IMG/VR virus record: IMGVR_UViG_3300018875_000003
Location: 1-64,000 of that record
DNA: 64,000 nt
Direction: 5' to 3' (one strand)
Source: a virus
In this document: one piece after another, positions 1 to 64,000 of the stretch
How positions within the stretch are numbered: position 1 is the stretch's first letter
Layout of the letters: the number at the start of each line of letters is the position of its first letter
Translations under genes and position numbers: made by a program
The notes under the pieces: model-generated
Told to the model about the DNA's origin: nothing
Database searches by the model: none
The model's input: only the letters and a program-made list of their open reading frames with translations

Positions 1-3000
1 GCCAGTTTCGATCGCCTTCGCGGTAAGCGCTGGTAATGCAGATCGTCTGGCCGGTTCTCTTCTTGTATTCCTTACCGAGCGCTTCGAGCAGGTCGTAGCT
101 GGCTTGACGGACATACGGCGAAGATGTAACCATTGTCAGTTTCATATTTGTCAGCGGCTGCTTCCGGATATCGATACATGCCTTTGCAGCTTCGGCAGAG
201 GACTTCAGACGGTACTTCACTTTTCCTTCATTTCCATAGATCACAGGTTTTTCCCCTTTCGTTTGTGCGCCGTTTGCAATAGTTGGCGGTTGGTAGTTCG
301 GATCGTATTTCGCAATCTTGGCCATGATGCTTGCAATCCCGTGCGCCCAGTTCTTATCCGTTGCATATTTGACATTCATGCCTTCCAGTGTCGGGCCATT
401 GTAGTACTTCCCGCCTTTGGTCAGGTAGTTGTCTTTCACCTTATTGGCTGCGTAAATTACACAGTCAGCTGGGCTTGCAAACGTATAAGCGCTGTCGTAT
501 GGGCTGCTGTCATAAGCGCCGTATCCGAACAGGTTGTTTTTATCTTTGAATATTCTCGATGTTCCCCATCCGGTTTCCCAAGCAGCGTGGGCTGCAAGGT
601 AAAGGGCGTTCATAACGCGTCCGCCTTCATTCGGAGATTCGATAATATTGGTCAGCGGGTGTGGTGCTGGAGGAATATTGGACTCTATCGACACGAAAGT
701 CTTACCGAGACCAGCCAGCTTTCCGTGACCGGCAAAAGCCTTGTCGATCGCTTCTGCAGATATCCCGCTTGGCTTATTCAGATCGAGTGTTTCATAACTG
801 GTTCCGTCCGCATTGCTTGCTGAAGAACCGAAGGCGTTCTGGAAGTCGTCCATTGTCAGAAGAGAAGATTCCTCTGCGGCGTAGGAAGCTGAGCGCTTAT
901 TCTCTGCATCCTTTTCTTCCAAGTGTCCCTGCATCGCAGCGGCAGCATCCTTTTTATCGGCTTCGTACTGATCAGACATCGCCTGGCTGAATGTCACCGG
1001 CTTACGGTGCGCCTCGATGAAGTTCTTAGCGAATACATTCATATCCAGTGTGTTGTCCTGCTCTGTGCTTGCTGCCAGCGCTCTGACACCATACGCATCG
1101 TCCAGGTTGCTTCCATCCACTGGAGCATACCGGCTTACGTCTGCGCCGAGGAAACCGAGAACAATGGAGCCTACGGTGCCGGTCAGCAGCCGCGTCCATG
1201 TATCTGGTGAGTCTCCGATGACGGATCCCTGGTGGCCGTTGATGCCTGCCGAGAACTCGACGCCTTCTTTACGCAGTGTTGCGATCAGGACAGCGTGCCG
1301 TGTAAAGAGGAAACGCTCAATCCATTCGGAGATGCCGCGAGTCACCAGCTCCGTTACTGCAAATTCGATTGCATATCCGAGCCAGCCAACTGGTCCAAGG
1401 AATGCAGCACCGATACCGATGATTCCCTGTATTCCTCTGCGCCCCCACTTGGCTCCCTTGCCGATATACTTCGCTGATGAGAATATGGCTTCAGACGCAA
1501 CGGTCTTCAGCTTAGCAATTTTATTTAGGTCCACTTTATCATAGCTCAGGAATCTACGATTGGACAAAGCGCCATCCAGCTTATCAAAGAGGTTCTGACC
1601 GTCCTTGAACGTGAACCCTTCGATTTTCGACATCAAATCTTTTAATAGTCCGCTTTTTTCCCATCTCTTTTTCATTTCAGTAGAAACGGGCGAATACTCC
1701 CGGACTTCGCCAGTAATCGGATCGACTTCGAAGATCGGCCCAGCGCCGCCCTTATAGACCGTGGCTTTGCCATCACTGCTCAAAGCGGACTTTGTTTTAT
1801 CGAGCAATGAAGTTGCCCGATCCTTCATCCAGCTGGAATCCCACTTACCCATCATGGCGTTATATCTGCGCTTCGTGGAAGCCCACAGCGCATTCATGAT
1901 CGGCATCGTTCCTTGATATCCTCTGTTGCGCATCATGTGCCGCAACATGGTCAGGGCAAATGCCTGTGCTGCTACAGAGCCAGCTGTGATCCAGAAGTTG
2001 GTCATCTTCGTATCGGAGTTGACCGCGCAAGCGTCCGGCTTAATCATCGTGATATAACCGACATCGAAGTTCATGATATGCGTGACTTCCCTGATCTCCA
2101 CCGGACCGCTCATATCTAAATAGGTGTCATATAGATAGATTTGGTTGTGTGGCTTGGCGGATGGATCGCCCATCACCGTTAGGTAGCCGTCATACATTTC
2201 CTTCACCAGGTCTCGCAGTCCGGCTGCTGCAATGCGAATAGCGGTGTATTCATCGAAGTACCATTTGAATGGCTTGTTCAGCCAATGGCCGATGAGCGGG
2301 ATATTCTCGATGAGACGAACGCCCTGCAGGTTGAGCTGCGTATCGATCTGTGCCGTGCGCTGCTTCTCTGGCCAGATGTTCGTATCGACATAGATAAAGT
2401 CCGTCGTATCCATCTTGCCTTCATCGTAGTAAACGCCTTGAGCGACCGTATACACATTCTCGTCTGTGGCTACGATGCTGTTATCGATGATGCTGCTCCA
2501 GCTATCGTAAACATGAATCTGGCGGAATGGTTTCCGGCGAATCTTGATTCCGGTATAATCCGTTTCGTCGTCTGACAGTTTGAAATTAAACGGATTCATC
2601 TGGTTCCAGAAGGAGTAGTATCCGCTTTGCTGCGTGGCTTGCTTCTCGTCAGCCAGAACGTATTCGTATCCTACCGGGAAGTACGGCTTTCCATGGAAGA
2701 TGGTATTCCGGAAGTCAAATGGATGAACGGCGACGATAAAGTCCTCAGCCACTGCTGCTGTGATATTGAGAACATCCCAAACGGTCTTATCGTACAGGTT
2801 GATGTTGATACCCTGCTCGTCGCTTTCCCCGATCCCGAAGAAGTCGCCCAGTTTGCTCCAGAATCCGTTGGCTTCAGTCTTATACTTACCGGTCGTTTCA
2901 TAGATGTTCATCGTGATCTCATTCTGCGGTCGGTCGGAAAGCTCTGATCGCCAGAAGTAGTTGATCGGCTTACCCGGCATACCGAAGTGCATAATGCCGA

Positions 3001-6000
3001 GGGAATGCTGCGCATATGCGGAGTTGCTGAGATTGTTGGCATACCAGTTCATCAGTGCGCCCTGGTTGTCCGTCAGCAGCTCATCCAGAACCTCTGTCGG
3101 CTCCTGTGTGCTGTAGATGAATCCCCGGGTCTGCTCGTCAGGCTTTGCCTTCAGTTTATTCGTCAGCTCGATGCCGTCATCCTGAGCCACGACCGTTACG
3201 GTTTCTCCGTTATTCTGAACCTGCGTTACGACGCCGTTCATCATGGTCGGCATGTTCATCGGGTTGCTGCCGTAGCCCATTCGGAAGTGAATGCGCGCGC
3301 CGGTGCGCAGATACATCGATTTGTACCAGGAAGTATCCGAGTACCGCGAGTTGCCCATAAGGTCCTCGGTGCGGCCGATGCCGATCCGGTTACTCTCCGC
3401 TTCCTTGGCTGCCGACCCAGGAACGAACATAGCCTGCATCAGATCACCTGTGCTGGTGTGCGTCAGGTCGTTCGACTTGATTGCATCTGTTAGCTTACCG
3501 AACACATTCGCCATCTCCATAACCAGCGTACTGGATGCCATCTTACGGCTGTTGGTATAGGTGATGTCTGTCACTGCCCGGTAGCCGAAGAACTGGTCGG
3601 ACATCTTCACGGCGCCCATGAACTGCCCTTCGTCGATAAACATCAGGAAGAAAGTTGGGAATGCTCGCACCAGGCGGCCGCGGCGATCGTACTTAATTGT
3701 ATCGTGATACATTTCCTTGAGCGTGGTCTGTTCATCTTCGAAAGCTTTCTCATCCAGAATCTTCTCCTGGAATGTTGGCTCTGCGCTGTTCATGCTGACG
3801 GATTTGTAGTCTGCGACAGGCAGCTTGGAGTAGTCTGCGTCCACCGTGGAGCTGACCTTCAGCGCGTTAACGCTGGCCATGATCTTTTTGATCAGGGCAG
3901 TAATGCTGGCCGGCATCTTCTTATTGGAGTTCGCCAGCTGGTAATACTCCCGCTCGTATCCCAGATAAGCACAGAGTGCGTTGATCCATTTCGTCTTGGA
4001 TGTGTCCTGCAAACCAAAGGCTTTCGCCACATTGGTATTAGGCGATTTAGCAGATGCGCGTTCCAGATAGTATTTCAGAGACGCGATTCCCTGTTCGATG
4101 TTGTACTCGATGTTATTGGCAAGACCGTTTGGTTCACCCATGACTGGACTGACACGCATAATGCCGATGTACTTCGCATTGCGCAGGTAGTTGGTGTCCT
4201 TGAAATATTTCATTTCCTGATTCATCATGATTGGCACGTTGGCCTTGGAGACTACCATCCCACCGAGGTCTTTGTTTGTGCCATCACCGACTTCATAGAA
4301 CTGCCGCAGCTTCTTATCGAAAGATGTGGCGAGCGCCAGGCAGAGTCTTTGATCCAGCGATTGATCCTTCGCCTTCTTCCGGATGATCGTTTCCACATCT
4401 GCTGCTGACAGGTTCTTCTTATCCGTAGAGTCTGGCGCCGGTGTCAGTGCGCTTGCGTTTTTAATCGCCAGTTTCTCCCGCTCAATAGCTGCTGCCGTGT
4501 TATCATCCGGCGTTGTGGTTGCGCCTTTGACTTCGCCCTGTCCGCCGATGTAATCTCGAACGGATGCCGTGACGTCGCCGCCATCGATAAATTGTCCGAT
4601 CTGTTCTCCGAAGTCAATCGGGTCTGAATAGATGAGGAAGAAGTCTGGGTCAACGTAGATGCCGTCATTCAGGTTCTTAATCTCGAAGCCGGCTGCTTTT
4701 ACCTGTGCATAGGTCGGCAGCTCCAGGTCAGGATACACCTCGACGCCTTTCATCATTTCTTTGACCTGCTGATCGTAGACCGCCTTCTTACGGACGTCCA
4801 GACTCATGAATCCGCCGAATGGGTCTTCACGGAGCCAAGGTTTATCGTCCAGATTCCACCATGCGCGATCTGCCCAGCCAATCTGCCAGTCAATCCCTTT
4901 GGAGAGCCATTCTGTTTCTGCGATCCGCTTCTGAGCCCGGTTGTAAGAGCTGAGTGTCAGCGTGATGCTGTACGACCCCGGCTGCCCTTCAATCGTGGAG
5001 GTTTGCAGGTCTTCTACGACCATGTAGTGAGCCCCGAACAAACGAGTGAGCTGGTGTTCAAACTGAATGAATCCGTTGGAGATTTCGCGGTGGTATTCAC
5101 GGGAAAGATAGCCAGAACGCTGAACCAGAGAGGTCAAGCTGCCGAGGGCTTCTTCATCTTCAGCAAAGAACTGAAGAACGAAGATCGTATCCTGTGATCC
5201 GAGGTATTGGTGCGTAGGCGATTCGTGCATTTGCAGCTGAACCGGCGTGATGACATTCTCATAGCCTGCACTCATTTGCTGCAAGTGGAGCCCTGCGACA
5301 TCCCAGTTTTCCATAAATACATCCATCTCGCTGATGACCTTTCCCGGGTTTGACCGATACAGCTCACCAATCGTATCTTTGAATATCTTCTCGTCAGCTT
5401 CATCCCTGAATGTGCCTTCCCAAATCGGAAGCCCATCCTCATCGTATTTAACGGCTTCGCTGAATACTTTTGGAATCGGAACGCCATCAATCCATTTGTA
5501 GTCGTCCTCGCTGAATCCCGAGTTATTCTGCATATCTTTCGTATACGCTTCGATCAATTTATTGCGGCTGTTTCTCCATTTACGGATGAACTGTAAATCC
5601 TCTTCTGCTGCGATCTTGAAGATATAATCATTGTTCAGGTCTTGCTGCAGCGGCTCATAATAAATAATGAGATTCGCTGGGTCTGGCTTGAGATTACGCT
5701 GGTAATGCCAGCGGAATAGTGGCCAGTTAAACATCTCATCAAACGTTCGGTCCGAGTCATCCATAATGTAGGCGAACGGGTTAAAGGCGTACAGCTGCAG
5801 CTTGGCTTCAAGTGAATGAGGGAAGCCATCTACGGTCTGAACGCTTACACTTGCCACCGTCACCGCATCGATTTTATACGTATTATTCAGCAGCGTATTT
5901 TCAATCGGCAGGAAGGGACACTTGCGCACTTGGGCCAGCAGTGGCCGAAGCTCATTATTGATGCTGACGAGATCGGGGAAGAATAGGCTCAGCTCTACGA

Positions 6001-6196
6001 TTTGATCGGAGTAGCCGCTGCCCTTTACAAAGCTTCCTCGTCCGCGCAGCACATTTATCTTGTCTTGTTTCATACGCCGCTGAACATGAATTGCAGTCGG
6101 GGGTACGTAAAACTGCGTATCCCCGATCCGCAAGAAATGATCACGCAGGCTACCATAGAGGGAATCTCTATCGTCATAACCAAGCGTTGTTGCCAT
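1..6196 (-). CDS. Giant tail protein with cell-wall lysin domains (partial, runs off left edge)
   Basis: The reading frame opens at an ATG at 6196 behind AGGAGG (6203-6208) and stays open to base 1, giving at least 2065 residues; the end lies outside the window. The first ~600 residues look like a baseplate or tail-tip protein, rich in Asp, Tyr and Phe. A hydrophobic Gly/Ala stretch follows near residues 1590-1620. Residues ~1836-1963 resemble a GH73 glucosaminidase: AWETGWGTS holds the likely acid Glu1874, followed by NLFGYGAYD and a repeated Tyr/Asn pattern. The last visible residues (~2005-2065), with TSAYREGD, resemble the start of a VanY/M15 peptidase. The inferred role is local peptidoglycan cutting during DNA entry. 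It is the last gene of the tail set, directly after the exonuclease-polymerase gene. Family calls are by eye; the M15 part is cut and less sure. Confidence 0.75.
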   Translation of the reverse strand, partial: MATTLGYDDRDSLYGSLRDHFLRIGDTQFYVPPTAIHVQRRMKQDKINVLRGRGSFVKGSGYSDQIVELSLFFPDLVSINNELRPLLAQVRKCPFLPIENTLLNNTYKIDAVTVASVSVQTVDGFPHSLEAKLQLYAFNPFAYIMDDSDRTFDEMFNWPLFRWHYQRNLKPDPANLIIYYEPLQQDLNNDYIFKIAAEEDLQFIRKWRNSRNKLIEAYTKDMQNNSGFSEDDYKWIDGVPIPKVFSEAVKYDEDGLPIWEGTFRDEADEKIFKDTIGELYRSNPGKVISEMDVFMENWDVAGLHLQQMSAGYENVITPVQLQMHESPTHQYLGSQDTIFVLQFFAEDEEALGSLTSLVQRSGYLSREYHREISNGFIQFEHQLTRLFGAHYMVVEDLQTSTIEGQPGSYSITLTLSSYNRAQKRIAETEWLSKGIDWQIGWADRAWWNLDDKPWLREDPFGGFMSLDVRKKAVYDQQVKEMMKGVEVYPDLELPTYAQVKAAGFEIKNLNDGIYVDPDFFLIYSDPIDFGEQIGQFIDGGDVTASVRDYIGGQGEVKGATTTPDDNTAAAIEREKLAIKNASALTPAPDSTDKKNLSAADVETIIRKKAKDQSLDQRLCLALATSFDKKLRQFYEVGDGTNKDLGGMVVSKANVPIMMNQEMKYFKDTNYLRNAKYIGIMRVSPVMGEPNGLANNIEYNIEQGIASLKYYLERASAKSPNTNVAKAFGLQDTSKTKWINALCAYLGYEREYYQLANSNKKMPASITALIKKIMASVNALKVSSTVDADYSKLPVADYKSVSMNSAEPTFQEKILDEKAFEDEQTTLKEMYHDTIKYDRRGRLVRAFPTFFLMFIDEGQFMGAVKMSDQFFGYRAVTDITYTNSRKMASSTLVMEMANVFGKLTDAIKSNDLTHTSTGDLMQAMFVPGSAAKEAESNRIGIGRTEDLMGNSRYSDTSWYKSMYLRTGARIHFRMGYGSNPMNMPTMMNGVVTQVQNNGETVTVVAQDDGIELTNKLKAKPDEQTRGFIYSTQEPTEVLDELLTDNQGALMNWYANNLSNSAYAQHSLGIMHFGMPGKPINYFWRSELSDRPQNEITMNIYETTGKYKTEANGFWSKLGDFFGIGESDEQGININLYDKTVWDVLNITAAVAEDFIVAVHPFDFRNTIFHGKPYFPVGYEYVLADEKQATQQSGYYSFWNQMNPFNFKLSDDETDYTGIKIRRKPFRQIHVYDSWSSIIDNSIVATDENVYTVAQGVYYDEGKMDTTDFIYVDTNIWPEKQRTAQIDTQLNLQGVRLIENIPLIGHWLNKPFKWYFDEYTAIRIAAAGLRDLVKEMYDGYLTVMGDPSAKPHNQIYLYDTYLDMSGPVEIREVTHIMNFDVGYITMIKPDACAVNSDTKMTNFWITAGSVAAQAFALTMLRHMMRNRGYQGTMPIMNALWASTKRRYNAMMGKWDSSWMKDRATSLLDKTKSALSSDGKATVYKGGAGPIFEVDPITGEVREYSPVSTEMKKRWEKSGLLKDLMSKIEGFTFKDGQNLFDKLDGALSNRRFLSYDKVDLNKIAKLKTVASEAIFSSAKYIGKGAKWGRRGIQGIIGIGAAFLGPVGWLGYAIEFAVTELVTRGISEWIERFLFTRHAVLIATLRKEGVEFSAGINGHQGSVIGDSPDTWTRLLTGTVGSIVLGFLGADVSRYAPVDGSNLDDAYGVRALAASTEQDNTLDMNVFAKNFIEAHRKPVTFSQAMSDQYEADKKDAAAAMQGHLEEKDAENKRSASYAAEESSLLTMDDFQNAFGSSASNADGTSYETLDLNKPSGISAEAIDKAFAGHGKLAGLGKTFVSIESNIPPAPHPLTNIIESPNEGGRVMNALYLAAHAAWETGWGTSRIFKDKNNLFGYGAYDSSPYDSAYTFASPADCVIYAANKVKDNYLTKGGKYYNGPTLEGMNVKYATDKNWAHGIASIMAKIAKYDPNYQPPTIANGAQTKGEKPVIYGNEGKVKYRLKSSAEAAKACIDIRKQPLTNMKLTMVTSSPYVRQASYDLLEALGKEYKKRTGQTICITSAYREGDRNW

Positions 6197-6206
6197 GCTT
6201 TGCCTC

Positions 6207-9200
6207 CTATGAATACTCCTCCACTTTATCCCGGTACCAGTTTCGGGAAAGCTTCGCGGTGTTGTCGGTATGATTAATGCTCATATTCATCCGGCCGCCG
6301 CCGAAGTTCGACTGCTGCATCCCCTGATGGACCATGCGGGAGAAGTCCTGAGTATTCTGATTGTTACCTTTTGCCTTTACTTCAATGCTTGCTCCGCCCT
6401 GTGAGGCACCTGAATAATCAAGGCCTGGAAGTGCAGGTGCAGGCGTGCCGCCACCGTAATTTGGTGCCTGATCGGCAGCAGTCGGTAGTGGCGCATTGTA
6501 TGGCGTTACAGGTTCAGTAGAACTAAGAGTATTGTACCCTATAACCCCTGCCAGCGCTAGGGCTGCACCGCCCATAATCATTTTATTTCTCTTTCCGTTT
6601 GCGCCATCGAATACCGTTTCCATCGCTCGCTTGACGGCATCGTTTGCACGCATGCCCATCATGCCACCCGTCATGTCTTCGATCGTCTCCGAGAACATGC
6701 CGGCAATACCTCCAGACCTGCGGGCTGCTCGCTCGAAGAAGCCTGGTTCGTTTGGCTCCACTCGGAAGCCGGACTCCGACATGCCTGCCCCTTCGCCATC
6801 GATACCCATCAGGTTTCGGATCAGTCCGAGACCGGAGTTAGAGCTGCCGCCTTCACCGAAGATGGAATCCACGATGCCGCCGACACCTACCCGCTCGGGA
6901 CTCATACCGCTGCTGGTACCGAACTTTTTGAATGGGCTGCTCAGTCCACCATCCAGACTGTGAATCTTCTGGAGTTCGCGGATCGCTGACTCGTGACCGG
7001 TAACACCATCCGTGTTGCCGAAGAACTGCCGATCGAACTCATGGACTCTTCTCCAGTCGGATTCCGTAGATGCTCGGTACATGGAGTTGATAAACGACAT
7101 CGCGTCATCGATCTCCTGCGCACCGTGCTTGGATGAGATCAGCTTCTGCTCCAGGTCTTGACCGAAGTCATAGATGGCTTGGCGGGCTGCATCATCGTGA
7201 CCGAGGAACGTTTTCGCTTGCTGCCGCATCGCGTAGTTTAAGTTGGATGCGTGGCCGATTACCATCTTGCCGGACTTCGCTGTCAACTCCGATCGCTCGT
7301 TGGCGGCGAACTCAGTAAAGTGCTCCTTATCCGATAGCGATTCCAGATCGAAGTTCCGGCTCCGGTCTTCGTCATAATCAGACCATAGCTTCTGAATAGC
7401 CGAGGAGCGCTCTGCTGCGCGGTCGTGGTAGATACGCGCCCACTCGTTCTGAATCTTGTCATTCGTGATGGCCACGATGTTATCGTAGTCACCGTCAGAG
7501 TCGGCTTTCATCAGAGCGGATGTCAGGGCGGTTACATGGAACTCGCCTTCCCGGATGCCTTCCTTCATCTGCAGCTTCGTCACTTGCATCGCATTATCAT
7601 GAAATGTCGGATACCGGACGTTCATCGCATACGTGTCGGTCCCGGCAGCCAGCCGGTCGTACACACCCATCTTCCGAGCGTCTTCCGGGGAGATAAAGGT
7701 ATACTCGCCGCCGAGGGATTCTGAAGCTTTCGGATCGATCAGCTTGAAGATACCGCTACCGGACTGGTTCATGTTCGTCTTGAACACGCTGCTGTACGTC
7801 TGCCCCTGGGAAGAGGTAACGTCTTTGGCCAGACGGTTTACGTATCGGTCGATCGACTGCTGCAGCTTGCCTTGGGCTTCTACGGCTTCATCGTAAGAGG
7901 ACACGCCATTGTTCTTGCCGATCGCAGCTGCTCTCCGGTAGATGTCTGCAATATGATTTTGCAGATCCCGCAGGTACAGCTCCCCACCCTTGCCTTCCTG
8001 TGCCGTGAATGGCACGAAGATTTTATCGATGGATTTTCGCACTTCCCTGCGGTTCACGCCGCTGCCTTCTACCCGATCCACATAGCTGTAGTTCAGGTCT
8101 CCGACTTTCGGCAACTCCAGCCAGTAGCCTTGCTGGCTTGTATTCTCTCCGAGCATCTGGGAGACGTGCGCCCGGTCGAAGATCGTACCCACCATGGAGT
8201 TCTGGTTGTAACCGTCCACCGGCAGATCGCGGAAGTCGCTGACCGATAATGCCCGTCCTGATACCGAGTCTGGGTTAACGAACGTATTCAGCGCGGTGAT
8301 CATGTTTCGGGATTCCTGCGCCCGGTAATTCGATTCATTGGTTGCCAGCATGCGATTGTACATATACTCTTTGGTAGCCGAAGCTCCCATGTTATCCAGT
8401 ACGCCATATTCACGATGGCCCCATGTTACACCCTTGATTGCATTCTCGCCGCCTGCATATATCGGCTCATCTCCTCGGAAGCCGATAACCACTCGTCCAG
8501 TGTCATCTGTCATTCGGGAATAGTTCTGAACCTGCGAAGCCCGAACCTCCTGAATGGCCGTTGTCAGGCCGGTCGCCGTTTTGTTATTCAGGTTGATGTC
8601 TGGATGAGCGAACAGCTTGTTGAAGGCATCTGTGCTAATGTCGTTCTGCGGATTCGCCAGGAAACGATCGCCTTGCCAATCCAGACCGATGCCAGACTCC
8701 CTGACGGCCGCCAGCGCCCGCTCCTGCTGCGCCGGATTCATGTCTTGAATGTGGTCGGCAAGCAGCTTGGCTTGACCGGTCATCATCGCACCAAAGTCTT
8801 TGTGCTTCTTCACGTCTGGGTTGTAGATCGCCATGACGTCATCAGAACCTGTCAGGTATTTCATTAATTCTCTGGATACTACCGTGTCTGTGGTCTTCTC
8901 CCCCTCGATCATGAATTTGAAGGGACGGTCTTCGGTGTGAATGCCGATTCGGTTCTCATCATGGTCGGTGAAGATTGTGCCGGACTTATTGCCCTGGTAG
9001 TAAACCTTCTCGTCTACTCCGCCGATCGAACGTGCCCCCAGCAGGTCGCCTGGGTTTACAGTGCGCTTCAGATGCCCGTCTTGGTAGAACTCACTGTTCC
9101 AGGTGAAGACGTCTCCTTTATCGATGAAGCTATGGTTGTCTACTTTGTAGGCATCCATGATTTCTTTCGTAAAGATGGCCTGCTGCTCATACAGTCTGGC

Positions 9201-12200
9201 TTTCAGAATCGGATCAGAGATCTGGTCTTTGATGTCCTGACTGACCTTGCTGTCGGCCAGCAGCTGCGCTACTCGGTCGTCCAGTTGCCCCTGGGACATA
9301 TAGGCGACCTTCATGTTCACGCCACGCTGCGCAGGATTGGCTGCATTGCGCTCTTCCATGGCTGCCGTTGTAACGAGACCCCCAAAGTAAGACGGCTTCA
9401 TGCCGGCTTCCAGGAGCCCCTGACGTGTGCGCTCATTGACGTTGTAGGAGTTGAACCACTGCACGGCATTGTCGCGGCCGTTAAAGCTGAATGCGCCGAG
9501 TGGATGATAATCCTGAACGTTCTGGAAGGACCAGATACCCTTCGATACATTCTCCGATTTTACGCTGCCGGCAAAGATGTTCAGGCCTTTTCCAGCTGCC
9601 CAGTCATCGACTTCTTTCAGCATCTCATACGCTTTGTGCGGAGACAGATCGTTGAAGGTTGCATGCCGGATGTCGCCGCCGCGCTGCAGCTGTCCACGTA
9701 GTCCGTCTTCCCGTATATCCCGGTCCAGATCGATACGTCCGGCAGCATGCCAGTCTGCGATCATTGCTGGCGCCACGCTGACGTGAGATTGCTTCAGGAA
9801 GTCAGAGTCATTGTTGCCCCAGTAGTATCCGTCATTCTGGGAAACGACGTTGCGCTTGATGCCGGACAGTGATTCGATCTCGCCGCGCAGCGCCCGTCTG
9901 CTTCGAGTATTGGCTTCTTCGTAATCATCGTCTCGCACAGCATTGAGGATGTTGCGCATCTCTCGGGAGTCTGTGTAGCCTCTGGCGATCATCTCAGCCG
10001 AGGAGATGGTCTTGGTCTCGCCGCCTTCATTCACGAGGAAGGAGCGGGCATTGAGGACTTGGTTGCCGATAACATGTGTGCCGTTCTGCTGAATCAGCGG
10101 TACGACCACTTCGGCTGCTTTACTGTGCGATTCGCCGGCAAGGAATTTCTCCATGACGCTCGCGCTGTTCTCGCTCTTGAAGATTTGAATCTTCGCCTGT
10201 GTGCCTTCCTGATTCAGGGATAGGTTGTATTGTAAACCGTGGATGCCCATCCGATCGGCAGTCGTCCGGTAGTTCTCCAGAACGTGGTTGACGGCTGCGT
10301 AGTTGTTGCTGCGCAGTCCTGACGCATGTTGGATGCTGTCGAGTCTACCAAACAAGTCGATCGCTCCGTCATCCATCTTCACTCGTTCATTCTGAATACC
10401 GTGCTGCATGATGAATCCTTGAATCCCACTTGTCTTGGTCAGAGCCGATTGAATCATCGACTGGTTGACCCCTTCGCTGATCTGCTGCATCTCCACACGG
10501 CGGCCGACCGATTTGATCTTCAGGTTCTGCTGCATAATGTCATGGTTATCCATCAGGTCTTGCACCATCATGTTAATACTGTCGTTGATGGCGTAGCTTC
10601 GGTTAAACTCGTGGAACTTACCGGCTACCTTCCGATCAATGACTCCACTCTCCTGCAGGGAGGTAATCATATTGCCGAGGCGTTCTTTCTTGCGATCTAC
10701 CGTATCGTCCGGTTTGCCGATCTGACGGTAGATTGCATTACGGGCAGTCTCCATGCTTTCGAAGTTCAAATACCGCTGCTCTTTACGGGCGCTGGTTCGA
10801 TCAACGTAGTGGATGCCGCGCTGCTCGAATGGCTGTGTGGCGCGCTCAGTCATGTCGCCGCCGACTTTGCTGTTTACCTCCTGGCTGTATAAACGCCAAG
10901 CGATATCTCGCTGCTGCCGGACTCGGCGCACTTCCTTATCGCTCATGCCTGGAGTGATCGCGTATTTCTCTTCAATCGCCTGGATTGCCTGATTGTAATG
11001 CGGCAGCTCGTCTACAAGACGAGGAGCCATCCGGAAGAACAGCTTCTGCTCGGCTTCGTTGAACTTGCCACCCGGCAGACTGTTGAAGTCCATTCGACTC
11101 ATCATCTCTTCGTGAGTAATCCGGCGATCCATCATCTGCTTACGTGTTACAGAAGTGTCGGCATCCATCTGTTGCAAGGTGCGCTGGATGTGGGAGTCTT
11201 TCCCGGACAGACGCTCTTGATAGATAGCGGCATTGCTATACATCCGTTTGGCTGCTTCAAAACCGCGAGTCGTTGTATTGCCGCCTGCGCCGGACAGGGT
11301 GAACAGGTTGTCGTAGCGTCTGCGGGCGAGGTCGGTTTCCTTTTGAACACGAATCTCCCGCTGCATTTCCTTGGTTAATCCATTCCAGTTGTAGAACTTG
11401 CGCTGGACGAAGTTTTCGATCTGCTCAATCGCATCGTTTCCTTCGCGGATGATGAAGGAAGTTTTCTTACTCTCCGGATCATACAGGTCAAGCGCCAGTC
11501 GGTTTGTTCGCACCGTGCCGTCTTCATTTAAGTCAGAGATGTTGCGCAGCCCCTGTACTTCATAGAAGGACTTGCTGTTGATGGCCATGCGGTTGAAGTC
11601 CGGGTCTTCTGCTTTGAATGCGCCGTCTACCAGATCGGCCTGGAAGTCACTGGCTCCATTGCCGTAAGCCATAGCACCTCCGATAGAGAACAGCCGGTCG
11701 CCGCGCTTCAGCACGCGATCGCTCCAGCTCAGCTCCGTAGGACGGTAGCTGAATCCGAACGTATCAATACCAGGCAGCTCCTTGGCTTGCTCCACTTTGG
11801 ATCCGATGCCGTTAAACATTCGGGCAAATACACCGCCAAGGCCTTCCTCCCCGATATCGTGCATTGCGTTGTGGGCTGCGCCTTGGTCAAATCCGAATGT
11901 CCGGCGAAGCTCCTGCAGCGTAGCCAGACCACCAAGCGCCGGTTTGGATTCAAAGCTGCGCCCGAAGTCGGTGTGCAGTCCCTTCATATTTGGATACGAA
12001 GACTGAATGACTCTCAGGAAGTCGATGTGCTTTTTCGGACCCATGATCGGCTGACCCATTTTCTGACTCCATAGCTCCAACGCTGGAATATCGAAGTTGG
12101 TTCCGTTATGAGACAGGAAGTATTTATACCGGTTGTCGTGCATGAACTTATTGTACCGGTTGATAACGCCGAGGTGATCCTTTTCCCCGTTCGCCTGCAG

Positions 12201-12977
12201 GTCATTGAAACCCTGGTTGATGTGGCGAAGGTAGAACTCGAAGTTCTGTATAAACTTCAGGTCATCGATCGTGCCATCTGTACGCAGAATCTGGTTGACG
12301 ACTTGGTTGTGGGTGATATTTGTAATCCCTCGGTTCGTCTGCAGAAGCGCACCGGACACGCCGCCTTCGTTTGATGTACTGTAGCGCATCAAGTCAATAA
12401 CTGTCCGCTGCTCAGAGGATGTCATTTTACGGAAGCTGTACGGGTCTGTCTTGATTTTCTTAATCAATCCCTTTACTTCCGTGGCTGATTTATTATCCAG
12501 TGCCAGCAGCGCGCTGAACACGCTTTTCGCGTTAGCCTTGTAGCTGCCGTCTGCTTGACGGGAAAATCCCTGCGCGGCAATCTCAGTGACACCGAATCCT
12601 GCGCCGCCGTTCTTTGCACGGTCGCCCATAGTCTCGATATCGAAAGCAATGTATGAGTTGTGCTTGCTGCTCGGGTCTTTCGCTTTCTGTACGAAGTTCT
12701 GGAAAACCTCGATTGCGCTTCGGGACTGGTTGCCGTTAGCGGCGTAGTACTCTGGCATGACCTTGTACTTGCCTTGGCCAATGATCGACTGTGGCATAAT
12801 CCGGGAGTTATTGATCTTCTCCACCAGCTGATCGACCTGTCCTTTGCGGCTGTCTTTCTTGGCGTAGTTCGGACTTGTAACGGGATTGAAAGCCGTCACA
12901 GGAACCCAGGTTCCGCGGCTGTTTGGAGCAACCGCTTGGAACCCTTCGGCCATTAATATATCCTCAATTCCTGCCAT
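6207..12977 (-). CDS. DEDDh exonuclease fused to single-chain RNA polymerase (beta-prime-like barrel), probable virion protein
   Basis: This 2256-residue protein starts at ATG 12977 after AAGGAAG. Residues ~108-378 carry a complete DEDDh exonuclease set: DIET (113-116), HNGTNFD (290-296), Asp319, and HNAMHD (369-374). Residues 1788-1793 read RYPTFH and residues 1825-1830 read ADSDGD. In spacing and content this matches the beta-prime double-psi barrel of cellular RNA polymerase (RxPTxH followed by ADFDGD, whose three aspartates bind catalytic Mg). A lone hydrophobic Gly/Ala segment lies near 2129-2150, followed by a Pro/Gly-rich tail. The gene sits between the tape-measure-position gene and the tail lysin, so it is probably packaged and ejected, as proposed for crAss-like phage virion polymerases. 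The exonuclease and barrel motifs are seen directly. RNA synthesis, packaging and any proofreading or host-DNA-degrading role are inference. Confidence 0.8.
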   Translation of the reverse strand: MAGIEDILMAEGFQAVAPNSRGTWVPVTAFNPVTSPNYAKKDSRKGQVDQLVEKINNSRIMPQSIIGQGKYKVMPEYYAANGNQSRSAIEVFQNFVQKAKDPSSKHNSYIAFDIETMGDRAKNGGAGFGVTEIAAQGFSRQADGSYKANAKSVFSALLALDNKSATEVKGLIKKIKTDPYSFRKMTSSEQRTVIDLMRYSTSNEGGVSGALLQTNRGITNITHNQVVNQILRTDGTIDDLKFIQNFEFYLRHINQGFNDLQANGEKDHLGVINRYNKFMHDNRYKYFLSHNGTNFDIPALELWSQKMGQPIMGPKKHIDFLRVIQSSYPNMKGLHTDFGRSFESKPALGGLATLQELRRTFGFDQGAAHNAMHDIGEEGLGGVFARMFNGIGSKVEQAKELPGIDTFGFSYRPTELSWSDRVLKRGDRLFSIGGAMAYGNGASDFQADLVDGAFKAEDPDFNRMAINSKSFYEVQGLRNISDLNEDGTVRTNRLALDLYDPESKKTSFIIREGNDAIEQIENFVQRKFYNWNGLTKEMQREIRVQKETDLARRRYDNLFTLSGAGGNTTTRGFEAAKRMYSNAAIYQERLSGKDSHIQRTLQQMDADTSVTRKQMMDRRITHEEMMSRMDFNSLPGGKFNEAEQKLFFRMAPRLVDELPHYNQAIQAIEEKYAITPGMSDKEVRRVRQQRDIAWRLYSQEVNSKVGGDMTERATQPFEQRGIHYVDRTSARKEQRYLNFESMETARNAIYRQIGKPDDTVDRKKERLGNMITSLQESGVIDRKVAGKFHEFNRSYAINDSINMMVQDLMDNHDIMQQNLKIKSVGRRVEMQQISEGVNQSMIQSALTKTSGIQGFIMQHGIQNERVKMDDGAIDLFGRLDSIQHASGLRSNNYAAVNHVLENYRTTADRMGIHGLQYNLSLNQEGTQAKIQIFKSENSASVMEKFLAGESHSKAAEVVVPLIQQNGTHVIGNQVLNARSFLVNEGGETKTISSAEMIARGYTDSREMRNILNAVRDDDYEEANTRSRRALRGEIESLSGIKRNVVSQNDGYYWGNNDSDFLKQSHVSVAPAMIADWHAAGRIDLDRDIREDGLRGQLQRGGDIRHATFNDLSPHKAYEMLKEVDDWAAGKGLNIFAGSVKSENVSKGIWSFQNVQDYHPLGAFSFNGRDNAVQWFNSYNVNERTRQGLLEAGMKPSYFGGLVTTAAMEERNAANPAQRGVNMKVAYMSQGQLDDRVAQLLADSKVSQDIKDQISDPILKARLYEQQAIFTKEIMDAYKVDNHSFIDKGDVFTWNSEFYQDGHLKRTVNPGDLLGARSIGGVDEKVYYQGNKSGTIFTDHDENRIGIHTEDRPFKFMIEGEKTTDTVVSRELMKYLTGSDDVMAIYNPDVKKHKDFGAMMTGQAKLLADHIQDMNPAQQERALAAVRESGIGLDWQGDRFLANPQNDISTDAFNKLFAHPDINLNNKTATGLTTAIQEVRASQVQNYSRMTDDTGRVVIGFRGDEPIYAGGENAIKGVTWGHREYGVLDNMGASATKEYMYNRMLATNESNYRAQESRNMITALNTFVNPDSVSGRALSVSDFRDLPVDGYNQNSMVGTIFDRAHVSQMLGENTSQQGYWLELPKVGDLNYSYVDRVEGSGVNRREVRKSIDKIFVPFTAQEGKGGELYLRDLQNHIADIYRRAAAIGKNNGVSSYDEAVEAQGKLQQSIDRYVNRLAKDVTSSQGQTYSSVFKTNMNQSGSGIFKLIDPKASESLGGEYTFISPEDARKMGVYDRLAAGTDTYAMNVRYPTFHDNAMQVTKLQMKEGIREGEFHVTALTSALMKADSDGDYDNIVAITNDKIQNEWARIYHDRAAERSSAIQKLWSDYDEDRSRNFDLESLSDKEHFTEFAANERSELTAKSGKMVIGHASNLNYAMRQQAKTFLGHDDAARQAIYDFGQDLEQKLISSKHGAQEIDDAMSFINSMYRASTESDWRRVHEFDRQFFGNTDGVTGHESAIRELQKIHSLDGGLSSPFKKFGTSSGMSPERVGVGGIVDSIFGEGGSSNSGLGLIRNLMGIDGEGAGMSESGFRVEPNEPGFFERAARRSGGIAGMFSETIEDMTGGMMGMRANDAVKRAMETVFDGANGKRNKMIMGGAALALAGVIGYNTLSSTEPVTPYNAPLPTAADQAPNYGGGTPAPALPGLDYSGASQGGASIEVKAKGNNQNTQDFSRMVHQGMQQSNFGGGRMNMSINHTDNTAKLSRNWYRDKVEEYS

Positions 12978-12989
12978 TGTTTCACTTCC

Positions 12990-15900
12990 TTAGATCAGAG
13001 AATCCATATTCTCCTTGAAATAATTGTCGAGTTCGCCGGAACGATCTTCTTCGTAATTGAATTTCACGTTGGTATTGCCCTGCTCATTCGGCATGATCCG
13101 AATCTCTACATCCGTCAGCCCCTGCCCTTCAAGTACAGCTTGAATATTCTGCTGCATCTGTTGGTAGCCGGAAAACTGCGGGCCATGTAGGAAGACGTCG
13201 TTGCCTGCCGGACTGATGTCGGGGAGGTAGCTGGAAGACACTACATCGTCAGACCAGAAGTTAAAGTCACTCATATCTAGTCCGCTATCTTGTACTGCCT
13301 TTACCTTCATATCATCCAGATCGACATTCGGATTCCATCCGATCCATCCCGGGTCTGGCAGCACAAATTTGGAGAAGACTTCTTCCAGTGGCTTCGGCCC
13401 TTCATCACCCATGCCCCACATCGCTTTATAAATCCGGCGCTGGTTTTCGGGAACGAGTTCGAGTATGCGTTGCCGGTCTTTCTCCGGCGCGTTGGCGAAG
13501 TCATCGAAGAACCATTTGTCCTTGTATGGGAAGGCGCTGGCCAGCTTCATACGGTCGCCGTGCGGGTCTGCTCCATACAGCGTGCGCTCGTACATATCCT
13601 TGAAGTGCATCGCCGTGAGGACTTCATCCGGCAGTTGCATTTCATTGAAATCCTGGCCAATCGTCTCTATCTCTTTATTGATATCCCTGCGCCGGTCTTC
13701 CCAGCCTTTCGGTTGATCAATAAACAGTCGGAGTTTTTCGTCTTCGAGTTCTCGTTTGCGCTGTTTATTCAATTCTTCTCGCGCGGATTCATCATTCATG
13801 ATGGCATCCACATCGTAGCCAGCATCAGCAGCATCCTGCTTTGCTTGCTCATATAATCCATGATATTTCATGTACTTCAAGACGTCAAAGTATTCATTAA
13901 TATCATTTTCAATTCGTCTGCGCTCCGGAATCCAAGCTTCGCCGGTCTCCTTCTCGTAGTGCTGTCGGTATAGGTTTCCGATCCCCGCGCCGACTGCGCC
14001 GACGATACCGCTGCGGATGATATTCTTCTTCCCTGCCCCGAAGATATTCAGGAAGCCGCCGACCAATGCACCGGCGATCGCGCCGCGCATCATCGAGTCA
14101 TCAAGGTCATGCCGGATGATCGATTGAAATCCTGGAATCAGGTAGTCATCGATCATGAAATTTTCCCAGGTAGACCAATCCTTGCCGTACACCTGATCGC
14201 GCTCGTATTCTTCCAGTGCGGTCCGCACCTGCAGGAACTTCGTATTCAGTGGGGATTCAAAGTGGGCGATACGCTCCCATCTGGCTCCCTTGGAAATCTC
14301 AGCCTGCGTGAAGCGGGCGAAGACGGCTGGTGCGGAGAAGTCGGTTTCGTTTTCCTTCATCAGTCCACGCTGCAAGATGTCACGGTTGATATTGCCGATC
14401 TCTTTATTGAAGACGACAACGCGTGCGGTGTTGTACGTATCGCCGGATAGCTGCTTGCTCTCATCGCCGTTGAGTCCGATGGTGATTTTATCTCCCTGCT
14501 TGATGTAGGACTGCAGCACACCTTCTGCTCGCGGTCTCAGATTCATACCGGCCAGGCGGAAGACCTGATCACCATATTCCTCGGTTACGAAGCTATAGTC
14601 ATCCAGGAACTTACGGACGGTGGCGTTCTGGTATTCCAGCTCAGCGCCTTCAAAGCGATACGGAGTGAACTCGTACTTCTGCTTCCGTCCGGCCACCTGA
14701 CGCTTGATCTCAGCCGCTTGCTTCCGCAGCTCCGGGTCAGTGTTGGTCTGCACCACATAATCCCGCCAGAACTTATATTCATCACTCCACGGCGCTACAT
14801 CGGCAAGGATCTTAAATTTGTCGAATGCACCGTATGCGCCAGTCTCGTCCGGATGAAGCTGATTCAGTTTCTCGTAGGACTCGCCCGGCAGCCGGAACTC
14901 GCCGTGATCGATCTTCTGGTATGGATCGCCGGTCTGGAAATCGATGAAGTAGTTTGCCCCCGGCAGCCAGTCGGGCATTGTGTTTTCAATCGGATTATAT
15001 TTATCGAGCTGTCCATCATCACGCCGAATGAAACGGCGACCGATCTCTGACAGCTGTCCGCCGAGTGAACCGGCATTCAGACCCTGAAAGGCGTTCGACA
15101 GGTTATAGGCAGCGTCTGCCTTCTCAATAACTGTCTTGCCTTCGTATGGGTTGTAGCCAGCCATTTCATCTTGGATAATCCACTTGTATACCCCGAGCGG
15201 TTCAGACCAGTTCTCCCAGGCTTCCTGTGCGAGCCATCCTGCGCTTGTTGGGTCTTTCAGTTCTTGCAGCTTCCGGTTCTCCAGCTCCTGTTTGTAGATG
15301 AATCCATCATCAAACATTGCGCGCGGCTTGGTCTTAATCAGTGCTTCGTCATCGGATTCCTGAGCAATCTGGAACAGCTGGCCGGTCGTATAATCCTTGT
15401 TGGCCATGTTGGCCGGGACGTATACGGCTTGACCGGTGCCGACGTCTTGAGCAATGTAAGCTCCGGTCGGGTTGCCCTCTCCGTCTTTCTGATCGATCCG
15501 GATATACTGCGGCATTGCCGTGCCGTCGCCCTCTACATATTGTCCAGCACCGTAATCGCCAGAATCTGCATAGACGACATTCTCCGTGCGCCCGCCTGGC
15601 GAGAACCGGGTGATAATCGGACTCGTTGGACGCTGGATTACATCTTCTGTTCTTTCCTGCATCAATACAGGGTCGCCCCAGTAATCCGGGTGCATTCTCT
15701 CCGTAGGCTTAATCAGCTGCCCGATCGTTGCGTTTCCGATGTCTCCGAAGAATGGAGTATTCGGGTTGAACAGCGATCCTGTGATGAGATACGGACGGTC
15801 GTAGTAGTGCTTCTTCTCCCAGTAGTACGGATCGTTGAGCCCAACCGCATAAGCCAGTCCGCCGAGCGGATTCCGGAAGGTTGGAATCATATTGGTTTCG

Positions 15901-18869
15901 CCCCAACGTTCTTCGCCGGTCAGATTGGTGTCGCTGTACTCGGCATCAGACATCGCCATCCGGTAACTGTTCGGACGGTATTCGCTGATCCGGTCGCCTC
16001 GATAAGCTGACTTGGAACCAAAGAGCCACCATCTACTTTTACGGACTTCATCTACGCCGCGCTGCAGGTAATCCTCATACTCTTCCGCCGTGTATGCTTG
16101 CCGCTCATCGATCGGTGTGCCGCCGAAGCCCAGCGCAGTTGCTGCCAGGTTCCCGGGTCCGACAGGTCCAATGCCCGGCAGGTAGACCGTAGGCATCGCT
16201 GCAAAGTGGTCGATCCCTGGTGTAAGCATCCGCGCGCGCTTCTCTTCTTGCGTCTTGCCGGACATATCATCGGCAATCGCACCGGTCAGCTGCGAACGTG
16301 CTTTATAGTTCTCCCAGCGATCGCTCACACTCTCGCCTGTTGCCTGCTCCGTCTCCCAGTCCAGATACTGTGCGTACTGTGTGCCGAGGTAGATCGGCAG
16401 GAATCGTTTTAGCATCAGGGAAGACATCATCTTCAGCGGGCTGGTCATGGACTCATCGGAGAATCCAAGCCCCATATCACCGAGTGCATCCTGCAAGCGG
16501 TAGATCGGATAGTTGGCGCCGAAAATGGACAGGTTTGTGAAGTCCTCCATGTTCCGTCGTCCGGTCCGCAGGCCCATCTGCCTTGCCTTATCTCCGAAGT
16601 CCGTGAAGAACTCCAGAAAGCGCCCGCTCGTTGTTGACGAGGTGAATGCTTTATTGACGGCGATGTATTCATCGTTAATCCGGTTGATCGGCTGAGTGCC
16701 GGAGAACTTCTGGAACAGCGGATTCGTCACATGCAGATTGGAGCGCAGGTTGTCTTGGAAGCGAATCGATTCCGATCGCTGGCCCGTCATCAGTTCGTTG
16801 ATAGCGTTGATCGCGCTCGGGCTGTTTGCATAGATACCGGTCTCTGCTTGCTTGTACTGCGCATGACTGAACAGGAACTGTGTATCCTGCCATTCCTGCT
16901 TGGTCAGTTTCCCGGCATCGAACAGATCGTCTGTGTACTGCCGGAAGTCAAACGGCTGCATGGCATTCATCTGCTTGCGGTGGACGACCTGATTAATCAA
17001 GTCGATACTTAGCTGCTGGTGGATGCGGTCAAAGCCGGTCTGAATCGTTGTGTATTCGCCCAGCCAAGAGGAATCCCCTACTGGTCGCTTCGAATGCAGG
17101 GAGGCGTCAGGATCGCGCTCGTATCGTTGCCAGAGTTTCCTCAGCTCGCCGCTGGCCATATCCTTACCGTCGCCTTCCCCCATGAATCGAAATACCTTCA
17201 TGAAGTCATCTTGCTGGCTGAATGTAATGTCATTCTTCTGAATAAAGCCCCTCAGAGTGGAAGGCATATCTTCGACCATGTTGTTCATCGTCCGGCCGGA
17301 TAGCCCTTTGCTGTATTTCTCAAAGTAAGCCCGAACAGCATAGGAGCTTTCCTGATCTACGCCGGTCTGCATGGCTTTATTGATGACGTTGCGCTCCCAG
17401 TCTGGATTAAAGAACTTCGTGAATCGACCGAGATGGTGATGCAGCGCAGAATCTTTATCCTGGTTGCCGAGATCGAATAAGCCGGCGAAGAAATTACGCT
17501 CGCGCTCGTTATCGGTCATCATGCCGGACACCTGCCGGGAAACCTTTCCGATCGTGCCGAACTTGGAAGACGTCAGGAACATATCCCGCTGCTTATTGAG
17601 TATGTCCATGTCTGCTGACGTGTTGACGGCTTTATCATCGAACAGCCGGACAAACTTCCCGTTGACGTAGACCAGCGGCTCGTGCGTTCGCTCTGTGGGG
17701 CTGATGCCGCGCTGAGCGTTCAGCATTGGCTGCACAGCGTCACGGTTGAATATGCGGAAGCTGGCGATCTCTCGGGCTTCTTGCATATTGATATTATCCC
17801 GCAAGTGCATTAGGCCACCTGGTATCGTTTTGGCTGCCCATTCCTTGACGCCGCGTCGCATGTCATCGAAGGTCTTGTAATCTGTCCAATCGACAACCTG
17901 ACCGTTCTTTTCCCGAACGTAGACATTCTCATCAAATACGCTCTGTCCAAACTTCTTATTGTACTGCGTAATCTCTTCCATGTGGGCGACCAGCTTGGGA
18001 TCGACCTTCATGACGCCAGATTTATTCATGGCAAGAATGTCTTCGACCGTTGCCTGCCGGTGGCCGTTGATGAACCCCTTATAGCGAGCCTCCTTGCGAG
18101 TCAGAGTGTCCATCTGCTCGGCGGTGAATTTGCGCATCTTCGATTGGATGCCTTCAATCCATGTTCTTGCTTCTTCGGAGTCTGCTCGGTAGTTCCGGTT
18201 TCGGTAGATATCCTGGATGCGCCCGAACTCCTCGATCGCTGAGTGATCGGTCACGCCGTGCTTGCGAAGATGCGAAGCCATCTGGTCTGCCTGCAGGTTT
18301 CTCAGAAATCCCGGGTCTCCGCTCTCCATGGCGCTGCGAATCCGATCAGCATGCTGCGGCATCCGCTCTTCCACATCACGGAGAACATCACGATATCGAA
18401 GCCCTTCTTGAATATGAAACGGGATTTGCTCGTTCAGCATTTGCTCCCGCTGCCGGATGTAACGCTGCATATCATATTCCTCAACGCCGCCGCGCCGACC
18501 GAACTCACGCATCTGGTCAACCTTGCGCTGCACCAGCTCGCTCCGGCGTTCGCTGAATCGTCGGATCGATCCGGGAAGGTCACGGGTTAGCGTCCGTGTT
18601 GGGCGCTGCTCCTGCATAACTTCCCGGGCTGCCTGATAAGCGCCTTTCACCTGCGTATCAAAGAATCGGGTGACTTGCCGAGTAGCACCGGTTCGGTGCA
18701 TCAATGCTCTTGCCGCGACGATTCCGCCGACCGCAATACCGGCTTTGGCGATGAAGGGCATAGACGAGTCCTGATCCTCCTCATTCTGCTGAAGGAATCG
18801 CATCATCGGGCGATCGCTATTATCCAGATACGGAGCAAAGCGCCCGCCGTCATATTGTTCTCGTTCCAT
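12990..18869 (-). CDS. Giant tape-measure-position virion protein with SNase-like domain and glycine-zipper segments
   Basis: This 1959-residue protein lies directly after the tail assembly chaperone genes, where tailed phages normally place the tape measure. Residues ~38-58 form a hydrophobic Gly/Ala helix, and ~80-200 are Arg/Glu/Gln-rich helix. A Trp/Tyr/Pro/Asn-rich middle (~930-1070) gives no family I can name. Residues ~1424-1510 resemble a staphylococcal-nuclease OB fold: FRLAGMNL, then GDKITI, TARVVVFN and INRDILQRGLM. The usual second acidic residues are not evident, so it may be inactive. Residues ~1591-1640 are a glycine-zipper membrane hairpin (GAIAGALVGGF, GIVGAVGAGIG). Inferred role: tail-length ruler and/or ejected channel protein partnering the exonuclease-polymerase encoded next. 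The position is clear, the function is inference. Confidence 0.6.
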   Translation of the reverse strand: MEREQYDGGRFAPYLDNSDRPMMRFLQQNEEDQDSSMPFIAKAGIAVGGIVAARALMHRTGATRQVTRFFDTQVKGAYQAAREVMQEQRPTRTLTRDLPGSIRRFSERRSELVQRKVDQMREFGRRGGVEEYDMQRYIRQREQMLNEQIPFHIQEGLRYRDVLRDVEERMPQHADRIRSAMESGDPGFLRNLQADQMASHLRKHGVTDHSAIEEFGRIQDIYRNRNYRADSEEARTWIEGIQSKMRKFTAEQMDTLTRKEARYKGFINGHRQATVEDILAMNKSGVMKVDPKLVAHMEEITQYNKKFGQSVFDENVYVREKNGQVVDWTDYKTFDDMRRGVKEWAAKTIPGGLMHLRDNINMQEAREIASFRIFNRDAVQPMLNAQRGISPTERTHEPLVYVNGKFVRLFDDKAVNTSADMDILNKQRDMFLTSSKFGTIGKVSRQVSGMMTDNERERNFFAGLFDLGNQDKDSALHHHLGRFTKFFNPDWERNVINKAMQTGVDQESSYAVRAYFEKYSKGLSGRTMNNMVEDMPSTLRGFIQKNDITFSQQDDFMKVFRFMGEGDGKDMASGELRKLWQRYERDPDASLHSKRPVGDSSWLGEYTTIQTGFDRIHQQLSIDLINQVVHRKQMNAMQPFDFRQYTDDLFDAGKLTKQEWQDTQFLFSHAQYKQAETGIYANSPSAINAINELMTGQRSESIRFQDNLRSNLHVTNPLFQKFSGTQPINRINDEYIAVNKAFTSSTTSGRFLEFFTDFGDKARQMGLRTGRRNMEDFTNLSIFGANYPIYRLQDALGDMGLGFSDESMTSPLKMMSSLMLKRFLPIYLGTQYAQYLDWETEQATGESVSDRWENYKARSQLTGAIADDMSGKTQEEKRARMLTPGIDHFAAMPTVYLPGIGPVGPGNLAATALGFGGTPIDERQAYTAEEYEDYLQRGVDEVRKSRWWLFGSKSAYRGDRISEYRPNSYRMAMSDAEYSDTNLTGEERWGETNMIPTFRNPLGGLAYAVGLNDPYYWEKKHYYDRPYLITGSLFNPNTPFFGDIGNATIGQLIKPTERMHPDYWGDPVLMQERTEDVIQRPTSPIITRFSPGGRTENVVYADSGDYGAGQYVEGDGTAMPQYIRIDQKDGEGNPTGAYIAQDVGTGQAVYVPANMANKDYTTGQLFQIAQESDDEALIKTKPRAMFDDGFIYKQELENRKLQELKDPTSAGWLAQEAWENWSEPLGVYKWIIQDEMAGYNPYEGKTVIEKADAAYNLSNAFQGLNAGSLGGQLSEIGRRFIRRDDGQLDKYNPIENTMPDWLPGANYFIDFQTGDPYQKIDHGEFRLPGESYEKLNQLHPDETGAYGAFDKFKILADVAPWSDEYKFWRDYVVQTNTDPELRKQAAEIKRQVAGRKQKYEFTPYRFEGAELEYQNATVRKFLDDYSFVTEEYGDQVFRLAGMNLRPRAEGVLQSYIKQGDKITIGLNGDESKQLSGDTYNTARVVVFNKEIGNINRDILQRGLMKENETDFSAPAVFARFTQAEISKGARWERIAHFESPLNTKFLQVRTALEEYERDQVYGKDWSTWENFMIDDYLIPGFQSIIRHDLDDSMMRGAIAGALVGGFLNIFGAGKKNIIRSGIVGAVGAGIGNLYRQHYEKETGEAWIPERRRIENDINEYFDVLKYMKYHGLYEQAKQDAADAGYDVDAIMNDESAREELNKQRKRELEDEKLRLFIDQPKGWEDRRRDINKEIETIGQDFNEMQLPDEVLTAMHFKDMYERTLYGADPHGDRMKLASAFPYKDKWFFDDFANAPEKDRQRILELVPENQRRIYKAMWGMGDEGPKPLEEVFSKFVLPDPGWIGWNPNVDLDDMKVKAVQDSGLDMSDFNFWSDDVVSSSYLPDISPAGNDVFLHGPQFSGYQQMQQNIQAVLEGQGLTDVEIRIMPNEQGNTNVKFNYEEDRSGELDNYFKENMDSLI

Positions 18870-18875
18870 TATCCA

Positions 18876-19025
18876 TCACCCCAATCCATCTCCGTATTTT
18901 TCAAACCATATTTGGAAGTAGAGCGCCCAGCAGTCCTGTATTGCCCACTGCCCATCTCCATATTTTCGATTGACCATTGGGTCCTGATAGATGCCACTGA
19001 CGAGCTGCCATGCCGGAAACGTCAA
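18876..19025 (-). CDS. Small protein translationally coupled to the tail assembly chaperone (49 aa, TTG start)
   Basis: The stop of the upstream gene and a TTG start overlap as TTGA (19025-19022), with GAGGTGA a few bases upstream, so coupled translation is plausible. The 49-residue product is rich in Trp, Tyr and Gln, holds KYGDG twice (near residues 20 and 43), and looks protein-like in composition. The two other frames of this stretch give only an unconvincing peptide. It lies between the chaperone genes and the giant tape-measure-position gene. In many phages a chaperone extension is made there by frameshift; no clear slippery heptamer was seen, so a separate coupled gene is favoured. The function is unknown. 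Confidence 0.45.
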   Translation of the reverse strand: MTFPAWQLVSGIYQDPMVNRKYGDGQWAIQDCWALYFQIWFEKYGDGLG

Positions 19026-19795
19026 TCGAACTCACCTCGCAGTTGATCCTGCGTGCCGAAGAAAGCCAGCTCCGGATAAGATTGATCAGATATCTTTTTG
19101 CTCAAGTCAACACGCTCTCCCATAGCTTGAGACATCATCATCTCCAGCTCTTGCTGCGTTAGTTCTTTGCGGCTGGTGTCTCCCTGCTTCGGCTGCTGTT
19201 GCTGCGGCATCTCAGGATTAGCCAGTGGTGACATTTCAGCCCGCTGCTGCGGCGACATCATCGTTGTAGGCGGCACCTGCATTTGCTGCTGGGTTTGCAT
19301 CGCCCTCAGCTCTTCCTCTGTGTAATGCTGCAGCGGCACGCCTCTTAGATTCTGCAGCGTCCATTCTGCCCGGGACAGATAAAACATCGTCTTCGGTACC
19401 GGCCAGGCTGCGATCTCTTCCAGCGTAAACTGCGGATAGGCTTCATGAATTACGCAATCGATCTGTGCATTATAATCCGTCATCTCATCTCGGTAGTAAG
19501 TCAGCAGCTGTTCGGCTGTCTCTGGCCCATTTAGCATGGAGGACTCCAGGATCATGGAACAGAGCGATGTTGCATATCCGTCCTTTGTTCGGAAGTTGAA
19601 TCCTTCCGGGTATAGTGTCGCCAGCTCGCACAGGATTTCTTCGGTCTCAGTAGGCGAAGCTTCCTCCATCGACATGACGATGTTATACTCCGCTCTGCCG
19701 ATCATTCGATAAACGAAATGCTGCTCATTGATGATGACAGCGAAGATATCCTGGTATTGCTCTTTCCATTCGTTAACCTGTTCTTGTGTATACAT
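19022..19795 (-). CDS. Tail assembly chaperone-like protein, second paralogue
   Basis: The 257-residue product starts at ATG 19795 with AGGTG six bases upstream; two in-frame starts slightly upstream overlap that site. Residues ~8-105 align by eye with the neighbouring 151-residue protein: EWK, then VYRMIGRAEYN, LCELATLYPEG and SMILESSML match EWK, IWRVLSRPEYR, LCLLFPAMS and EMIMAKSSF. The remainder is Gln/Met/Pro-rich and probably disordered, ending near an acidic tail. Its place between the tube genes and the tape-measure-position gene is where tail assembly chaperones (the gpG/gpGT type) are found. The chaperone role is therefore inferred from context and the paralogue pair. Confidence 0.55.
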   Translation of the reverse strand: MYTQEQVNEWKEQYQDIFAVIINEQHFVYRMIGRAEYNIVMSMEEASPTETEEILCELATLYPEGFNFRTKDGYATSLCSMILESSMLNGPETAEQLLTYYRDEMTDYNAQIDCVIHEAYPQFTLEEIAAWPVPKTMFYLSRAEWTLQNLRGVPLQHYTEEELRAMQTQQQMQVPPTTMMSPQQRAEMSPLANPEMPQQQQPKQGDTSRKELTQQELEMMMSQAMGERVDLSKKISDQSYPELAFFGTQDQLRGEFD

Positions 19796-19837
19796 AGTCA
19801 TCACCTGATAAAAAATGAAGCAGAGCGCGCGCCCTGC

Positions 19838-20293
19838 TTACAGTTTGATTGGCGCCGATTGGGCCACAAATGAACTTTTTGCCATAATCATCTCGGCCAA
19901 TACGCTGGCTCTGCCGGCGCTGTCTGCCTTGATTTCTTCCATTGACATCGCTGGGAACAACAGACACAGGTTTGTCATTGCTTCTTCACGATCCATCGTA
20001 TTAAGCGACTTGTCGTCAATCAGTGTGCGGTATTCCGGACGACTCAGTACACGCCAGATATAAACGCCATCGTCGAAAGGCGTGAAGTATACAGATCCGT
20101 GCATCTTCTTCCATTCCTCTACGGTTCTGCGCGTTGGCCCTTCGTCGAAGATTGGTGCGTTCAATTCCTCTTCTGTATAACCTTCAGTGGTCTTTACAGC
20201 CGTTTCTTCTTGCTGCTGTTCTTCTTGCTGCTGTTCTTCTTGCTGCTGCTGTTTTTGTTCGCTGCTATCCATATCGAAAAGCGTTGGCTCCAT
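19838..20293 (-). CDS. Tail assembly chaperone-like protein, first paralogue
   Basis: This 151-residue protein starts at ATG 20293, seven bases after AAGGGG. The first ~35 residues are a Gln/Glu tract (QQQQEEQQQEEQQQEE), encoded by near-repeated CTG/CTT triplets on the plus strand and so a possible slippage site. Residues ~55-145 share the EWK, WRxLxRxEY, LCxLxP and MIxxSS pattern of the gene that follows. This gene has its own promoter-like sequence with an operator palindrome immediately upstream (20316-20340), unusual within a tail cluster. Chaperone function is inferred from position between tail tube and tape-measure-position genes. Confidence 0.55.
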   Translation of the reverse strand: MEPTLFDMDSSEQKQQQQEEQQQEEQQQEETAVKTTEGYTEEELNAPIFDEGPTRRTVEEWKKMHGSVYFTPFDDGVYIWRVLSRPEYRTLIDDKSLNTMDREEAMTNLCLLFPAMSMEEIKADSAGRASVLAEMIMAKSSFVAQSAPIKL

Positions 20294-20311
20294 CTTAATT
20301 CCCCTTTATTC

Positions 20312-20363
20312 GTATTGTAACGTGTTACATTTTCATTATACTTGCTTTTATCTCACATATAAA
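20312..20363 (-). promoter_or_regulatory. Promoter with TGTAAC-N2-GTTACA palindrome
   Basis: On the minus strand a perfect TATAAT (20340-20335) follows a weak TTTATA 17 bases upstream. The palindrome TGTAACACGTTACA (20316-20329) sits just downstream of it, about 25 bases before the ATG at 20293. It lies in the 54-base gap between two tail genes. Whether the palindrome is an operator or part of a phage promoter is not known. Confidence 0.5.
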
Positions 20364-21109
20364 GGACCATTTACATCTCTGGCCATAAAAGTGTACACCT
20401 CTGTAATCGGCTGCCCTTCGTAGGCTGTTCCGATGCCGACCTTCTGCATGCCGGTTAACTGAACGCCGTTGACAGTCTCGACAGTGATATTGGCTGCTGT
20501 GCGGAAGCCTGCAGCTGTCGTAGCAAACTGCTGCGCCGGATTCATCGCTTCACTGACTGCGCCGTAGTTGACTTTAATATCAAAGCCATACGGATCGGCC
20601 GGGAAGAATGTCGCTCCTCGATTGGTCAGCATGGAATCATCGGTCGATGTTCCCCAGAGCGCAGCTTCGTATTCCTGCGCGATCTGCTCGAAGCTTTCCT
20701 TTCCATACATCGTCAATATCTCATCCAGCTTGTACTTCTTGAAATCCTCTTTCTTAATAACACCTTCTGCTTGTGCTTGGTTGACGGCATAATTGATGGC
20801 TGTCGCATTCTGTAGCACTTGCTGCAGATAGCCTGTGCTTTTGAAGTTGATACTGAATTGCCCTTGCACCATGCGCCGCCCGCGCGCGACCGTATCCATC
20901 GTAAAGGAATGGTAGCCGAAGACCGGCAGCACCTCTTCGGTTAAGGCAAACTGAATGCCTGTTGCTTCCTCGATCCAGATGTCACCGAAGAACAGGTTAA
21001 CATCCGCTCCGGAAAAATAATCCTCATTGAAAATCTGATACTCGACTCGGGTGTCTGGCCGCTTATAAATGTTGCCTTGCGGAGCCGGACGCTTCCTTGA
21101 GTTCAACAT
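20348..21109 (-). CDS. Tail tube-family protein, third paralogue
   Basis: The 253-residue product starts at ATG 21109 behind GAGGGAG, overlapping the end of the preceding gene region. FSGADV, then GIQFAL, a P-x-x-GY step and ARGRRMVQGQFSINF reproduce the SGxDIVAT, GELxxIxxS and RxxRGxRxIxG pattern of the two neighbouring tube proteins, so all three are related. A ~70-residue insertion (about 110-180) of helical, charged sequence sets it apart. It may form a tube-end ring or an adaptor. The last residues end near a promoter for the chaperone genes. The tube-family assignment rests on these shared motifs and the position after the sheath gene. Confidence 0.55.
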   Translation of the reverse strand: MLNSRKRPAPQGNIYKRPDTRVEYQIFNEDYFSGADVNLFFGDIWIEEATGIQFALTEEVLPVFGYHSFTMDTVARGRRMVQGQFSINFKSTGYLQQVLQNATAINYAVNQAQAEGVIKKEDFKKYKLDEILTMYGKESFEQIAQEYEAALWGTSTDDSMLTNRGATFFPADPYGFDIKVNYGAVSEAMNPAQQFATTAAGFRTAANITVETVNGVQLTGMQKVGIGTAYEGQPITEVYTFMARDVNGPLYVR

Positions 21110-21110
21110 G

Positions 21111-21596
21111 TTACTCCCTCACTTTCCGCATTGGATCAATATCCAGAGCATAAAATTCATACACGTTTTCAGTCAGCATACTGTTGATGCTCAGGGACAT
21201 ACCTTCGGTATATGTGGTGATGCCGTAGATCGTCTGCTTACTCTTTGACCCAAACTCGTTCGCCATGGAGATCGTAATGTCGAACATTGGCATCTCGTCC
21301 ATCATCATGTTGTAGCCCATCTTTCTGACTTCTTCCATCGCTTGCAGCACAATGCTCTCATCAAACATCGTGAAGCTCATGACGCCGGTGATTGTGCGCA
21401 TACCGCGCGTGAACCCCTTCATCGATATGCGTCCGAGGGCGCGTACAGGATACTTCTCACGGAAGATAGAAAAAGAAATGCTGGATAGCTCTCCGAATAC
21501 TTGCGGACCCTTTCCGGGTATATTGATTGTGGCAACAATGTCAGAACCAGAATAGCTGGTGAATGTGTGCATATAACCTTCGGTTGCTCTTTTCAT
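21111..21596 (-). CDS. Tail tube-family protein, second paralogue
   Basis: This 161-residue protein starts at ATG 21596 with AAGGAGG upstream. Motifs SGSDIVATIN, FGELSSISFS, GFTRGMRTITG and FDITISMANEFG match those of the 241-residue gene before it. It is the shortest of three related genes and lacks the insertion that the longer one carries before the FNITITGANEYG stretch. The compact length is close to that of a typical contractile-tail tube subunit. Which paralogue builds the tube shaft cannot be told from sequence alone; the terminator-like hairpin between this gene and the one upstream suggests the upstream paralogue is expressed more strongly. Confidence 0.6.
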   Translation of the reverse strand: MKRATEGYMHTFTSYSGSDIVATINIPGKGPQVFGELSSISFSIFREKYPVRALGRISMKGFTRGMRTITGVMSFTMFDESIVLQAMEEVRKMGYNMMMDEMPMFDITISMANEFGSKSKQTIYGITTYTEGMSLSINSMLTENVYEFYALDIDPMRKVRE

Positions 21597-21621
21597 AGGT
21601 GAACCTCCTTTTCTGGTATGT

Positions 21622-21653
21622 AAAAAGGGCAGCCCCTGAATCGGAACTGCCCC
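21622..21653 (-). terminator. Intrinsic terminator (partial) after first tube gene
   Basis: Read on the minus strand, GGGCAG and CTGCCC form a stem followed at once by five T residues (opposite 21622-21626). It lies seven bases past the stop of the 241-residue tube gene and before the next tube gene, so it probably reduces read-through and sets relative expression. Confidence 0.6.
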
Positions 21654-21659
21654 TGTACG

Positions 21660-22385
21660 TTACAGTACGGTTTTGAACAAGTCGCCTACAGTGGAGATCA
21701 TGCTGTCGGAGCCTTCGTTACGCAGGTTGTCTTTTGGACGAACACCTTTCAGCTTACGAGCAACGAACGTGTATGCCTTCGCTGTGATGACATCATCCAC
21801 GGAGAAACCGGAACCTTCATTGAGGATCTGGATACCGTAGATTTCCATACCCATGCGCTGGCCATATTCGTTCGCACCAGTGATGGTGATGTTGAACGGC
21901 ATCAATTGGTCAGCATATTCAGGAGTGTAGAAGCCTGTCAGATTCGCGTCATCGAACGTGTTGTTCGCGCCGGTCTTCGCATAACCCAGTCGGGTCATCT
22001 GATCATCCCAGGCACTGATGCCGTAGCCGCGCTCTGTGTTTTTCAGACCGAAGATCAGGTCGTCATCCATGTTTGCTTTGTATTGCTGAAAGGTCTGCAT
22101 TGCCGGCGCGCCGGAATACGTCTTCTCCATTTCGGAGATCAGAGCGTCGCGGTCGAATTGAGTGAATACGAGCGAGCCGCTGATACCACGTTTACCACGG
22201 GAGAACGAACGAGCGTCCGGAGAACCCATAGTGTAGATCGGAGCCACTTCACGAGTGACAGAATAGGTGATTGCTTGGAGTTCACCGATCAGTCGTCCGT
22301 TGAACGTAGCAACGATGTCTGCGCCGGAGAAGGAACTGAACGAGCGGGTGTAGTTCTCCATGCTTGTACCTGCATTGATAGACAT
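21660..22385 (-). CDS. Tail tube protein (first of three paralogues)
   Basis: The 241-residue protein starts at ATG 22385, behind GGAGTG. It is encoded immediately after the tail sheath, the usual place of the tube gene. Motifs SGADIVATFN, IGELQAITYS, SFSRGKRGISG and FNITITGANEYGQ recur in the next two genes. A segment at about 95-150 (FGLKNTERGYG and onward) is an insertion relative to the 161-residue paralogue. It has a variant palindrome with an extended -10 sequence upstream and a terminator downstream, consistent with separate, strong expression. A hairpin (22410-22431) lies in its leader. Confidence 0.65.
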   Translation of the reverse strand: MSINAGTSMENYTRSFSSFSGADIVATFNGRLIGELQAITYSVTREVAPIYTMGSPDARSFSRGKRGISGSLVFTQFDRDALISEMEKTYSGAPAMQTFQQYKANMDDDLIFGLKNTERGYGISAWDDQMTRLGYAKTGANNTFDDANLTGFYTPEYADQLMPFNITITGANEYGQRMGMEIYGIQILNEGSGFSVDDVITAKAYTFVARKLKGVRPKDNLRNEGSDSMISTVGDLFKTVL

Positions 22386-22409
22386 TGATGTTTCACTCCT
22401 TTATTTATA

Positions 22410-22431
22410 CCCGGAGGATTTCTCCCCCGGG
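22410..22431 (-). other. Leader hairpin between sheath and tube genes
   Basis: On the minus strand CCCGGGGGA and TCCTCCGGG pair (one G-U) around a GAAA tetraloop. No T run follows, so it is probably an RNA-stability or processing hairpin in the leader of the tube gene rather than a terminator. Confidence 0.4.
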
Positions 22432-22447
22432 ATGTTTATGAGTTCGG

Positions 22448-22470
22448 TTTAACGCGTTATACCATACTCT
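22448..22470 (-). promoter_or_regulatory. Extended -10 promoter-like site with variant palindrome after the sheath gene
   Basis: The minus strand reads GAGTATGGTATAACGCGTTA: TG-N-TATAAC resembles an extended -10, and TATAACGCGTTAAA (22461-22448) is a variant of the recurring palindrome. Nearly the same sequence follows the major capsid gene (38650-38672). In both cases it begins about ten bases after the TAA stop and precedes another structural gene. No good -35 was found. Confidence 0.4.
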
Positions 22471-22473
22471 GGA

Positions 22474-25245
22474 TTAGGAAGCTTTCAATACCACGGAAGC
22501 ATTGAACTTCTTCATCTCGTATTGTGGTACAAGCTCCAGTGTGACGAACGCGTTGCCCAGAACTTGGTCTGCCGCGCTGGAGAAGATCGTGAAGTTGAAG
22601 CGTTGGAGAACGCCTTTTTCCTTCAGAGCATCGAGACCAGCTTGGATTTCGGCGGACAGTGCGTTGCGCTGCGCCAGACCGTTCGGCAATCCAATGAATG
22701 GGTCAGCTTTCTTACGAACCAGCTGTACAGCGGTGTGAGTGATGCGCAGTGTAGACAGACGACCGTAGTCGGAGTTTACGCGGGCAGCAGTTACGCCGTC
22801 TTTTACTGTGATGGCACGAGTGGAGCCGGTTGTCGAGAATGCCTTCGTATCGAATGTCACGTAGCGACCGCCAATCAGTTGATTGTGCTGTGCTTCGGAC
22901 AGACGGTAGCGCAGGCCGTAAACGGATGTCAGCTGTTTGTTGGTAGTCGCCACTTCTGGGTTCAGTGTAGTGATCAGTGCGCCATACACGATTGCGCCAG
23001 GAGCTACGTAGTTACCGATCTTGTCGCTGGTGAGTCCAACTTCAGGTCCGAACACGACGCTTACATATCGACCAACGTCGATTGGCATGCCGCCATCGCT
23101 CAAGACATACTCATGTGTCGCTTCGTTGTACATGCTGTGAATGTTCACATAGTCCAGACGAATACCGGCACTTTCGTAAATCTTTTTCTTCTCGTCGCTG
23201 ATGTTGACTTCAACGCCTGTTGCGATGTCCACGTATTCCTGAACGCCCAGCAGTGTGGATTCCAGAGAAGGCGCCATGGCGATAACACCGATGGTCTCCC
23301 ATGTCTTCGCAGTAACAACAGCGCAGTGCTGAGCCAACTGTGTAGCGAAGTTTTTCTGAGGAACCAGAGGATCGATGATGGTGTTTGCGTAAGCATCAAC
23401 CAGAACGATCACGTCAACCGCGTAGTTTTCCAAGCGGCTGTAGATACCTTGAGTCAGCATCTTGGTGTTACCGAACTCGTCCACTTCATAAGTGCCGCCC
23501 AGTTTGTCGTACAGTTTAGACATGTCTTCCTGGTTCGAAGGATCGAACAGGCCGTTGTGTCCAAGCCATGGGTAGCGCTCAGCGGAATCGATTGGCTGCG
23601 TTGGGTCTTCTTTCAGAACGCCAGGGCTTTCTTCACCCAGATATACTGGATCTGTAGCCAGCAAGCCTTGAACTCTCACGCTGCCGAACTCGTTCGGGCA
23701 GAACAGCGTAACAACGTTGTTGTTCGGGTCAGTGTTCACGTATTGAACCAGTTGGCGCAACGTTCTTACAGCTGTCAGCGATTTGGTTTTGTACGTCAGG
23801 GCGTTATCCTGGGAAGTCAGCTTCTTCTCATCCGGCTTGTGGAACATGATGATTTTTTCTACGCCAGTTGGGTCTGTCGGATCAACCTTGATCTCTACGC
23901 GAACGCCGCGGATCGAGCCAGTGTCGAACTGGTCAGCCAGACTACCGTAAACCTCACCATCGTATTTGCCGTACACGGTCAGCTGCGGGTCAGATGCTGT
24001 GTTGCTGGAAGTTTTGTAACCAGCATACAGTTGCACGCCTACAGGCACAGAGCCAGCAAAGATCGTTACCTGTTTTTGAGAAAGCTGCAGGCCGTATCCT
24101 GTTGGATCAACAACAACTTTGTTTTGTCCATCCATGTAGAACACGGAGAACTGGTCGCTCATTGGAGCGTAGTTCAGATCGTAGATCGTATCCTGACCTG
24201 GAACTGTCATTGTTGTTTCAGCTTTGTTTGCGAAGGAAGTGTACCAAGCATATTCCACAGTAACCGTAACGTTACCGGTGATGTCTGGGTAGGTGCCTTT
24301 CGCTACTTCAGCATCATAGGCTGCTGTGAAGAAGATGCCGCCTTCTTTGTAGTCAGCTGCTGTAATAGGGTCTGTCAGCGGCTTGGCTGCGTTGAATCCT
24401 TTACCTACACGGTAGATCAGCTCACCTGTTGGTGTGGTCGAGGAGATGGTAGCGACTGTGCCAGTTCCATTGTCTTTAACAACAACGATTGGTACGTGTC
24501 CGCTCTCCAGTCGATCCGACCAGTTTTTACGTGCAGAATAGAAGTAGTGGTTTTGCTGAACGTCACGAGTCAGTGTGTAATCAGGGTCTGTGTAATCCGG
24601 AGCACCTTGTGCATCCGTCTTTGGAACCATGGTGTACACGTAGTTCTCGTAATCGAAGGACATTTTCACAGTGTTGCCTGGGCGCATTTTGTCAGCGTAG
24701 AAGTACGCTTTCTCCTGTCCGGCCACACTTGCATCCACGTTGCGAACCGCGCCTGCGATAGCTTTGGATACGCCTGTGTTTTTGTCGATCTCGTTTACAG
24801 CGACTTCGCCAACGAAGCGTCCGCCAGCTGGTACGTTCAGGTCTGCTGCGAATGCAGTGTTTCCTTTTGCGTAGTCCAGGAACTGCTCGGTTGCACGAGC
24901 CAGGTCTTTGGCTTTCAGGATCGTCATTGCGGATTTGCCATCCACGCGGATCAGGCGGATATCGTCATTGCCAGCCAGAATCGATTCGTACATGCCGCGC
25001 ACCAGAGACGAACCATTTGGTTCTTTCGTAGTACGGCTAATCATGCCACCGAACAATTTATCGACTGCTTTGATACCCAGCTCACGAACGGATACTGGCT
25101 CACCAGTTGGGCCGTCCACCGCACTACCGATAATCAGCTTGGACTGTGTAGTCGCAGTTTGTTGAGAATTACTGGAGAACAGATTGCCATCTTCATAGGT
25201 GACTTTTACCCCAGGCAGATTCTCGTACTTGTCAGTAGTTGCCAT
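22474..25245 (-). CDS. Tail sheath protein
   Basis: This 923-residue protein starts at ATG 25245 with AAGGAGG 11 bases upstream. The N-terminal part (ENLPGVKVTY, KLIIGSAVDGPTGEPV, YESILAGNDDIRLIRV) and the C-terminal domain (TVKDGVTAARV near 800, YGRLSTLRIT, QRFNFTIF, LELVPQYEM at the end) match the build of contractile sheath proteins; the central ~400 residues are extra beta-rich domains facing outward. It is long for the family (often 450-700). A shorter sheath-like protein is encoded two genes upstream. It forms the contracting outer tube that drives tail penetration. The plus strand is open for 1004 codons opposite this gene, which I take as a codon-bias artefact. Confidence 0.88.
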   Translation of the reverse strand: MATTDKYENLPGVKVTYEDGNLFSSNSQQTATTQSKLIIGSAVDGPTGEPVSVRELGIKAVDKLFGGMISRTTKEPNGSSLVRGMYESILAGNDDIRLIRVDGKSAMTILKAKDLARATEQFLDYAKGNTAFAADLNVPAGGRFVGEVAVNEIDKNTGVSKAIAGAVRNVDASVAGQEKAYFYADKMRPGNTVKMSFDYENYVYTMVPKTDAQGAPDYTDPDYTLTRDVQQNHYFYSARKNWSDRLESGHVPIVVVKDNGTGTVATISSTTPTGELIYRVGKGFNAAKPLTDPITAADYKEGGIFFTAAYDAEVAKGTYPDITGNVTVTVEYAWYTSFANKAETTMTVPGQDTIYDLNYAPMSDQFSVFYMDGQNKVVVDPTGYGLQLSQKQVTIFAGSVPVGVQLYAGYKTSSNTASDPQLTVYGKYDGEVYGSLADQFDTGSIRGVRVEIKVDPTDPTGVEKIIMFHKPDEKKLTSQDNALTYKTKSLTAVRTLRQLVQYVNTDPNNNVVTLFCPNEFGSVRVQGLLATDPVYLGEESPGVLKEDPTQPIDSAERYPWLGHNGLFDPSNQEDMSKLYDKLGGTYEVDEFGNTKMLTQGIYSRLENYAVDVIVLVDAYANTIIDPLVPQKNFATQLAQHCAVVTAKTWETIGVIAMAPSLESTLLGVQEYVDIATGVEVNISDEKKKIYESAGIRLDYVNIHSMYNEATHEYVLSDGGMPIDVGRYVSVVFGPEVGLTSDKIGNYVAPGAIVYGALITTLNPEVATTNKQLTSVYGLRYRLSEAQHNQLIGGRYVTFDTKAFSTTGSTRAITVKDGVTAARVNSDYGRLSTLRITHTAVQLVRKKADPFIGLPNGLAQRNALSAEIQAGLDALKEKGVLQRFNFTIFSSAADQVLGNAFVTLELVPQYEMKKFNASVVLKAS

Positions 25246-25248
25246 TGT

Positions 25249-25887
25249 TTATTCATCCTCCTTAAAAGGTTGCTCACTTGTTTTTTGCGAATCGAGGTCT
25301 TTGGCTTGAACTGCGATTTGCTCAATGCGTCCTGGGAATCTCGGAGTGATTTTCTCAAAGCGCATCATATATTGGATCGGACGGGCCGGGACATTTATCC
25401 GTTGGTCCGAGATCACCACATCTTCCAGCTGGTCGAGGAACATCAGCTCATGCACGCCGTTCTGCTTGAAGTGGCCGGTATAGGAGAAGATAAAATCCTC
25501 CAGCTCCGCAGCCAGCTCGTCCGCTTCTTCGGCTGATCTCCCGTGCACAAGGAATTGAATCGTAAACCTGAACATCTGCCCCCATAACTCCACGATTTCT
25601 CCGGGAATGTAGGGATGATAGATTTGCGTTCGCAGCCTTGGCTTACGATCACCGAAGTCTGGATCAATCTCTCGATAGATCAGACGAAACGTGATTAAAG
25701 GGAGATCTGCTTCGTCTTTGAGCGGCTGGTGTCTTTTGATCGACCCTTTCTTTCCGGCCAGCTTCCATAGGCGATTCATTTCATCAATGAAACCCAGGAA
25801 GGACATCGGCTTATCCGCCCGCAGGCGGTTGTCCAGATAAGGGTCTTTCGTTGGATCATATCCTTCTGGATACGGGAATTTCGCCAT
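25249..25887 (-). CDS. Probable tail terminator or tail-completion protein
   Basis: The 212-residue product starts at ATG 25887, overlapping the stop of the previous gene as TAATG. It begins YPEGYDPTKDPYLDNRL and contains IYHPYIPGEIVELWGQMFRFTIQFLV at ~95-120, followed by a helix rich in Ala/Glu (SAEEADELAAELEDFIF) and a short MRFEKI strand. The mix of a beta core and one amphipathic helix, together with a place just before the sheath gene and after connector genes, suggests a terminator or completion protein that caps the tail. No family motif is decisive. The C-terminal ~20 residues are charged and probably disordered. Confidence 0.4.
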   Translation of the reverse strand: MAKFPYPEGYDPTKDPYLDNRLRADKPMSFLGFIDEMNRLWKLAGKKGSIKRHQPLKDEADLPLITFRLIYREIDPDFGDRKPRLRTQIYHPYIPGEIVELWGQMFRFTIQFLVHGRSAEEADELAAELEDFIFSYTGHFKQNGVHELMFLDQLEDVVISDQRINVPARPIQYMMRFEKITPRFPGRIEQIAVQAKDLDSQKTSEQPFKEDE

Positions 25888-26927
25888 TACTTTCTCACCC
25901 TCACTTGTGAAGTCTGTTTCATCGCATACACCGAAAACACTGGCACAATCTCAATCTCAATATCGATTTTTCCTCGAAGCATATCCGGCGTTAGTCCATA
26001 GTCGTAACGTCGTACACGCTGAGCATCGACGTAGCTTTCCAGAATCGATTCCACGATCGCTTCTGCTTCGGATAGGATGTATTCCATCCCAAGCCGGCCT
26101 ACATAAACCTGCAGGCGATCCGCGAGTTCTTGGATAAGAAACTGGGCAATACGGAGATTGGAGATATGCTTGCTTGCGCTATCGGGCGTTGCAACAGCAC
26201 AGCTGGATGAGGTGCAGACGACGCCTTTTTTCAGGCTGTCCTTGAAGCAGACGATCCCAGCAGCCCGAAGCTCCAGGATGTCTTCTTTGGAAAGCTCCTT
26301 GTTTAACTTGACCAGCAGGGTCTTATTAACAGGGCTTATTTCTGGATTCAATGAAGCAACGAGTCCGGCGTATACGGCTGCCGCAGAATGGTCTTTGACC
26401 TGATTCAGCACGACAGACATGTATTTTCCCAGCTCCTCTTCTCCGTCCTCAGTGATTTGAGTCAGGTTAGCGATCGCAGGGTAGATTGCACGGATGCCTT
26501 CCATGGAATCCAGGTCTTTCAGATCAAAGAACCCGTGTATAAGCTGTCCTTCATACTCTTTATCCTGGGCGAACTTTATGAACAGCTCGATGGCCTCCGG
26601 ATGAGTGTTAAAGAAAACATCGTCGATATAGATCAGATCGAAGGGGAATTTGATCAGCGCACTAAACGCTGTTTGTAACGCGTTACGTTCTACCCTCATA
26701 AGATAGGCGCCTACGTTCCCTCCGACCGATAAATCTTTGAATCGCTCAATTAAAGGTCCTTCTCCGAAGATAGCCTGCGCCAGGCTGATACTCGTGACTG
26801 CCACGGGATCGTACATAGCGCCTGCTGTGGACTCCCCGAGGATGATAATCCTTTTGCCCATTGTTAGCGTTGTGCTGAAATAGGCGTGGGGTAGTCGTGA
26901 ATAATCAATACTTGGTGAGGGCTGCAT
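25887..26927 (-). CDS. Short sheath-like protein
   Basis: The start chosen is ATG 26927, nine bases after GGAGG; the frame is open further upstream to 26996 but that part overlaps the preceding gene and lacks a site. The 346-residue product carries sheath-like features: GKRIIILGESTAGAMYDPVAV near the start, AAAVYAGLVASLNPEISPVNKTL at ~190-210, an AAGIVCFKD step, and a C-terminal region (SNLRIAQFLIQELADRLQ, then IEIVPVFSVYAM) like the conserved sheath domain. It lacks the long outer insertions of the 923-residue sheath. It may be a neck or baseplate-proximal ring to which the sheath attaches. A palindrome-like TGTAACGCGTTACG falls inside the coding region at 26674-26687. Confidence 0.55.
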   Translation of the reverse strand: MQPSPSIDYSRLPHAYFSTTLTMGKRIIILGESTAGAMYDPVAVTSISLAQAIFGEGPLIERFKDLSVGGNVGAYLMRVERNALQTAFSALIKFPFDLIYIDDVFFNTHPEAIELFIKFAQDKEYEGQLIHGFFDLKDLDSMEGIRAIYPAIANLTQITEDGEEELGKYMSVVLNQVKDHSAAAVYAGLVASLNPEISPVNKTLLVKLNKELSKEDILELRAAGIVCFKDSLKKGVVCTSSSCAVATPDSASKHISNLRIAQFLIQELADRLQVYVGRLGMEYILSEAEAIVESILESYVDAQRVRRYDYGLTPDMLRGKIDIEIEIVPVFSVYAMKQTSQVRVRK

Positions 26928-27390
26928 CGTCTCCCGCCTCCCCCATTTCATATTTAACATAGACGGTCCAGAACTCGACTCTACCGCCAAGCCCATAAAG
27001 CGGATTCGCTACACTGATCATATGCTTTTGCATAATGCGAGCCGGGATGTTTTTCTCCCAGACCACTTCGAGGATCAGGTCGTTTTCCTTTGGACTCACA
27101 TCATATTCGAAGTAGTACACATACTGCTTCGGAACGACGTTACCAAAGGTCGCGCTCATGTTGTTGTTTGGAAGCGACTCTGGAACGGCGCTAATCTTCC
27201 TGCGTGTTCTTGCTTTTTGCAAGGTAACAACATAGGAGGTGCCGAAGCACTTCGGGCAGTCGCTTGTTGCTTCCCCACTTCTTTCGGAGTAGCAGGTGCA
27301 TCGGAATCGTGTATCGCGGCGAACATAGACGATATCGTGCGCATACTGGTCGAATAGCTTCGACAGGTCTGCTCTCAGGTCTCTACTCAT
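26905..27390 (-). CDS. Zinc-site head-tail connector or completion protein
   Basis: The 161-residue product has four cysteines in the order C31-x-C33, then C45-P-x-C48 (CTC and CPKCFG), followed by a beta-rich C-terminal half (VYYFEYDVSPKEND, VEFWTVYVKYEM). Short proteins with this CxC / CPxCxG cluster occur in head-tail joining regions of phages of Gram-positive hosts. The gene overlaps the next one by 23 bases and abuts the previous one. The role as connector or completion protein is inferred from neighbours (between surface proteins and sheath); the zinc binding is inferred from the cysteine spacing. Confidence 0.45.
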   Translation of the reverse strand: MSRDLRADLSKLFDQYAHDIVYVRRDTRFRCTCYSERSGEATSDCPKCFGTSYVVTLQKARTRRKISAVPESLPNNNMSATFGNVVPKQYVYYFEYDVSPKENDLILEVVWEKNIPARIMQKHMISVANPLYGLGGRVEFWTVYVKYEMGEAGDDAALTKY

Positions 27391-28202
27391 TAGGAAAGAC
27401 TCCGATCTTCTGGCGTCGTGCCGTTATTCACTCTCATCGATGCGCTGACTGGGGTCGCAAAGCCGCGTTTATTCTGACCCATCATGGAATCCAGCCAGAA
27501 TTTATGCTGACCAGACAAGGCGTCGAGCGCACTGCTGATTAGCTTGGCTGGGGCTGTCGCACTGGACGAGCCGCCCGTGGTGGAGGATGATCCGCCTGGT
27601 GTGATGTGTAAATCACCCAGTTGAACTTCATCGCCGCCATTCACGCTGATTGCTTCAGTCGGATTACCGATATTTTGCTGCTCCATCACGCTGACAAGCA
27701 GGGAAGATAGCAAGCTTTTGGCAGCCTCATATACTACGAACTTTTGGGTTGGATAGTAAGAGGTGTCCCGTTCCACCAGCAGCTTAAAACGGCTGTTGTT
27801 GGCATCGATAACATAGTTCTGCAATTGATGTGCCTTTTGCCCGGCATCGCGCAGGGCGACGTACAGCTCATAGACCGAGAAATACGTGATTAGCTGTCGC
27901 AATAGGGGCCGAAGCTCGACTGGCTTGGCGTACAGGGGGCTGAACTCTGAACTCAGTGTTGATACGCTGGTTGCTTCCATCGTGCTGCCTGCTGTGCTTT
28001 CAACGCCGTCCACGACTACAGTGTAATTGTGATTCAACATGATCTGCTCTTTAGGCTTCACGATCAGCTTGCGAACCGGCTGTCCCTTTTCCTGGGCTTC
28101 TTCAATCGGCATTTCCGTTCCATCGTCCAGGAGCACGAATAAATCGGCTTCCATCCCGAACATACTGGGCGGAATATAGTCTTTATATCCAATGTCCATC
28201 AT
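27390..28202 (-). CDS. Structural protein of unknown function (270 aa)
   Basis: The start overlaps the previous stop as ATGA. Residues 1-90 are beta-rich (ADLFVLLDDGTEMP, VRKLIVKPKEQIML, NYTVVVDGVES), ~95-195 are helical (LRPLLRQLITYFSVYELYVALRDAG), and ~200-220 form a Gly/Ser/Thr linker (GGSSSTTGGSSS). The C-terminus is helical with SGQHKFWLDSMMG. I do not recognise a family. It is encoded in the block between the capsid surface genes and the connectors, so it is probably a virion component. Confidence 0.6.
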   Translation of the reverse strand: MMDIGYKDYIPPSMFGMEADLFVLLDDGTEMPIEEAQEKGQPVRKLIVKPKEQIMLNHNYTVVVDGVESTAGSTMEATSVSTLSSEFSPLYAKPVELRPLLRQLITYFSVYELYVALRDAGQKAHQLQNYVIDANNSRFKLLVERDTSYYPTQKFVVYEAAKSLLSSLLVSVMEQQNIGNPTEAISVNGGDEVQLGDLHITPGGSSSTTGGSSSATAPAKLISSALDALSGQHKFWLDSMMGQNKRGFATPVSASMRVNNGTTPEDRSLS

Positions 28203-28777
28203 TTCACCACCTTTTCTAAAGTTCGCAGCAGCGTTCCGTTCGGATGAATAAACTCGAACTGGTAGGTGCCGGGATACAAGGATGTAGTCCAGTGTCCCTG
28301 AGCATCGGTCGTTGCTGTGCTGATCAGACTCGTTTTATCCTGATTCCATATGCGGACAGTCGCTGATTGGACAGGCCCGCCTGCTATGACCACCGTTGTA
28401 GGCAGCCCTGCTGGAGTCAAAATAGAAAGGTCAGATACCGCTACTTTCTGAATAGGTGTAGATGGCGATGTAATACTGGAACCGATGACCGTAAACCGCT
28501 CATGGGTCGCATATGATTCGCCGTCGATGGTGGCTTCGTAAGTGATTACATAGTGTCCGGGAGCGAAGCTCTCAGGCACAGTAAAACTCTTCATATAGAG
28601 ACCATTTTTTGCTTCTTCAAGTGTAGCACGGGCTACTTCGATAAGACCATTTTGACCATATTGCTCAAGCAAAGCGGTGGGGCTGAAATCAGCGGAGATA
28701 GGCATGCTTTCTTCATCATAGGTCAATAATTCTAAGATAATCTCTTGGTTTTTCGCATATTCTCCAATGTGCTTCAT
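28199..28777 (-). CDS. Beta-sandwich surface protein (192 aa)
   Basis: The gene starts at ATG 28777 behind AAGGAAGGTG and overlaps the next start by four bases. The sequence has two beta domains: residues ~10-100 (IILELLTYDEESMP, PGHYVITYEATIDG) and ~105-192. The second ends TTDAQGHWTTSLYPGTYQFEF, which resembles the carboxypeptidase-regulatory / Ig-like fold (T-D-x-x-G-x-W/F, then PGTY). Such domains occur on phage surfaces and bind cell-surface sugars weakly. Location among the fibre-like genes agrees. The exact role is unknown. Confidence 0.5.
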   Translation of the reverse strand: MKHIGEYAKNQEIILELLTYDEESMPISADFSPTALLEQYGQNGLIEVARATLEEAKNGLYMKSFTVPESFAPGHYVITYEATIDGESYATHERFTVIGSSITSPSTPIQKVAVSDLSILTPAGLPTTVVIAGGPVQSATVRIWNQDKTSLISTATTDAQGHWTTSLYPGTYQFEFIHPNGTLLRTLEKVVK

Positions 28778-28810
28778 TACGGCACCTTCCTTTGCTGATT
28801 TTTATGTAGT

Positions 28811-28834
28811 TCCCCTCATAATGAGGGGAGTTTT
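28811..28834. other. Perfect 8-bp hairpin in 59-base gap
   Basis: CCCCTCAT (28812-28819) and ATGAGGGG (28821-28828) form a perfect stem. A TTTT run follows on the plus strand (28831-28834) but not on the minus strand, along which the flanking genes run. It may block antisense transcription or protect the end of the upstream mRNA. Confidence 0.35.
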
Positions 28835-28836
28835 CG

Positions 28837-30150
28837 TTACTCGGCGTTGTTCACATGGTACTTGATGGTGATGACGTCGCCGGCGATTAAAGTCGTTCCG
28901 TCACCCATACCGAAGTCGATGGTCAGGCCACCCGCAACTTCTGCATAGTGCAGGCCTTCGTTTTGCAGCAGGCCATTCACGTATACGTCCAAGGATTGAT
29001 CGCCCACTTGATACGCCGGAAGGTCAGTCACATTGAAGTCCGCAATGGCAACTGTAGATTCGCCGCCAACAGCCTGGAAGTACGCTTTGTGGTGGCGATG
29101 GATATCTTTGCCGGCTTTCAGCGCTCCGTCTTCGTTGTGTGCGCGATCAAGACGTGTGTCCAGCGCTTGCTCGGCTGCTTCTGCGCGAGTCTTTTCGTCA
29201 GCTACCTTTTGAACCAGGTTGGCTGTATCGGCTTCCAGACGATCAACCAGAGCTGCGTGGGTGCCAGTCAGTGTCGATACGCGCGCAGCGTCTACTTCGG
29301 TTTGCGTAGTGCTTCCGCCGTTGGACAGATTGTCCAGCGCAGTGTGAATCTCAGCCAGTACTGCTTCTACGGTCGCGCCCGTGAAGTTGCCAGCGGCATC
29401 CTGGACGCCGATTGCACCTGCGCCCTTGCCTGCTTCTGTACTAGCCAGATCGTCGCGGATCGCTTTGTCTGCAGCAAGACGGGCTTCAATCTCCTCTGCC
29501 ATTTGCTGAACGATGGCTTTCGGCAGATTGCCGTTGCCGTCACGGTCCAAGGAGAAGCCTGCGCCGTAAAGATCCTGCGCCAGCTGGTTGATGTTCAGGT
29601 GTGCAGTAGCATCAGCCGTACCTTCAGCAAATTTTTCATTTGCTGCAAACATCTCGGATACGGACTGAAGGTTGAAGCGCTTCAGGTATTGCCAGTCGAT
29701 TTTCTGACCAGCAGGCATCGTGAATGTCACTTCTCCTGCGCCGTCCGGAACATAGAATTTCAGAACGAAGACGCCATTCTCAAATGTCATGCGGCCGTAT
29801 ACCTCTTGATCCTTGTCGTCCAGGATCGGTTCGCCGGTTACAGCATCACGGATGATGACCTTGTTCTTCGGCGCATCAATGATGACACCTTCGCCAGACA
29901 ATGGGTCAGACAACACGTTGGGTACAGTTGCCGGAATGATCGCGGATACGTCCAGATTGGCAACGCCAGCTACGTCTGTAGCAATGACCTGAATATAGTC
30001 AGCGACTTTCTTGGTTTCCAGAGCTGCCTGATAATGCCCGTTCCAGTCTACCGCGAGCTTGGACTCTGCAATTGCAGCATTGTCTGCAATGTGTTCGTTT
30101 TTCAGAGCCAGATTTTTAATTTGTTCACCACGGATACGAGAAATTGCCAT
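28837..30150 (-). CDS. Fibre-like structural protein with coiled coil and C-terminal beta module
   Basis: The 437-residue protein starts at ATG 30150 behind AAAGGAGTG. Residues 1-45 (ISRIRGEQIKNLALKNEHIA, then AAIAESKLAVDW) match the short N-terminal stretch common in phage fibre and baseplate proteins. A beta domain follows, then a long Ala/Glu/Asp helix, probably a trimeric coiled coil (~195-340). The last ~75 residues (SLDVYVNGLLQNEGLHY, then GDGTTLIAGDVITIKY) are the recurring beta module seen in neighbouring genes. It is likely a trimeric spike or fibre shaft. The receptor, if any, is unknown. Confidence 0.6.
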   Translation of the reverse strand: MAISRIRGEQIKNLALKNEHIADNAAIAESKLAVDWNGHYQAALETKKVADYIQVIATDVAGVANLDVSAIIPATVPNVLSDPLSGEGVIIDAPKNKVIIRDAVTGEPILDDKDQEVYGRMTFENGVFVLKFYVPDGAGEVTFTMPAGQKIDWQYLKRFNLQSVSEMFAANEKFAEGTADATAHLNINQLAQDLYGAGFSLDRDGNGNLPKAIVQQMAEEIEARLAADKAIRDDLASTEAGKGAGAIGVQDAAGNFTGATVEAVLAEIHTALDNLSNGGSTTQTEVDAARVSTLTGTHAALVDRLEADTANLVQKVADEKTRAEAAEQALDTRLDRAHNEDGALKAGKDIHRHHKAYFQAVGGESTVAIADFNVTDLPAYQVGDQSLDVYVNGLLQNEGLHYAEVAGGLTIDFGMGDGTTLIAGDVITIKYHVNNAE

Positions 30151-30165
30151 GGATGTGTCACTCCT

Positions 30166-30459
30166 TTAGAGGATTAATATATAGTCACAAATCACGACAT
30201 CCTCAGCGTCCAGTGGAAAGTTAAACCGGAAGCTGTTCTTGCTCAGCTCCACATAGTCGTTATCTTCGCCGGCGTGCATCCGCATTCCGTTTAAGCTAAC
30301 AAAGAGTGTTCCTGACACAAATACATTCTTCGTTTGAAAGGTTTGGCTGTCCTCAGATGCTGGAATGGGTGATTCATTTCTAACGGATGTCATTTGGTTC
30401 GTCACGCGAACCGCCATTGCGTTGCTGCCCCTTTTCCTAATCTCAGCCAAGCTTCTCAT
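30166..30459 (-). CDS. Single beta-module protein (97 aa)
   Basis: The start is placed at ATG 30459, directly after GAGAGG; a TTG nine bases further in has better spacing and may be the true start. After ~45 residues of loop, the rest is one copy of the recurring module: VSGTLFVSLNGMRMHAGEDND, a short strand, then FNFPLDAEDVVICDYI. It equals the terminal module of the fibre-like neighbour. Probably a small cap or adaptor on the same virion structure. Confidence 0.5.
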   Translation of the reverse strand: MRSLAEIRKRGSNAMAVRVTNQMTSVRNESPIPASEDSQTFQTKNVFVSGTLFVSLNGMRMHAGEDNDYVELSKNSFRFNFPLDAEDVVICDYILIL

Positions 30460-30465
30460 CCTCTC

Positions 30466-31353
30466 TTAGTTCTTCTCTGAAACGATATACACCGTATCTG
30501 CCGAGATACTGTCCGGATTTACATCCTCGCTAAACTCGATGACGATTCTGGAGATATCCTTAACCATCAGCGTGCCGTCTTTTGGCTTCAGCTTCATAGT
30601 CAGTGGTTTTACTTCATTATCGATCTCGTTTTGGAAGAAATCCTTTAGGGTGTCGATTTCAGCCGGTTTTGTGGCTTCCCCTTCCACGACCGGGCTGTTC
30701 TTCACTTCCGGCTCCACCTCATCGGTGCCGTTGTAGTAATAGCGAATCGGATCAGAATAGGCGCTCTTGATGCCCTGAATATTTACAGCTCTAATCCGTG
30801 CGTAATACGTTACACCTTTGCGATAGTCAATGTCTGGCGTAACCTGTGTCTCAAAGACGAGGGCCGTATTCTCCTGTGGCCAGACCAATACGTCGAAGGT
30901 GTTGCTTCTGGAAATCTCCAGCTCGTAATGATCCGCCTTTTCGACAGGCAGCCAGGTGAACTTCACATCGCCGGTAATCTCAGACAGATCGGTCGGACTT
31001 GTGAGCATTGGTCTTGCCATCCGAGTTTCATTGCCCGTGAAGAACTCGAATTTGTAGCTTTGTAGAAGCGGCCGCTCGGTGATATCCCGAATGCAGCCGT
31101 CTGCCCCGCCGACCAGCTCCACCTGATAATGCGTAAGCGGTGCGAGTCTTCTGGCCGGCAGGATTTTCAGCAGCTTGTCTTTATACTCGACAGCAATCTC
31201 TTCGCCCTGCTGCGTATTCAAGTTCAGCAGCATGACGTTTTTGGTGTTTATGGATTCAGTCAGAATATCAAATAGAAATCTGACTTCGATGTCTGTGTCC
31301 AGATCCACTTTCTGGCTCAAGTGAACCGGCAGGCTTTTGAGAACTAGACTCAT
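30466..31353 (-). CDS. Multi-domain Ig/FN3-like surface protein (295 aa)
   Basis: Translation starts at ATG 31353, overlapping the previous stop (ATGA). Residues ~1-100 (LPVHLSQKVDLDTDIEVRF, LLKILPARRLAPLTHYQVEL) and ~235-295 (PKDGTLMVKDISRIVIEFSE) look like Big_5 type bacterial Ig domains, which have an I-x-I/V-x-F-S-E/D strand. Residues ~115-210 (TGDVKFTWLPVEKADHYELEIS, then YYARIRAVN) look like a fibronectin-type III domain. Surface display on head or neck is inferred from the neighbours. Confidence 0.55.
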   Translation of the reverse strand: MSLVLKSLPVHLSQKVDLDTDIEVRFLFDILTESINTKNVMLLNLNTQQGEEIAVEYKDKLLKILPARRLAPLTHYQVELVGGADGCIRDITERPLLQSYKFEFFTGNETRMARPMLTSPTDLSEITGDVKFTWLPVEKADHYELEISRSNTFDVLVWPQENTALVFETQVTPDIDYRKGVTYYARIRAVNIQGIKSAYSDPIRYYYNGTDEVEPEVKNSPVVEGEATKPAEIDTLKDFFQNEIDNEVKPLTMKLKPKDGTLMVKDISRIVIEFSEDVNPDSISADTVYIVSEKN

Positions 31354-31661
31354 GGTACGACCACCATCATTTTGTAATCGACCAGAATCGTAGATTTGGC
31401 AGGAGGCGCTTCGGTAAAGGTGATTTCCTTCCCGTTCACGACATAATCGTAATCCACTCCCCGCCGAAGTCTCATACCGTCGCGGAAAACTTTATAAGAG
31501 TTCTTAATAGGATCATTCGCCAGCATGAAGATCTTATTGACGCCATCTTTGACACCGAAAGGCTCTTCGCCATCGATATCGTTGGCTCCGCTGAAATCCG
31601 GCATTTGACCGATCTTGAGCCGGTATTTGGGATACGTCGGGTGCTTTGTTACGTGAGCCAT
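31350..31661 (-). CDS. Single beta-module protein (103 aa)
   Basis: The gene begins at ATG 31661 behind AAGGAGGGGG. The first ~35 residues (RLKIGQMPDFSGANDIDGEE) are polar. The rest is a clear copy of the recurring module: NKIFMLANDPIKNSYKVFRDG, then GVDYDYVVNGKEITFTEAPP and STILVDYKM. This is the most complete single-module version and can serve as the type sequence for the others. The role is unknown; a small surface or fibre-joint protein is likely. Confidence 0.5.
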   Translation of the reverse strand: MAHVTKHPTYPKYRLKIGQMPDFSGANDIDGEEPFGVKDGVNKIFMLANDPIKNSYKVFRDGMRLRRGVDYDYVVNGKEITFTEAPPAKSTILVDYKMMVVVP

Positions 31662-31673
31662 GCTTCCCCCTCC

Positions 31674-32186
31674 TTACTTCCACATCAGACAGTAATCATA
31701 CACAGCCGGCCGAACCGTACCGGTATACTTACAATCGATTTTGATTTGTATAAACTTCGATGGTGTGGCCAGATATACGGCGTTGTCTGTTGAAATCTTC
31801 CTCCAAGCGGAACTTGTGTTTACGCGGTAGAAGTATTCCACGGACGCGCCATTTGCTGTGTCCACTTCCTGGTTGGCGAGCAGATATAATTCGTCTGTTG
31901 TTGCTGGTAGCTCATGGAGCACAGAGACCCACGAGTCTGCCTTGATGGAGTTGGTTAACGTGTCCAGTACGGCAGTACTCGATGGGTCTTTGTACGTCTC
32001 ATCCACAAACGGCTCTGCAAAGTAGAGCTTATATGGAGAGCACAGCAACAGCATGTCATATCGCTCGTACATGGTTTTCAGCTTGATCGCTTCCGAGATA
32101 TTCTTCTGCATCGTGTTCAGATGGAAATCGTGCAGAACTTGTCCATCCAGGAAGGCGATCCGCTTCATGTAGTTGGGTGTAGCCAT
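31674..32186 (-). CDS. Fibre-associated structural protein (170 aa)
   Basis: Starts at ATG 32186 after GGGCGGTGA. The N-terminus MATPNYMKRIAFLDGQVLHD followed by FHLNTMQKNISEA resembles the F-x-D-G-Q-x-L ... LN-x-M-Q opening of phage fibre proteins. The C-terminal ~80 residues (EYFYRVNTSSAWRKIS, FIQIKIDCKYTGTVRPAVYDY) form a beta-sandwich of the discoidin kind. No catalytic motif is seen. It is probably a component of the surface structure built by its neighbours. Confidence 0.5.
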   Translation of the reverse strand: MATPNYMKRIAFLDGQVLHDFHLNTMQKNISEAIKLKTMYERYDMLLLCSPYKLYFAEPFVDETYKDPSSTAVLDTLTNSIKADSWVSVLHELPATTDELYLLANQEVDTANGASVEYFYRVNTSSAWRKISTDNAVYLATPSKFIQIKIDCKYTGTVRPAVYDYCLMWK

Positions 32187-32203
32187 GCTGTCACCGCCCT
32201 ATC

Positions 32204-33952
32204 TTAGATTGTCATTGCCCAAGTTACGCGCATGCCTGTGCTGGCATCCTTCGTTACAGGACCGATACCGGAGATGTTGGACATCTTTCCGTCTTCCTGC
32301 TCAGCGAACATACCCACTTGATAGATAACATGTGTCGATTCGCTGTACTGATACTTCGCAGTCACACTGTCTGTGTCCTGAAGCGTCACTTTGAATGTGA
32401 TCTGCTTGCCGTCTGCGGAAACTTCGTATCCTGTGCCTTCTACCTGCAGCACACCGTTCAGCGTAACTTCCAGGATGAATTTGCCGTTTGCATCTTTCAC
32501 AGCTGCTTTAGCCAGTGCGTAAGTTGTTACAGCCGCGGAGATGTTCAGGGTTTCTGTTTTCTCCACGTTCATTGGACCCGGCACGCCTTTCGGGAAGTCT
32601 GCTACAAACTGCACAGCCGTTCCGCTGTTGACGCGATATTCGAAAGTCAGCAGACCTGGTGTTTCCACCACTGGCGGCTTCTTCGATGGATCGAGCGGAT
32701 CAACACCAACTGGAGCTGCGCTGAATTGAACAATACCCTTGGCAGAGTTCATGATCCATACATCGCCCTGACCGAGCGAGAGACCTTTATCTACGATCTT
32801 GTATTCCTTGACGGTATTGTCTAGTGCCTGGTGACGAACAGCTACCAGCTCCATCAGAGGAGCATCTGCCATATCGAAAATCAGGTGACTGTTATCCAGC
32901 TGGTCTTGGAAGCGAACGTTCACTTTTTCACCGGCAGCGGGCGCAGTAGTAAATACCACGTTTGCAACGTCCTGCGTGAATGCTACGTCTGCAGCATTTG
33001 TATCCAGCTTGGCACTGAGGATTTTCAGTACTTTGTTTGTTGGATTCAGTGGGAATTTTGTTTGTGTGCCGTCACCGGTGACGGTTACTGTTTTTTCCGT
33101 GAAAGCGATCGGCTTCGTAGGGAAGACTTCGATTTCTGGATCACCTGTGCTGACTACGGATGGATATTGAATCATCTGGCGCGCGTCTTTAAACTCGCCT
33201 TCCATCTTGATTCTGATCTTGTCGGAATCCGAGAACTCAACCGGCTTGTTATCCGGATGACCTGCTGGCTTGCCGCCAAGACCCATGAAGCCCAGGGAGT
33301 AGAACAGCTTAAACTGGTAGTCTACCTGAACGTTCGTTTTCGCTTCAGCGAAGTATACCTTGCCCATCTTGTAGTCGATCGCATAATGCTTGTCTGCTTC
33401 CGAAGGAACGTCAGACAGCGTATAGGCTTGACCATTTACAGTCACGACTTCGGACCCTTCCGCGATTTCTGCATAGTCGCTTACGACCTTGCGGAACGTG
33501 ATGGATACGGTGTTTTTCGGTGCTACTGCAAATCGAACGGTTGCTGTGTCTGCATCTTTGATGGATACATCTTTATTCAGGACCAGATCCTGCCCATCAA
33601 CGCGAACAGATACGATTCTCAAGAGACGTGTGATTTCCGGAATGACAAGCTCAGTGCTTGTATTAGCGGAACCTACATCAGTCGTGTAGGTTCCTTCGGA
33701 TTCACAGGCATGCTTGAGATCAAATACATAAACGCCGTTTGCATTCGGAGTCAGCGTAGTGTCGCCTTTATCCGTGTGCTTTGCGCGAGTCTTGCCGGCA
33801 GGATCAGACATCATCTGTGCGATGATGTTGTTCAGACTGTGAACAGCGATATTCTTCTTCTCTTTTGTGAAGAAGACACCATCCTGATCGTTGTACATCT
33901 CCAGCTTAACGTGGCCCTTTGGATTCAGAGCGCTATGAAAGTCTCTTAACAT
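32204..33952 (-). CDS. Beta-rich surface protein with modules, paralogue of the next gene
   Basis: The 582-residue protein starts at ATG 33952 behind AGGGGG. Its ends match the 685-residue neighbour: N-terminal KGHVKLEMYND and NIIAQMMSD, and C-terminal FVADFPKGVPG ... VTKDASTGMRVTWAM. A copy of the recurring beta module (VTLNGVLQVEGTGYEVS, then GKQITFKV and VTAKYQY) is inserted between FPKGVPG and the final VGMFAEQ domain. A second copy (TKFPLNPTNKVLKILSAKL, VVFTTAPAAGEKVNV) lies in the middle. It is probably a decoration or head-fibre protein, since it is encoded near the capsid genes. Confidence 0.6.
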   Translation of the reverse strand: MLRDFHSALNPKGHVKLEMYNDQDGVFFTKEKKNIAVHSLNNIIAQMMSDPAGKTRAKHTDKGDTTLTPNANGVYVFDLKHACESEGTYTTDVGSANTSTELVIPEITRLLRIVSVRVDGQDLVLNKDVSIKDADTATVRFAVAPKNTVSITFRKVVSDYAEIAEGSEVVTVNGQAYTLSDVPSEADKHYAIDYKMGKVYFAEAKTNVQVDYQFKLFYSLGFMGLGGKPAGHPDNKPVEFSDSDKIRIKMEGEFKDARQMIQYPSVVSTGDPEIEVFPTKPIAFTEKTVTVTGDGTQTKFPLNPTNKVLKILSAKLDTNAADVAFTQDVANVVFTTAPAAGEKVNVRFQDQLDNSHLIFDMADAPLMELVAVRHQALDNTVKEYKIVDKGLSLGQGDVWIMNSAKGIVQFSAAPVGVDPLDPSKKPPVVETPGLLTFEYRVNSGTAVQFVADFPKGVPGPMNVEKTETLNISAAVTTYALAKAAVKDANGKFILEVTLNGVLQVEGTGYEVSADGKQITFKVTLQDTDSVTAKYQYSESTHVIYQVGMFAEQEDGKMSNISGIGPVTKDASTGMRVTWAMTI

Positions 33953-33972
33953 TGTCTGTTTCCCCCTATTTC

Positions 33973-36030
33973 TTAGAATCCACCTTTAAAGGCGTCTCCG
34001 TCTTTATTCAGCAGCTTGATTGTCCATGTGACGCGGATACCGGTTGTGATATCCTTGACGGTTTCGCCTGTACGAACCAGGGAGTAAGCATCAACTGGGA
34101 ATCCAGTGAATCCCTCTACCTTGTCGTCCGTGCGCGGGCCGTTAAAGAGTCCCATTTCGCGGATCGTTACATTGTAAGCAGGTACTTGCTCAGGGAACTC
34201 AGCGATGAAGCTAACGGTTCCTTTATCCAGCTGGTACCATGGGTAGGCGGTTCCTGCTTTTGGCTTTTCGATAACGGCGCGGTGATAGCCCGTAGCGAAG
34301 CCTGGCAGATCAGGAGTCGTAAACACGATCTCGTAGTTTACAACAGCAGACTTGTCTGCATTGCGGTCACTGATCACGATGGACTTTTTATCCGCAGACA
34401 GTTTGTACTTACCTGCGCCGAAGTCCTCATCGGAAGTAACAGCAGCAAATACCTCGCCGGTTTCTGCATTGGCTACGACAACCGTGTCCAGTGCATAAGC
34501 GGAAGTGTACGTCTTGGTGGCCGAAGTGTACTTGTAGTCAGCAGTGATCACTGCATCTTGAGCTGGAGCAGTTGTGAAGGTAATCACGCCTTTATCCTGC
34601 GTAAAGTTGCTTACTGCCGCGTCGTCTACTTTCAGCACCAGGGTTCCAGGAACCAGTGTCGTATGAGCCAGTGTGAACTTCACAGCGGTTGCATCGCCTT
34701 TGCCGACTGCTTCTGCCGTTACGGTTTTGGTTACATTTCCGCTTGTCAGAGCAGCTGCAGCTTTCAGGTCGTAGCGCTCTCCTGTAATGTCATACGTTAC
34801 GTGCAGTCCGCTCAGCGTTTTGCTGAATTGCAGCGTTCCGCGTTTTGCATCCAGCAGGTATTTGCCGTCAGCCAGGTCTGCTTCCTTATCAACACGCTGC
34901 AGCTCTGTGCCGTCATATTCGACAACCAGGCTTTCCGGAACGATTGGGAAGTGTTCCAGCTGCGCCAGATACGGAGGAACGGTAGTCGTGCTGTACGCGG
35001 TCACGGTCTGGAAGGACTTCGTGAAGTTCTCGAACTCGTGAGCCAGTGTGTTCATCGAAGTCGTCAGACCATCAGAACGAAGACCTGTAATCACGATGTT
35101 CTCGCCAGTTGTGATCGAAGGATCTTTACCGGAGAACCGCAGCTCGACTTCATGAGAGGCTTCACGGTCAAGACCAGTGATAACCTTCTGTGCTGCTTCT
35201 GGGGCTGACAGAGCGGAATCATACGTCTCGATCGTCTCTTTCAGAGTGCCATCGACGTAAATGCCAATTTGACCACCCGTGTTGGACTTCTCGTACTGAA
35301 TAACGAGCCGGCTAAGCTTCTCAGTGAGCTTTAGGGATGCGTTCAGCGTATCAGCCGTCGCTTTACCGCCTGCTACATCAAAGCCGCCTGCAAGGGCAAT
35401 GCGTGCGTCTGTGAGGTCGATCGCACGGTCCAAACCATCACCGAGTCCGATGAACATGTTTGTCTGGGAGCTGTAGATTTCAGAAGTAATTGCAATCGAT
35501 CCAGCGACGGGCTTCGTCGAGATGCTGAATGCTTTCTTCCCTACCTGATCCGAGGTTTCTTCTTTCAGATATACCGTGATTGGACGATAGCTGAATGTGA
35601 TTTTGAACTGGCTGTCATCGACAGCTTTCCAGAACACATTCGGTGCGAAGTTCAATTGATCAACGCCATCCACAACTGCCGAGATGTTGCCATTCAGTCC
35701 GATGTGGAATTTCTTCGTTACCCCGGTTGCATCTTTCGGTACGCGGTTTTTATACAGAGTGCGATCCGGATCGCCGGAGAATGCACGCAGCATAATTTCT
35801 TCCGCACCATCTACGACCAAGTTGGGTTGGTCAGCCAGAACGCCAAGGCTGTTGCCAGCTTCGTCAATGCGCTCAATAGTAATGTGACCTTTGGCTGCAA
35901 ACTCGAACGTGTCGTTCAGCCCGCTGCCTGCTTGAGGAGCCGAAGCCGATTGATACTTTTTCATCAGCTTTTCTTTGTTCGGGCCATCCGGCAGCTTGCT
36001 CAGCAATTTACCGATTGCTTTCAAATTCAT
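33973..36030 (-). CDS. Beta-rich surface protein with several modules
   Basis: The 685-residue protein starts at ATG 36030, overlapping the stop of the gene before it (TAATG). N-terminal KGHITIERIDEAGNSLGVL and the end FIAEFPEQVPAYNVTIREMG ... ITTGIRVTWTI match the previous paralogue but without the insertion found there. At least three module copies lie in the middle (LVVEYDGTELQRV; VPGTLVLKVDDAAV with GVITFTTAPAQDAVITADYKY; KYKLSADKKSIVIS). Residues ~170-320 resemble a lectin-like jelly roll (NMFIGLGDGLDRAIDL, IGIYVDGTLKETIE). It is probably a long surface protein on head or neck. Confidence 0.6.
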   Translation of the reverse strand: MNLKAIGKLLSKLPDGPNKEKLMKKYQSASAPQAGSGLNDTFEFAAKGHITIERIDEAGNSLGVLADQPNLVVDGAEEIMLRAFSGDPDRTLYKNRVPKDATGVTKKFHIGLNGNISAVVDGVDQLNFAPNVFWKAVDDSQFKITFSYRPITVYLKEETSDQVGKKAFSISTKPVAGSIAITSEIYSSQTNMFIGLGDGLDRAIDLTDARIALAGGFDVAGGKATADTLNASLKLTEKLSRLVIQYEKSNTGGQIGIYVDGTLKETIETYDSALSAPEAAQKVITGLDREASHEVELRFSGKDPSITTGENIVITGLRSDGLTTSMNTLAHEFENFTKSFQTVTAYSTTTVPPYLAQLEHFPIVPESLVVEYDGTELQRVDKEADLADGKYLLDAKRGTLQFSKTLSGLHVTYDITGERYDLKAAAALTSGNVTKTVTAEAVGKGDATAVKFTLAHTTLVPGTLVLKVDDAAVSNFTQDKGVITFTTAPAQDAVITADYKYTSATKTYTSAYALDTVVVANAETGEVFAAVTSDEDFGAGKYKLSADKKSIVISDRNADKSAVVNYEIVFTTPDLPGFATGYHRAVIEKPKAGTAYPWYQLDKGTVSFIAEFPEQVPAYNVTIREMGLFNGPRTDDKVEGFTGFPVDAYSLVRTGETVKDITTGIRVTWTIKLLNKDGDAFKGGF

Positions 36031-38096
36031 TATGAGTCCACTCCTTTAAGGGTATTGACGCCAAGTACAAACTCACCGAGCGGCCATCCTTGATCAAAGT
36101 CATTGCCCAGCGCATACTGCACCTTCTCTTTGCCGCTAATCGTGAGTCGATCGGACAACTCAGGCAGGATATTCTGGGTTTTGAGGTCTCTCGGAAGGAT
36201 TTTGCTCTGATCGCTGATATTTGGCATGTATACCGGGTAAAAGCCGACTGTCGGATTCAGTGAAACCACTTCATCCATCTTGCCGTCAATATCTGCCCGG
36301 ATTTTTGTATCATCATGGATCAGGACATTGTAGTACTCCAGCAGCCTGTGCTGGTAGTTTGCAATGATCTGATGCGTGAATCCGATGCTCATGTGTGTCT
36401 GCTCACTTATTTCTGCAGAAAGTCCGGCAGACGATGCTATCGATTCTCCAAACAGGGCATCCATCGATTCTGCCACGCGATTAAACAGATTTTCAGTCAT
36501 CGCGTGCGACTCGTTCAGGCTTACACCCATTACATCCACAGCGCTCAGTAGAGGCGCCTGACGGGCTTCTACAGCGTCCGCCATGCCAACTGCCCATTCC
36601 TCTGAATAGGCGGTCTTAATCGCCGTATAGCCGCTGTGAATCCGTTCTCCCATGCCTGCAAAATAGCTGAACACATCGGTCATTTCGTAATCAACGATGA
36701 TGTGAGCTTTTTCCTGGACGCGGTAGATGAGCTTATCCAGTAGTGTGACAAAATAGTCGTCGATATGCGGCAGCAGGTCGCCACCGATCAATTCCTTAAT
36801 AATGTCTTTTACAATAATGTATTGCGTTACATTATCATCCTCGTAGAGGTCGTACTGGACGATACCCGCTGGTCTGCTCTTATTCAGGTCAGATCCATCA
36901 TGGAGGTTATGCTGGACGATGGATTGCATCTGGTCGATCGCCAGATAAGGGAAGATCGCATCCTGGACGAATAACCGCAGCAGCATCAGCAGCTCTTCGG
37001 CCGGCTCGGCAACGAGCGCTTCCAGGACTTCTGTTTTAAAGTAGCGAAGTTCGGTCTTTGTGGACTCCAGATGGACGTAATCCACCTGTTCCTGCAATGC
37101 AGGTTCTAACAATAATTGTACTGCACTGCTTGTCGCAATCACAAAGTCGTCTTGAGGCATCAGATCATAGGATGCCTTCAATATCTCACTCTTTATATCG
37201 AAATCAATGGTTCCATCTAAATAAATCGCTTGATTTTCCCCGTTTTCTACGAAGACTTCGATAGTGGACTTCTTTACGATCCGATCGAGTGAATCTTCCA
37301 GGAAAACTTCGAGGATCATCGTCATCATATCGGTTGTCCGGTTGCGATAGTTATCCGCCACCCGGTACAGCTTCATAATCTCAGAAAACTCTTTCTGGGA
37401 TGACATGAAGCTTTCTTTGAACTCATGTCCGAGTTCTTTGCCGATCATCTGGAACAATTCGGTGAGAACGGCAGTCACCTGCTCATTCACCTCGGAAGTT
37501 CCGCCCTTCCCGATTTCAATCTGCTCTTCTCCGGCCATCGTAGCCTCTTCCGCCTGATCAATCAGGTGGTCATAGCGAATACGGTCTTTTCGGAGTGTAG
37601 CCTGCAGAGCATCTTCTGTAATCAGGGAGATCAAGCTTTCGATCTCTCCTTCCCGGACCATCGTCATGATGTCCAGAAGATCATAGAGCATTTCATAGAC
37701 CAGCAATTCGTTCTGGTCGTCTTTCAGATCGGAGTAGACCCAATCGCTTCGATAGCCGACATCGGATATTCCTCTGATTCGGTACTGATTCAGCCGCCTG
37801 ATCTCGCCTGGCTGCGGCCCATTGCCGAGTGTTAACCAGTAGGATTCGGATACCTCATCCTGTGGCGTATCGAGAACAGCTTTGATTCGAAATATAGCGC
37901 CGTCTACGTTGTTTGCTGGGATACCGGTATCAACGTACTTTTGTGTCACTGCCGATTTGGTCTCACCTTCCGCAGAAATAACGCGAAGGCGATAGACACC
38001 TTCGCTTCCTGGGAATGATACCTGTTTGAAAATCCGTTCTTTCAGCGGATTCTTGGAATCAGCAGTGAAAGGCATGACACTCATTTCTTCATTCAT
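36030..38096 (-). CDS. Large helical structural protein (688 aa)
   Basis: Starts at ATG 38096 behind AGGCAGGG. Residues ~25-135 form a beta domain (GVYRLRVISAEGETKSAVTQ, RYRSDWVYSD). The rest is mostly amphipathic helix, rich in Glu/Asp/Ile/Leu (MLYDLLDIMTMVREGEIESL; IIVKDIIKELIGGDLLPHID), with a short beta end (VVSLNPTVGFYPVYMPN). I do not recognise the family. Its position directly after the capsid genes and before the beta-module genes suggests an anchor or shaft holding those modules. No enzyme motif is seen. Confidence 0.5.
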   Translation of the reverse strand: MNEEMSVMPFTADSKNPLKERIFKQVSFPGSEGVYRLRVISAEGETKSAVTQKYVDTGIPANNVDGAIFRIKAVLDTPQDEVSESYWLTLGNGPQPGEIRRLNQYRIRGISDVGYRSDWVYSDLKDDQNELLVYEMLYDLLDIMTMVREGEIESLISLITEDALQATLRKDRIRYDHLIDQAEEATMAGEEQIEIGKGGTSEVNEQVTAVLTELFQMIGKELGHEFKESFMSSQKEFSEIMKLYRVADNYRNRTTDMMTMILEVFLEDSLDRIVKKSTIEVFVENGENQAIYLDGTIDFDIKSEILKASYDLMPQDDFVIATSSAVQLLLEPALQEQVDYVHLESTKTELRYFKTEVLEALVAEPAEELLMLLRLFVQDAIFPYLAIDQMQSIVQHNLHDGSDLNKSRPAGIVQYDLYEDDNVTQYIIVKDIIKELIGGDLLPHIDDYFVTLLDKLIYRVQEKAHIIVDYEMTDVFSYFAGMGERIHSGYTAIKTAYSEEWAVGMADAVEARQAPLLSAVDVMGVSLNESHAMTENLFNRVAESMDALFGESIASSAGLSAEISEQTHMSIGFTHQIIANYQHRLLEYYNVLIHDDTKIRADIDGKMDEVVSLNPTVGFYPVYMPNISDQSKILPRDLKTQNILPELSDRLTISGKEKVQYALGNDFDQGWPLGEFVLGVNTLKGVDS

Positions 38097-38121
38097 GATG
38101 GTCCCTGCCTTTCACGCTATA

Positions 38122-38622
38122 TTATTCTTCTGTTTTTGCTGCTGCTTTCGCAGTTGTGCGTTTTGTGGTGGTTTTTGCCGGAGCTGGCTCTGCTTTTGCT
38201 TCTTCGGCAGCTGTATCTTCTGCTTTCAGCGTAACGACTTCAGCTTCGCCCACTTCTTTCGCATTCGGCATATCTGCATTACCTGCAGCCAGCTGATCAG
38301 CACGATCGGCAGCCATCGATGGCACCGGCTGAATCACTTTGCCTTCATGGTTTCTGCGGAACTCCGCGGTATTGGTGTTGAAAATCTTCGTGAATTTATC
38401 TTTCCATGCTTCAATCTCGGAAGCTGGAAGATTCCCCTCATATAACACCAACGCTGGCGTCTTACACAACACAGCGTGAACGATATTTTTCATCGTCTCA
38501 GGCTTGGTCTCGTCATACTCAAATGACCGTGTAGGATTAGCCAGCGTAAGGTAAGTGTTAGTGAGGGGATCAAAATAGCCGTGTTTACGTGGAGCCAAGC
38601 CCACGGTAACTTTTGTCGCCAT
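38122..38622 (-). CDS. Capsid-associated protein with Lys/Ala/Thr-rich tail (166 aa)
   Basis: Starts at ATG 38622 with TTGGAGGG upstream. Residues 1-105 are folded (VTVGLAPRKHGYFDPLTNTYL, NIVHAVLCKTPALVLYEGN). Residues ~125-166 are low complexity, made of Ala, Glu, Lys and Thr (AEEAKAEPAPAKTTTKRTTA). The short folded part with a flexible charged tail, directly downstream of the major capsid gene, suggests a decoration or minor capsid protein. A promoter-like variant palindrome lies between the two genes. Confidence 0.45.
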   Translation of the reverse strand: MATKVTVGLAPRKHGYFDPLTNTYLTLANPTRSFEYDETKPETMKNIVHAVLCKTPALVLYEGNLPASEIEAWKDKFTKIFNTNTAEFRRNHEGKVIQPVPSMAADRADQLAAGNADMPNAKEVGEAEVVTLKAEDTAAEEAKAEPAPAKTTTKRTTAKAAAKTEE

Positions 38623-38649
38623 TTATGATCCCTCCAAAGTTTTGTTTTG

Positions 38650-38672
38650 TTTAATGCGTTATACCATACTCG
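38650..38672 (-). promoter_or_regulatory. Extended -10 promoter-like site with variant palindrome after the capsid gene
   Basis: The minus strand reads GAGTATGGTATAACGCATTA ten or so bases past the TAA of the major capsid gene; TATAACGCATTAAA is 38663-38650. This almost repeats the sequence after the sheath gene (22448-22470). It could drive the 166-residue gene or be a shared 3' element of highly expressed genes. Confidence 0.4.
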
Positions 38673-38675
38673 CCA

Positions 38676-39761
38676 TTAGGAAACGACGCGGATAGTTTGT
38701 GGAGCTGGGTAGGAGCGCTCGAATGCCAGGTTGCGGGCAGTTGCTACTGCTTTACCTTCGTTCAGTACGCCGACACCATAACGTTCTTTGATTTTGATTG
38801 TTTGGATATCGCGCATTGGATCGTCGAATTGCTCAGTGGACAATGGATCTTTCACCAGCAAGATACCGATGTTGGACTTGTCTACCACGTACATGTCGAA
38901 TTTCTTCTGCTCGTAGTTGAACGGCGCGAACGGCGTGAAGTTCAGGTTGATGCTGAACGGGATACGTCCTTGTACGCTGTCTGGGTTGATTTGCAGGTTC
39001 GTGATTTGGGAACCGCCCAGTGCTGCGTGAGACAGGGAATCCATCAGGTCGTTTTTGAAGAACACGCTCCAAGTCAGTGGGTGCATGATGATGTCTGTCG
39101 GGTTAAAGCCGTTAGCCATTACCGAGATGAACAGGTCGATCATGTCCTCAGTACTCATTGTGTTATTCAGGTTGCCATCGATATCGCGACCAGTTGTACC
39201 CGCTTCGGTGTACTTCTGACGGATGTCGTTGTCGAACACCAGGTGTCCGTGCTTGGAGAACTGATTGAAGATTTTTTCTTCTTTCAGACGAGCCATTGCT
39301 TCGCCCGCTTTACGAACGAGAATACCGATTACGTCCCATTGGGAGTCGTTGATCATCTCATCAGTTACGCGGACCACCATACCGGATTTACCAACTTTGA
39401 CTTCTTGTGTGCGGTGCATTTGGAAGTCAACAGTTTCTTCCAGGTAGGATTGGCTTTCCCCGATATCGTGCGCACGCATTGCGCCGATAGACGGGAACTC
39501 GATGGAGCGGCCTTCTGTCAGACGAACCGTCTGCATCAGCTGGGAGCCCAGATACAGTGGCTCAGCTGCTTCGCGCATCATACCTGTGATGACGCGAGGG
39601 ATCAGGATGGAAGCATCCTGCGTGGACAGTGCTTCTTTTACGCCAACCAGTTCGGATTTCGGAATCTGTGTCCAATCCTCTTCCAGGTTAAGCTGACGCT
39701 GCATTCTCTCGTAGACTTTCATAGCCTCGGGTTTCAGTTGCATTTCGTTAAGATTAATCAT
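38676..39761 (-). CDS. Major capsid protein (HK97 type)
   Basis: The 361-residue protein begins at ATG 39761 after AAAGGGG. It has the profile of an HK97-fold major capsid protein: a helical start (LKPEAMKVYERMQRQLNLEE), an E-loop/P-domain region (SIEFPSIGAMRAHDIGESQSY, then DFQMHRTQEVKVGKSGMVVRVT), the spine helix (DVIGILVRKAGEAMARLKEE), and an A-domain (DIIMHPLTWSVFFKND; DMYVVDKSNIGILLVKDPLS; KERYGVGVLNEGKAVATA). It is encoded after the protease-scaffold and portal genes. No long N-terminal scaffold region is present, agreeing with a separate scaffold. Confidence 0.85.
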   Translation of the reverse strand: MINLNEMQLKPEAMKVYERMQRQLNLEEDWTQIPKSELVGVKEALSTQDASILIPRVITGMMREAAEPLYLGSQLMQTVRLTEGRSIEFPSIGAMRAHDIGESQSYLEETVDFQMHRTQEVKVGKSGMVVRVTDEMINDSQWDVIGILVRKAGEAMARLKEEKIFNQFSKHGHLVFDNDIRQKYTEAGTTGRDIDGNLNNTMSTEDMIDLFISVMANGFNPTDIIMHPLTWSVFFKNDLMDSLSHAALGGSQITNLQINPDSVQGRIPFSINLNFTPFAPFNYEQKKFDMYVVDKSNIGILLVKDPLSTEQFDDPMRDIQTIKIKERYGVGVLNEGKAVATARNLAFERSYPAPQTIRVVS

Positions 39762-39792
39762 TAGTGGCTAGGCCCCTTTCCTTGAATACGGA

Positions 39793-41019
39793 TTATTTAT
39801 GAAGCAGGATGCGGACCGCACCGATCGAACCTTTGAAGTCCCAACCTGTTGGGATACCAGGAATCTGGCCAGTCGCTTTATACGTCGCAGTTACATTTTT
39901 CGGAGTTGTGCCAGCAGTGTTGTCCACTGTTACAACAACCAGACCGAGTTCAGCATTTACATAGTCAGGTGTGATTACTTGACCGTCGAATTTCACTTCG
40001 ATTGTGCCGGCTACAGCTGGCAGATGTTCCAGACGGAAGTCGTGGCGGCCGGATTGTCCAGGCTGGATTGTACCGATCACTTCGTCAGCGTAAGGAACTT
40101 CGATGTTGGCACCGTTGGTCAGGCCAGGGATACCTTGCGGCTTGTACTGACCTTTATCCCAGTTCGCATACGTTTTCTCGTATGGGTAGCCAGGGAAGCC
40201 ATCAGTTGCACCAATGTCTTCAGGACGGAAACCGGAGTTGTTAATCCATTTGTCATCTGTGCGCATGTCTTCTTGAGACCAGCCAACCCATTTCAACCAT
40301 CCTTGCGGCGGCATGTTGGTTTCAACAGCCCAGATCTGGCCGATAACCTGATCACGCATGATGCTTTCTTTTTCCATAAGAGCTTTCAGCTCATCCAGTG
40401 TAGTAGCAGCTTTGATCTGCTCACGGATTTGGTCGAAGTCAGCAACAATGATGCGTCCGTTCTCATCGGACATTACCAGGTCGCCGTTTTTCGCAGGGCG
40501 CGCAGGGTTAGCATCGTAGAAGGAACCCCAGTGGATTTCTTCAGCATCCGCTTTAACCGGGATGTAAGGCAGCTCGATGTAGATTTCGTTTTCGATGGTT
40601 GGCTGCATGCCGTTGAATCCATCGACGAACTCTTCATACAGGTTGCCGTAGGCTACGCCGATTGCCTTGTTGGCTTTACGCACATACGTAGAACCGTCTG
40701 TTTTGTGGACGTCGTTTACGTCTTTACCGCCGTTTGCCAGTGTCAGAACAGGCAGCAGTGTGTTGCTGTCAAAGTCCTTGATTACGCCATCTTGGGAAGC
40801 GCCGAAGCTGTCCGTTGCCGGTGCTACTGCACGACCTTTAGGGATGACCACCCAGCCATCGCCACCGAAATGATAGCGGAACAGGCGTTTAAGCCGTGGG
40901 TCGATTGCGAATTTCTCACCCGGAGAATCGTGAGTACCTGCCTGCAGCTTGGTATTCGTGCGGTTGTAGTTATCCGGGGTGTCTTTAATTGGGCCAGAGT
41001 TGCCAGAGAACAATGCCAT
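39793..41019 (-). CDS. Capsid-associated structural protein (408 aa)
   Basis: ATG 41019 (MALFSGNSG) is chosen, eleven bases after AAGGAG; a GTG four codons upstream overlaps that site. The N-terminal part is polar (NYNRTNTKLQAGTH), the middle is acidic and helical (DQIREQIKAATTLDELKALM), with a Trp-rich stretch (PPQGWLKWVGWSQEDM). The C-terminal ~100 residues (HDFRLEHLPAVAGTIEVKFDG, VVVTVDN, NVTATYKATG) are another copy of the recurring beta module. The place between protease-scaffold and major capsid genes suggests a vertex or decoration protein made in large amounts. Confidence 0.5.
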   Translation of the reverse strand: MALFSGNSGPIKDTPDNYNRTNTKLQAGTHDSPGEKFAIDPRLKRLFRYHFGGDGWVVIPKGRAVAPATDSFGASQDGVIKDFDSNTLLPVLTLANGGKDVNDVHKTDGSTYVRKANKAIGVAYGNLYEEFVDGFNGMQPTIENEIYIELPYIPVKADAEEIHWGSFYDANPARPAKNGDLVMSDENGRIIVADFDQIREQIKAATTLDELKALMEKESIMRDQVIGQIWAVETNMPPQGWLKWVGWSQEDMRTDDKWINNSGFRPEDIGATDGFPGYPYEKTYANWDKGQYKPQGIPGLTNGANIEVPYADEVIGTIQPGQSGRHDFRLEHLPAVAGTIEVKFDGQVITPDYVNAELGLVVVTVDNTAGTTPKNVTATYKATGQIPGIPTGWDFKGSIGAVRILLHK

Positions 41020-41067
41020 TGTGAATGTCACTCCTTAATTTGGTTTACTTGCCTTTATAGGCTTTTG

Positions 41068-42558
41068 TTATTTCTTGCTGCCAAACATGCCCTTAAACAT
41101 GTTCAAAGCATCTTGGCCAGTCATGACTTTCGGCTTTTCGCTCTCGTCAGTACTGAGTCCAGGATTTGCTACGCTGCCTGGTACCGGCTTCGCCGTTTTG
41201 GTTTCTGCCAGCAGATCAGCTTTCGTATTTTCCAGAGACTCTTTGGTGCGGGTTGCGTGAGCTTGTACAGCTTCCTCGTAATCCACGCCTACCACATCAG
41301 GCTTGTTCAGATCGCGTTTCAGCTTAACAACGCTCTCTGCCAGTGCGCGATGGGAGTTCTCATTTGCTTCGGCCAGTGCTGCTGTCAGACGCTGAACCTC
41401 AGCTTTCGACTCAGCCAGTTGACCGCTGATACGTTGGTTTTCCATGACCAGATTGGTGATGGTTTGCTGCATCTCGGTTACATTAACCGTAGGTGCTGCC
41501 GGAACCGGTGGCGTAGCTTGTGCGCCTTCAGCAGTTGTTGCTGTTGGAGTCGCAGGCGGTTCTGTAGTTACTGCTGCAGGTTCAGTTCCTGCTGCTTGTG
41601 CGCCTTCAGCAGTCGTTGCTGCGGCAGGCTCCGGAGTTGTAGTTGGACCAGCAGCTGGCGGAGTTGTTTGTGCGCCTTCCTGTGTAGCTGCAGGTACTGC
41701 AGGTGCAGCAGGATCCGCTGGGGTTGTTCCTTTTGGTGTCGTCATCGGTTGGCTCCCTTCCTCGAAAGTAAGCAGGTTTTGGAAAGCTGCTTTCTGACTT
41801 TCATTCATTTGTTCGAATAGATTCACACTCGGCGCGTTTACATGCTGCATCAGGCCTTCAGCGACCTGGAAGATGTGCATGTGTACGGATTCCTGTGAAG
41901 CAGCAGATGTTTTATCATCGCTTCCGTCTTCGTAAACGGCAGTTACGCCAGTATTGCCGGCGTATTCGTCAGCCGGAACGTTTACATATGAAACCTCGCG
42001 GCCATAGGTTGTTCCGATGATGAAGTGGCAAGTTTGGTCTTCGTAGTTCTCACCTGGGTAGTGTTCACACCACTCCTGAGTGCGGTCCGTTCCGCAGATG
42101 TTACATGTTACTTTGTCGGTGTTCGCGCCGATGGAAACCGTCTGATAACGTCCATCCAGTACTTTTTCAATAGCAACCGGATCGGTAATTTCGACTGTAA
42201 ACATCAGTCCTGGTTTACCAGACATCGTAACGTCATGGAACTCTGCTTTCAGGATACGTCCGATTGGTTCACCGTCCACATCATTGTGGTGGGTTAGCAC
42301 CGGCTTCTGCCGTGGCGATGTCCAACTTTCCAATCCCGCGGTCAATCCTTCTTTGGTGTAGTACGTAAAGTTACGTGTACGGCCAACGTGGATGGCTTCG
42401 ATCTGAACGATCAGTTTCTTTGGCTTCCCCTTCGCTGATTCATTCAGAACTTGTATTGATTCCTGCTGAATCTTCCCGATCGTGCCGAGATTTTCATTCA
42501 GGATTTTTGGTACCCATTTCTTTTGCTCATGCTCTTTGAGCGAATACACATTCCTCAC
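41068..42558 (-). CDS. Prohead protease fused to scaffold
   Basis: The gene starts with GTG 42558 inside GTGA, coupled to the portal stop, with GGGGGTGA upstream. Residues ~45-250 look like a prohead serine protease: KPVLTHHNDVDGEPIG with His90/91, VSIGA with Ser142, and a C152-x2-C155 ... C164-x-H166 cluster that could bind zinc. Residues ~275-385 are Ala/Pro/Thr-rich with EGAQ repeated three times. Residues ~385-445 are a coiled coil (LVMENQRISGQLAESKAEVQ), and the end is basic-acidic. The second half has the make-up of a scaffold. An internal ATG at 41745 (residue 272) follows AAGGGAG by seven bases, so a free 225-residue scaffold is likely also made. Confidence 0.75.
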   Translation of the reverse strand: MRNVYSLKEHEQKKWVPKILNENLGTIGKIQQESIQVLNESAKGKPKKLIVQIEAIHVGRTRNFTYYTKEGLTAGLESWTSPRQKPVLTHHNDVDGEPIGRILKAEFHDVTMSGKPGLMFTVEITDPVAIEKVLDGRYQTVSIGANTDKVTCNICGTDRTQEWCEHYPGENYEDQTCHFIIGTTYGREVSYVNVPADEYAGNTGVTAVYEDGSDDKTSAASQESVHMHIFQVAEGLMQHVNAPSVNLFEQMNESQKAAFQNLLTFEEGSQPMTTPKGTTPADPAAPAVPAATQEGAQTTPPAAGPTTTPEPAAATTAEGAQAAGTEPAAVTTEPPATPTATTAEGAQATPPVPAAPTVNVTEMQQTITNLVMENQRISGQLAESKAEVQRLTAALAEANENSHRALAESVVKLKRDLNKPDVVGVDYEEAVQAHATRTKESLENTKADLLAETKTAKPVPGSVANPGLSTDESEKPKVMTGQDALNMFKGMFGSKK

Positions 42559-44765
42559 TGAGTTTCACCCCCTTCGTCATGGATTGTTAAATCACATTCG
42601 CAGTTCGTGTGAAACGGAGGAATGCGATAGAATATAGCAATCTCATCGTAGGATGAGAGTTCTACCAGAGAGATTGTTTCTTGCGACCGCTCATAGCAAG
42701 TCGAGCAGCTTCCAGGCTCATTCAGTGCCTTTACGCTTTCCACTCCGCTTCTGCCCAGCGCCAGCACATAGCCGTAATGGTATGTCTTAATCACTGTCGT
42801 TTTTGCGATCGCTTTGATACGGTGCCTGATGGATTCGAATACGCTGCGGGTGATGATCGCTGCATTGCTGCTATCTTCAACGCCCTTCAGCTTCTCGTTC
42901 AGCACGCCGTGGATTGTCTCTTCGATGAGATCGAAAGAGTCCTGGGTAAATTCAGATACGATCCGGAGCGATTGCGACAGGTTAATCCCTGGCGTCTTGG
43001 AAAGCTTCAGCTGAGCTGCTGCCTTCTTGGCTCCTTCCAGAAGCACGTTACGGGCTTCTCTCTGAATAACCTGATCCATTTTGTCCTTACTGAAATGAAT
43101 AGCGGAGAGTGCTTCGGCCGGCGACGTCATCGGGAATCGATTACGCGCCTGTGACCGCTGAATCTCGCCAATCACGTCGGCCTCCATGGTGTCGAAGATG
43201 TTGACCATCTCTTTATGGAGTGACTGCACCGATTCAAGAGGGATTTTAAATTCCTGCTGAATCTGCTGATATTGGCTGCTTTCTTTCACTGGGAATTGGA
43301 TCGCTCTATCCAGTGCTTCTCTGATCGATTCCGTGCTTTTCTTCGGACCCGAGCGTGTGCCGTTTTGATTGGTCGGCTGCTGCTTGTTGTCCGTTTCTGC
43401 ACTTTTCTCTGCTGCAAGGCTGGCTGCATGCTCAGCTTGTTGCATACCGACCATTTGATAGTACAATCGCGTTTCGTCGGCTACAGGGTCTTGGCCCAGG
43501 TTCTTACGCGTCTCATCCCATGTCTGAACGTTATGCTCAAACTTGAAGATTTCGTGCGTCTCTACCTTAATCCGCATTTCCTGTTCAATTTCGTTAAAGA
43601 CGAAGTTGACTTTGAAATCCGGGTTTGCCATTGGATCATAGCCGCCCTCAACCAGAAGTTCTTCGATAATGAATTTATCAATATACATCTGGATGATCTG
43701 CTGCCATCCTTTGACCCGATCCGCTTTATTACCGCTCATGGCGTCTGCCGTGTTGCGGTTGGCTGTATCTCCTCGACCGAAGTCAACCTGAGACATTCCG
43801 AGACCCGAGAACACGCGGTTCTCGAAGTAATCCAGATACGTTCGTCCATCGATCGCAGTAATATTAACGGCTTCAACCTTATGGCGTTCTGGAATTACGA
43901 TCGCCCCGTCTGTCGGCATATCTTCGATAACCGACCGCATATTGTCCAGCTCTTCATCGCTGGCTTCGTAGCCAGGTTTATCGATACCCACCGTGTAGGT
44001 GAGAAGCGGGAAAATATGACGATACAGCAGTAAGGCTGCGTTCTCTTCCATCTTCCGAAGAAGTTGAATGTCTCCGATTACCGGAGCCAGCCATGGAAGG
44101 CCGAATGCTTCGCCTGCCGGACGGTTCGCTGCGATATGGACGATATCCTGAATTTGAAAATCCTTCGTATCGCCGCCTGATCCGGTGCTTTGCGTGTACT
44201 TTTTGATGTTCCCGGAATCATCCCGAGTAATCGAGATGGTCGCCGGTGCAAGTCTAAAGTAGCCGCCGACTGGATCTTTCGCTGGCAGGACTGCCGTTGC
44301 CGGTAAACCCGGCGCAAGCCCTACTCCGCCTTTAGCTCTCGCCTTGGCGATAAATGAGTTGTGGAATCGCACCATATCTTCTGCAATCCCAAAGAAAAGT
44401 TCATCGGTCGGCACCTGAGTGGCGATAGCCATCATATCAAGCCGCGTCTTGACGTACTGCAGTGCTTCGTCGTTCTTGCCCTTGAATGTATATCCGGACT
44501 TCACAATCAGCTCGCTGTATTTCATGACGGTCTGCGTCAGATAACTATCTCGCTCAATGGCGGTGGCAATGGCTGCAAGATCCGCTTTTGGACTTTCTGC
44601 GTCGCTTCCGCCTGAGCTATTCTTTACCGCATACCCTATTCGCTTTACCTGGGTTGCCTTTGGATCACGATTGACAGTGACGCCGCTGCTTGAGCTTCCG
44701 CTCGATGGAGTAGTTGCGTTCTTTAGGCCAATACGTGACAATGCCTTCATCAAAAGCTTAGCCAA
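42555..44765 (-). CDS. Portal protein with C-terminal MuF-like head morphogenesis domain
   Basis: The best start is TTG 44765, eight bases after AAGGAGA. The 736-residue product has a portal-like N-terminal half: YLTQTVMKYSELIVKSGYTF, FGIAEDMVRFHNSFIAKAR, IVHIAANRPAGEAFGLPWLA, FENRVFSGLGMSQVDFGRGD, and the helical NFVFNEIEQEMRIKVETHEI. A Gln/Asn linker near 455-475 leads to a second domain ending with C687-x2-C690 and IPPFHTNCECD (His719, Cys722, Cys724), the signature of Mu gpF-like minor head proteins. Fusion of the two in one chain means each of twelve portal subunits would carry the MuF domain inside or on the head. The gene has its own promoter-like region upstream. Confidence 0.8.
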   Translation of the reverse strand: MAKLLMKALSRIGLKNATTPSSGSSSSGVTVNRDPKATQVKRIGYAVKNSSGGSDAESPKADLAAIATAIERDSYLTQTVMKYSELIVKSGYTFKGKNDEALQYVKTRLDMMAIATQVPTDELFFGIAEDMVRFHNSFIAKARAKGGVGLAPGLPATAVLPAKDPVGGYFRLAPATISITRDDSGNIKKYTQSTGSGGDTKDFQIQDIVHIAANRPAGEAFGLPWLAPVIGDIQLLRKMEENAALLLYRHIFPLLTYTVGIDKPGYEASDEELDNMRSVIEDMPTDGAIVIPERHKVEAVNITAIDGRTYLDYFENRVFSGLGMSQVDFGRGDTANRNTADAMSGNKADRVKGWQQIIQMYIDKFIIEELLVEGGYDPMANPDFKVNFVFNEIEQEMRIKVETHEIFKFEHNVQTWDETRKNLGQDPVADETRLYYQMVGMQQAEHAASLAAEKSAETDNKQQPTNQNGTRSGPKKSTESIREALDRAIQFPVKESSQYQQIQQEFKIPLESVQSLHKEMVNIFDTMEADVIGEIQRSQARNRFPMTSPAEALSAIHFSKDKMDQVIQREARNVLLEGAKKAAAQLKLSKTPGINLSQSLRIVSEFTQDSFDLIEETIHGVLNEKLKGVEDSSNAAIITRSVFESIRHRIKAIAKTTVIKTYHYGYVLALGRSGVESVKALNEPGSCSTCYERSQETISLVELSSYDEIAIFYRIPPFHTNCECDLTIHDEGGETQ

Positions 44766-44807
44766 GAATCACATCTCCTTTCCGAGCAAGTCACTTTGTC
44801 TTTATCA

Positions 44808-44837
44808 ATTATATATTAAACTTGTAACACGTTACAC
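44808..44837 (-). promoter_or_regulatory. Promoter with TGTAAC-N2-GTTACA palindrome upstream of the portal gene
   Basis: The minus strand carries TATAAT (44813-44808) about 40 bases before the TTG start. The palindrome TGTAACGTGTTACA (44836-44823) lies about where a -35 would be (18-base spacing from GTGTAA). A similar layout is seen at 53101-53129. It may be an operator or an activator site. Confidence 0.55.
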
Positions 44838-44842
44838 TTTGA

Positions 44843-46096
44843 CTAGACGCGGTATCCATTTGCCTCCAAATACTCACTCGCCCATTCGTCGGTGATTTCA
44901 CCGACCTCTTGCAAATCCTCTAATATCCTTAAAAATCTTCGTATTTCCTCCTTTTTTTGAATCAGCTGATATTGTTGGCTATAAAAAATAGCTTCTTGCT
45001 GATAAAAACGAGTCATATCCGTAACACTGGAATCGTATTGTTTTTTGCTTTCCAAAAGGGAGCCAACCATGATTTCGGCCAGTGCATTCATCGATTCATT
45101 GGATTCAGATTGATTGTAGAGCCAGTTCTTTACACCAGTGCCGGACTTGGACTCCAGCTGCTGATGAAACCACTGCTGCTTCGACACATACGCTTCCTTC
45201 TGGTCATCAACCAGCGCGTATTGTCCTTTGAGAGAAGTCAGCTTATCTTTGATCGTTCGGAAGGACAACATAATGTAAGCTGCTGCCGAGGATTTGTCTG
45301 CCAGCGTATTCAGCTGCAAGATCATCTCCTTCAGATCATCTTTCATAACGATGGTCGGGTCGGCAATCAGGAACTGGAACTGATCGATCATCTGGGAATA
45401 CATCACATACCGGTTCCGGTGAACGAAGGATGTGTCTGCCAAAGACACATGCAGCGTCTCCATTTGTTTACGGGCGACATCCTGGTTGTAAATCTCCTTC
45501 TCCATCGAAGCGATGTTTGTATTCTCCGTGTCTTCCTCATGGCTGTGTTCTTCTGAATAGGCGTCTTGAATTTGATCTGTCAGATCGTTGAAGCTCTGTT
45601 CGGCTTGCACCCATTGATCGATCATAGACGACTCGGCATTCGCTACAGCTTCCAGGTCGGAGTTATCCGTAATCTGATTACGGTAGTGATTATCCAGAAA
45701 GGTTTGCTGCAATTGGCAGGAAGCCTTCATTCGGTAAAGGATCGTATACAGTTCAGCATCGCCAGAGCCCCGTGGACCGCATAGGATGTCCTCTTGCGCA
45801 ATGATGGCATCTTGCTTGCCGCTGGTGAGCGCCGCCTTATACGCGGCAAAATCCTTCGTCTGGTTGCGGTTGTCGATGACCTGCAGCAGGGCAGCAATCC
45901 GTTCAACCAGTTCAGCATAGCCGGTCAGGGCGCTGGTGATCGTAAAGTCCTCGGACCGTTTGATCTTCTGTACAGTGGATGGGTCGATCCGGAAGAATCG
46001 ATCTTTTTTCGGCAGCTTTACGTCTGGGCGATAATTGATTTGGCTGCGCTCATAGGACGTGTCTATCCCGCGCTGTCCAAAGATATCTTCAGTCAT
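44843..46096 (-). CDS. Helical protein encoded between terminase and portal (417 aa)
   Basis: Starts at ATG 46096 behind AGGAGG. Apart from ~50 polar N-terminal residues (IDTSYERSQINYRPDVKL), the sequence is predicted as long helices rich in Gln, Glu, Asp and Lys (SEDFTITSALTGYAELVERI; QTFLDNHYRNQITDNSDLEA; FYQQEAIFYSQQYQLIQKKE). The last 30 residues are acidic. No family is recognised. Its position between packaging and portal genes suggests a head-assembly or portal-associated role. Its leader holds a strong 9-bp hairpin (46122-46146). Confidence 0.5.
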   Translation of the reverse strand: MTEDIFGQRGIDTSYERSQINYRPDVKLPKKDRFFRIDPSTVQKIKRSEDFTITSALTGYAELVERIAALLQVIDNRNQTKDFAAYKAALTSGKQDAIIAQEDILCGPRGSGDAELYTILYRMKASCQLQQTFLDNHYRNQITDNSDLEAVANAESSMIDQWVQAEQSFNDLTDQIQDAYSEEHSHEEDTENTNIASMEKEIYNQDVARKQMETLHVSLADTSFVHRNRYVMYSQMIDQFQFLIADPTIVMKDDLKEMILQLNTLADKSSAAAYIMLSFRTIKDKLTSLKGQYALVDDQKEAYVSKQQWFHQQLESKSGTGVKNWLYNQSESNESMNALAEIMVGSLLESKKQYDSSVTDMTRFYQQEAIFYSQQYQLIQKKEEIRRFLRILEDLQEVGEITDEWASEYLEANGYRV

Positions 46097-46121
46097 TGAT
46101 TCGACCTCCTGTTATATGTAA

Positions 46122-46146
46122 GGCGCAGACCGTTGTAGTCTGCGCC
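46122..46146. other. Perfect 9-bp hairpin in 166-base gap downstream of terminase
   Basis: GGCGCAGAC and GTCTGCGCC pair perfectly around CGTTGTA. It stands in the only sizeable gap (46097-46262) between terminase and portal-side genes, about 15 bases before the AGGAGG of the next minus-strand gene. No T run follows. I see no gene in the rest of the gap. It could be an mRNA processing site, a terminator of poor quality, or part of a packaging site. Confidence 0.4.
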
Positions 46147-46262
46147 CCAGGGAAAGAGAGTTGATGAGCCTAGCCAGAAAGGATACAGGGGATTTTGTGC
46201 CTTCCACCCGCCCGCGCATTTACAGGAAGGGACAACGCATTACATCAGGCATTCCAGAGGAT

Positions 46263-48023
46263 TTAGAACTTGGCTCTTGTCGGGCGGTGTTTCGTGTTTC
46301 CACGACCCCATACACTTGCGCCCGACCGGCTTCTTTTCCCGCCGTACCCGAGGGCTACCTTTTCCAGGTGCCAGTTCGGATTATCTCGAAGCTCGCGCTC
46401 CGGTTTCTTATTTTGTGTGCTGAATACATCCCGGTTGTCTCCGAACACCCGATCGGCAATCTTTTGCTCGAATTGGTTGTTGACGGTGAACGCCCGGCTG
46501 GCCACGTTGAATTTCTCCAGAATCTTCGCGATATCTGGGTATTCGATCGTGAATCCAAGGATCGTCAGCATGAACGCATCCAGTGCGTGCTCGTTTTCAG
46601 AAGTATAGATTGGTTTACCGTTTTGAGAGATACGGATAACCTGGTAGTCCATCATTTGCTTCCAAACCATATCGTCAAAGGCAGAGAGGATAATGCGGTC
46701 TCGTTCCAAGAGGATGGCAGTCTGGTTGACCATGAAGTTTTTGGCGTCTTTCTTGTCGATCTCCCGAGTCGCCGGATCACGAATCTCAATCGTTTGGGAG
46801 AACTGAATCCGTTTAACCTTTTTATCAAGGCGCGTATATGGGTTTTCTCGACCGTGAAGACGGAGGGCTTCGATCTGATATTCACCGCTACCGGCATCCA
46901 CATAGATGAATGCTGGATCGTAGATGTCATTCAGCTCGATGATGCGTTTAACGGCGTTATCGAAGGTGAAATCACCACGAGGAATTTCTGATCGGAGGGC
47001 AACCCTGAATTTCTTATGGACTTCATCGAACTCGGTGACGATAATCTGGGTGGCTGCGCCGTATTTATCCCAGTCAACACCGATGATCCGAAGCGCCCGT
47101 GGAGCAGGGTTATTTATAGTATAAGGCCCATAATAAACGATGTCATCCAGGTTAAGACCCTGCTTCTGATACTGCTCGCGCTCATACAGGTTCAGCTCGC
47201 GATAACTATAGTAGAATTGGCTTTTTGCTCGCTCTACCGCGTCTTTATTGAAAACTCCGACAGTTTCCTCACCGAACTCTGCTTCAACCTCGTGAATGTA
47301 ACCTTGAGCGGTCATTGTTGCACGAAGCTCGCCTTCCATCCGCTCATCAAAGTCAGGGTTGACTTTCGAAGGGAAGTGATAGGCTTTGTAACCCGTATCC
47401 GGGTTCGTGCAAATGTCATAGAAGAAGTCGCGCTTACCGGTCGGCGTGGAGCTAACCCAAATCCCGATACGCTTCGGATCTTCCATCGCAATGGCCGTAA
47501 CTGCATCGATACCGTCACGAGACATGTAATCGACCTCATCGAGAAACAGCCAGTCCGCCCGCTGACCACGGACAGAGGCACCGGCTTGGCTACCTGCATT
47601 GGCGCCGGCCGTAAAACCCATGATCTTCGAACCGTTACCGAACGATGCGATAAACGGGTTCTTTGTGATCGTTACGGACGCAGCCAGCTCCTCGCAGTCG
47701 CGCACAAGCTCCTGGAGACGCATGAAGATCAGTCGAACCTGGTGCTCGTATGGTGTTGCGACAAGAAGACGACTATTCTTATGATGAAACGCGTACCAAA
47801 GACAGAAGACTACCATTGTTTCTGTTTTACCTACACGTCGTCCCATTCGGGCGGCGATACGTCTGTCTCCACTGAGAATGCCCTTGATCATCATTCGCTG
47901 ATACCAGCGGGCTTTCCAAGCGTTCCCCTTCGGATCCTTCAGCTTCCAATATGCCCACTTAACAGGATCTGAGCGTATTTCTCGCTCCATCTCTATTAAT
48001 TGCTGTTCTGTTTCTTTTGCCAT
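46263..48023 (-). CDS. Terminase large subunit
   Basis: The 586-residue protein starts at ATG 48023 after AAGGTGA. The ATPase half has a Walker A (GRRVGKTE, 61-68), an adenine-side FMRLQ helix, a Walker B (WLFLDEVD, 158-165) and a coupling motif (SSTPTGKRD, ~191-199). The nuclease half has the RNase H-like acids IIGVDWD (Asp317), YVDAG (Asp376) and HALDAF (Asp482). All are intact. It powers DNA packaging through the portal and cuts the concatemer. The C-terminal ~90 residues are basic (GGKRSRSGASVWGRGNTK), as expected for a portal- or DNA-contacting tail. Confidence 0.93.
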   Translation of the reverse strand: MAKETEQQLIEMEREIRSDPVKWAYWKLKDPKGNAWKARWYQRMMIKGILSGDRRIAARMGRRVGKTETMVVFCLWYAFHHKNSRLLVATPYEHQVRLIFMRLQELVRDCEELAASVTITKNPFIASFGNGSKIMGFTAGANAGSQAGASVRGQRADWLFLDEVDYMSRDGIDAVTAIAMEDPKRIGIWVSSTPTGKRDFFYDICTNPDTGYKAYHFPSKVNPDFDERMEGELRATMTAQGYIHEVEAEFGEETVGVFNKDAVERAKSQFYYSYRELNLYEREQYQKQGLNLDDIVYYGPYTINNPAPRALRIIGVDWDKYGAATQIIVTEFDEVHKKFRVALRSEIPRGDFTFDNAVKRIIELNDIYDPAFIYVDAGSGEYQIEALRLHGRENPYTRLDKKVKRIQFSQTIEIRDPATREIDKKDAKNFMVNQTAILLERDRIILSAFDDMVWKQMMDYQVIRISQNGKPIYTSENEHALDAFMLTILGFTIEYPDIAKILEKFNVASRAFTVNNQFEQKIADRVFGDNRDVFSTQNKKPERELRDNPNWHLEKVALGYGGKRSRSGASVWGRGNTKHRPTRAKF

Positions 48024-48032
48024 GCGATCACC

Positions 48033-48275
48033 TTAGTTTCGATACAAGCTGCTCAGCTGGTGATACCCCTTCTGCGAAAGGTTGACCTCATAACCGCGGC
48101 CCTTATTATTCCGCATGTGAAGTAGTCCCGCTTCCTCTGCCTTGTTCCAGTCCATCTTATCGTGCAGGCCATGTGGCGTTAGGTTCTTGAGCGGCACCCA
48201 TTGATCATTCCTTCGACCGTGAAGCAGAATCCTGTTGAGAGCTTGATTTGATTTCATAAACACTTTGTGCGTCAC
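48033..48275 (-). CDS. Small winged-helix-like protein (80 aa or fewer)
   Basis: The body (PHGLHDKMDWNKAEEAGLLHMR, then GRGYEVNLSQKGYHQLSSLY) has a helix-turn-helix followed by a two-strand wing, like small DNA-binding proteins. The start is unclear: GTG 48275 overlaps AAGGAG, and ATG 48257 is 19 bases away from it. A separate short frame with a perfect AGGAGG starts at 48303 and overlaps this gene, so coupling or frameshifting may feed into it. Adjacent to the large terminase, it could act in packaging or regulation. I do not recognise a family. Confidence 0.5.
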   Translation of the reverse strand: MTHKVFMKSNQALNRILLHGRRNDQWVPLKNLTPHGLHDKMDWNKAEEAGLLHMRNNKGRGYEVNLSQKGYHQLSSLYRN

Positions 48276-48303
48276 GCTCCTTCACATAACGATGAAGTTG
48301 CAT
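48205..48303 (-). CDS. Short overlapping ORF with perfect RBS (32 aa, possible leader)
   Basis: AGGAGG lies seven bases before ATG 48303, the best ribosome site in the neighbourhood. The 32-residue product (rich in Gln, Ser, Lys) overlaps the following gene in another frame. It may be a leader peptide that allows the weaker start of that gene to be used, or one half of a frameshifted product. There is no other support. Confidence 0.3.
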   Translation of the reverse strand: MQLHRYVKERDAQSVYEIKSSSQQDSASRSKE

Positions 48304-48331
48304 GTCAACACCTCCTGTACGCTTGCCTTTA

Positions 48332-48676
48332 TCAATCGTTCACACTGTCAGCAATACCGCCAAGTAGTGCGCCACCGAGAGCAGCTGCGCCATAAGTTAA
48401 CGCCTTACGTTTTCCGGAGCCAGCCATAAACTTATTATGCATTGCTCCAGTTCGGGCAGCAGCTCGTCTTACCTGGCTGCCAGCATAGCCTTTGGCTTTT
48501 GTCCCGAACGATCCGCCGCCACCCATTCGGATTGGACGGTTTGTGATCGAACTGGAAAGGCGTCCGGCTCCGTATTGGAAGCCCGCCATCGCCGCACCGC
48601 CAATTACAGCACCGCCGACAACTCCAGCTCCGATGCCGTCATCCACACGGTTGTACGGATTATTTGTCTGCATCAT
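48332..48676 (-). CDS. Glycine-zipper small virion-type protein, paralogue A (114 aa)
   Basis: The start ATG 48676 (MMQTNNPYNRV) is chosen because it follows GAGGTG and matches the paralogue's start; the frame is open upstream for three more codons. Residues ~15-40 (GAGVVGGAVIGGAAMAGFQYG) and ~90-110 (YGAAALGGALLGGIADS) are glycine-zipper hydrophobic segments with an Arg/Gly-rich middle. The next gene is clearly related. Such proteins often become internal head or ejected membrane-channel proteins, which fits the terminase neighbourhood. The function is inferred. Confidence 0.5.
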   Translation of the reverse strand: MMQTNNPYNRVDDGIGAGVVGGAVIGGAAMAGFQYGAGRLSSSITNRPIRMGGGGSFGTKAKGYAGSQVRRAAARTGAMHNKFMAGSGKRKALTYGAAALGGALLGGIADSVND

Positions 48677-48686
48677 TCGAATCACC

Positions 48687-48923
48687 TCAATCTGTCATAT
48701 AATCGATTCCTGCGCCAAGTCCGGCGCCGACTACCGTTGCCGCAGCATATACGCCTGCGCGCTTCCAGCTATTGCCGAAGAACTTATTGTGTTTCTTCAT
48801 GAGCCGGGCAGAGCCATGGATTGCGCCCATACCAGCCGCGCCCGAAGCTGCGCCGATTGCAATGCTGTTATACAGAGGGTCGTGGTTTTTAACACGCTGG
48901 TAAGGCTGATTGCTTTGCATCAT
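48687..48923 (-). CDS. Glycine-zipper small virion-type protein, paralogue B (78 aa)
   Basis: Starts at ATG 48923 with GAGGAGGTG upstream. The opening MMQSNQPYQRVKNHD and the shape (Gly/Ala hydrophobic segment, short KKHNKFFGNSWKRAGVY basic stretch, then GAGLGAGIDYMTD) mirror paralogue A, shortened in the middle. Two hydrophobic Gly/Ala helices could cross a membrane or pack against one another in the virion. The pair looks like a tandem duplication. Confidence 0.5.
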   Translation of the reverse strand: MMQSNQPYQRVKNHDPLYNSIAIGAASGAAGMGAIHGSARLMKKHNKFFGNSWKRAGVYAAATVVGAGLGAGIDYMTD

Positions 48924-48937
48924 CTCTTCTCACCTCC

Positions 48938-49381
48938 TCAGTAGGATTTCGAAGCTCCTCGCGCGTGACGAGACATAATGCCAGATGCTGTGCTGCGCGC
49001 GCTGGTGGTGTTTTGCAGTCCTACCTGCTGCATATACATCTGTCCTTCGTTCTGAGTGAATCCGCCGCCAAACATCGATGACTTCTGACGGATTCCTGAC
49101 TTCGCCGCATCTGTCATCCGGATGATCTCCGGCGTCATCGATACAGCAGCCATAGCACCCATCGCAAGAAACCCTCCGGGAACGAGCCCCCAGGCGGCGT
49201 TCGTCAGGGCGGCTTTACCGATCGCCACGGCAGCATTCTCTCCGTTTTTGATCCTTGAATATGAATCGAAGGCAACCATGCCGGCACCAAATGTCCGGGG
49301 AAGGATGCCTTCTTTCCTGAGCTGTTTAGCAGCCCCGCTGCCGGATGCTGGCGGCAGAGCTTGTGTCGTTAAATCCGGCAT
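48938..49381 (-). CDS. Ala/Gly-rich small protein (147 aa)
   Basis: Starts at ATG 49381 after GGGGGC. A hydrophobic Ala/Gly stretch at ~50-85 (VAIGKAALTNAAWGLVPGGF, AMGAMAAVS) could insert in a membrane. The rest is polar with Gln, Met and Ser (EGQMYMQQVGLQNTTSARST) and ends basic. It resembles the two neighbouring Gly-zipper proteins in character though not in sequence. It is probably part of the same set of internal or ejected proteins. The family is unknown. Confidence 0.45.
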   Translation of the reverse strand: MPDLTTQALPPASGSGAAKQLRKEGILPRTFGAGMVAFDSYSRIKNGENAAVAIGKAALTNAAWGLVPGGFLAMGAMAAVSMTPEIIRMTDAAKSGIRQKSSMFGGGFTQNEGQMYMQQVGLQNTTSARSTASGIMSRHARGASKSY

Positions 49382-49386
49382 TTACT

Positions 49387-49749
49387 TTAGCCCCCATGTC
49401 TTAAATTGTGCAAAGCGAATACGAGGTCCCCTCGGGCTGCCAGATCCTGATTGCCTGCTGGATCGCCCATGTACCCCATGCCATCTGCCTGGGTTCCAGG
49501 AAGCGACATGATTCCACGGTCATCCATATGATCCATCGCATTCTGGTTAGCGGCTTCCTGCTGTCCAGCGAGGACTTGATAGGAAGCGTAAGTGCCCATA
49601 CCCGTCAGAGCAGCCGCCTTTCCTTTTCTGGATAGTCCTATCCCTGTATACAAGTTATTGATGCTTCGCTGGGTGTTCCGCTCAAAGAGCGAAGGCACCT
49701 GCTTGGCCATGAACTTGCCTACATTGTAGGCGCCTCTTACGTAGACCAT
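49387..49749 (-). CDS. Small protein of unknown function (120 aa)
   Basis: Starts at ATG 49749 behind AGGAGG. The first half is basic and helical (GKFMAKQVPSLFERNTQRSI, GKAAALTGMGTYASYQVL); the second half is rich in Asp, Gly, Met, Asn and Gln (MDHMDDRGIMSLPGTQADGM) and likely disordered. It sits among the Ala/Gly-rich set between the large and candidate small terminase genes. No motif is recognised. Confidence 0.45.
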   Translation of the reverse strand: MVYVRGAYNVGKFMAKQVPSLFERNTQRSINNLYTGIGLSRKGKAAALTGMGTYASYQVLAGQQEAANQNAMDHMDDRGIMSLPGTQADGMGYMGDPAGNQDLAARGDLVFALHNLRHGG

Positions 49750-49759
49750 AGCCTACCTC

Positions 49760-50500
49760 CTACTCGATGGGTTCGACATCGATCGGATTAATATCGATGA
49801 TATTGTCTTCCCCACGCATTTTTCTGTAGTACGCTTCTTCTGCTTCGTCTTCCTTTTCCATGTGAGTCGCCATGTCGTCTTGCACCTTAATCATTTGTGC
49901 GGCTCTTGAAGATGGATCAAGCTCGACAGTCAGCTTCGTACCCTGCTTGTCGCGTCGTGTGCTGTTCAGCAGCTGCAGCGTTTTGTTCTTGCTGGATCGC
50001 AGCTTCTCTTTGTACTCCACGACAGGGTGAAGTTCTTTCTTGGTCAAGGCTTCTCCCTCTTCGGTCATGCCAACGACATTATCGATGATAAAGTCCGCAT
50101 CGATCGCCATTTTGTTGTCGCAGCGAAGCAGGGATACATCAATATCAACCAGCTCTTTGACCATGATCAGATCGACAGTATTCCGCGGATCATCACGGTC
50201 AATATTCAGGTCGGTGCAGTATCGCTCAAAGAGGTCTTCGATCGCAGCGATTTCAATGGGGCATTTTTCTCCGAATGGGGCCATCTGCATTTGCATCAGC
50301 GGGCAGGCATCTCTATAAGGGCAGCCTTCCGCTTTACAGATGATAGGTACAGACGCATACAGTCCGTGCTTTGTGCTGCGCAGTCTGCGGGCGACGTCAA
50401 TCGCCTGTACAGCTGCAGGGTTCTGTGTCCAAGCAGTGGGGTTCAGGTTCTGGGAAACAACCATCTTTCCTGCTTCGGTGCGAGGTCCAGTGTTCGACAT
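49760..50500 (-). CDS. Candidate terminase small subunit with four-cysteine cluster
   Basis: Starts at ATG 50500 with GGAGGGAG upstream. Near the N-terminus, HGLYASVPIICKAEGCPY begins a cluster C55-x4-C60-x5-C66-x13-C80 that could bind zinc or an iron-sulphur centre. A helical part follows (IEDLFERYCTDLNIDRDDPR; VVEYKEKLRSSKNKTLQLL). The C-terminal ~60 residues are acidic and helical. Small-terminase-like proteins with an HGLYA element occur in phages of Gram-positive hosts. Its position on the packaging side of the terminase gene fits. The assignment is tentative because no DNA-binding helix-turn-helix was found by eye. Confidence 0.4.
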   Translation of the reverse strand: MSNTGPRTEAGKMVVSQNLNPTAWTQNPAAVQAIDVARRLRSTKHGLYASVPIICKAEGCPYRDACPLMQMQMAPFGEKCPIEIAAIEDLFERYCTDLNIDRDDPRNTVDLIMVKELVDIDVSLLRCDNKMAIDADFIIDNVVGMTEEGEALTKKELHPVVEYKEKLRSSKNKTLQLLNSTRRDKQGTKLTVELDPSSRAAQMIKVQDDMATHMEKEDEAEEAYYRKMRGEDNIIDINPIDVEPIE

Positions 50501-50503
50501 GGA

Positions 50504-50869
50504 TTACTCTCCCTCCGGCTTAATGCCGCAGATATCCATGACGTTATTCCATTTTTCAATCGTTGAATGACCATCCCAGTTCGGCTCGATCTCTGGCAGT
50601 GTGCCTACATCAAAGCTGTCCGGAATATGGAATGTAATCGATCCATTGTTGATGGATATCACGCGAAGCCAGCCTTCCCAGTTATTGTCCCGGTCGTAAT
50701 ACCATCCGGACGGATAATACTCAGGGCTGACTTCCGCCATGCCTATCACATTGCGAACAGTGTCGTTCGTATAATTGGCCAGCAGCAGTGCGAGCATGTT
50801 TCGCTCCCAGTAGGCGCCATCGGATTCCTGCTCCGGTGTCATGCCTTCTTTCCATACGTAGGGTTTCAT
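50504..50869 (-). CDS. Hypothetical protein (121 aa)
   Basis: Starts at ATG 50869 after AAAAGGAG. It is rich in Trp, Tyr and Asn (YYDRDNNWEGWLRVISINNG; PNWDGHSTIEKWNNVM), acidic, with a short helix near residues 20-40. It is encoded directly before the candidate small terminase and separated from the actin operon by two terminator-like hairpins. No family is recognised. Confidence 0.5.
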   Translation of the reverse strand: MKPYVWKEGMTPEQESDGAYWERNMLALLLANYTNDTVRNVIGMAEVSPEYYPSGWYYDRDNNWEGWLRVISINNGSITFHIPDSFDVGTLPEIEPNWDGHSTIEKWNNVMDICGIKPEGE

Positions 50870-50895
50870 TTATATCAACTCCTTTTATAAGTACG

Positions 50896-50961
50896 CAAAA
50901 AGGGGTAGATCTAATGGCCCCCTGACCCCGATCGGTGCTGTTTGGGCAGTCTATCCCCTTA
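50896..50961 (-). terminator. Second terminator-like hairpin upstream of the 121-aa gene
   Basis: On the minus strand AAGGGGATAGA and TCTACCCCTT (one bulge) pair across a ~40-base loop and are followed by TTTTT. It stands before the 121-residue gene, so it would act as a second barrier to read-through from the actin operon or as a conditional attenuator. Confidence 0.45.
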
Positions 50962-51011
50962 TGTCAATTGTACAGGCTATGGTATTTTCAGGACATTTCC
51001 GTATAGAAGGG

Positions 51012-51041
51012 CATAAAAAAATAGGGCCCCTCTCGGAGCCC
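51012..51041 (-). terminator. Strong intrinsic terminator of the actin operon
   Basis: The minus strand has a 7-bp stem GGGCTCC / GGGGCCC closed by GAGA, followed by TATTTTTTTAT (opposite 51012-51023). It lies about 50 bases after the stop of the 57-residue gene that ends the actin operon. Confidence 0.75.
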
Positions 51042-51088
51042 CATCTTATCGAATCTTATTTCGTTTTGTTGTATTGCAGGAGAATACC

Positions 51089-51262
51089 CTACTTTCCTTC
51101 GTTTTTCTCCATTGTGATCGCTTTGAGCAGCAAACGCCGACCCTCGCTCGCCCAATCGCCAGGCTTGATATTGCTGAAATGCTCATCGATCTCCGTATCC
51201 ACTTCGCGGATAATAACTTGGATTTTCGGAATCTTCGGCGCTTTGTGTTCTGCCATGTTCAT
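51089..51262 (-). CDS. 57-aa ribbon-helix-helix-like partner of the actin-like protein
   Basis: The start ATG 51262 overlaps the actin stop as ATGA. The product (57 residues) has a short polar start, a strand (KIQVIIREV), then two helices (TEIDEHFSNI and WASEGRRLLLKAITMEK), the layout of small ribbon-helix-helix proteins such as ParR-like adaptors. In plasmid and prophage actin systems (for example ParM/ParR and AlpC/AlpA) a small DNA-binding adaptor of this kind lies directly next to the filament gene and binds an iteron site. Here an iteron array stands before the actin gene. The fold is inferred by eye. Confidence 0.5.
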   Translation of the reverse strand: MNMAEHKAPKIPKIQVIIREVDTEIDEHFSNIKPGDWASEGRRLLLKAITMEKNEGK

Positions 51263-52506
51263 GATGCCTCGCTTTCAAATACGTTCTTAATAAAACGATC
51301 GTAGACTGCTTCGAAGTTCAGCGAACCATCCTCCTGCGGCTTGATCTGGCTGATAGCTGCACGGATATAGAAGCCGTACACGTTTGCCATTTGCGGATCA
51401 TCGACAGCAACGAAGGCTTGCACCTTGCGGGCAACAAACTCTTCACGCAGTGCGTCCTGGAAGATGTGGGCGCCGCCACCGGTCAGCAAGATAATCTTCA
51501 CGCGGTTTGCATGCTGACCCCACGATGTGATGACCTCGTGTGCAATGACTTCGGCAATCTCTTTAGCAGCCTGCTGCACTAGCGGAGCCATGTCGTGCTG
51601 ATCGCCATTGAAGTCGATCTTTATGCCGCGTACAGCATCGTCCAGGTCTGCGTCGGTTGGCGTGTAGGCGATGCCGAAATTTTCATCAAAGTATCGCGGC
51701 ATGCTCACTCTCAGGCGCTTATACAGTTCAGATGTTGCCACAGTGGAAGCGTAAGTACCCTGCTCGTCCATAAACACGCCTTCGGAGAACAGCGCATAGT
51801 CTGTCGTCAGGTGGCCGATGTCGATAACAGCCGTCATGGATCGATACAGTTCAGTTGTCAGGAGACCTTCTCTCGTAAACGCGAATTGCGAATAGGATAC
51901 GGTGCCTTCTGGCTGTCTGACAATTTCAGAGCCAATCACGTTGATGTTCTTGGTAATCGTCTTACCGAATCCAAGGTAGAATGTCACCGTGAATGTCTGA
52001 TTAATGTATTCTTCAAGTCTCTTCTTGATTCCCAGCTCGTAGTCATCGTTTGGCAGGCCGGTTGTCACGTACACATTGTAATCCCCATCCTCGTGCGGCA
52101 GGCACATGGCTAGGTTTGTTTCAAACAGGACACGGAAACTCTGATCGCTTGCCCGGTCGTGGTTGGTGGTACGGTTTGTCACCAGAAGCGCATTGCTCTT
52201 CATTGCCTGGGTGCCAACGTGGAAGATTCCATCGCTAGTCTTCACCATCAAACGATCCTCATCGATTGTTGTGTTTCTCAAAGAGTTTGCATATTTCTCG
52301 TTTGTTGTTTGCACAGTCGATGGCATTACGCCTGCTTGACCTGTGCTGGATAGACGCTTCGCTCCGCCGAATCCGATATCGAGACCAACGATCTCATAAC
52401 CGAATGCGTCAGCGAGTACTTGCAATACTGTCTGGCGCTGGCCTGTCTCCTCTTGACCTGTTTCAATAGCTTTTGCCTTTGCTGCTGCACCTGTTTTAAC
52501 CGCCAT
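51259..52506 (-). CDS. Actin-like filament protein (ParM/Alp type)
   Basis: The 415-residue protein starts at ATG 52506 after AGGAGG. The actin/Hsp70-type nucleotide-binding motifs are all visible: phosphate-1 GLDIGFGGAK (41-50), phosphate-2 VIDIGHLTTDYAL (227-239), and the adenosine loop LTGGGAHIF (341-349). It groups by pattern with ParM/archaeal-type actins rather than MreB. It probably forms polymers that move or partition phage DNA. The gene is paired with a 57-residue RHH-like protein and preceded by 10-bp iterons, which completes a three-part segregation-type system. The first ~35 residues are a lysine/glutamine-rich extension. Confidence 0.8.
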   Translation of the reverse strand: MAVKTGAAAKAKAIETGQEETGQRQTVLQVLADAFGYEIVGLDIGFGGAKRLSSTGQAGVMPSTVQTTNEKYANSLRNTTIDEDRLMVKTSDGIFHVGTQAMKSNALLVTNRTTNHDRASDQSFRVLFETNLAMCLPHEDGDYNVYVTTGLPNDDYELGIKKRLEEYINQTFTVTFYLGFGKTITKNINVIGSEIVRQPEGTVSYSQFAFTREGLLTTELYRSMTAVIDIGHLTTDYALFSEGVFMDEQGTYASTVATSELYKRLRVSMPRYFDENFGIAYTPTDADLDDAVRGIKIDFNGDQHDMAPLVQQAAKEIAEVIAHEVITSWGQHANRVKIILLTGGGAHIFQDALREEFVARKVQAFVAVDDPQMANVYGFYIRAAISQIKPQEDGSLNFEAVYDRFIKNVFESEAS

Positions 52507-52530
52507 ATTATATTTCCTCCTAATTTGACA

Positions 52531-52580
52531 TGTTACAACATGTTATACCATGTTACGACATGTTCTGATGTGTTCTCTCA
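52531..52580. repeat. Five 10-bp iterons upstream of the actin gene (centromere/operator candidate)
   Basis: Five consecutive decamers each begin TGTT (plus strand) at 52531, 52541, 52551, 52561 and 52571, preceded by CA in most, so the sites face one side of the helix. On the minus strand the units read TAACATGTxx or GAACATGTxx. The array lies directly before the RBS of the actin-like gene, where parC/alpS-type sites are found. One more copy (TAACATGTCC) occurs at 52591-52600. The half-site GTAAC matches that of the dispersed palindromes. Confidence 0.65.
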
Positions 52581-52646
52581 TAATCGATCATAACATGTCC
52601 CATTAGAGGAAGCAAGCTTTATTTGTAAGGTTTTTTTACGCACGAA

Positions 52647-52677
52647 AAAAGCAGCAGGTGTGCCGCCCGCTGCTTTT
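52647..52677. terminator. Bidirectional terminator
   Basis: AAAAGCAGC (52647-52655) and GCTGCTTTT (52669-52677) form a stem, with A and T runs on both sides, so it can act in both directions. It separates the actin iterons from the upstream non-coding region. Confidence 0.65.
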
Positions 52678-52680
52678 CTA

Positions 52681-52987
52681 ACAAGTGATGCTGTTGTGAG
52701 GTTGGAGATCTCAGGTGTCCTAGCTGAGTATATTTTATGCCAGTTGGCAATAAATATCAAGAACAAGTGTTCCTATTTTTGTGATTGTCTTTTTCACAGA
52801 AAAGGCTTCGAGAACGCGGCCAGCGTTATTGTGAACTTGGAGGAAACACAATATGCGTGAGGTGTGAGAAGGAACATACCTTTGAGAGGATATGATTTAG
52901 CTTTTTTCTCGAAGCCCTTTTCTCTGAAAAAGAATGGCGTATATGGTCACGTCCCGGATTACTTGTTTGAAGGAGGTGTCGTGGGCC
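52681..52987. other. Non-coding region with a 27-bp inverted repeat
   Basis: No convincing gene. The near-perfect inverted repeat TCTTTTTCACAGAAAAGGC...AA (52788-52814) and its complement (52906-52933) enclose ~91 bases; arms agree at 26 of 28 positions counting one bulge. A very short frame follows GGAGG at 52841 (4 codons). Possible uses: structured RNA, origin, or a protein-binding site close to the actin operon. Confidence 0.4.
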
Positions 52988-53119
52988 ATGCTAACCCACG
53001 ATGCAATCCAGGACGCGCATATACCAGTCAGCCAGTTTGAGGAGAGGCTGTCGTCATCTGCCCAGTCGTTCGAGTCTGTGGTATCGTTCGACTTGAGTTC
53101 ATTCTACACTAAAATGTAA
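52988..53119 (+). CDS. Possible small plus-strand ORF (43 aa)
   Basis: AAGGAGG lies eleven bases before ATG 52988; the product is 43 residues, Ser- and Phe-rich. It is the only plus-strand candidate among minus-strand genes and its stop overlaps a palindrome. There is no family match. It may be spurious. Confidence 0.25.
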   Translation: MLTHDAIQDAHIPVSQFEERLSSSAQSFESVVSFDLSSFYTKM

Positions 53120-53129
53120 CGCGTTACAA
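53101..53129 (-). promoter_or_regulatory. Promoter with TGTAAC-N2-GTTACA palindrome upstream of the actin operon region
   Basis: On the minus strand TTGTAA (53129-53124) and TAGAAT (53106-53101) are 17 bases apart, and the perfect palindrome TGTAACGCGTTACA spans 53115-53128. It stands upstream of the non-coding region and actin operon, all of which run leftward. The palindrome overlaps the -35, as in the portal promoter. Confidence 0.5.
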
Positions 53130-53136
53130 TACCAAA

Positions 53137-53322
53137 CTAGAATTTTCTTTTTCTCTTTTTACTTTTGTCTTCGTATCGCTGATCCTGGACGTATTTATCG
53201 TCTACAATGACCGCCTTGGCTGTCTGGAATACGTGAGGCGCTGTCATGGATACAATGACCAGCAGCATCGCTGCCAGAGCCCCTTTATTCCGGCGTGTAA
53301 TCCGGCGTTTGGTAAGTAGCAT
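53137..53322 (-). CDS. Small membrane protein with basic tail (61 aa)
   Basis: The start ATG 53322 has AAGGAGG seven bases upstream; the frame is open before that but without a site. Residues ~1-14 are basic (TKRRITRRNK), ~15-35 form a hydrophobic helix (GALAAMLLVIVSMTAPHVF), and the end is a Lys/Arg-rich tail (DKSKKRKRKF). This is a single-pass membrane protein or signal-anchor; which side is outside is not clear. It overlaps the ATPase gene by 38 bases. Confidence 0.5.
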   Translation of the reverse strand: MLLTKRRITRRNKGALAAMLLVIVSMTAPHVFQTAKAVIVDDKYVQDQRYEDKSKKRKRKF

Positions 53323-54034
53323 ACATTTCCCTCCTTCTCCTGTTAGATGCGTGCCTGCGGGCTTCTGAGAGGTCGCAGGTGTACTCCATGTGGAACCGCT
53401 CTTCACTCATGCCGTAATTATCATCGCTGTATTCCTTTTTCGTTGGATGAGGAATAATGAAAGGCTGGACACATCCGTCTCCGAATGCTGGCTTGAGCTT
53501 ATTGTCCATGAATTTCTTAAACGCGTTATCCATCACGGTTGAATAGCTCGAAACCATGATGACTTGTGCATAGGTCATCAGCTGCTCCAGCCATCCAGAA
53601 TCAATAACAAAGCTGTCTGCGTCATCGAAGAGGACGAGATCGTTTTGGTATCCGTCTGGCCGGTGCGCCTGCGGATCTGTTGCGAATATAACGGTGCGCT
53701 GTCTGTGCCGCGGCCCGATCGTAATCAGTGTTGCACGGCTTCGGTAATATTCCACACCACGTTCGCGCAGCATGCGCTCAAACGCATTCTGGTGATAATG
53801 CAGCTGCTGGTTGAATCGGCAGAAGAACGTCACGTCCTTGCTGGATGCCAGCGCCTTCTCATACAGCGTATAGCTCTTCCCTGCTCCCCTGTGTGCGACA
53901 GCGGCGATATGCTCTGCTGTGGACTCATGGAACTGCTGCCACGCCTGGTCTCGATCAGATGCGTCCACGACGATAGTTTGGACGGTTTCCTTTACTGGAA
54001 CGATTCGATCCAAATATTCCTTTAACAGCTCCAT
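53285..54034 (-). CDS. P-loop ATPase (249 aa)
   Basis: Starts at ATG 54034 after AAGGGAG. Residues 47-55 (AHRGAGKSY) are a Walker A and 133-140 (LVLFDDAD) a Walker B; VSSYSTVMD near 155-163 could be a sensor. The shape is close to that of terminase-type or helicase-type ATPases without a nuclease domain. The C-terminal ~50 residues are Tyr/Arg/His-rich. The N-terminus MELLKEYLDRI recurs in two nearby genes. It overlaps the DUF1653-like gene by 80 bases. Its role (DNA movement, packaging aid or defence) is unknown. Confidence 0.6.
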   Translation of the reverse strand: MELLKEYLDRIVPVKETVQTIVVDASDRDQAWQQFHESTAEHIAAVAHRGAGKSYTLYEKALASSKDVTFFCRFNQQLHYHQNAFERMLRERGVEYYRSRATLITIGPRHRQRTVIFATDPQAHRPDGYQNDLVLFDDADSFVIDSGWLEQLMTYAQVIMVSSYSTVMDNAFKKFMDNKLKPAFGDGCVQPFIIPHPTKKEYSDDNYGMSEERFHMEYTCDLSEARRHASNRRRREMYATYQTPDYTPE

Positions 54035-54272
54035 GCGGCGTGACTCCCTTCGGCAGAATTTCCTCGAAGCGGGTGAAGGTCTCGCCTTCGTACTCTACTT
54101 CGTTGTGCCACTCCACCAGTGGTCGATGGTATTTCTGGTCTGGCTGATCCTCGTTGTAGTACCAGATCGACTTGCCGTCGTCGTGCCGGCTGGCATCGAT
54201 TCCGATGTCTGCGATCACGTAGATGCCGCCTTTATAATGCTGCCAGCGGCTTCCGATTTTTGGGGTACGCAT
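53955..54272 (-). CDS. DUF1653-like protein (105 aa)
   Basis: Starts at ATG 54272 with AGGAGG upstream. The first ~75 residues read GSRWQHYKGGIYVIADIG ... RPLVEWHNEV ... GETFTRFEEI, the pattern of DUF1653, a small beta fold (H/Y-K-G-G-x-Y ... RP ... RF). The last 30 residues are basic and lie in the region where the ATPase gene begins in another frame, so they are likely flexible. The function of the family is unknown. Confidence 0.6.
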   Translation of the reverse strand: MRTPKIGSRWQHYKGGIYVIADIGIDASRHDDGKSIWYYNEDQPDQKYHRPLVEWHNEVEYEGETFTRFEEILPKGVTPHGAVKGIFGSNRSSKGNRPNYRRGRI

Positions 54273-54288
54273 AACCCATTGCCTCCTA

Positions 54289-54314
54289 TTTGAGCCGAAG
54301 GCTCAAAGTTTTTT
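54289..54314 (+). terminator. Plus-strand terminator-like hairpin between minus-strand genes
   Basis: TTTGAGCC and GGCTCAAA form a perfect 8-bp stem with a 3-base loop followed by TTTTTT (54309-54314) on the plus strand. The flanking genes are on the minus strand, so it may prevent antisense transcripts or act as an RNA hairpin in the leader of the DUF1653-like gene. Confidence 0.5.
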
Positions 54315-54489
54315 ATGCTCCTAACTCCAGCGAGATATTGATGCGATCGATCGGTTGGTGCTTGATAACGTGCAGCTCGATGGCTTCTTCCCCGATATAC
54401 ATGACGATACGGTCGTTTTCTGACACGATCGATTCAATGTCGTCCATATGCGCGTCCAGCGCGTTGCGGATTCTGTCTGTGATATTCAT
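54313..54489 (-). CDS. Small acidic protein (58 aa)
   Basis: Starts at ATG 54489, eleven bases after GGAG; it sits directly downstream of the 127-residue gene. The product (ITDRIRNALDAHMDDIESIV, then VMYIGEEAIELHVIKHQP) has a helical N-terminal half and a beta C-terminal half. No family is recognised. The tight packing with neighbours supports that it is a gene. Confidence 0.5.
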   Translation of the reverse strand: MNITDRIRNALDAHMDDIESIVSENDRIVMYIGEEAIELHVIKHQPIDRINISLELGA

Positions 54490-54494
54490 TTTGT

Positions 54495-54878
54495 TTAATT
54501 CTCCTTAATGACATGCCATTCTTGCGAATGCAGGTCTCCGTCTGTGAGTCGGTATGGTCTCCACTCTTCATCGTCATGCGTTCTACCTACGACAGCGCCG
54601 AGCTCCATTTTGAGATAGACATCTGAACCATCTCTTCTGGTGACAACGTGTCCAGACTTCATCATCACGATTGCGATGCTCACGTCAAACTTATGGACAT
54701 ACTCGAAGTCCATGTATTCTGCTGGGACGAAGATGATGGGCTTTCCTGCCCCGTATCTGTCCCTCCATGCTTTCCCGATCTCTACGAGCAGTTCCACCTT
54801 GACGTCTTGTTCGACTTTGCAGATATGCACGCCGCCGATGTTTTGAACCTTATCCAGATACTGCTGTAACAGCTCCAT
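54495..54878 (-). CDS. Hypothetical protein (127 aa) with MELLQQYLDKV start
   Basis: Starts at ATG 54878. The opening MELLQQYLDKV is similar to those of the ATPase (MELLKEYLDRI) and the 101-residue gene (MELMKAYSEKN). The rest is a mixed alpha/beta fold (PIIFVPAEYMDFEYVHKFDV; IAIVMMKSGHVVTRRDGSD; EWRPYRLTDGDLHSQEWHVI). No known family; perhaps a small phage accessory protein. Confidence 0.5.
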   Translation of the reverse strand: MELLQQYLDKVQNIGGVHICKVEQDVKVELLVEIGKAWRDRYGAGKPIIFVPAEYMDFEYVHKFDVSIAIVMMKSGHVVTRRDGSDVYLKMELGAVVGRTHDDEEWRPYRLTDGDLHSQEWHVIKEN

Positions 54879-54885
54879 TTTCTCT

Positions 54886-55191
54886 TTACCTCTCTATTCT
54901 GTATAACTGCTCGTATAATTCTAACGGACGCAGTAGAACGGACTGGAATCTCTGCATGATTCTCCCCTTGTATACTTCCATACATTTTCCCGTGTGAAGC
55001 TCAAGGTCGTTGAAGCAGTAGACCAGCTTTTCTCCTGTAGTAGCTTTACTGCATCTGATCTCAAATCTGCCATTTTCACTCAACGCAACTTCGCCTGGCT
55101 GAATGTAGTGGATCGTATCCGCGAGGTGCATCGATCGCTTTTGCCTGTCGTATTCCCTATTTTTTTCTGAATAGGCCTTCATCAATTCCAT
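54886..55191 (-). CDS. Hypothetical protein (101 aa)
   Basis: The start overlaps the previous stop (TAATG) at 55191. It begins MELMKAYSEKNREYDRQKRS, has a beta middle (TIHYIQPGEVALSENGRFEI) and a helical end (FQSVLLRPLELYEQLYRIE). No family is recognised. It belongs to the same tightly packed set as the zinc-finger gene before it. Confidence 0.5.
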   Translation of the reverse strand: MELMKAYSEKNREYDRQKRSMHLADTIHYIQPGEVALSENGRFEIRCSKATTGEKLVYCFNDLELHTGKCMEVYKGRIMQRFQSVLLRPLELYEQLYRIER

Positions 55192-55556
55192 TAGGCACCT
55201 GCCCTCTTGATGGTGCGCGGCTTACGCTTGGCACGGCAGCTGCTACATTGTTCGTAAGGCCCATCGTTCGGTGTGCCGCAGGCTACGCATTTCCCTGCTT
55301 CCAGGCGGCGTCTACGCTTGTCTGCCTGGTAGTGCTTCATACAGAAGCCTTTCGACTTATGCGGCAGCCCGCAGCCTTCTACGGTGCATACGATGTATTC
55401 GTGTATCGGTCTTCCTGTGGAAGCCAGTGCAATGCTCGCATCGTTATGCCGCATGTATCGTCTGTAATGCTTCCAGCAGTATCCTCTGGCCACGACTCTC
55501 GAATCGCAGTCGTCCATCTTGCAGATCGGGTTGATTGCCGGCTTTTCCTTTTTCAT
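55191..55556 (-). CDS. Triple zinc-finger protein (121 aa)
   Basis: Starts at ATG 55556, overlapping the previous stop (ATGA). It has two like units, C12-x4-C17-x9-C27-x2-H30 and C57-x4-C62-x9-C72-x2-H75 (with G-Y/F-C-x-K-H-Y), then a zinc ribbon C90-x2-C93-x10-C104-x2-C107. The tail is basic (RAKRKPRTIKRAGA). This arrangement suggests a DNA- or RNA-binding role; units of the CxxxxC...GxCxxHY type occur in phage proteins of unknown function. It is in the first operon left of the divergent promoter region. Confidence 0.6.
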   Translation of the reverse strand: MKKEKPAINPICKMDDCDSRVVARGYCWKHYRRYMRHNDASIALASTGRPIHEYIVCTVEGCGLPHKSKGFCMKHYQADKRRRRLEAGKCVACGTPNDGPYEQCSSCRAKRKPRTIKRAGA

Positions 55557-55720
55557 TTTTTTATTACATGAATCTTCTGAACCTGGGCGTAGTCTCCTTC
55601 AGTGTCGATGATCGTCGCTTCGATCAGAGCTGCCGATGGATACGCTTGGCCTGCCGGTACGCTGTCGATTTTCTTCCCGCCTGTTTTATATACGTCAATG
55701 ATGAATGCTTCTGCCAACAT
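55553..55720 (-). CDS. Small acidic protein (55 aa), first gene left of the divergent region
   Basis: Starts at ATG 55720, ten bases after AAAGGA. Residues FIIDVYKTGGKKIDSVPAGQ then AALIEATIIDTEGDYAQVQK look like a small beta fold. Its stop overlaps the zinc-finger start (ATGA), so the two are co-translated. It stands about 40 bases downstream of a good promoter with a palindrome. No family is known. Confidence 0.5.
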   Translation of the reverse strand: MLAEAFIIDVYKTGGKKIDSVPAGQAYPSAALIEATIIDTEGDYAQVQKIHVIKK

Positions 55721-55763
55721 GATTGATCAATCCTTTATTTTTTATTTACTTCCGTATTCTCAG

Positions 55764-55792
55764 ATTGTAACGCGTTACAAAGTAGTTGACAA
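55764..55792 (-). promoter_or_regulatory. Promoter with perfect palindrome at the strand switch
   Basis: The minus strand has TTGTCA (55792-55787), 17 bases, then TACAAT (55769-55764). The perfect 16-bp palindrome TTGTAACGCGTTACAA (55765-55780) covers the end of the spacer and the -10, so a bound protein would block it. It drives the leftward small-gene operon. On the plus strand TTGACA (55786-55791) and CTATAGGG (55805-55812) lie close by, possibly for the rightward genes. Confidence 0.6.
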
Positions 55793-55961
55793 CAAGTAAT
55801 TTTCCTATAGGGGGCATTTTCTACAAAAAAATTTTTCGGAGGGTACCTAGTTGTTTATTGTTGGTGAGTGGTAGCGTTCGGCGCCCCACCCCCTTCAATA
55901 GACAACACACATTTGGGTTGGCAGTGATCCCATCAAACTGCACAAACGAAAGGAGTCTATC

Positions 55962-56504
55962 ATGACTACACAAGCATTCAGCAAGAAAGGTCTTAACATT
56001 CTTCAAGGAGCAAGCATCCAAGGCGCACGCTTACTGGGTCAAACAGTACGTGGCATGGATAAGGTAGCTGCTGTGGTTGCCCCTGTATTGGGTACGGCAT
56101 GGAGCGTTATTAAGAAGGTAGGCATCGCTGTATACGATATGGTACGTGATGACATCGTTCAGTTGGCAGGCTTTGTACGTGAGCACAAATGGCAGACAGG
56201 TGTAACAGTAGCCTCTGCTGTGGTAGGTGGCATGGCTACCTCCACTATGGTAGGGGCTTCTATACTGGCTGCTATCCTGGCTATGACTACCATTGTCACT
56301 GTACACTACCTGATTGCGAAGCGTAAGAAGCAAGCTATGGACTGGCGTACAACCATTGCAGCAGCGCTTCTTTCTGGAGCATGGGCGTTTACTATTCCAT
56401 TCGCTGTATTCACCCTGCTTGCAACGCTTATCTTTGGTGCATTCTTCGTATTCAAAGGTATGCTGCTTGTATTCGTACAAGTAGCTGCCCTGTTCGTGAT
56501 CTAA
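55962..56504 (+). CDS. Multi-pass membrane protein (180 aa)
   Basis: Starts at ATG 55962 after AAAGGAG. It has four or so hydrophobic stretches: near 37-55 (AAVVAPVLGTAWSVIKKVGI), 80-110 (TVASAVVGGMATSTMVGASI; AAILAMTTIVTVHYLI), 128-150 (TTIAAALLSGAWAFTIPFAV) and 150-180 (LATLIFGAFFVFKGMLLVFV). A basic loop AKRKKQAMD is probably inside the cell. No family is recognised; being the first rightward gene next to the polymerase gene suggests early expression and a membrane task such as superinfection exclusion. That is inference. Confidence 0.6.
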   Translation: MTTQAFSKKGLNILQGASIQGARLLGQTVRGMDKVAAVVAPVLGTAWSVIKKVGIAVYDMVRDDIVQLAGFVREHKWQTGVTVASAVVGGMATSTMVGASILAAILAMTTIVTVHYLIAKRKKQAMDWRTTIAAALLSGAWAFTIPFAVFTLLATLIFGAFFVFKGMLLVFVQVAALFVI

Positions 56505-56862
56505 TAGGTCATGGACATGGCATGGCATAGGTATATAGGGAGTACACGATAACGGTGGATGATCCCCTCTATAGGCTATGCCCTCTATCTATGTCCTGCA
56601 TGGTGACATAGGTAGCAGTACTGTATCATGCTATGCCTTGTATGTGGGCATATGGGCGTGTAGGTGCGCTTACTCATATACACCCCCTGCATAGTACGTA
56701 TTGGTTAAGGGTCAGCCGCCCCCATACGTAGTGTGCAGGGGTTTTCTTTTATTTACTTATAGCTCCCTGTATAGGTGGCCTATATAGACCCCCTCTATAT
56801 GGCACCCCCTATATAGGGAGCTGTATGTAAGTACAGCAAATACACTACTGGAGGTTTTCTGT
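56505..56862 (+). ncRNA. Structured non-coding region, candidate RNA ending at a terminator
   Basis: No gene fits here. TATATAGGGAG occurs at 56532-56542 and 56810-56820. An 11-bp stem (56585-56595 with 56605-56615, one G-U) lies in the middle. A large hairpin ending in TTTTCTTTT (56684-56750) could terminate a ~200-base RNA that starts near 56543. Around 56761-56822, 15-base arms AGCTCCCTGTATAGG and CCTATATAGGGAGCT form an inverted repeat. Candidate small RNA plus leader of the next gene. Confidence 0.35.
56684..56750 (+). terminator. Intrinsic terminator after the membrane-protein gene region
   Basis: CCCCTGCA (56684-56691) pairs with TGCAGGGG (56734-56741), reinforced by TACGTA on both sides, and is followed by TTTTCTTTT. 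It ends rightward transcription before the 57-residue and polymerase genes. Confidence 0.6.
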
Positions 56863-57036
56863 ATGACAAAGCAACTCTTATTAAGCAAAGGTGAACACCT
56901 GGGCTTCTGCCCAATGAAAGGCGATCTGTATTCGGTAGAATCGGGCCTTTCTATTTTCGGTAAGCCGCAATACCGCATTTATTCCCTGAAAGGAGATTCC
57001 ATCAGTGAACTCATCTCATTCCAAGTCATCCGCTAA
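56863..57036 (+). CDS. Small protein upstream of the polymerase (57 aa)
   Basis: ATG 56863 has GGAGG eight bases upstream, a perfect site. The product of 57 residues (LLLSKGEHLGFCPMKGDLYS, then FGKPQYRIYSLKGDSISELI) looks like a small beta fold. Its last codons hold AGGAG and a GTG at 57005 that could start the polymerase frame in overlap. No family is known. It is probably co-transcribed with the polymerase. Confidence 0.5.
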   Translation: MTKQLLLSKGEHLGFCPMKGDLYSVESGLSIFGKPQYRIYSLKGDSISELISFQVIR

Positions 57037-57106
57037 TCTGTCGTCCCGTCTGTCGTCCGCCGCTCTGTCCAACCAAACTAAAACTAACCAAAAGGGGTTT
57101 TCCACA

Positions 57107-60100
57107 ATGACAACTACTAACAACAACAAACAAGCTCAAATCAACAAGCAACTGGCTCAAGTTAATCGTCTGTTCAACCAAGCTGTAAAAGGCAACAAAG
57201 TGAAAGCTGAAATGTCCGAACTCAAGTCTGCTTCTGTAATCCTCGATGCGATCGCTACATTCCCAGGACTGGGCGTGAAAACGAAGAACTATGAAGCGAT
57301 CACAGCAGCTATGGCAGAAGGACACAGCCTGCGCAGCATCATGCTTAATCCGGAGCTGACCGGCGTAGCGAAGAACCAATACCGTTACTTCCGTGCATTC
57401 ATGGATGCTAAAGGTGACGACATCCCTGAGATGGTTATGGCTCCGACTCGTAAACGTGTACGTACTGTATCGGTCGATCTGCTGAAGCACTCCCGCAACG
57501 AAGCTGGTGAAGTGGTGCTCAACGCGGAGGTTAACTTCCAATCTCAGTCTCAGCTGGCTGATGCGTTTGGCTCCCTTGCTGCCGACGACAAGAGCGATCT
57601 GTACTTGGATATGGCTCACGTTGTTTACATCGACCTCAACATCGCTGATCAAGAGAATCAGGAATTGAAAGACTTGCAGGTCGAGGTTGTACGCAACGGA
57701 TTCTACTACAGTGTGGATGGCGTTACACACAAAGCCAACTTCTTCATTCAGACAGCATCCCAGGCTCGTCAGCTGCAAGGTATCTACATTGCCGAAGACT
57801 TCATGACGATCCCGCAAGCATTCAAGAAGCTGGGTCATGACTTCCTCGCTTACTGCAAACTGAGCAAAGATGGCATCTATACACTTGACATCACGAAGTA
57901 TCTGAAACGTCCAGGTCTGTCTGGTACAAGCTCGGTATCTTCGAAAGCAATCACATTCCCGAATGCTCGTATCAGCAAGCTGGCTAATATGACTACTGGT
58001 GAATACCTGGTTGAATCCGATCGTCACACGATGGCGGTTATCGAGGATCGCTTTGCAAAGATCACCAATGGCACATTCAAAGCATTCTACAACAACCGTG
58101 TGGTAACTGTGTCTGCTGTTGATGGTGTATTCACCGCTCAATGGAAAGATGGCCGTCTGACTAAACAAGAAGTGCTGCCTATGAACTACCTGAAGCTGGG
58201 TGTAGGCGATGGCTTGGTTCTGGCATCCGAGTCGATCTACTGGGCACTCAAAGCCGAGCATGGCAATGACTCTGACGCATGGCAAGTACGTATCACCCCA
58301 TTCGTTAAAGGTCTGATGGTATTCGTCCCTGGCCTGCGCAAGTATTATGATGCAGACATCGTTGCATTCAAATCCGCTGTGAAAGGTGACTTCCGCCTGA
58401 TCGCTGACGAAGAAGGACGCTTGGACTTTAACATCGAGCTGCGTATTGCTCGCTTTGCTAAACGTCCAGGTAAGAAAGCGGAGTATGTAGAGCTGCCGTA
58501 TCAGTTCGCTCACGTATCCAGCATCACTGCAGAGCAAATGATCAATGTAGCTGCTCCACGTCTGGAGGAAGCAAGAAACGTACTGTCCAACCCTGCACTG
58601 ATCCAGAAGTATACTGGCGTGGCTCACCTCGAAGACCTGAGCAAGCTGACGACTGCGGAAGCTGAGTTTATGCGTGATCGTTCCCTTGTATCCGTATTTG
58701 CTAACTTCATGCACTATGCCCCATTCACGTATGAGGATGCTTACATGCAAACACGCGCTCTGCAACTGATGGGACAGCAAGTAGACAAATGGGTTGCTGG
58801 TACAATCCCTGTAGAAGGCGAGTATCGCTTCATGGTTCAGGATCCGTATGCTCTGCTGCAAGCTGTGGCTGACGAAGATGGTGATATGATTGTTCCCGCT
58901 TCCGTTGGTCTGCGTCCGCATCAAACATTCATGACTGCACGCGATAACAAACACTTTGTGACTGGACCGGTTGCTTCCTTCCGTAACCCAGCGATCGCTA
59001 AAGGTGAAGGCCGCGTACTGAAAGGTGCTGCTCCGGAGAACTATGTAACCGCATCTGCGAAAGGCGCATTCAACTCGGTCTGCATCATGAGCTGCCACGA
59101 TCTGGACACGTTCGCTGAAGGCGGCGCGGATAACGATGGTGACGAAACATTCGTAACGCAAGTGCCTGAGATCGTAAACAGCATCATGGGCAAAGATGGC
59201 GAATCCAAGTTCCTGGCTATGCTTGACCTGCATGTAGGCAAAGATGGTGAGTGGGCTTCCGGTTGCCCGTTCCCTATGGAATCCGATGAGAAGCTGACAT
59301 TCGGTGCAGCATGCGTGGATCACGATGGACAATTCAAAGTGAAGTTCACTGCTGATCAATACGATGATGCTTTCATCCAAGCTGTGCATGAGCTGAGTAA
59401 AGAGTATGTCATCCGCACGCTGAACCCGAACAAGATCGGACAGCAAACAAACATCGCTACACGTCTGGCGGATGCTGTGCGTAAGGTTGGCTATATGTAT
59501 GCTGAGGGTGTAGACGAGTTCGGTCAAGCTGTCGATCGTACCGAAGCAGAGAAACAAGATCTGCTGCATGAGATTGTACGCATGGAAGAAATGATCGATC
59601 TGGTTCGTCTGACACAAGGATGGGAGATTGACCGTGCGAAGCATGGCGGTGCATACGAAGAAGCACTGGCTGCCGAGCTTAACTTCATCAACAACCCACC
59701 GAAGTATGCTGGCTTCCAGGAGAATCCGAAAGCGAAACGCGTATGGATCAAGCAAGCATGGTTGTCTCACCACAAAGGCACTGAAGGTGGAATCGATACA
59801 GGTTCTGTAATGAGCCGCGTACACAACCACATGAAAGCATTCGTACAGGAGAATGTAATCGACAAGTCTGAGGAAATCAAGAACGATGTCGAGAACAACA
59901 ACATCATCCATGTACTGAGAAGCGAATATGCTATCGATGCTAACAAGTATGAGGCTTTGGCTGCTGTGATCCGCTCGATCCGTGCATCCTACACTGCCGA
60001 CCTGATGAATGCCCGCAATAAGAATGCAGAGTTCAACAAGCTGGCTGAAATCAAATACAACGGCAACGACCACGCTATTCGTATGGCGAAAGCTAAGATC

Positions 60101-60667
60101 GAACGTATCTATAGCGAAGATTGCGATGCGATCACATTCAAGCACCAGGCTGCACTCGCTGCACTGGAATTGTCTTACTCTGCTACAGATATCGGCTATG
60201 TATCCTATATGGTGACATATACGGAGCGTGGTAAAGATGGCAACCGCTCGATCAGCTTCCCTTGGGTTGTGGCTAAGAAACAATTCCTGGAGCTGTGCGC
60301 GAAGATTGCTAATCGCGAGATCGTGAAGAATCCTTATCTGGTTCCCGCTTCTGAAATCAAAGCAAACTTCCGTATTGCAGAAGATCCACGCAGCACAGAA
60401 GGCAAACACTATGATGGTATGAAGATGGCTGAGGTTATCAAGCAAGCTGGTTCAATCGAGGTTATGTATACGCTGAACGAGGTAACTGGTGTGTATGGTT
60501 ACGTGGCATTCGTGCCTGTAGGCAGCAGACTGGTATATGTCGGAGATTTCTATCAGGATCAGGTTGCATTCATGACCGGAGCTACCCACTTCGAACTGAA
60601 TGTATCCAATGCAGAAGCAAAAGGACAAGCCATGACCCTGACAGTCTCCAGCGTAGGTCGTAAATAA
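57107..60667 (+). CDS. Single-chain DNA-dependent RNA polymerase, YonO / eukaryotic RdRP-like
   Basis: ATG 57107 (MTTTNNNKQAQINKQL) follows AAAGGGG by nine bases; a GTG at 57005 with AGGAG would add 34 Ser/Asn-rich residues but overlaps the small upstream gene. In the 1186-residue product, FRNPAIAKGEGRVLKG, then FNSVCIMSCHD and GGADNDGDETFV (Asp675, 677, 679) reproduce the catalytic barrel of the RdRP/YonO family (RxP..., then GGDxDGD). YonO of phage SPbeta is a known DNA-dependent example. The protein probably transcribes one class of phage genes. It is distinct from the beta-prime-like barrel in the 2256-residue protein. Codon use here (few TTA, CTA, TCA) leaves the opposite strand open for 1139 codons. 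Confidence 0.78.
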   Translation: MTTTNNNKQAQINKQLAQVNRLFNQAVKGNKVKAEMSELKSASVILDAIATFPGLGVKTKNYEAITAAMAEGHSLRSIMLNPELTGVAKNQYRYFRAFMDAKGDDIPEMVMAPTRKRVRTVSVDLLKHSRNEAGEVVLNAEVNFQSQSQLADAFGSLAADDKSDLYLDMAHVVYIDLNIADQENQELKDLQVEVVRNGFYYSVDGVTHKANFFIQTASQARQLQGIYIAEDFMTIPQAFKKLGHDFLAYCKLSKDGIYTLDITKYLKRPGLSGTSSVSSKAITFPNARISKLANMTTGEYLVESDRHTMAVIEDRFAKITNGTFKAFYNNRVVTVSAVDGVFTAQWKDGRLTKQEVLPMNYLKLGVGDGLVLASESIYWALKAEHGNDSDAWQVRITPFVKGLMVFVPGLRKYYDADIVAFKSAVKGDFRLIADEEGRLDFNIELRIARFAKRPGKKAEYVELPYQFAHVSSITAEQMINVAAPRLEEARNVLSNPALIQKYTGVAHLEDLSKLTTAEAEFMRDRSLVSVFANFMHYAPFTYEDAYMQTRALQLMGQQVDKWVAGTIPVEGEYRFMVQDPYALLQAVADEDGDMIVPASVGLRPHQTFMTARDNKHFVTGPVASFRNPAIAKGEGRVLKGAAPENYVTASAKGAFNSVCIMSCHDLDTFAEGGADNDGDETFVTQVPEIVNSIMGKDGESKFLAMLDLHVGKDGEWASGCPFPMESDEKLTFGAACVDHDGQFKVKFTADQYDDAFIQAVHELSKEYVIRTLNPNKIGQQTNIATRLADAVRKVGYMYAEGVDEFGQAVDRTEAEKQDLLHEIVRMEEMIDLVRLTQGWEIDRAKHGGAYEEALAAELNFINNPPKYAGFQENPKAKRVWIKQAWLSHHKGTEGGIDTGSVMSRVHNHMKAFVQENVIDKSEEIKNDVENNNIIHVLRSEYAIDANKYEALAAVIRSIRASYTADLMNARNKNAEFNKLAEIKYNGNDHAIRMAKAKIERIYSEDCDAITFKHQAALAALELSYSATDIGYVSYMVTYTERGKDGNRSISFPWVVAKKQFLELCAKIANREIVKNPYLVPASEIKANFRIAEDPRSTEGKHYDGMKMAEVIKQAGSIEVMYTLNEVTGVYGYVAFVPVGSRLVYVGDFYQDQVAFMTGATHFELNVSNAEAKGQAMTLTVSSVGRK

Positions 60668-60691
60668 CACGAAGCACTCATGAGATTTACT

Positions 60692-60730
60692 GCAGTCGGT
60701 GTGTTCTCAGCACATCGACTGCACCCTTAT
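60692..60730 (+). terminator. Hairpin at the end of the polymerase gene
   Basis: A 12-bp stem (one G-U) with loop TTCTCAG and a modest T-rich tail (CCCTTATTAT). It is in the right place to end the polymerase transcript, but the tail is weak. Confidence 0.45.
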
Positions 60731-60731
60731 T

Positions 60732-61066
60732 ATAGCACACCCTTCGGGTAGGTGCTAATGCTATCGACAGACGCCTGCATGCTGCCCTGTGACGCCCTGC
60801 TCCTCTCGCATGACGAATCCTTCGACCGACAAGAAGGAAGCGGCAGACGAGACGACAGGCGGCTTATAGGACGCGTTCTTATGCAGCGGCTTATATATAG
60901 GCAAACTTACGGCAACTCAGCTCGACGGCTGAATCATACGATTATTGCGACCGGTGTGTGAGGGAGCTGCTTCGCACCACGATCGTTGCTGTTATTCGTA
61001 AGCTGAAATATAGCCTGTTTTCCTATATAGTCGATGGCATCATCACCTACCCGAAGGGTGTGCTAT
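60732..61066. repeat. 37-bp imperfect inverted repeats, 261 bp apart
   Basis: The left arm (60732-60768) contains TAGCACACCCTTCGGGTAGG and ends in ATGCTATCGAC; the right arm (61030-61066) is its complement, with four mismatches in the inner half. Each arm also holds a CCC-TTC-GGG mini-hairpin. No transposase and no target duplication is seen. Confidence 0.6.
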
Positions 61067-61392
61067 TCCTGGGCGTATGCGTATTTTGCGTATGTTGCTA
61101 TATGTGTGTGATCGATATCATATATCGTATTTCATACGTTGTATGCTCATTTCATATTTCGTATATCATATGCTATCGAAAGAGGTGAACCCACATCCGA
61201 AAATTTCTTGCTACTTGAGTATGATTTCATATAGCCTATATAGGTATCTTATGATGAAATAGGATGCTGTAGACGAAGGTCGCTAACGCTCCTGTGGCTT
61301 TGTGAATGTGTGTCTTATGAGTATGGCTATATGCTAATCGGACATACGCGAATGACGATAGATATACTATGACTATATAGGGAGATGTATAT

Positions 61393-61689
61393 ATGAGTTA
61401 TCCTGATTGGCAACCTAAGTTTGATTTCAATGACGATCTTGTTTGTATAGAGAGATACTTCGATAATGAGAATGTCGATGATCTGGCTCCATCTATAGAG
61501 ATGGTTGTTGGTAAAGGTATTACTCTAACGTTGATTCCTTCAGCTTTATTCCCTGCATATAGGGTGAACAATGCACAAGGTGAATGTATTGGTCATATTA
61601 GTCGTGAGACATCTCTTTATCTTGTTACTCTATATCCTCGTGCTATGAGTGATGGACAGATTAAGTATCTTCGTTCATTGCGTAAATAG
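61393..61689 (+). CDS. Hypothetical protein (98 aa)
   Basis: ATG 61393 follows TATATAGGGAG by eight bases. The product has a polar, acidic start (WQPKFDFNDDLVCIERYFDN), a beta middle (GKGITLTLIPSALFPAYRVN) and a basic helix at the end (MSDGQIKYLRSLRK). Probably an early gene; no family. Confidence 0.5.
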   Translation: MSYPDWQPKFDFNDDLVCIERYFDNENVDDLAPSIEMVVGKGITLTLIPSALFPAYRVNNAQGECIGHISRETSLYLVTLYPRAMSDGQIKYLRSLRK

Positions 61690-61837
61690 CATATATGATG
61701 ATGGCTATATAGGTTGTTTATGCTATATAGACTTTATATCGTTAGATATATGATTAATAGGATGGCGCTTTGCCTTTTTTTCTTTTGCCAATCCTTTGGA
61801 TCGGCGCTAAAACACTATGCAATGGGGGTTCCATCAC

Positions 61838-62065
61838 ATGGAAGCATTCATCAGGTTCTACGCTAAAGTCAATCCAGGACACTGGGCTTTGGATATTCGT
61901 CATTCGAGTATAGTCGATTGGTCTATCACCGTTGGCTATAAGGCATCGCATCCGAAGTATGGCGAAAGCATTATTCATGTACAGGGTTGGGATGTCGATC
62001 TGGCCTTTGCGAAAGCACAGGTTCAGCTGAAAGAATGGTTGACCGAACATAACGGCGGCTATTGA
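61838..62065 (+). CDS. Hypothetical protein (75 aa)
   Basis: ATG 61838 follows GGGGG by nine bases; an ATG seven codons upstream lacks a site. The product has a beta-rich pattern with Trp and His (FIRFYAKVNPGHWALDIRHS; SIIHVQGWDVDLAFAKAQVQ) and a short helix at the end. No family is recognised. Confidence 0.5.
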   Translation: MEAFIRFYAKVNPGHWALDIRHSSIVDWSITVGYKASHPKYGESIIHVQGWDVDLAFAKAQVQLKEWLTEHNGGY

Positions 62066-62090
62066 TTAACTATATAGGAGGATTCATCAT

Positions 62091-62375
62091 ATGAAGAAAA
62101 CGATCGCCATGCGCCAGTCATCCGTATATGGTGCTATATCCAAGATGATTAATGCCATGTCTGGAGATTCTATTCAGTTTCAAACGGCAGTGAAGATGTA
62201 TAAGCGATTTGCTACAGGCTTTGTTCTAAGAGAGAACGAGGTGGCTTTCTTTCTCCGCGAGCTGGTTGATGCTGGTCACTTGCACCTGGAGGTAAACGAT
62301 CAAGGCAAAGAGATGTTGTCGCTCACTCCAGCGGGAGACGAATACCATACCATAAGCTTTGGTGATGACGAATGA
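62091..62375 (+). CDS. Winged-helix-like protein (94 aa)
   Basis: ATG 62091 has TATATAGGAGG upstream. The first ~45 residues are helical and polar (SVYGAISKMINAMSGDSIQF), then LRENEVAFFLRELVDAGHLH is a recognition-helix-like stretch and LSLTPAGDEYH a possible wing. It may be a small regulator. It overlaps the next gene by four bases. Confidence 0.5.
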   Translation: MKKTIAMRQSSVYGAISKMINAMSGDSIQFQTAVKMYKRFATGFVLRENEVAFFLRELVDAGHLHLEVNDQGKEMLSLTPAGDEYHTISFGDDE

Positions 62376-62620
62376 ACGTTTACGATATTGGCATGCACTA
62401 TGATGATATACTGCTGCGTATGAAGGATGTGCGCAGCTATATTCCTGTGCTTATGTCTGGATATAAGGCTCCGTATGATATCGAGGACATTATCCGGGAG
62501 TATGCTGCTAATCCGATGTATGATATGTCTTTGGATGAGTTCCGCAGCCGGTTGAATCTATTATCGTCTATAGTGCGATTAGATTACGATAAGCTTGCGG
62601 CTTCATATGGGATGTCGTAA
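62372..62620 (+). CDS. Hypothetical protein (82 aa)
   Basis: Starts at ATG 62372 in an ATGA overlap, so it is co-translated with the previous gene. The product is helical and acidic with repeated Tyr/Asp (VYDIGMHYDDILLRMKDVRS; YDIEDIIREYAANPMYDMSL). No family is known. Confidence 0.5.
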   Translation: MNVYDIGMHYDDILLRMKDVRSYIPVLMSGYKAPYDIEDIIREYAANPMYDMSLDEFRSRLNLLSSIVRLDYDKLAASYGMS

Positions 62621-62621
62621 T

Positions 62622-62635
62622 CGTAACGCGTTTCA
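62622..62635 (+). promoter_or_regulatory. Degenerate palindrome CGTAACGCGTTTCA
   Basis: Twelve of fourteen bases match TGTAACGCGTTACA. It stands directly after a stop codon in a 141-base gap before the next plus-strand gene. It may be a weaker site of the same protein. The rest of the gap shows nothing else. Confidence 0.3.
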
Positions 62636-62761
62636 TTTTTTCTTTTGTCTATGTTGATCCAGCTGAATTGCCTCCTACTTTTTTCCGCACTGGTTGGCAG
62701 GCAGGATGGATGGCAGCAAAAGTGATTGATGTTGATTGATTCCAGAAAGGAGGTTCCCGCA

Positions 62762-62932
62762 ATGAGCACAAACTTTAAAGCTATATCGTTTGCTGAGTTT
62801 ATGACGGATGTAATGGGTATAAGCGATAAGCAATACTATGAGATGGATGCCGATCAGCAGCGTAAGATTTTTGACCAGTGGCATTCGCTCACTCAGCTAC
62901 AGTTTGATTTGTGGTCTTCTAAAGTTAATTGA
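62762..62932 (+). CDS. Small protein (56 aa)
   Basis: ATG 62762 follows AAAGGAGG by eight bases. The product (FKAISFAEFMTDVMGISDKQ, YYEMDADQQRKIFDQWHSLT) is a short helical, acidic protein. The site is strong, so the gene is likely. No family is recognised. Confidence 0.5.
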   Translation: MSTNFKAISFAEFMTDVMGISDKQYYEMDADQQRKIFDQWHSLTQLQFDLWSSKVN

Positions 62933-62965
62933 TTGGCGTTACATTACGTATAGTGAGGTGGTATC

Positions 62966-63100
62966 ATGATTAAATCACTGGTTTCAATCATTCGAGGTGA
63001 CAATGAGGACATAAGCACTGTCCACCTGTTCGCTTGGCATATTATTGGCGCCATGCTTGCTTCTGCTGTTGCACTTGCTGTCGGTCATACGTTTATATAG
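62966..63100 (+). CDS. Small membrane protein (44 aa)
   Basis: ATG 62966 follows GAGGTG by six bases. After ~20 polar residues, HIIGAMLASAVALAVGHTFI is a hydrophobic helix, so it is a single-pass membrane peptide. Small proteins of this kind are common in phage early regions. The function is unknown. Confidence 0.45.
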   Translation: MIKSLVSIIRGDNEDISTVHLFAWHIIGAMLASAVALAVGHTFI

Positions 63101-63192
63101 CCGCCTGATGAGTCCCTGGCGTGGGACGAAACCAGAATGTCGTGAGATATGCTGGTCGCGGATTGCCGCAGCTTATACAAGGAGGAATGTTT

Positions 63193-63528
63193 ATGCCATT
63201 AAAGCTATATACAGCTCAGTATGCTTATCGTGGTCCGGATCGTGTGGATACCACAGTGAAAAGCAGTGATGGTATCTTTGCGCCGACCTGGGATATTGTC
63301 ATGGGTGTGAAGAAAGGTCGGATCACCGAGCAGCAGTATACGGATGAGTATTATCGTATGATGCGCGATTCATATACCCAGAACTATGACAAATGGATGG
63401 AGCTTCTATCCAGAGATGAGGCGACGATCGTATGCTTCTGTGCGTATGGCCAGTTCTGTCATCGTCATCTACTGAAAGACATGCTTGTTAAATGTGGCGC
63501 CACTTATATGGGCGAACGTGGAAGGTGA
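63193..63528 (+). CDS. DUF488-like protein (111 aa)
   Basis: ATG 63193 (MPLKLYTAQYAYRG) follows AAGGAGG by seven bases. YRGPDRVDTTVKSSDGIFAP then CFCAYGQFCHRHLL (Cys81, 83, 89 and His90) match the DUF488 pattern (a conserved C..CHR near the end of the core). The family is found in bacteria and phages; its function is unsettled. The rest is helical and polar. Confidence 0.55.
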   Translation: MPLKLYTAQYAYRGPDRVDTTVKSSDGIFAPTWDIVMGVKKGRITEQQYTDEYYRMMRDSYTQNYDKWMELLSRDEATIVCFCAYGQFCHRHLLKDMLVKCGATYMGERGR

Positions 63529-63532
63529 TATC

Positions 63533-63724
63533 ATGGAAATTACACACGAATATGTATCTGGAGAGATCAATAAGCTACTGTCGAAGTATGACTTCCCTAT
63601 TTATGCGCTGCAGGATGTATCCAAGCGGCTGGGTGATTCTGATGACCCAAACTATGCAGCGCAGCAGCTTCGATATTTGCAGAACCTTGTTGGAGCTGGC
63701 TATGCTAAAATGAAGTCTAAATAA
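63533..63724 (+). CDS. Small protein (63 aa)
   Basis: ATG 63533 follows GGTGATATC and comes five bases after the DUF488-like gene. The sequence (ITHEYVSGEINKLLSKYDFP, IYALQDVSKRLGDSDDPNYA, QQLRYLQNLVGAGY) is helical. It resembles short phage proteins of DUF6877 type, but this is uncertain. Confidence 0.45.
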   Translation: MEITHEYVSGEINKLLSKYDFPIYALQDVSKRLGDSDDPNYAAQQLRYLQNLVGAGYAKMKSK

Positions 63725-63741
63725 TCTTATCGGAGGTATAT

Positions 63742-64000
63742 ATGACTAAACAATCTAAAGCATTGAATGCACTCTGCGTTTTGTATCCTCATGCGCGCCC
63801 TGCTGCAGGTGAAGGATACAATATGATCCGTGCTGAGCGTTATGACAACCCTGTTGACTTTCAGAATCTTGTTACCTGTCTTCTTGCTGCGTTCCCCTCT
63901 TCCCTATTCGATCATGCAGATTATGTGGAGGTTAGATTCTCCGCCGACACGATCACAGTGTACACTGGCCACTTCCTGGTTGAGTCTGACGTATATAACG
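63742..64000 (+). CDS. Hypothetical protein, partial (runs off right edge)
   Basis: ATG 63742 has CGGAGG five bases upstream. At least 86 residues are visible (NALCVLYPHARPAAGEGYNM; FRFSAD-like beta end near VEVRFSADTITVYTGHFLVE). The frame continues past the window. It is the last in the row of small plus-strand genes. No family is known. Confidence 0.5.
   Translation, partial: MTKQSKALNALCVLYPHARPAAGEGYNMIRAERYDNPVDFQNLVTCLLAAFPSSLFDHADYVEVRFSADTITVYTGHFLVESDVYN

What the first reader, a model, noticed from the sequence alone, without database searches (positions are those of the whole stretch)
6207..12977. DEDDh exonuclease fused to a beta-prime-like RNA polymerase barrel in one 2256-residue virion-region protein
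Seen: DIET, HNGTNFD, HNAMHD (exonuclease) and RYPTFH ... ADSDGD (polymerase barrel) in a single frame with no stop. Known: crAss-like phages package a single-chain DxDGD polymerase; DEDDh domains proofread DNA polymerases. Inference: a virion-carried polymerase with its own exonuclease, either for proofreading RNA or for cutting host DNA. I know of no described protein with this joint.
Basis: partly seen in the sequence, partly recalled or inferred. Interest (0 to 1): 0.92.

Follow-up and report, generated by a model that had tools for sequence, protein, structure and literature searches.

The report
Tail-slot RNA polymerase with built-in exonuclease
A large bacterial-virus protein, encoded among the tail genes, appears to join a nucleic-acid-trimming enzyme to an RNA polymerase core in one chain; the pairing is conserved in at least eleven related viruses of Bacillus-like bacteria and I found no description of it, although activity and presence in the virus particle remain to be shown.

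Summary
Window 6207-12977, minus strand, is one stop-free 2256-aa ORF with a complete DEDDh set (D113, E115, D296, H369, D374) and RYP...DxDGD (1788-1830). All are kept in an alignment of 11 full-length family members, many only 20-37% identical, from Paenibacillus, Bacillus, Oceanobacillus and Cytobacillus phages or 190-240 kb phage-plasmids. The exonuclease is well supported: RNase_T over cut-off, and an AlphaFold2 model whose best PDB matches include TREX2, Cas2-DEDDh and ERI nucleases. The polymerase barrel is supported by sequence only: Pfam Rpb1_2 significant in three homologues (over cut-off in one) and an in-register match to RpoC. Its structure model was too poor to test the fold. The gene lies between a large structural protein and the baseplate hub, the slot where 0305phi8-36 has its assigned tape measure. 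The window also encodes a second, YonO-like single-chain RNA polymerase (57005-60667, plus strand). This is the two-polymerase plan of Thermus phage P23-45, whose virion polymerase is fused to the tape measure. Best reading: an ejected virion RNA polymerase carrying a 3'-5' exonuclease. What the exonuclease cuts is unresolved. New variant of a known kind.

The parts
6207..12977 (-). 2256-aa fusion protein P0001 (DEDDh exonuclease + two-barrel RNA polymerase signature + C-terminal anchor)
   Evidence: single open frame; alignment of 11 full-length family members
11778..12680 (-). N-terminal DEDDh exonuclease domain, about residues 100-400
   Evidence: AF2 pLDDT mostly 70-95; Foldseek TREX2/Cas2-DEDDh prob 0.97-0.99, E 0.05-0.1; RNase_T over cut-off
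12633..12641 (-). ExoI motif D113-x-E115
   Evidence: invariant in 11/11 family members
12090..12110 (-). ExoII motif HNGTNFD (D296)
   Evidence: D296 invariant in 11/11
11856..11873 (-). ExoIII motif H369-x4-D374
   Evidence: H and D invariant in 11/11
8895..8918 (-). candidate first-barrel (DPBB1) basic pair K1354...K1361
   Evidence: K1354 invariant; K1361 is K or R; inference from conservation only; fold not confirmed
7599..7616 (-). RYPTFH (1788-1793), equivalent of beta-prime RAPTLH
   Evidence: RYP invariant 11/11; in-register hhalign to E. coli RpoC
7488..7505 (-). ADSDGD (1825-1830), metal-binding DxDGD of the second barrel
   Evidence: DxDGD invariant 11/11; Pfam Rpb1_2 in homologues
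7122..7166 (-). conserved helix FGQDLEQKLISSKHG (1938-1952) after the barrel
   Evidence: alignment
6525..6581 (-). hydrophobic segment 2133-2151
   Evidence: hydropathy maximum of the protein
6210..6389 (-). conserved C-terminal about 60 residues (N..DN...L...W), possible hub or tail anchor
   Evidence: conserved to MTATph1 (E 7.5e-8); role inferred
12990..18869 (-). 1959-aa upstream structural protein, homologue of ME3_35 / KLEB27-3 'structural protein'
2..6196 (-). 2065-aa baseplate hub / tail lysin (runs off the window)
   Evidence: phrog_20474 E=0 and Glucosaminidase; hub homologues
57005..60667 (+). second, YonO-like single-chain RNA polymerase, presumed non-virion (RNP...ADNDGD)
   Evidence: 37% identity, E 2.5e-178 to the PF05183-positive homologue in G004; family profile matches YonO, hhalign prob 94%
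56500..56860 (+). conserved noncoding leader upstream of the second polymerase with paired CTATATAG palindromes at 56780 and 56809

Best explanation
The protein is a virion-borne, single-chain two-barrel RNA polymerase sitting in the tape-measure/ejection slot of a myovirus-like phage (probably a phage-plasmid), with a DEDDh 3'-5' exonuclease fused at its N-terminus. Proposed course: (1) it is built into the tail next to the hub, perhaps through its conserved C-terminal segment (inferred); (2) it leaves the tail with or ahead of the DNA (inferred from P23-45, crAss and N4 precedents); (3) its DxDGD barrel transcribes pre-early genes, among them a second YonO-like RNA polymerase that takes over (the second enzyme is encoded in the window; the cascade is inferred); (4) the exonuclease removes 3' ends of nucleic acid during entry. 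I lean slightly to an entry role, acting on host or incoming DNA or RNA ends (about 0.4), over trimming or proofreading of the polymerase's own transcripts (about 0.3); the rest is open. Shown here: the fusion, conservation of both catalytic motif sets, the tail-gene position and the second polymerase. Not shown: virion presence, barrel fold, any activity.
For: Both catalytic motif sets are intact in 11/11 family members. RNase_T over cut-off; AF2 exonuclease region with TREX2/ERI/Cas2-DEDDh matches. Rpb1_2 significant in three homologues at the same place; profile matches phiKZ055 and Pol V largest subunit at the DxDGD region (E 0.012 and 0.1); hhalign ranks E. coli RpoC first of 20 targets, in register. 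Synteny structural protein - P0001 - hub in MTATph1, KLEB27-3 and ME3, the position of 0305phi8-36 orf146, the assigned tape measure (ME3 notes; PMC2147016). A second RNA polymerase, in the PF05183/YonO family, in the window and 6 related records. Precedent: P23-45 tape-measure-fused virion RNAP plus non-virion RNAP (PMC10770324).
Against: The AF2 model of residues 960-2100 was poor (pLDDT 49.8) and Foldseek found no convincing polymerase match, so the two-barrel fold is not demonstrated. The first barrel is only a guess from conserved basic residues. No virion proteomics was available. The Moorella phage homologue keeps the exonuclease but lacks the polymerase core, so the two parts can be separated, although that gene is interrupted by an IS21-like element.
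Confidence: 0.62

Rival explanations
1. RNA-proofreading machine: the exonuclease trims the polymerase's own mis-incorporated or backtracked RNA 3' ends, a covalent RNA proofreader.
For: Covalent fusion conserved in every homologue with an intact gene; an ejected enzyme would lack host cleavage factors (inference).
Against: Other virion RNA polymerases (P23-45; crAss-like from general knowledge) are not described with an exonuclease; the P23-45 paper has no mention of 'exonuclease'. Exonuclease retained without polymerase core in MTATph1. No evidence on RNA versus DNA preference.
Confidence: 0.2
2. Entry nuclease: the exonuclease is cargo that acts on host or incoming DNA (host genome, defence-related ends, or phage DNA ends before circularisation) and merely shares a chain with the polymerase.
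For: Best structural matches include the DNA 3' exonuclease TREX2 and Cas2-DEDDh. Hubs of related B. velezensis and C. oceanisediminis phage-plasmids are annotated 'nuclease' and Hardies et al. report a staphylococcal-nuclease domain on the BtI1 hub, so tail-borne nucleases recur. MTATph1 keeps the exonuclease while lacking the polymerase core.
Against: No substrate evidence; Foldseek E-values are weak (0.05 or more); RNA-type DEDDh enzymes (ERI) also match.
Confidence: 0.27
3. A two-barrel DNA polymerase with proofreading exonuclease, analogous to archaeal PolD, carried for DNA repair or replication start.
For: PolD has an RNA-polymerase-like core and a proofreading exonuclease (PMC4996933, PMC6355029); a DEDDh domain is the usual DNA-polymerase proofreader.
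Against: PolD's exonuclease is Mre11-like, not DEDDh (PMC10721889 abstract). The barrel motif here is the three-Asp RNA-polymerase form DxDGD with RYPT/RAPT upstream like RpoC. Tail-slot position and the second RNA polymerase fit the virion-RNAP plan better.
Confidence: 0.07
4. A catalytically dead relic: a tape-measure-like structural protein that once was a polymerase/nuclease.
For: ME3_36 at the same position has no detectable exonuclease and only a degenerate DHDQD, which may not be homologous; length and location suit a tape measure.
Against: All catalytic residues of both motif sets are strictly kept in 11/11 family members over large divergence, which a dead protein would not need.
Confidence: 0.08

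Closest known systems
Thermus phage P23-45 gp96 (tape-measure-fused virion RNA polymerase) with gp64 non-virion RNA polymerase
   Same: Two-barrel RNA polymerase signature in a giant protein at the tape-measure position; a second single-chain RNA polymerase in the same genome; hydrophobic segment in the large protein.
   Different: P23-45 is a Thermus siphovirus; its polymerase is N-terminal in 5002 aa; the paper describes no exonuclease domain. Here the barrel motif is in the C-terminal third of 2256 aa and an exonuclease leads.
Bacillus thuringiensis phage 0305phi8-36 lineage (orf146 'tape measure', orf99 RNA polymerase; BtI1)
   Same: Same gene order before the hub; a YonO/RdRP-family polymerase elsewhere in the genome; Hardies et al. 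found only the last 60 residues of the orf146 position conserved, and the C-terminal segment is also the part conserved to distant relatives here.
   Different: Hardies et al. assigned orf146 as tape measure, with no polymerase or exonuclease reported for it; the sequence was not in the collections, so I could not test it.
crAss-like phage virion RNA polymerase
   Same: Single-chain polymerase in a very large virion-encoded protein (from the literature).
   Different: Different phage group and gene neighbourhood; the present phage has a contractile-sheath gene set; no crAss polymerase was compared here.
YonO (SPbeta) / QDE-1
   Same: Single-chain two-barrel polymerase signature; the second polymerase in this window belongs here (YonO prob 94%).
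   Different: P0001 itself does not match YonO by profile beyond the DxDGD segment.
DEDDh exonucleases (TREX2, ERI1/3'hExo, DnaQ/RNase T)
   Same: All five catalytic residues and the predicted fold.
   Different: Those are stand-alone or DNA-polymerase-associated; none known to me is fused to a two-barrel polymerase.

Membership tests
DEDDh exonuclease (RNase_T/DnaQ superfamily) | ExoI DxE, ExoII ...(F/Y)D, ExoIII Hx4D | tested here: met
   D113/E115, D296, H369/D374 in 11/11 family members
DEDDh exonuclease (RNase_T/DnaQ superfamily) | RNase H-like fold | tested here: met
   AF2 model; TREX2, Cas2-DEDDh and ERI nucleases among top matches, prob 0.97-0.99, though E-values only 0.05-0.1
DEDDh exonuclease (RNase_T/DnaQ superfamily) | curated profile score | tested here: met
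   RNase_T 24.4 bits against cut-off 24 in the six-frame search; 20.5 bits, below cut-off, by hmmscan
DEDDh exonuclease (RNase_T/DnaQ superfamily) | 3'-5' exonuclease activity | not testable with these tools
   needs purified protein
Two-barrel RNA polymerase | DxDxD/DxDGD metal motif with upstream RxP in the beta-prime-type barrel | tested here: met
   RYP...DxDGD in 11/11; in register with RpoC; Rpb1_2 in homologues
Two-barrel RNA polymerase | second barrel with two basic residues (beta-type) | tested here: inconclusive
   K1354 invariant, K/R1361 conserved; no fold support
Two-barrel RNA polymerase | double-psi beta-barrel fold | tested here: inconclusive
   AF2 pLDDT 49.8, Foldseek without a convincing polymerase match
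Virion RNA polymerase of the P23-45 type | encoded in or as the tape-measure slot of the tail module | tested here: met
   synteny with the 0305phi8-36 tape-measure position via ME3, KLEB27-3 and MTATph1
Virion RNA polymerase of the P23-45 type | separate non-virion RNA polymerase in the same genome | tested here: met
   window 57005-60667 plus and 6 related records
Virion RNA polymerase of the P23-45 type | protein present in virions and transcribing pre-early genes | not testable with these tools
   KLEB27-3 gp034 is labelled 'structural protein', basis unknown
crAss-like virion RNA polymerase | membership of Crassvirales / crAss gene neighbourhood | tested here: not met
   neighbours are sheath, hub and partition genes; relatives are Bacillales phage-plasmids
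YonO/RdRP (PF05183) family | profile match of P0001 itself | tested here: not met
   PF05183 hits only the separate second polymerase, not P0001 homologues

The most novel reading that the evidence does not exclude
A class of RNA polymerase with a covalently attached DEDDh exonuclease that edits or trims its own RNA 3' ends, delivered from the virion: a self-contained proofreading RNA polymerase conserved across phages of Bacillales.
Probability: 0.2. Interest if true: 0.9.

Novelty: new variant of a known kind. Interest (0 to 1): 0.72.

Why it matters
Virion RNA polymerases sitting in the tape-measure slot were reported for one phage group in 2024 as an unsuspected association. This family extends the plan to phage-plasmids of Bacillus, Paenibacillus, Oceanobacillus and Cytobacillus and adds an exonuclease to the same chain, strictly conserved. 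Either it is an RNA polymerase with its own 3'-end editor, or an ejected polymerase-plus-nuclease cargo. Both are directly testable, because B. licheniformis strains with such phage-plasmids and phage KLEB27-3 have been isolated. It also suggests that 'tape measure' genes of the 0305phi8-36 lineage should be re-examined as polymerases.

Tried and rejected
AF2 plus Foldseek of residues 960-2100: model too poor to use. Single-sequence phmmer against the PDB: nothing. tblastn of P0001 against phages: no hit; relatives were reached through its neighbours P0002/P0003 and through plasmids. A first hhalign run used global mode by mistake and was repeated locally. Profile comparison of P0001 with the second polymerase: aligned in register at RYP/DxDGD but not significant, so a recent duplication is not supported. 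ME3_36 considered as a polymerase relic: only weak. crAss-type membership rejected on gene context. The long antisense ORFs over these genes were set aside as frame shadows. No Rfam family at 55.7-64 kb. Literature searches for a polymerase-exonuclease fusion in phage virions found nothing matching; most subscription papers are not in that library.

Full report
1. What is there. The finding's coordinates hold one open frame of 2256 aa on the MINUS strand; the plus strand is full of stops. The quoted motifs are present: D113IE115T, H290NGTNFD296, H369NAMHD374, R1788YPTFH, A1825DSDGD1830. A six-frame scan of the window for R-x-P followed within 25-55 residues by DxDGD gives exactly two hits, this protein and the ORF at 57005-60667 on the plus strand.

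2. The family. Patterns and tblastn gave a 78% homologue in a 206-kb contig of Paenibacillus sp. TCA20, then 31-37% homologues in Oceanobacillus profundus, P. rhizovicinus and further IMG/VR contigs, in 200-230 kb 'plasmids' of B. licheniformis, B. paralicheniformis, B. halotolerans, P. urinalis and P. rhizovicinus, and more remote ones in Bacillus phage KLEB27-3 (gp034), a metagenomic contig (L021) and the C. oceanisediminis plasmid pN497-ZHONG. In an alignment of 11 full-length members (the window's protein included) the DEDDh residues D113, E115, D296, H369 and D374, and RYP and DxDGD, are invariant. Annotators call these proteins 'hypothetical' or 'structural'. The records carry phage structural genes and the window has a partition gene at 51259-52506, so the carriers look like phage-plasmids (inference). 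The window's own record is a 117-kb IMG/VR contig; a Paenibacillus-like host is likely from its closest relatives (inference).

3. Exonuclease. Pfam RNase_T passes its cut-off in a six-frame search at this locus (24.4 bits) and scores 20.5 bits, below cut-off, by hmmscan; RNase_H_2 and PolB-exonuclease models hit several members. AF2 of residues 1-1000 on eight sequences gave pLDDT mostly 70-95 over the domain. PDB matches by Foldseek are led by TREX2 and Cas2-DEDDh with ERI enzymes following (prob up to 0.99, E 0.05 and above). The family profile also finds the ExoII region of B-family DNA polymerases.

4. Polymerase. Pfam RNA_pol_Rpb1_2 falls on the RYP...DxDGD segment in G003 (E 3e-6, over cut-off), KLEB27-3 (7e-5) and G004 (1e-4), and in L010 and L021 by hmmscan. 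A profile of residues 960-2100 hits phiKZ055 (E 0.012) and Pol V largest subunit (0.1) at the same place. hhalign of residues 1700-1860 against ten phage and bacterial RNA-polymerase-related targets and ten decoys ranks E. coli RpoC first with RYPTFH on RAPTLH and ADSDGD on NADFDGD, although its probability is only 33%. The AF2 model of this half was too poor (pLDDT 49.8) and gave no significant match, so the barrel fold and the first barrel remain untested. K1354 and K/R1361 are candidates for the first-barrel basic pair (inference).

5. Genome context. Order: terminase, portal, capsid, sheath, then P0002, P0001 and the hub/lysin P0003. The same order occurs in Moorella phage MTATph1, Bacillus phage KLEB27-3 and Acinetobacter phage ME3. 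ME3's notes equate its flanking genes with YP_001429636 and YP_001429638 of 0305phi8-36; the gene between is orf146, assigned as the tape measure mainly from tail length, with only its last 60 residues alignable to BtI1 (PMC2147016). The last ~60 residues are also the most far-reaching part here, recognisable in MTATph1 (E 7.5e-8).

6. A second polymerase. PF05183 (QDE-1/YonO family) hits a separate 1134-1424-aa ORF in five related records. One of these proteins finds homologues in seven records, including this window at 57005-60667 plus (E 2.5e-178), and the family profile matches YonO at 94% probability. It is preceded by a noncoding leader conserved in TCA20 with paired CTATATAG palindromes; the palindrome occurs 8 times in the window against 0.33 expected, all within 56.8-62.1 kb. 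Two RNA polymerases per phage, one in the virion, is the plan of P23-45, where the virion enzyme is fused to the tape measure and transcribes the gene of the second (PMC10770324). Iyer et al. list a YonO-like enzyme for 0305phi8-36 but nothing at the tape-measure position (PMC7824862).

7. Mechanism. I infer an ejected virion RNA polymerase with an attached 3'-5' exonuclease. For the substrate there is no direct evidence. For an entry nuclease: DNA-type structural matches, recurrent nuclease domains on hubs in this lineage, and MTATph1, whose protein keeps the exonuclease and C-terminus but lacks the polymerase core at an IS21-like insertion; the last is weak because that gene is interrupted. 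For RNA editing: covalent linkage in every intact homologue. A PolD-like DNA polymerase is unlikely given the RNA-polymerase form of the motif and the context.

8. Verdict. Observation confirmed; interpretation partly supported; new variant of a known kind (tape-slot virion RNA polymerase). The polymerase-exonuclease joint was not found described in the papers searched. Virion presence, barrel fold and activities are open.

Noticed in passing
window 57005-60667 (+): A second, YonO/QDE-1-like single-chain RNA polymerase (RNPAIAKGE...ADNDGD), on the strand opposite to the structural genes.
   Followed up: yes
window 56500-57000 and 61000-62100: CTATATAG palindromes (8, against 0.33 expected), all around the second polymerase gene; a paired copy and about 300 nt of noncoding leader are conserved in Paenibacillus TCA20 (L038). 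Possible promoter, operator or structured leader; no Rfam match.
   Followed up: partly
L003 10513-17869 (Moorella phage MTATph1): The homologous gene is split by an IS21-like transposase/helper pair; the exonuclease and C-terminus remain and the polymerase core is missing.
   Followed up: partly
L006 7173-11984 (Acinetobacter phage ME3 gp36): Protein in the same slot without a detectable exonuclease and with DHDQD instead of DxDGD; may be a degenerate or very divergent polymerase, or unrelated.
   Followed up: partly
L022, L024 and plasmid hits: Several 200-240 kb Bacillus/Paenibacillus/Cytobacillus 'plasmids' in PLSDB carry phage tail and virion genes, so they look like phage-plasmids listed as plasmids.
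   Followed up: partly
BFVD A0A7R7G2L5_1: A 1257-aa segment of an unnamed viral protein matches the N-terminal half over its length (Foldseek E 2e-28); probably another family member.
   Followed up: no
G003:C1:159770-160288: One related phage also encodes a stand-alone DnaQ-like exonuclease (RNase_T E 1.2e-17) near its second polymerase.
   Followed up: no
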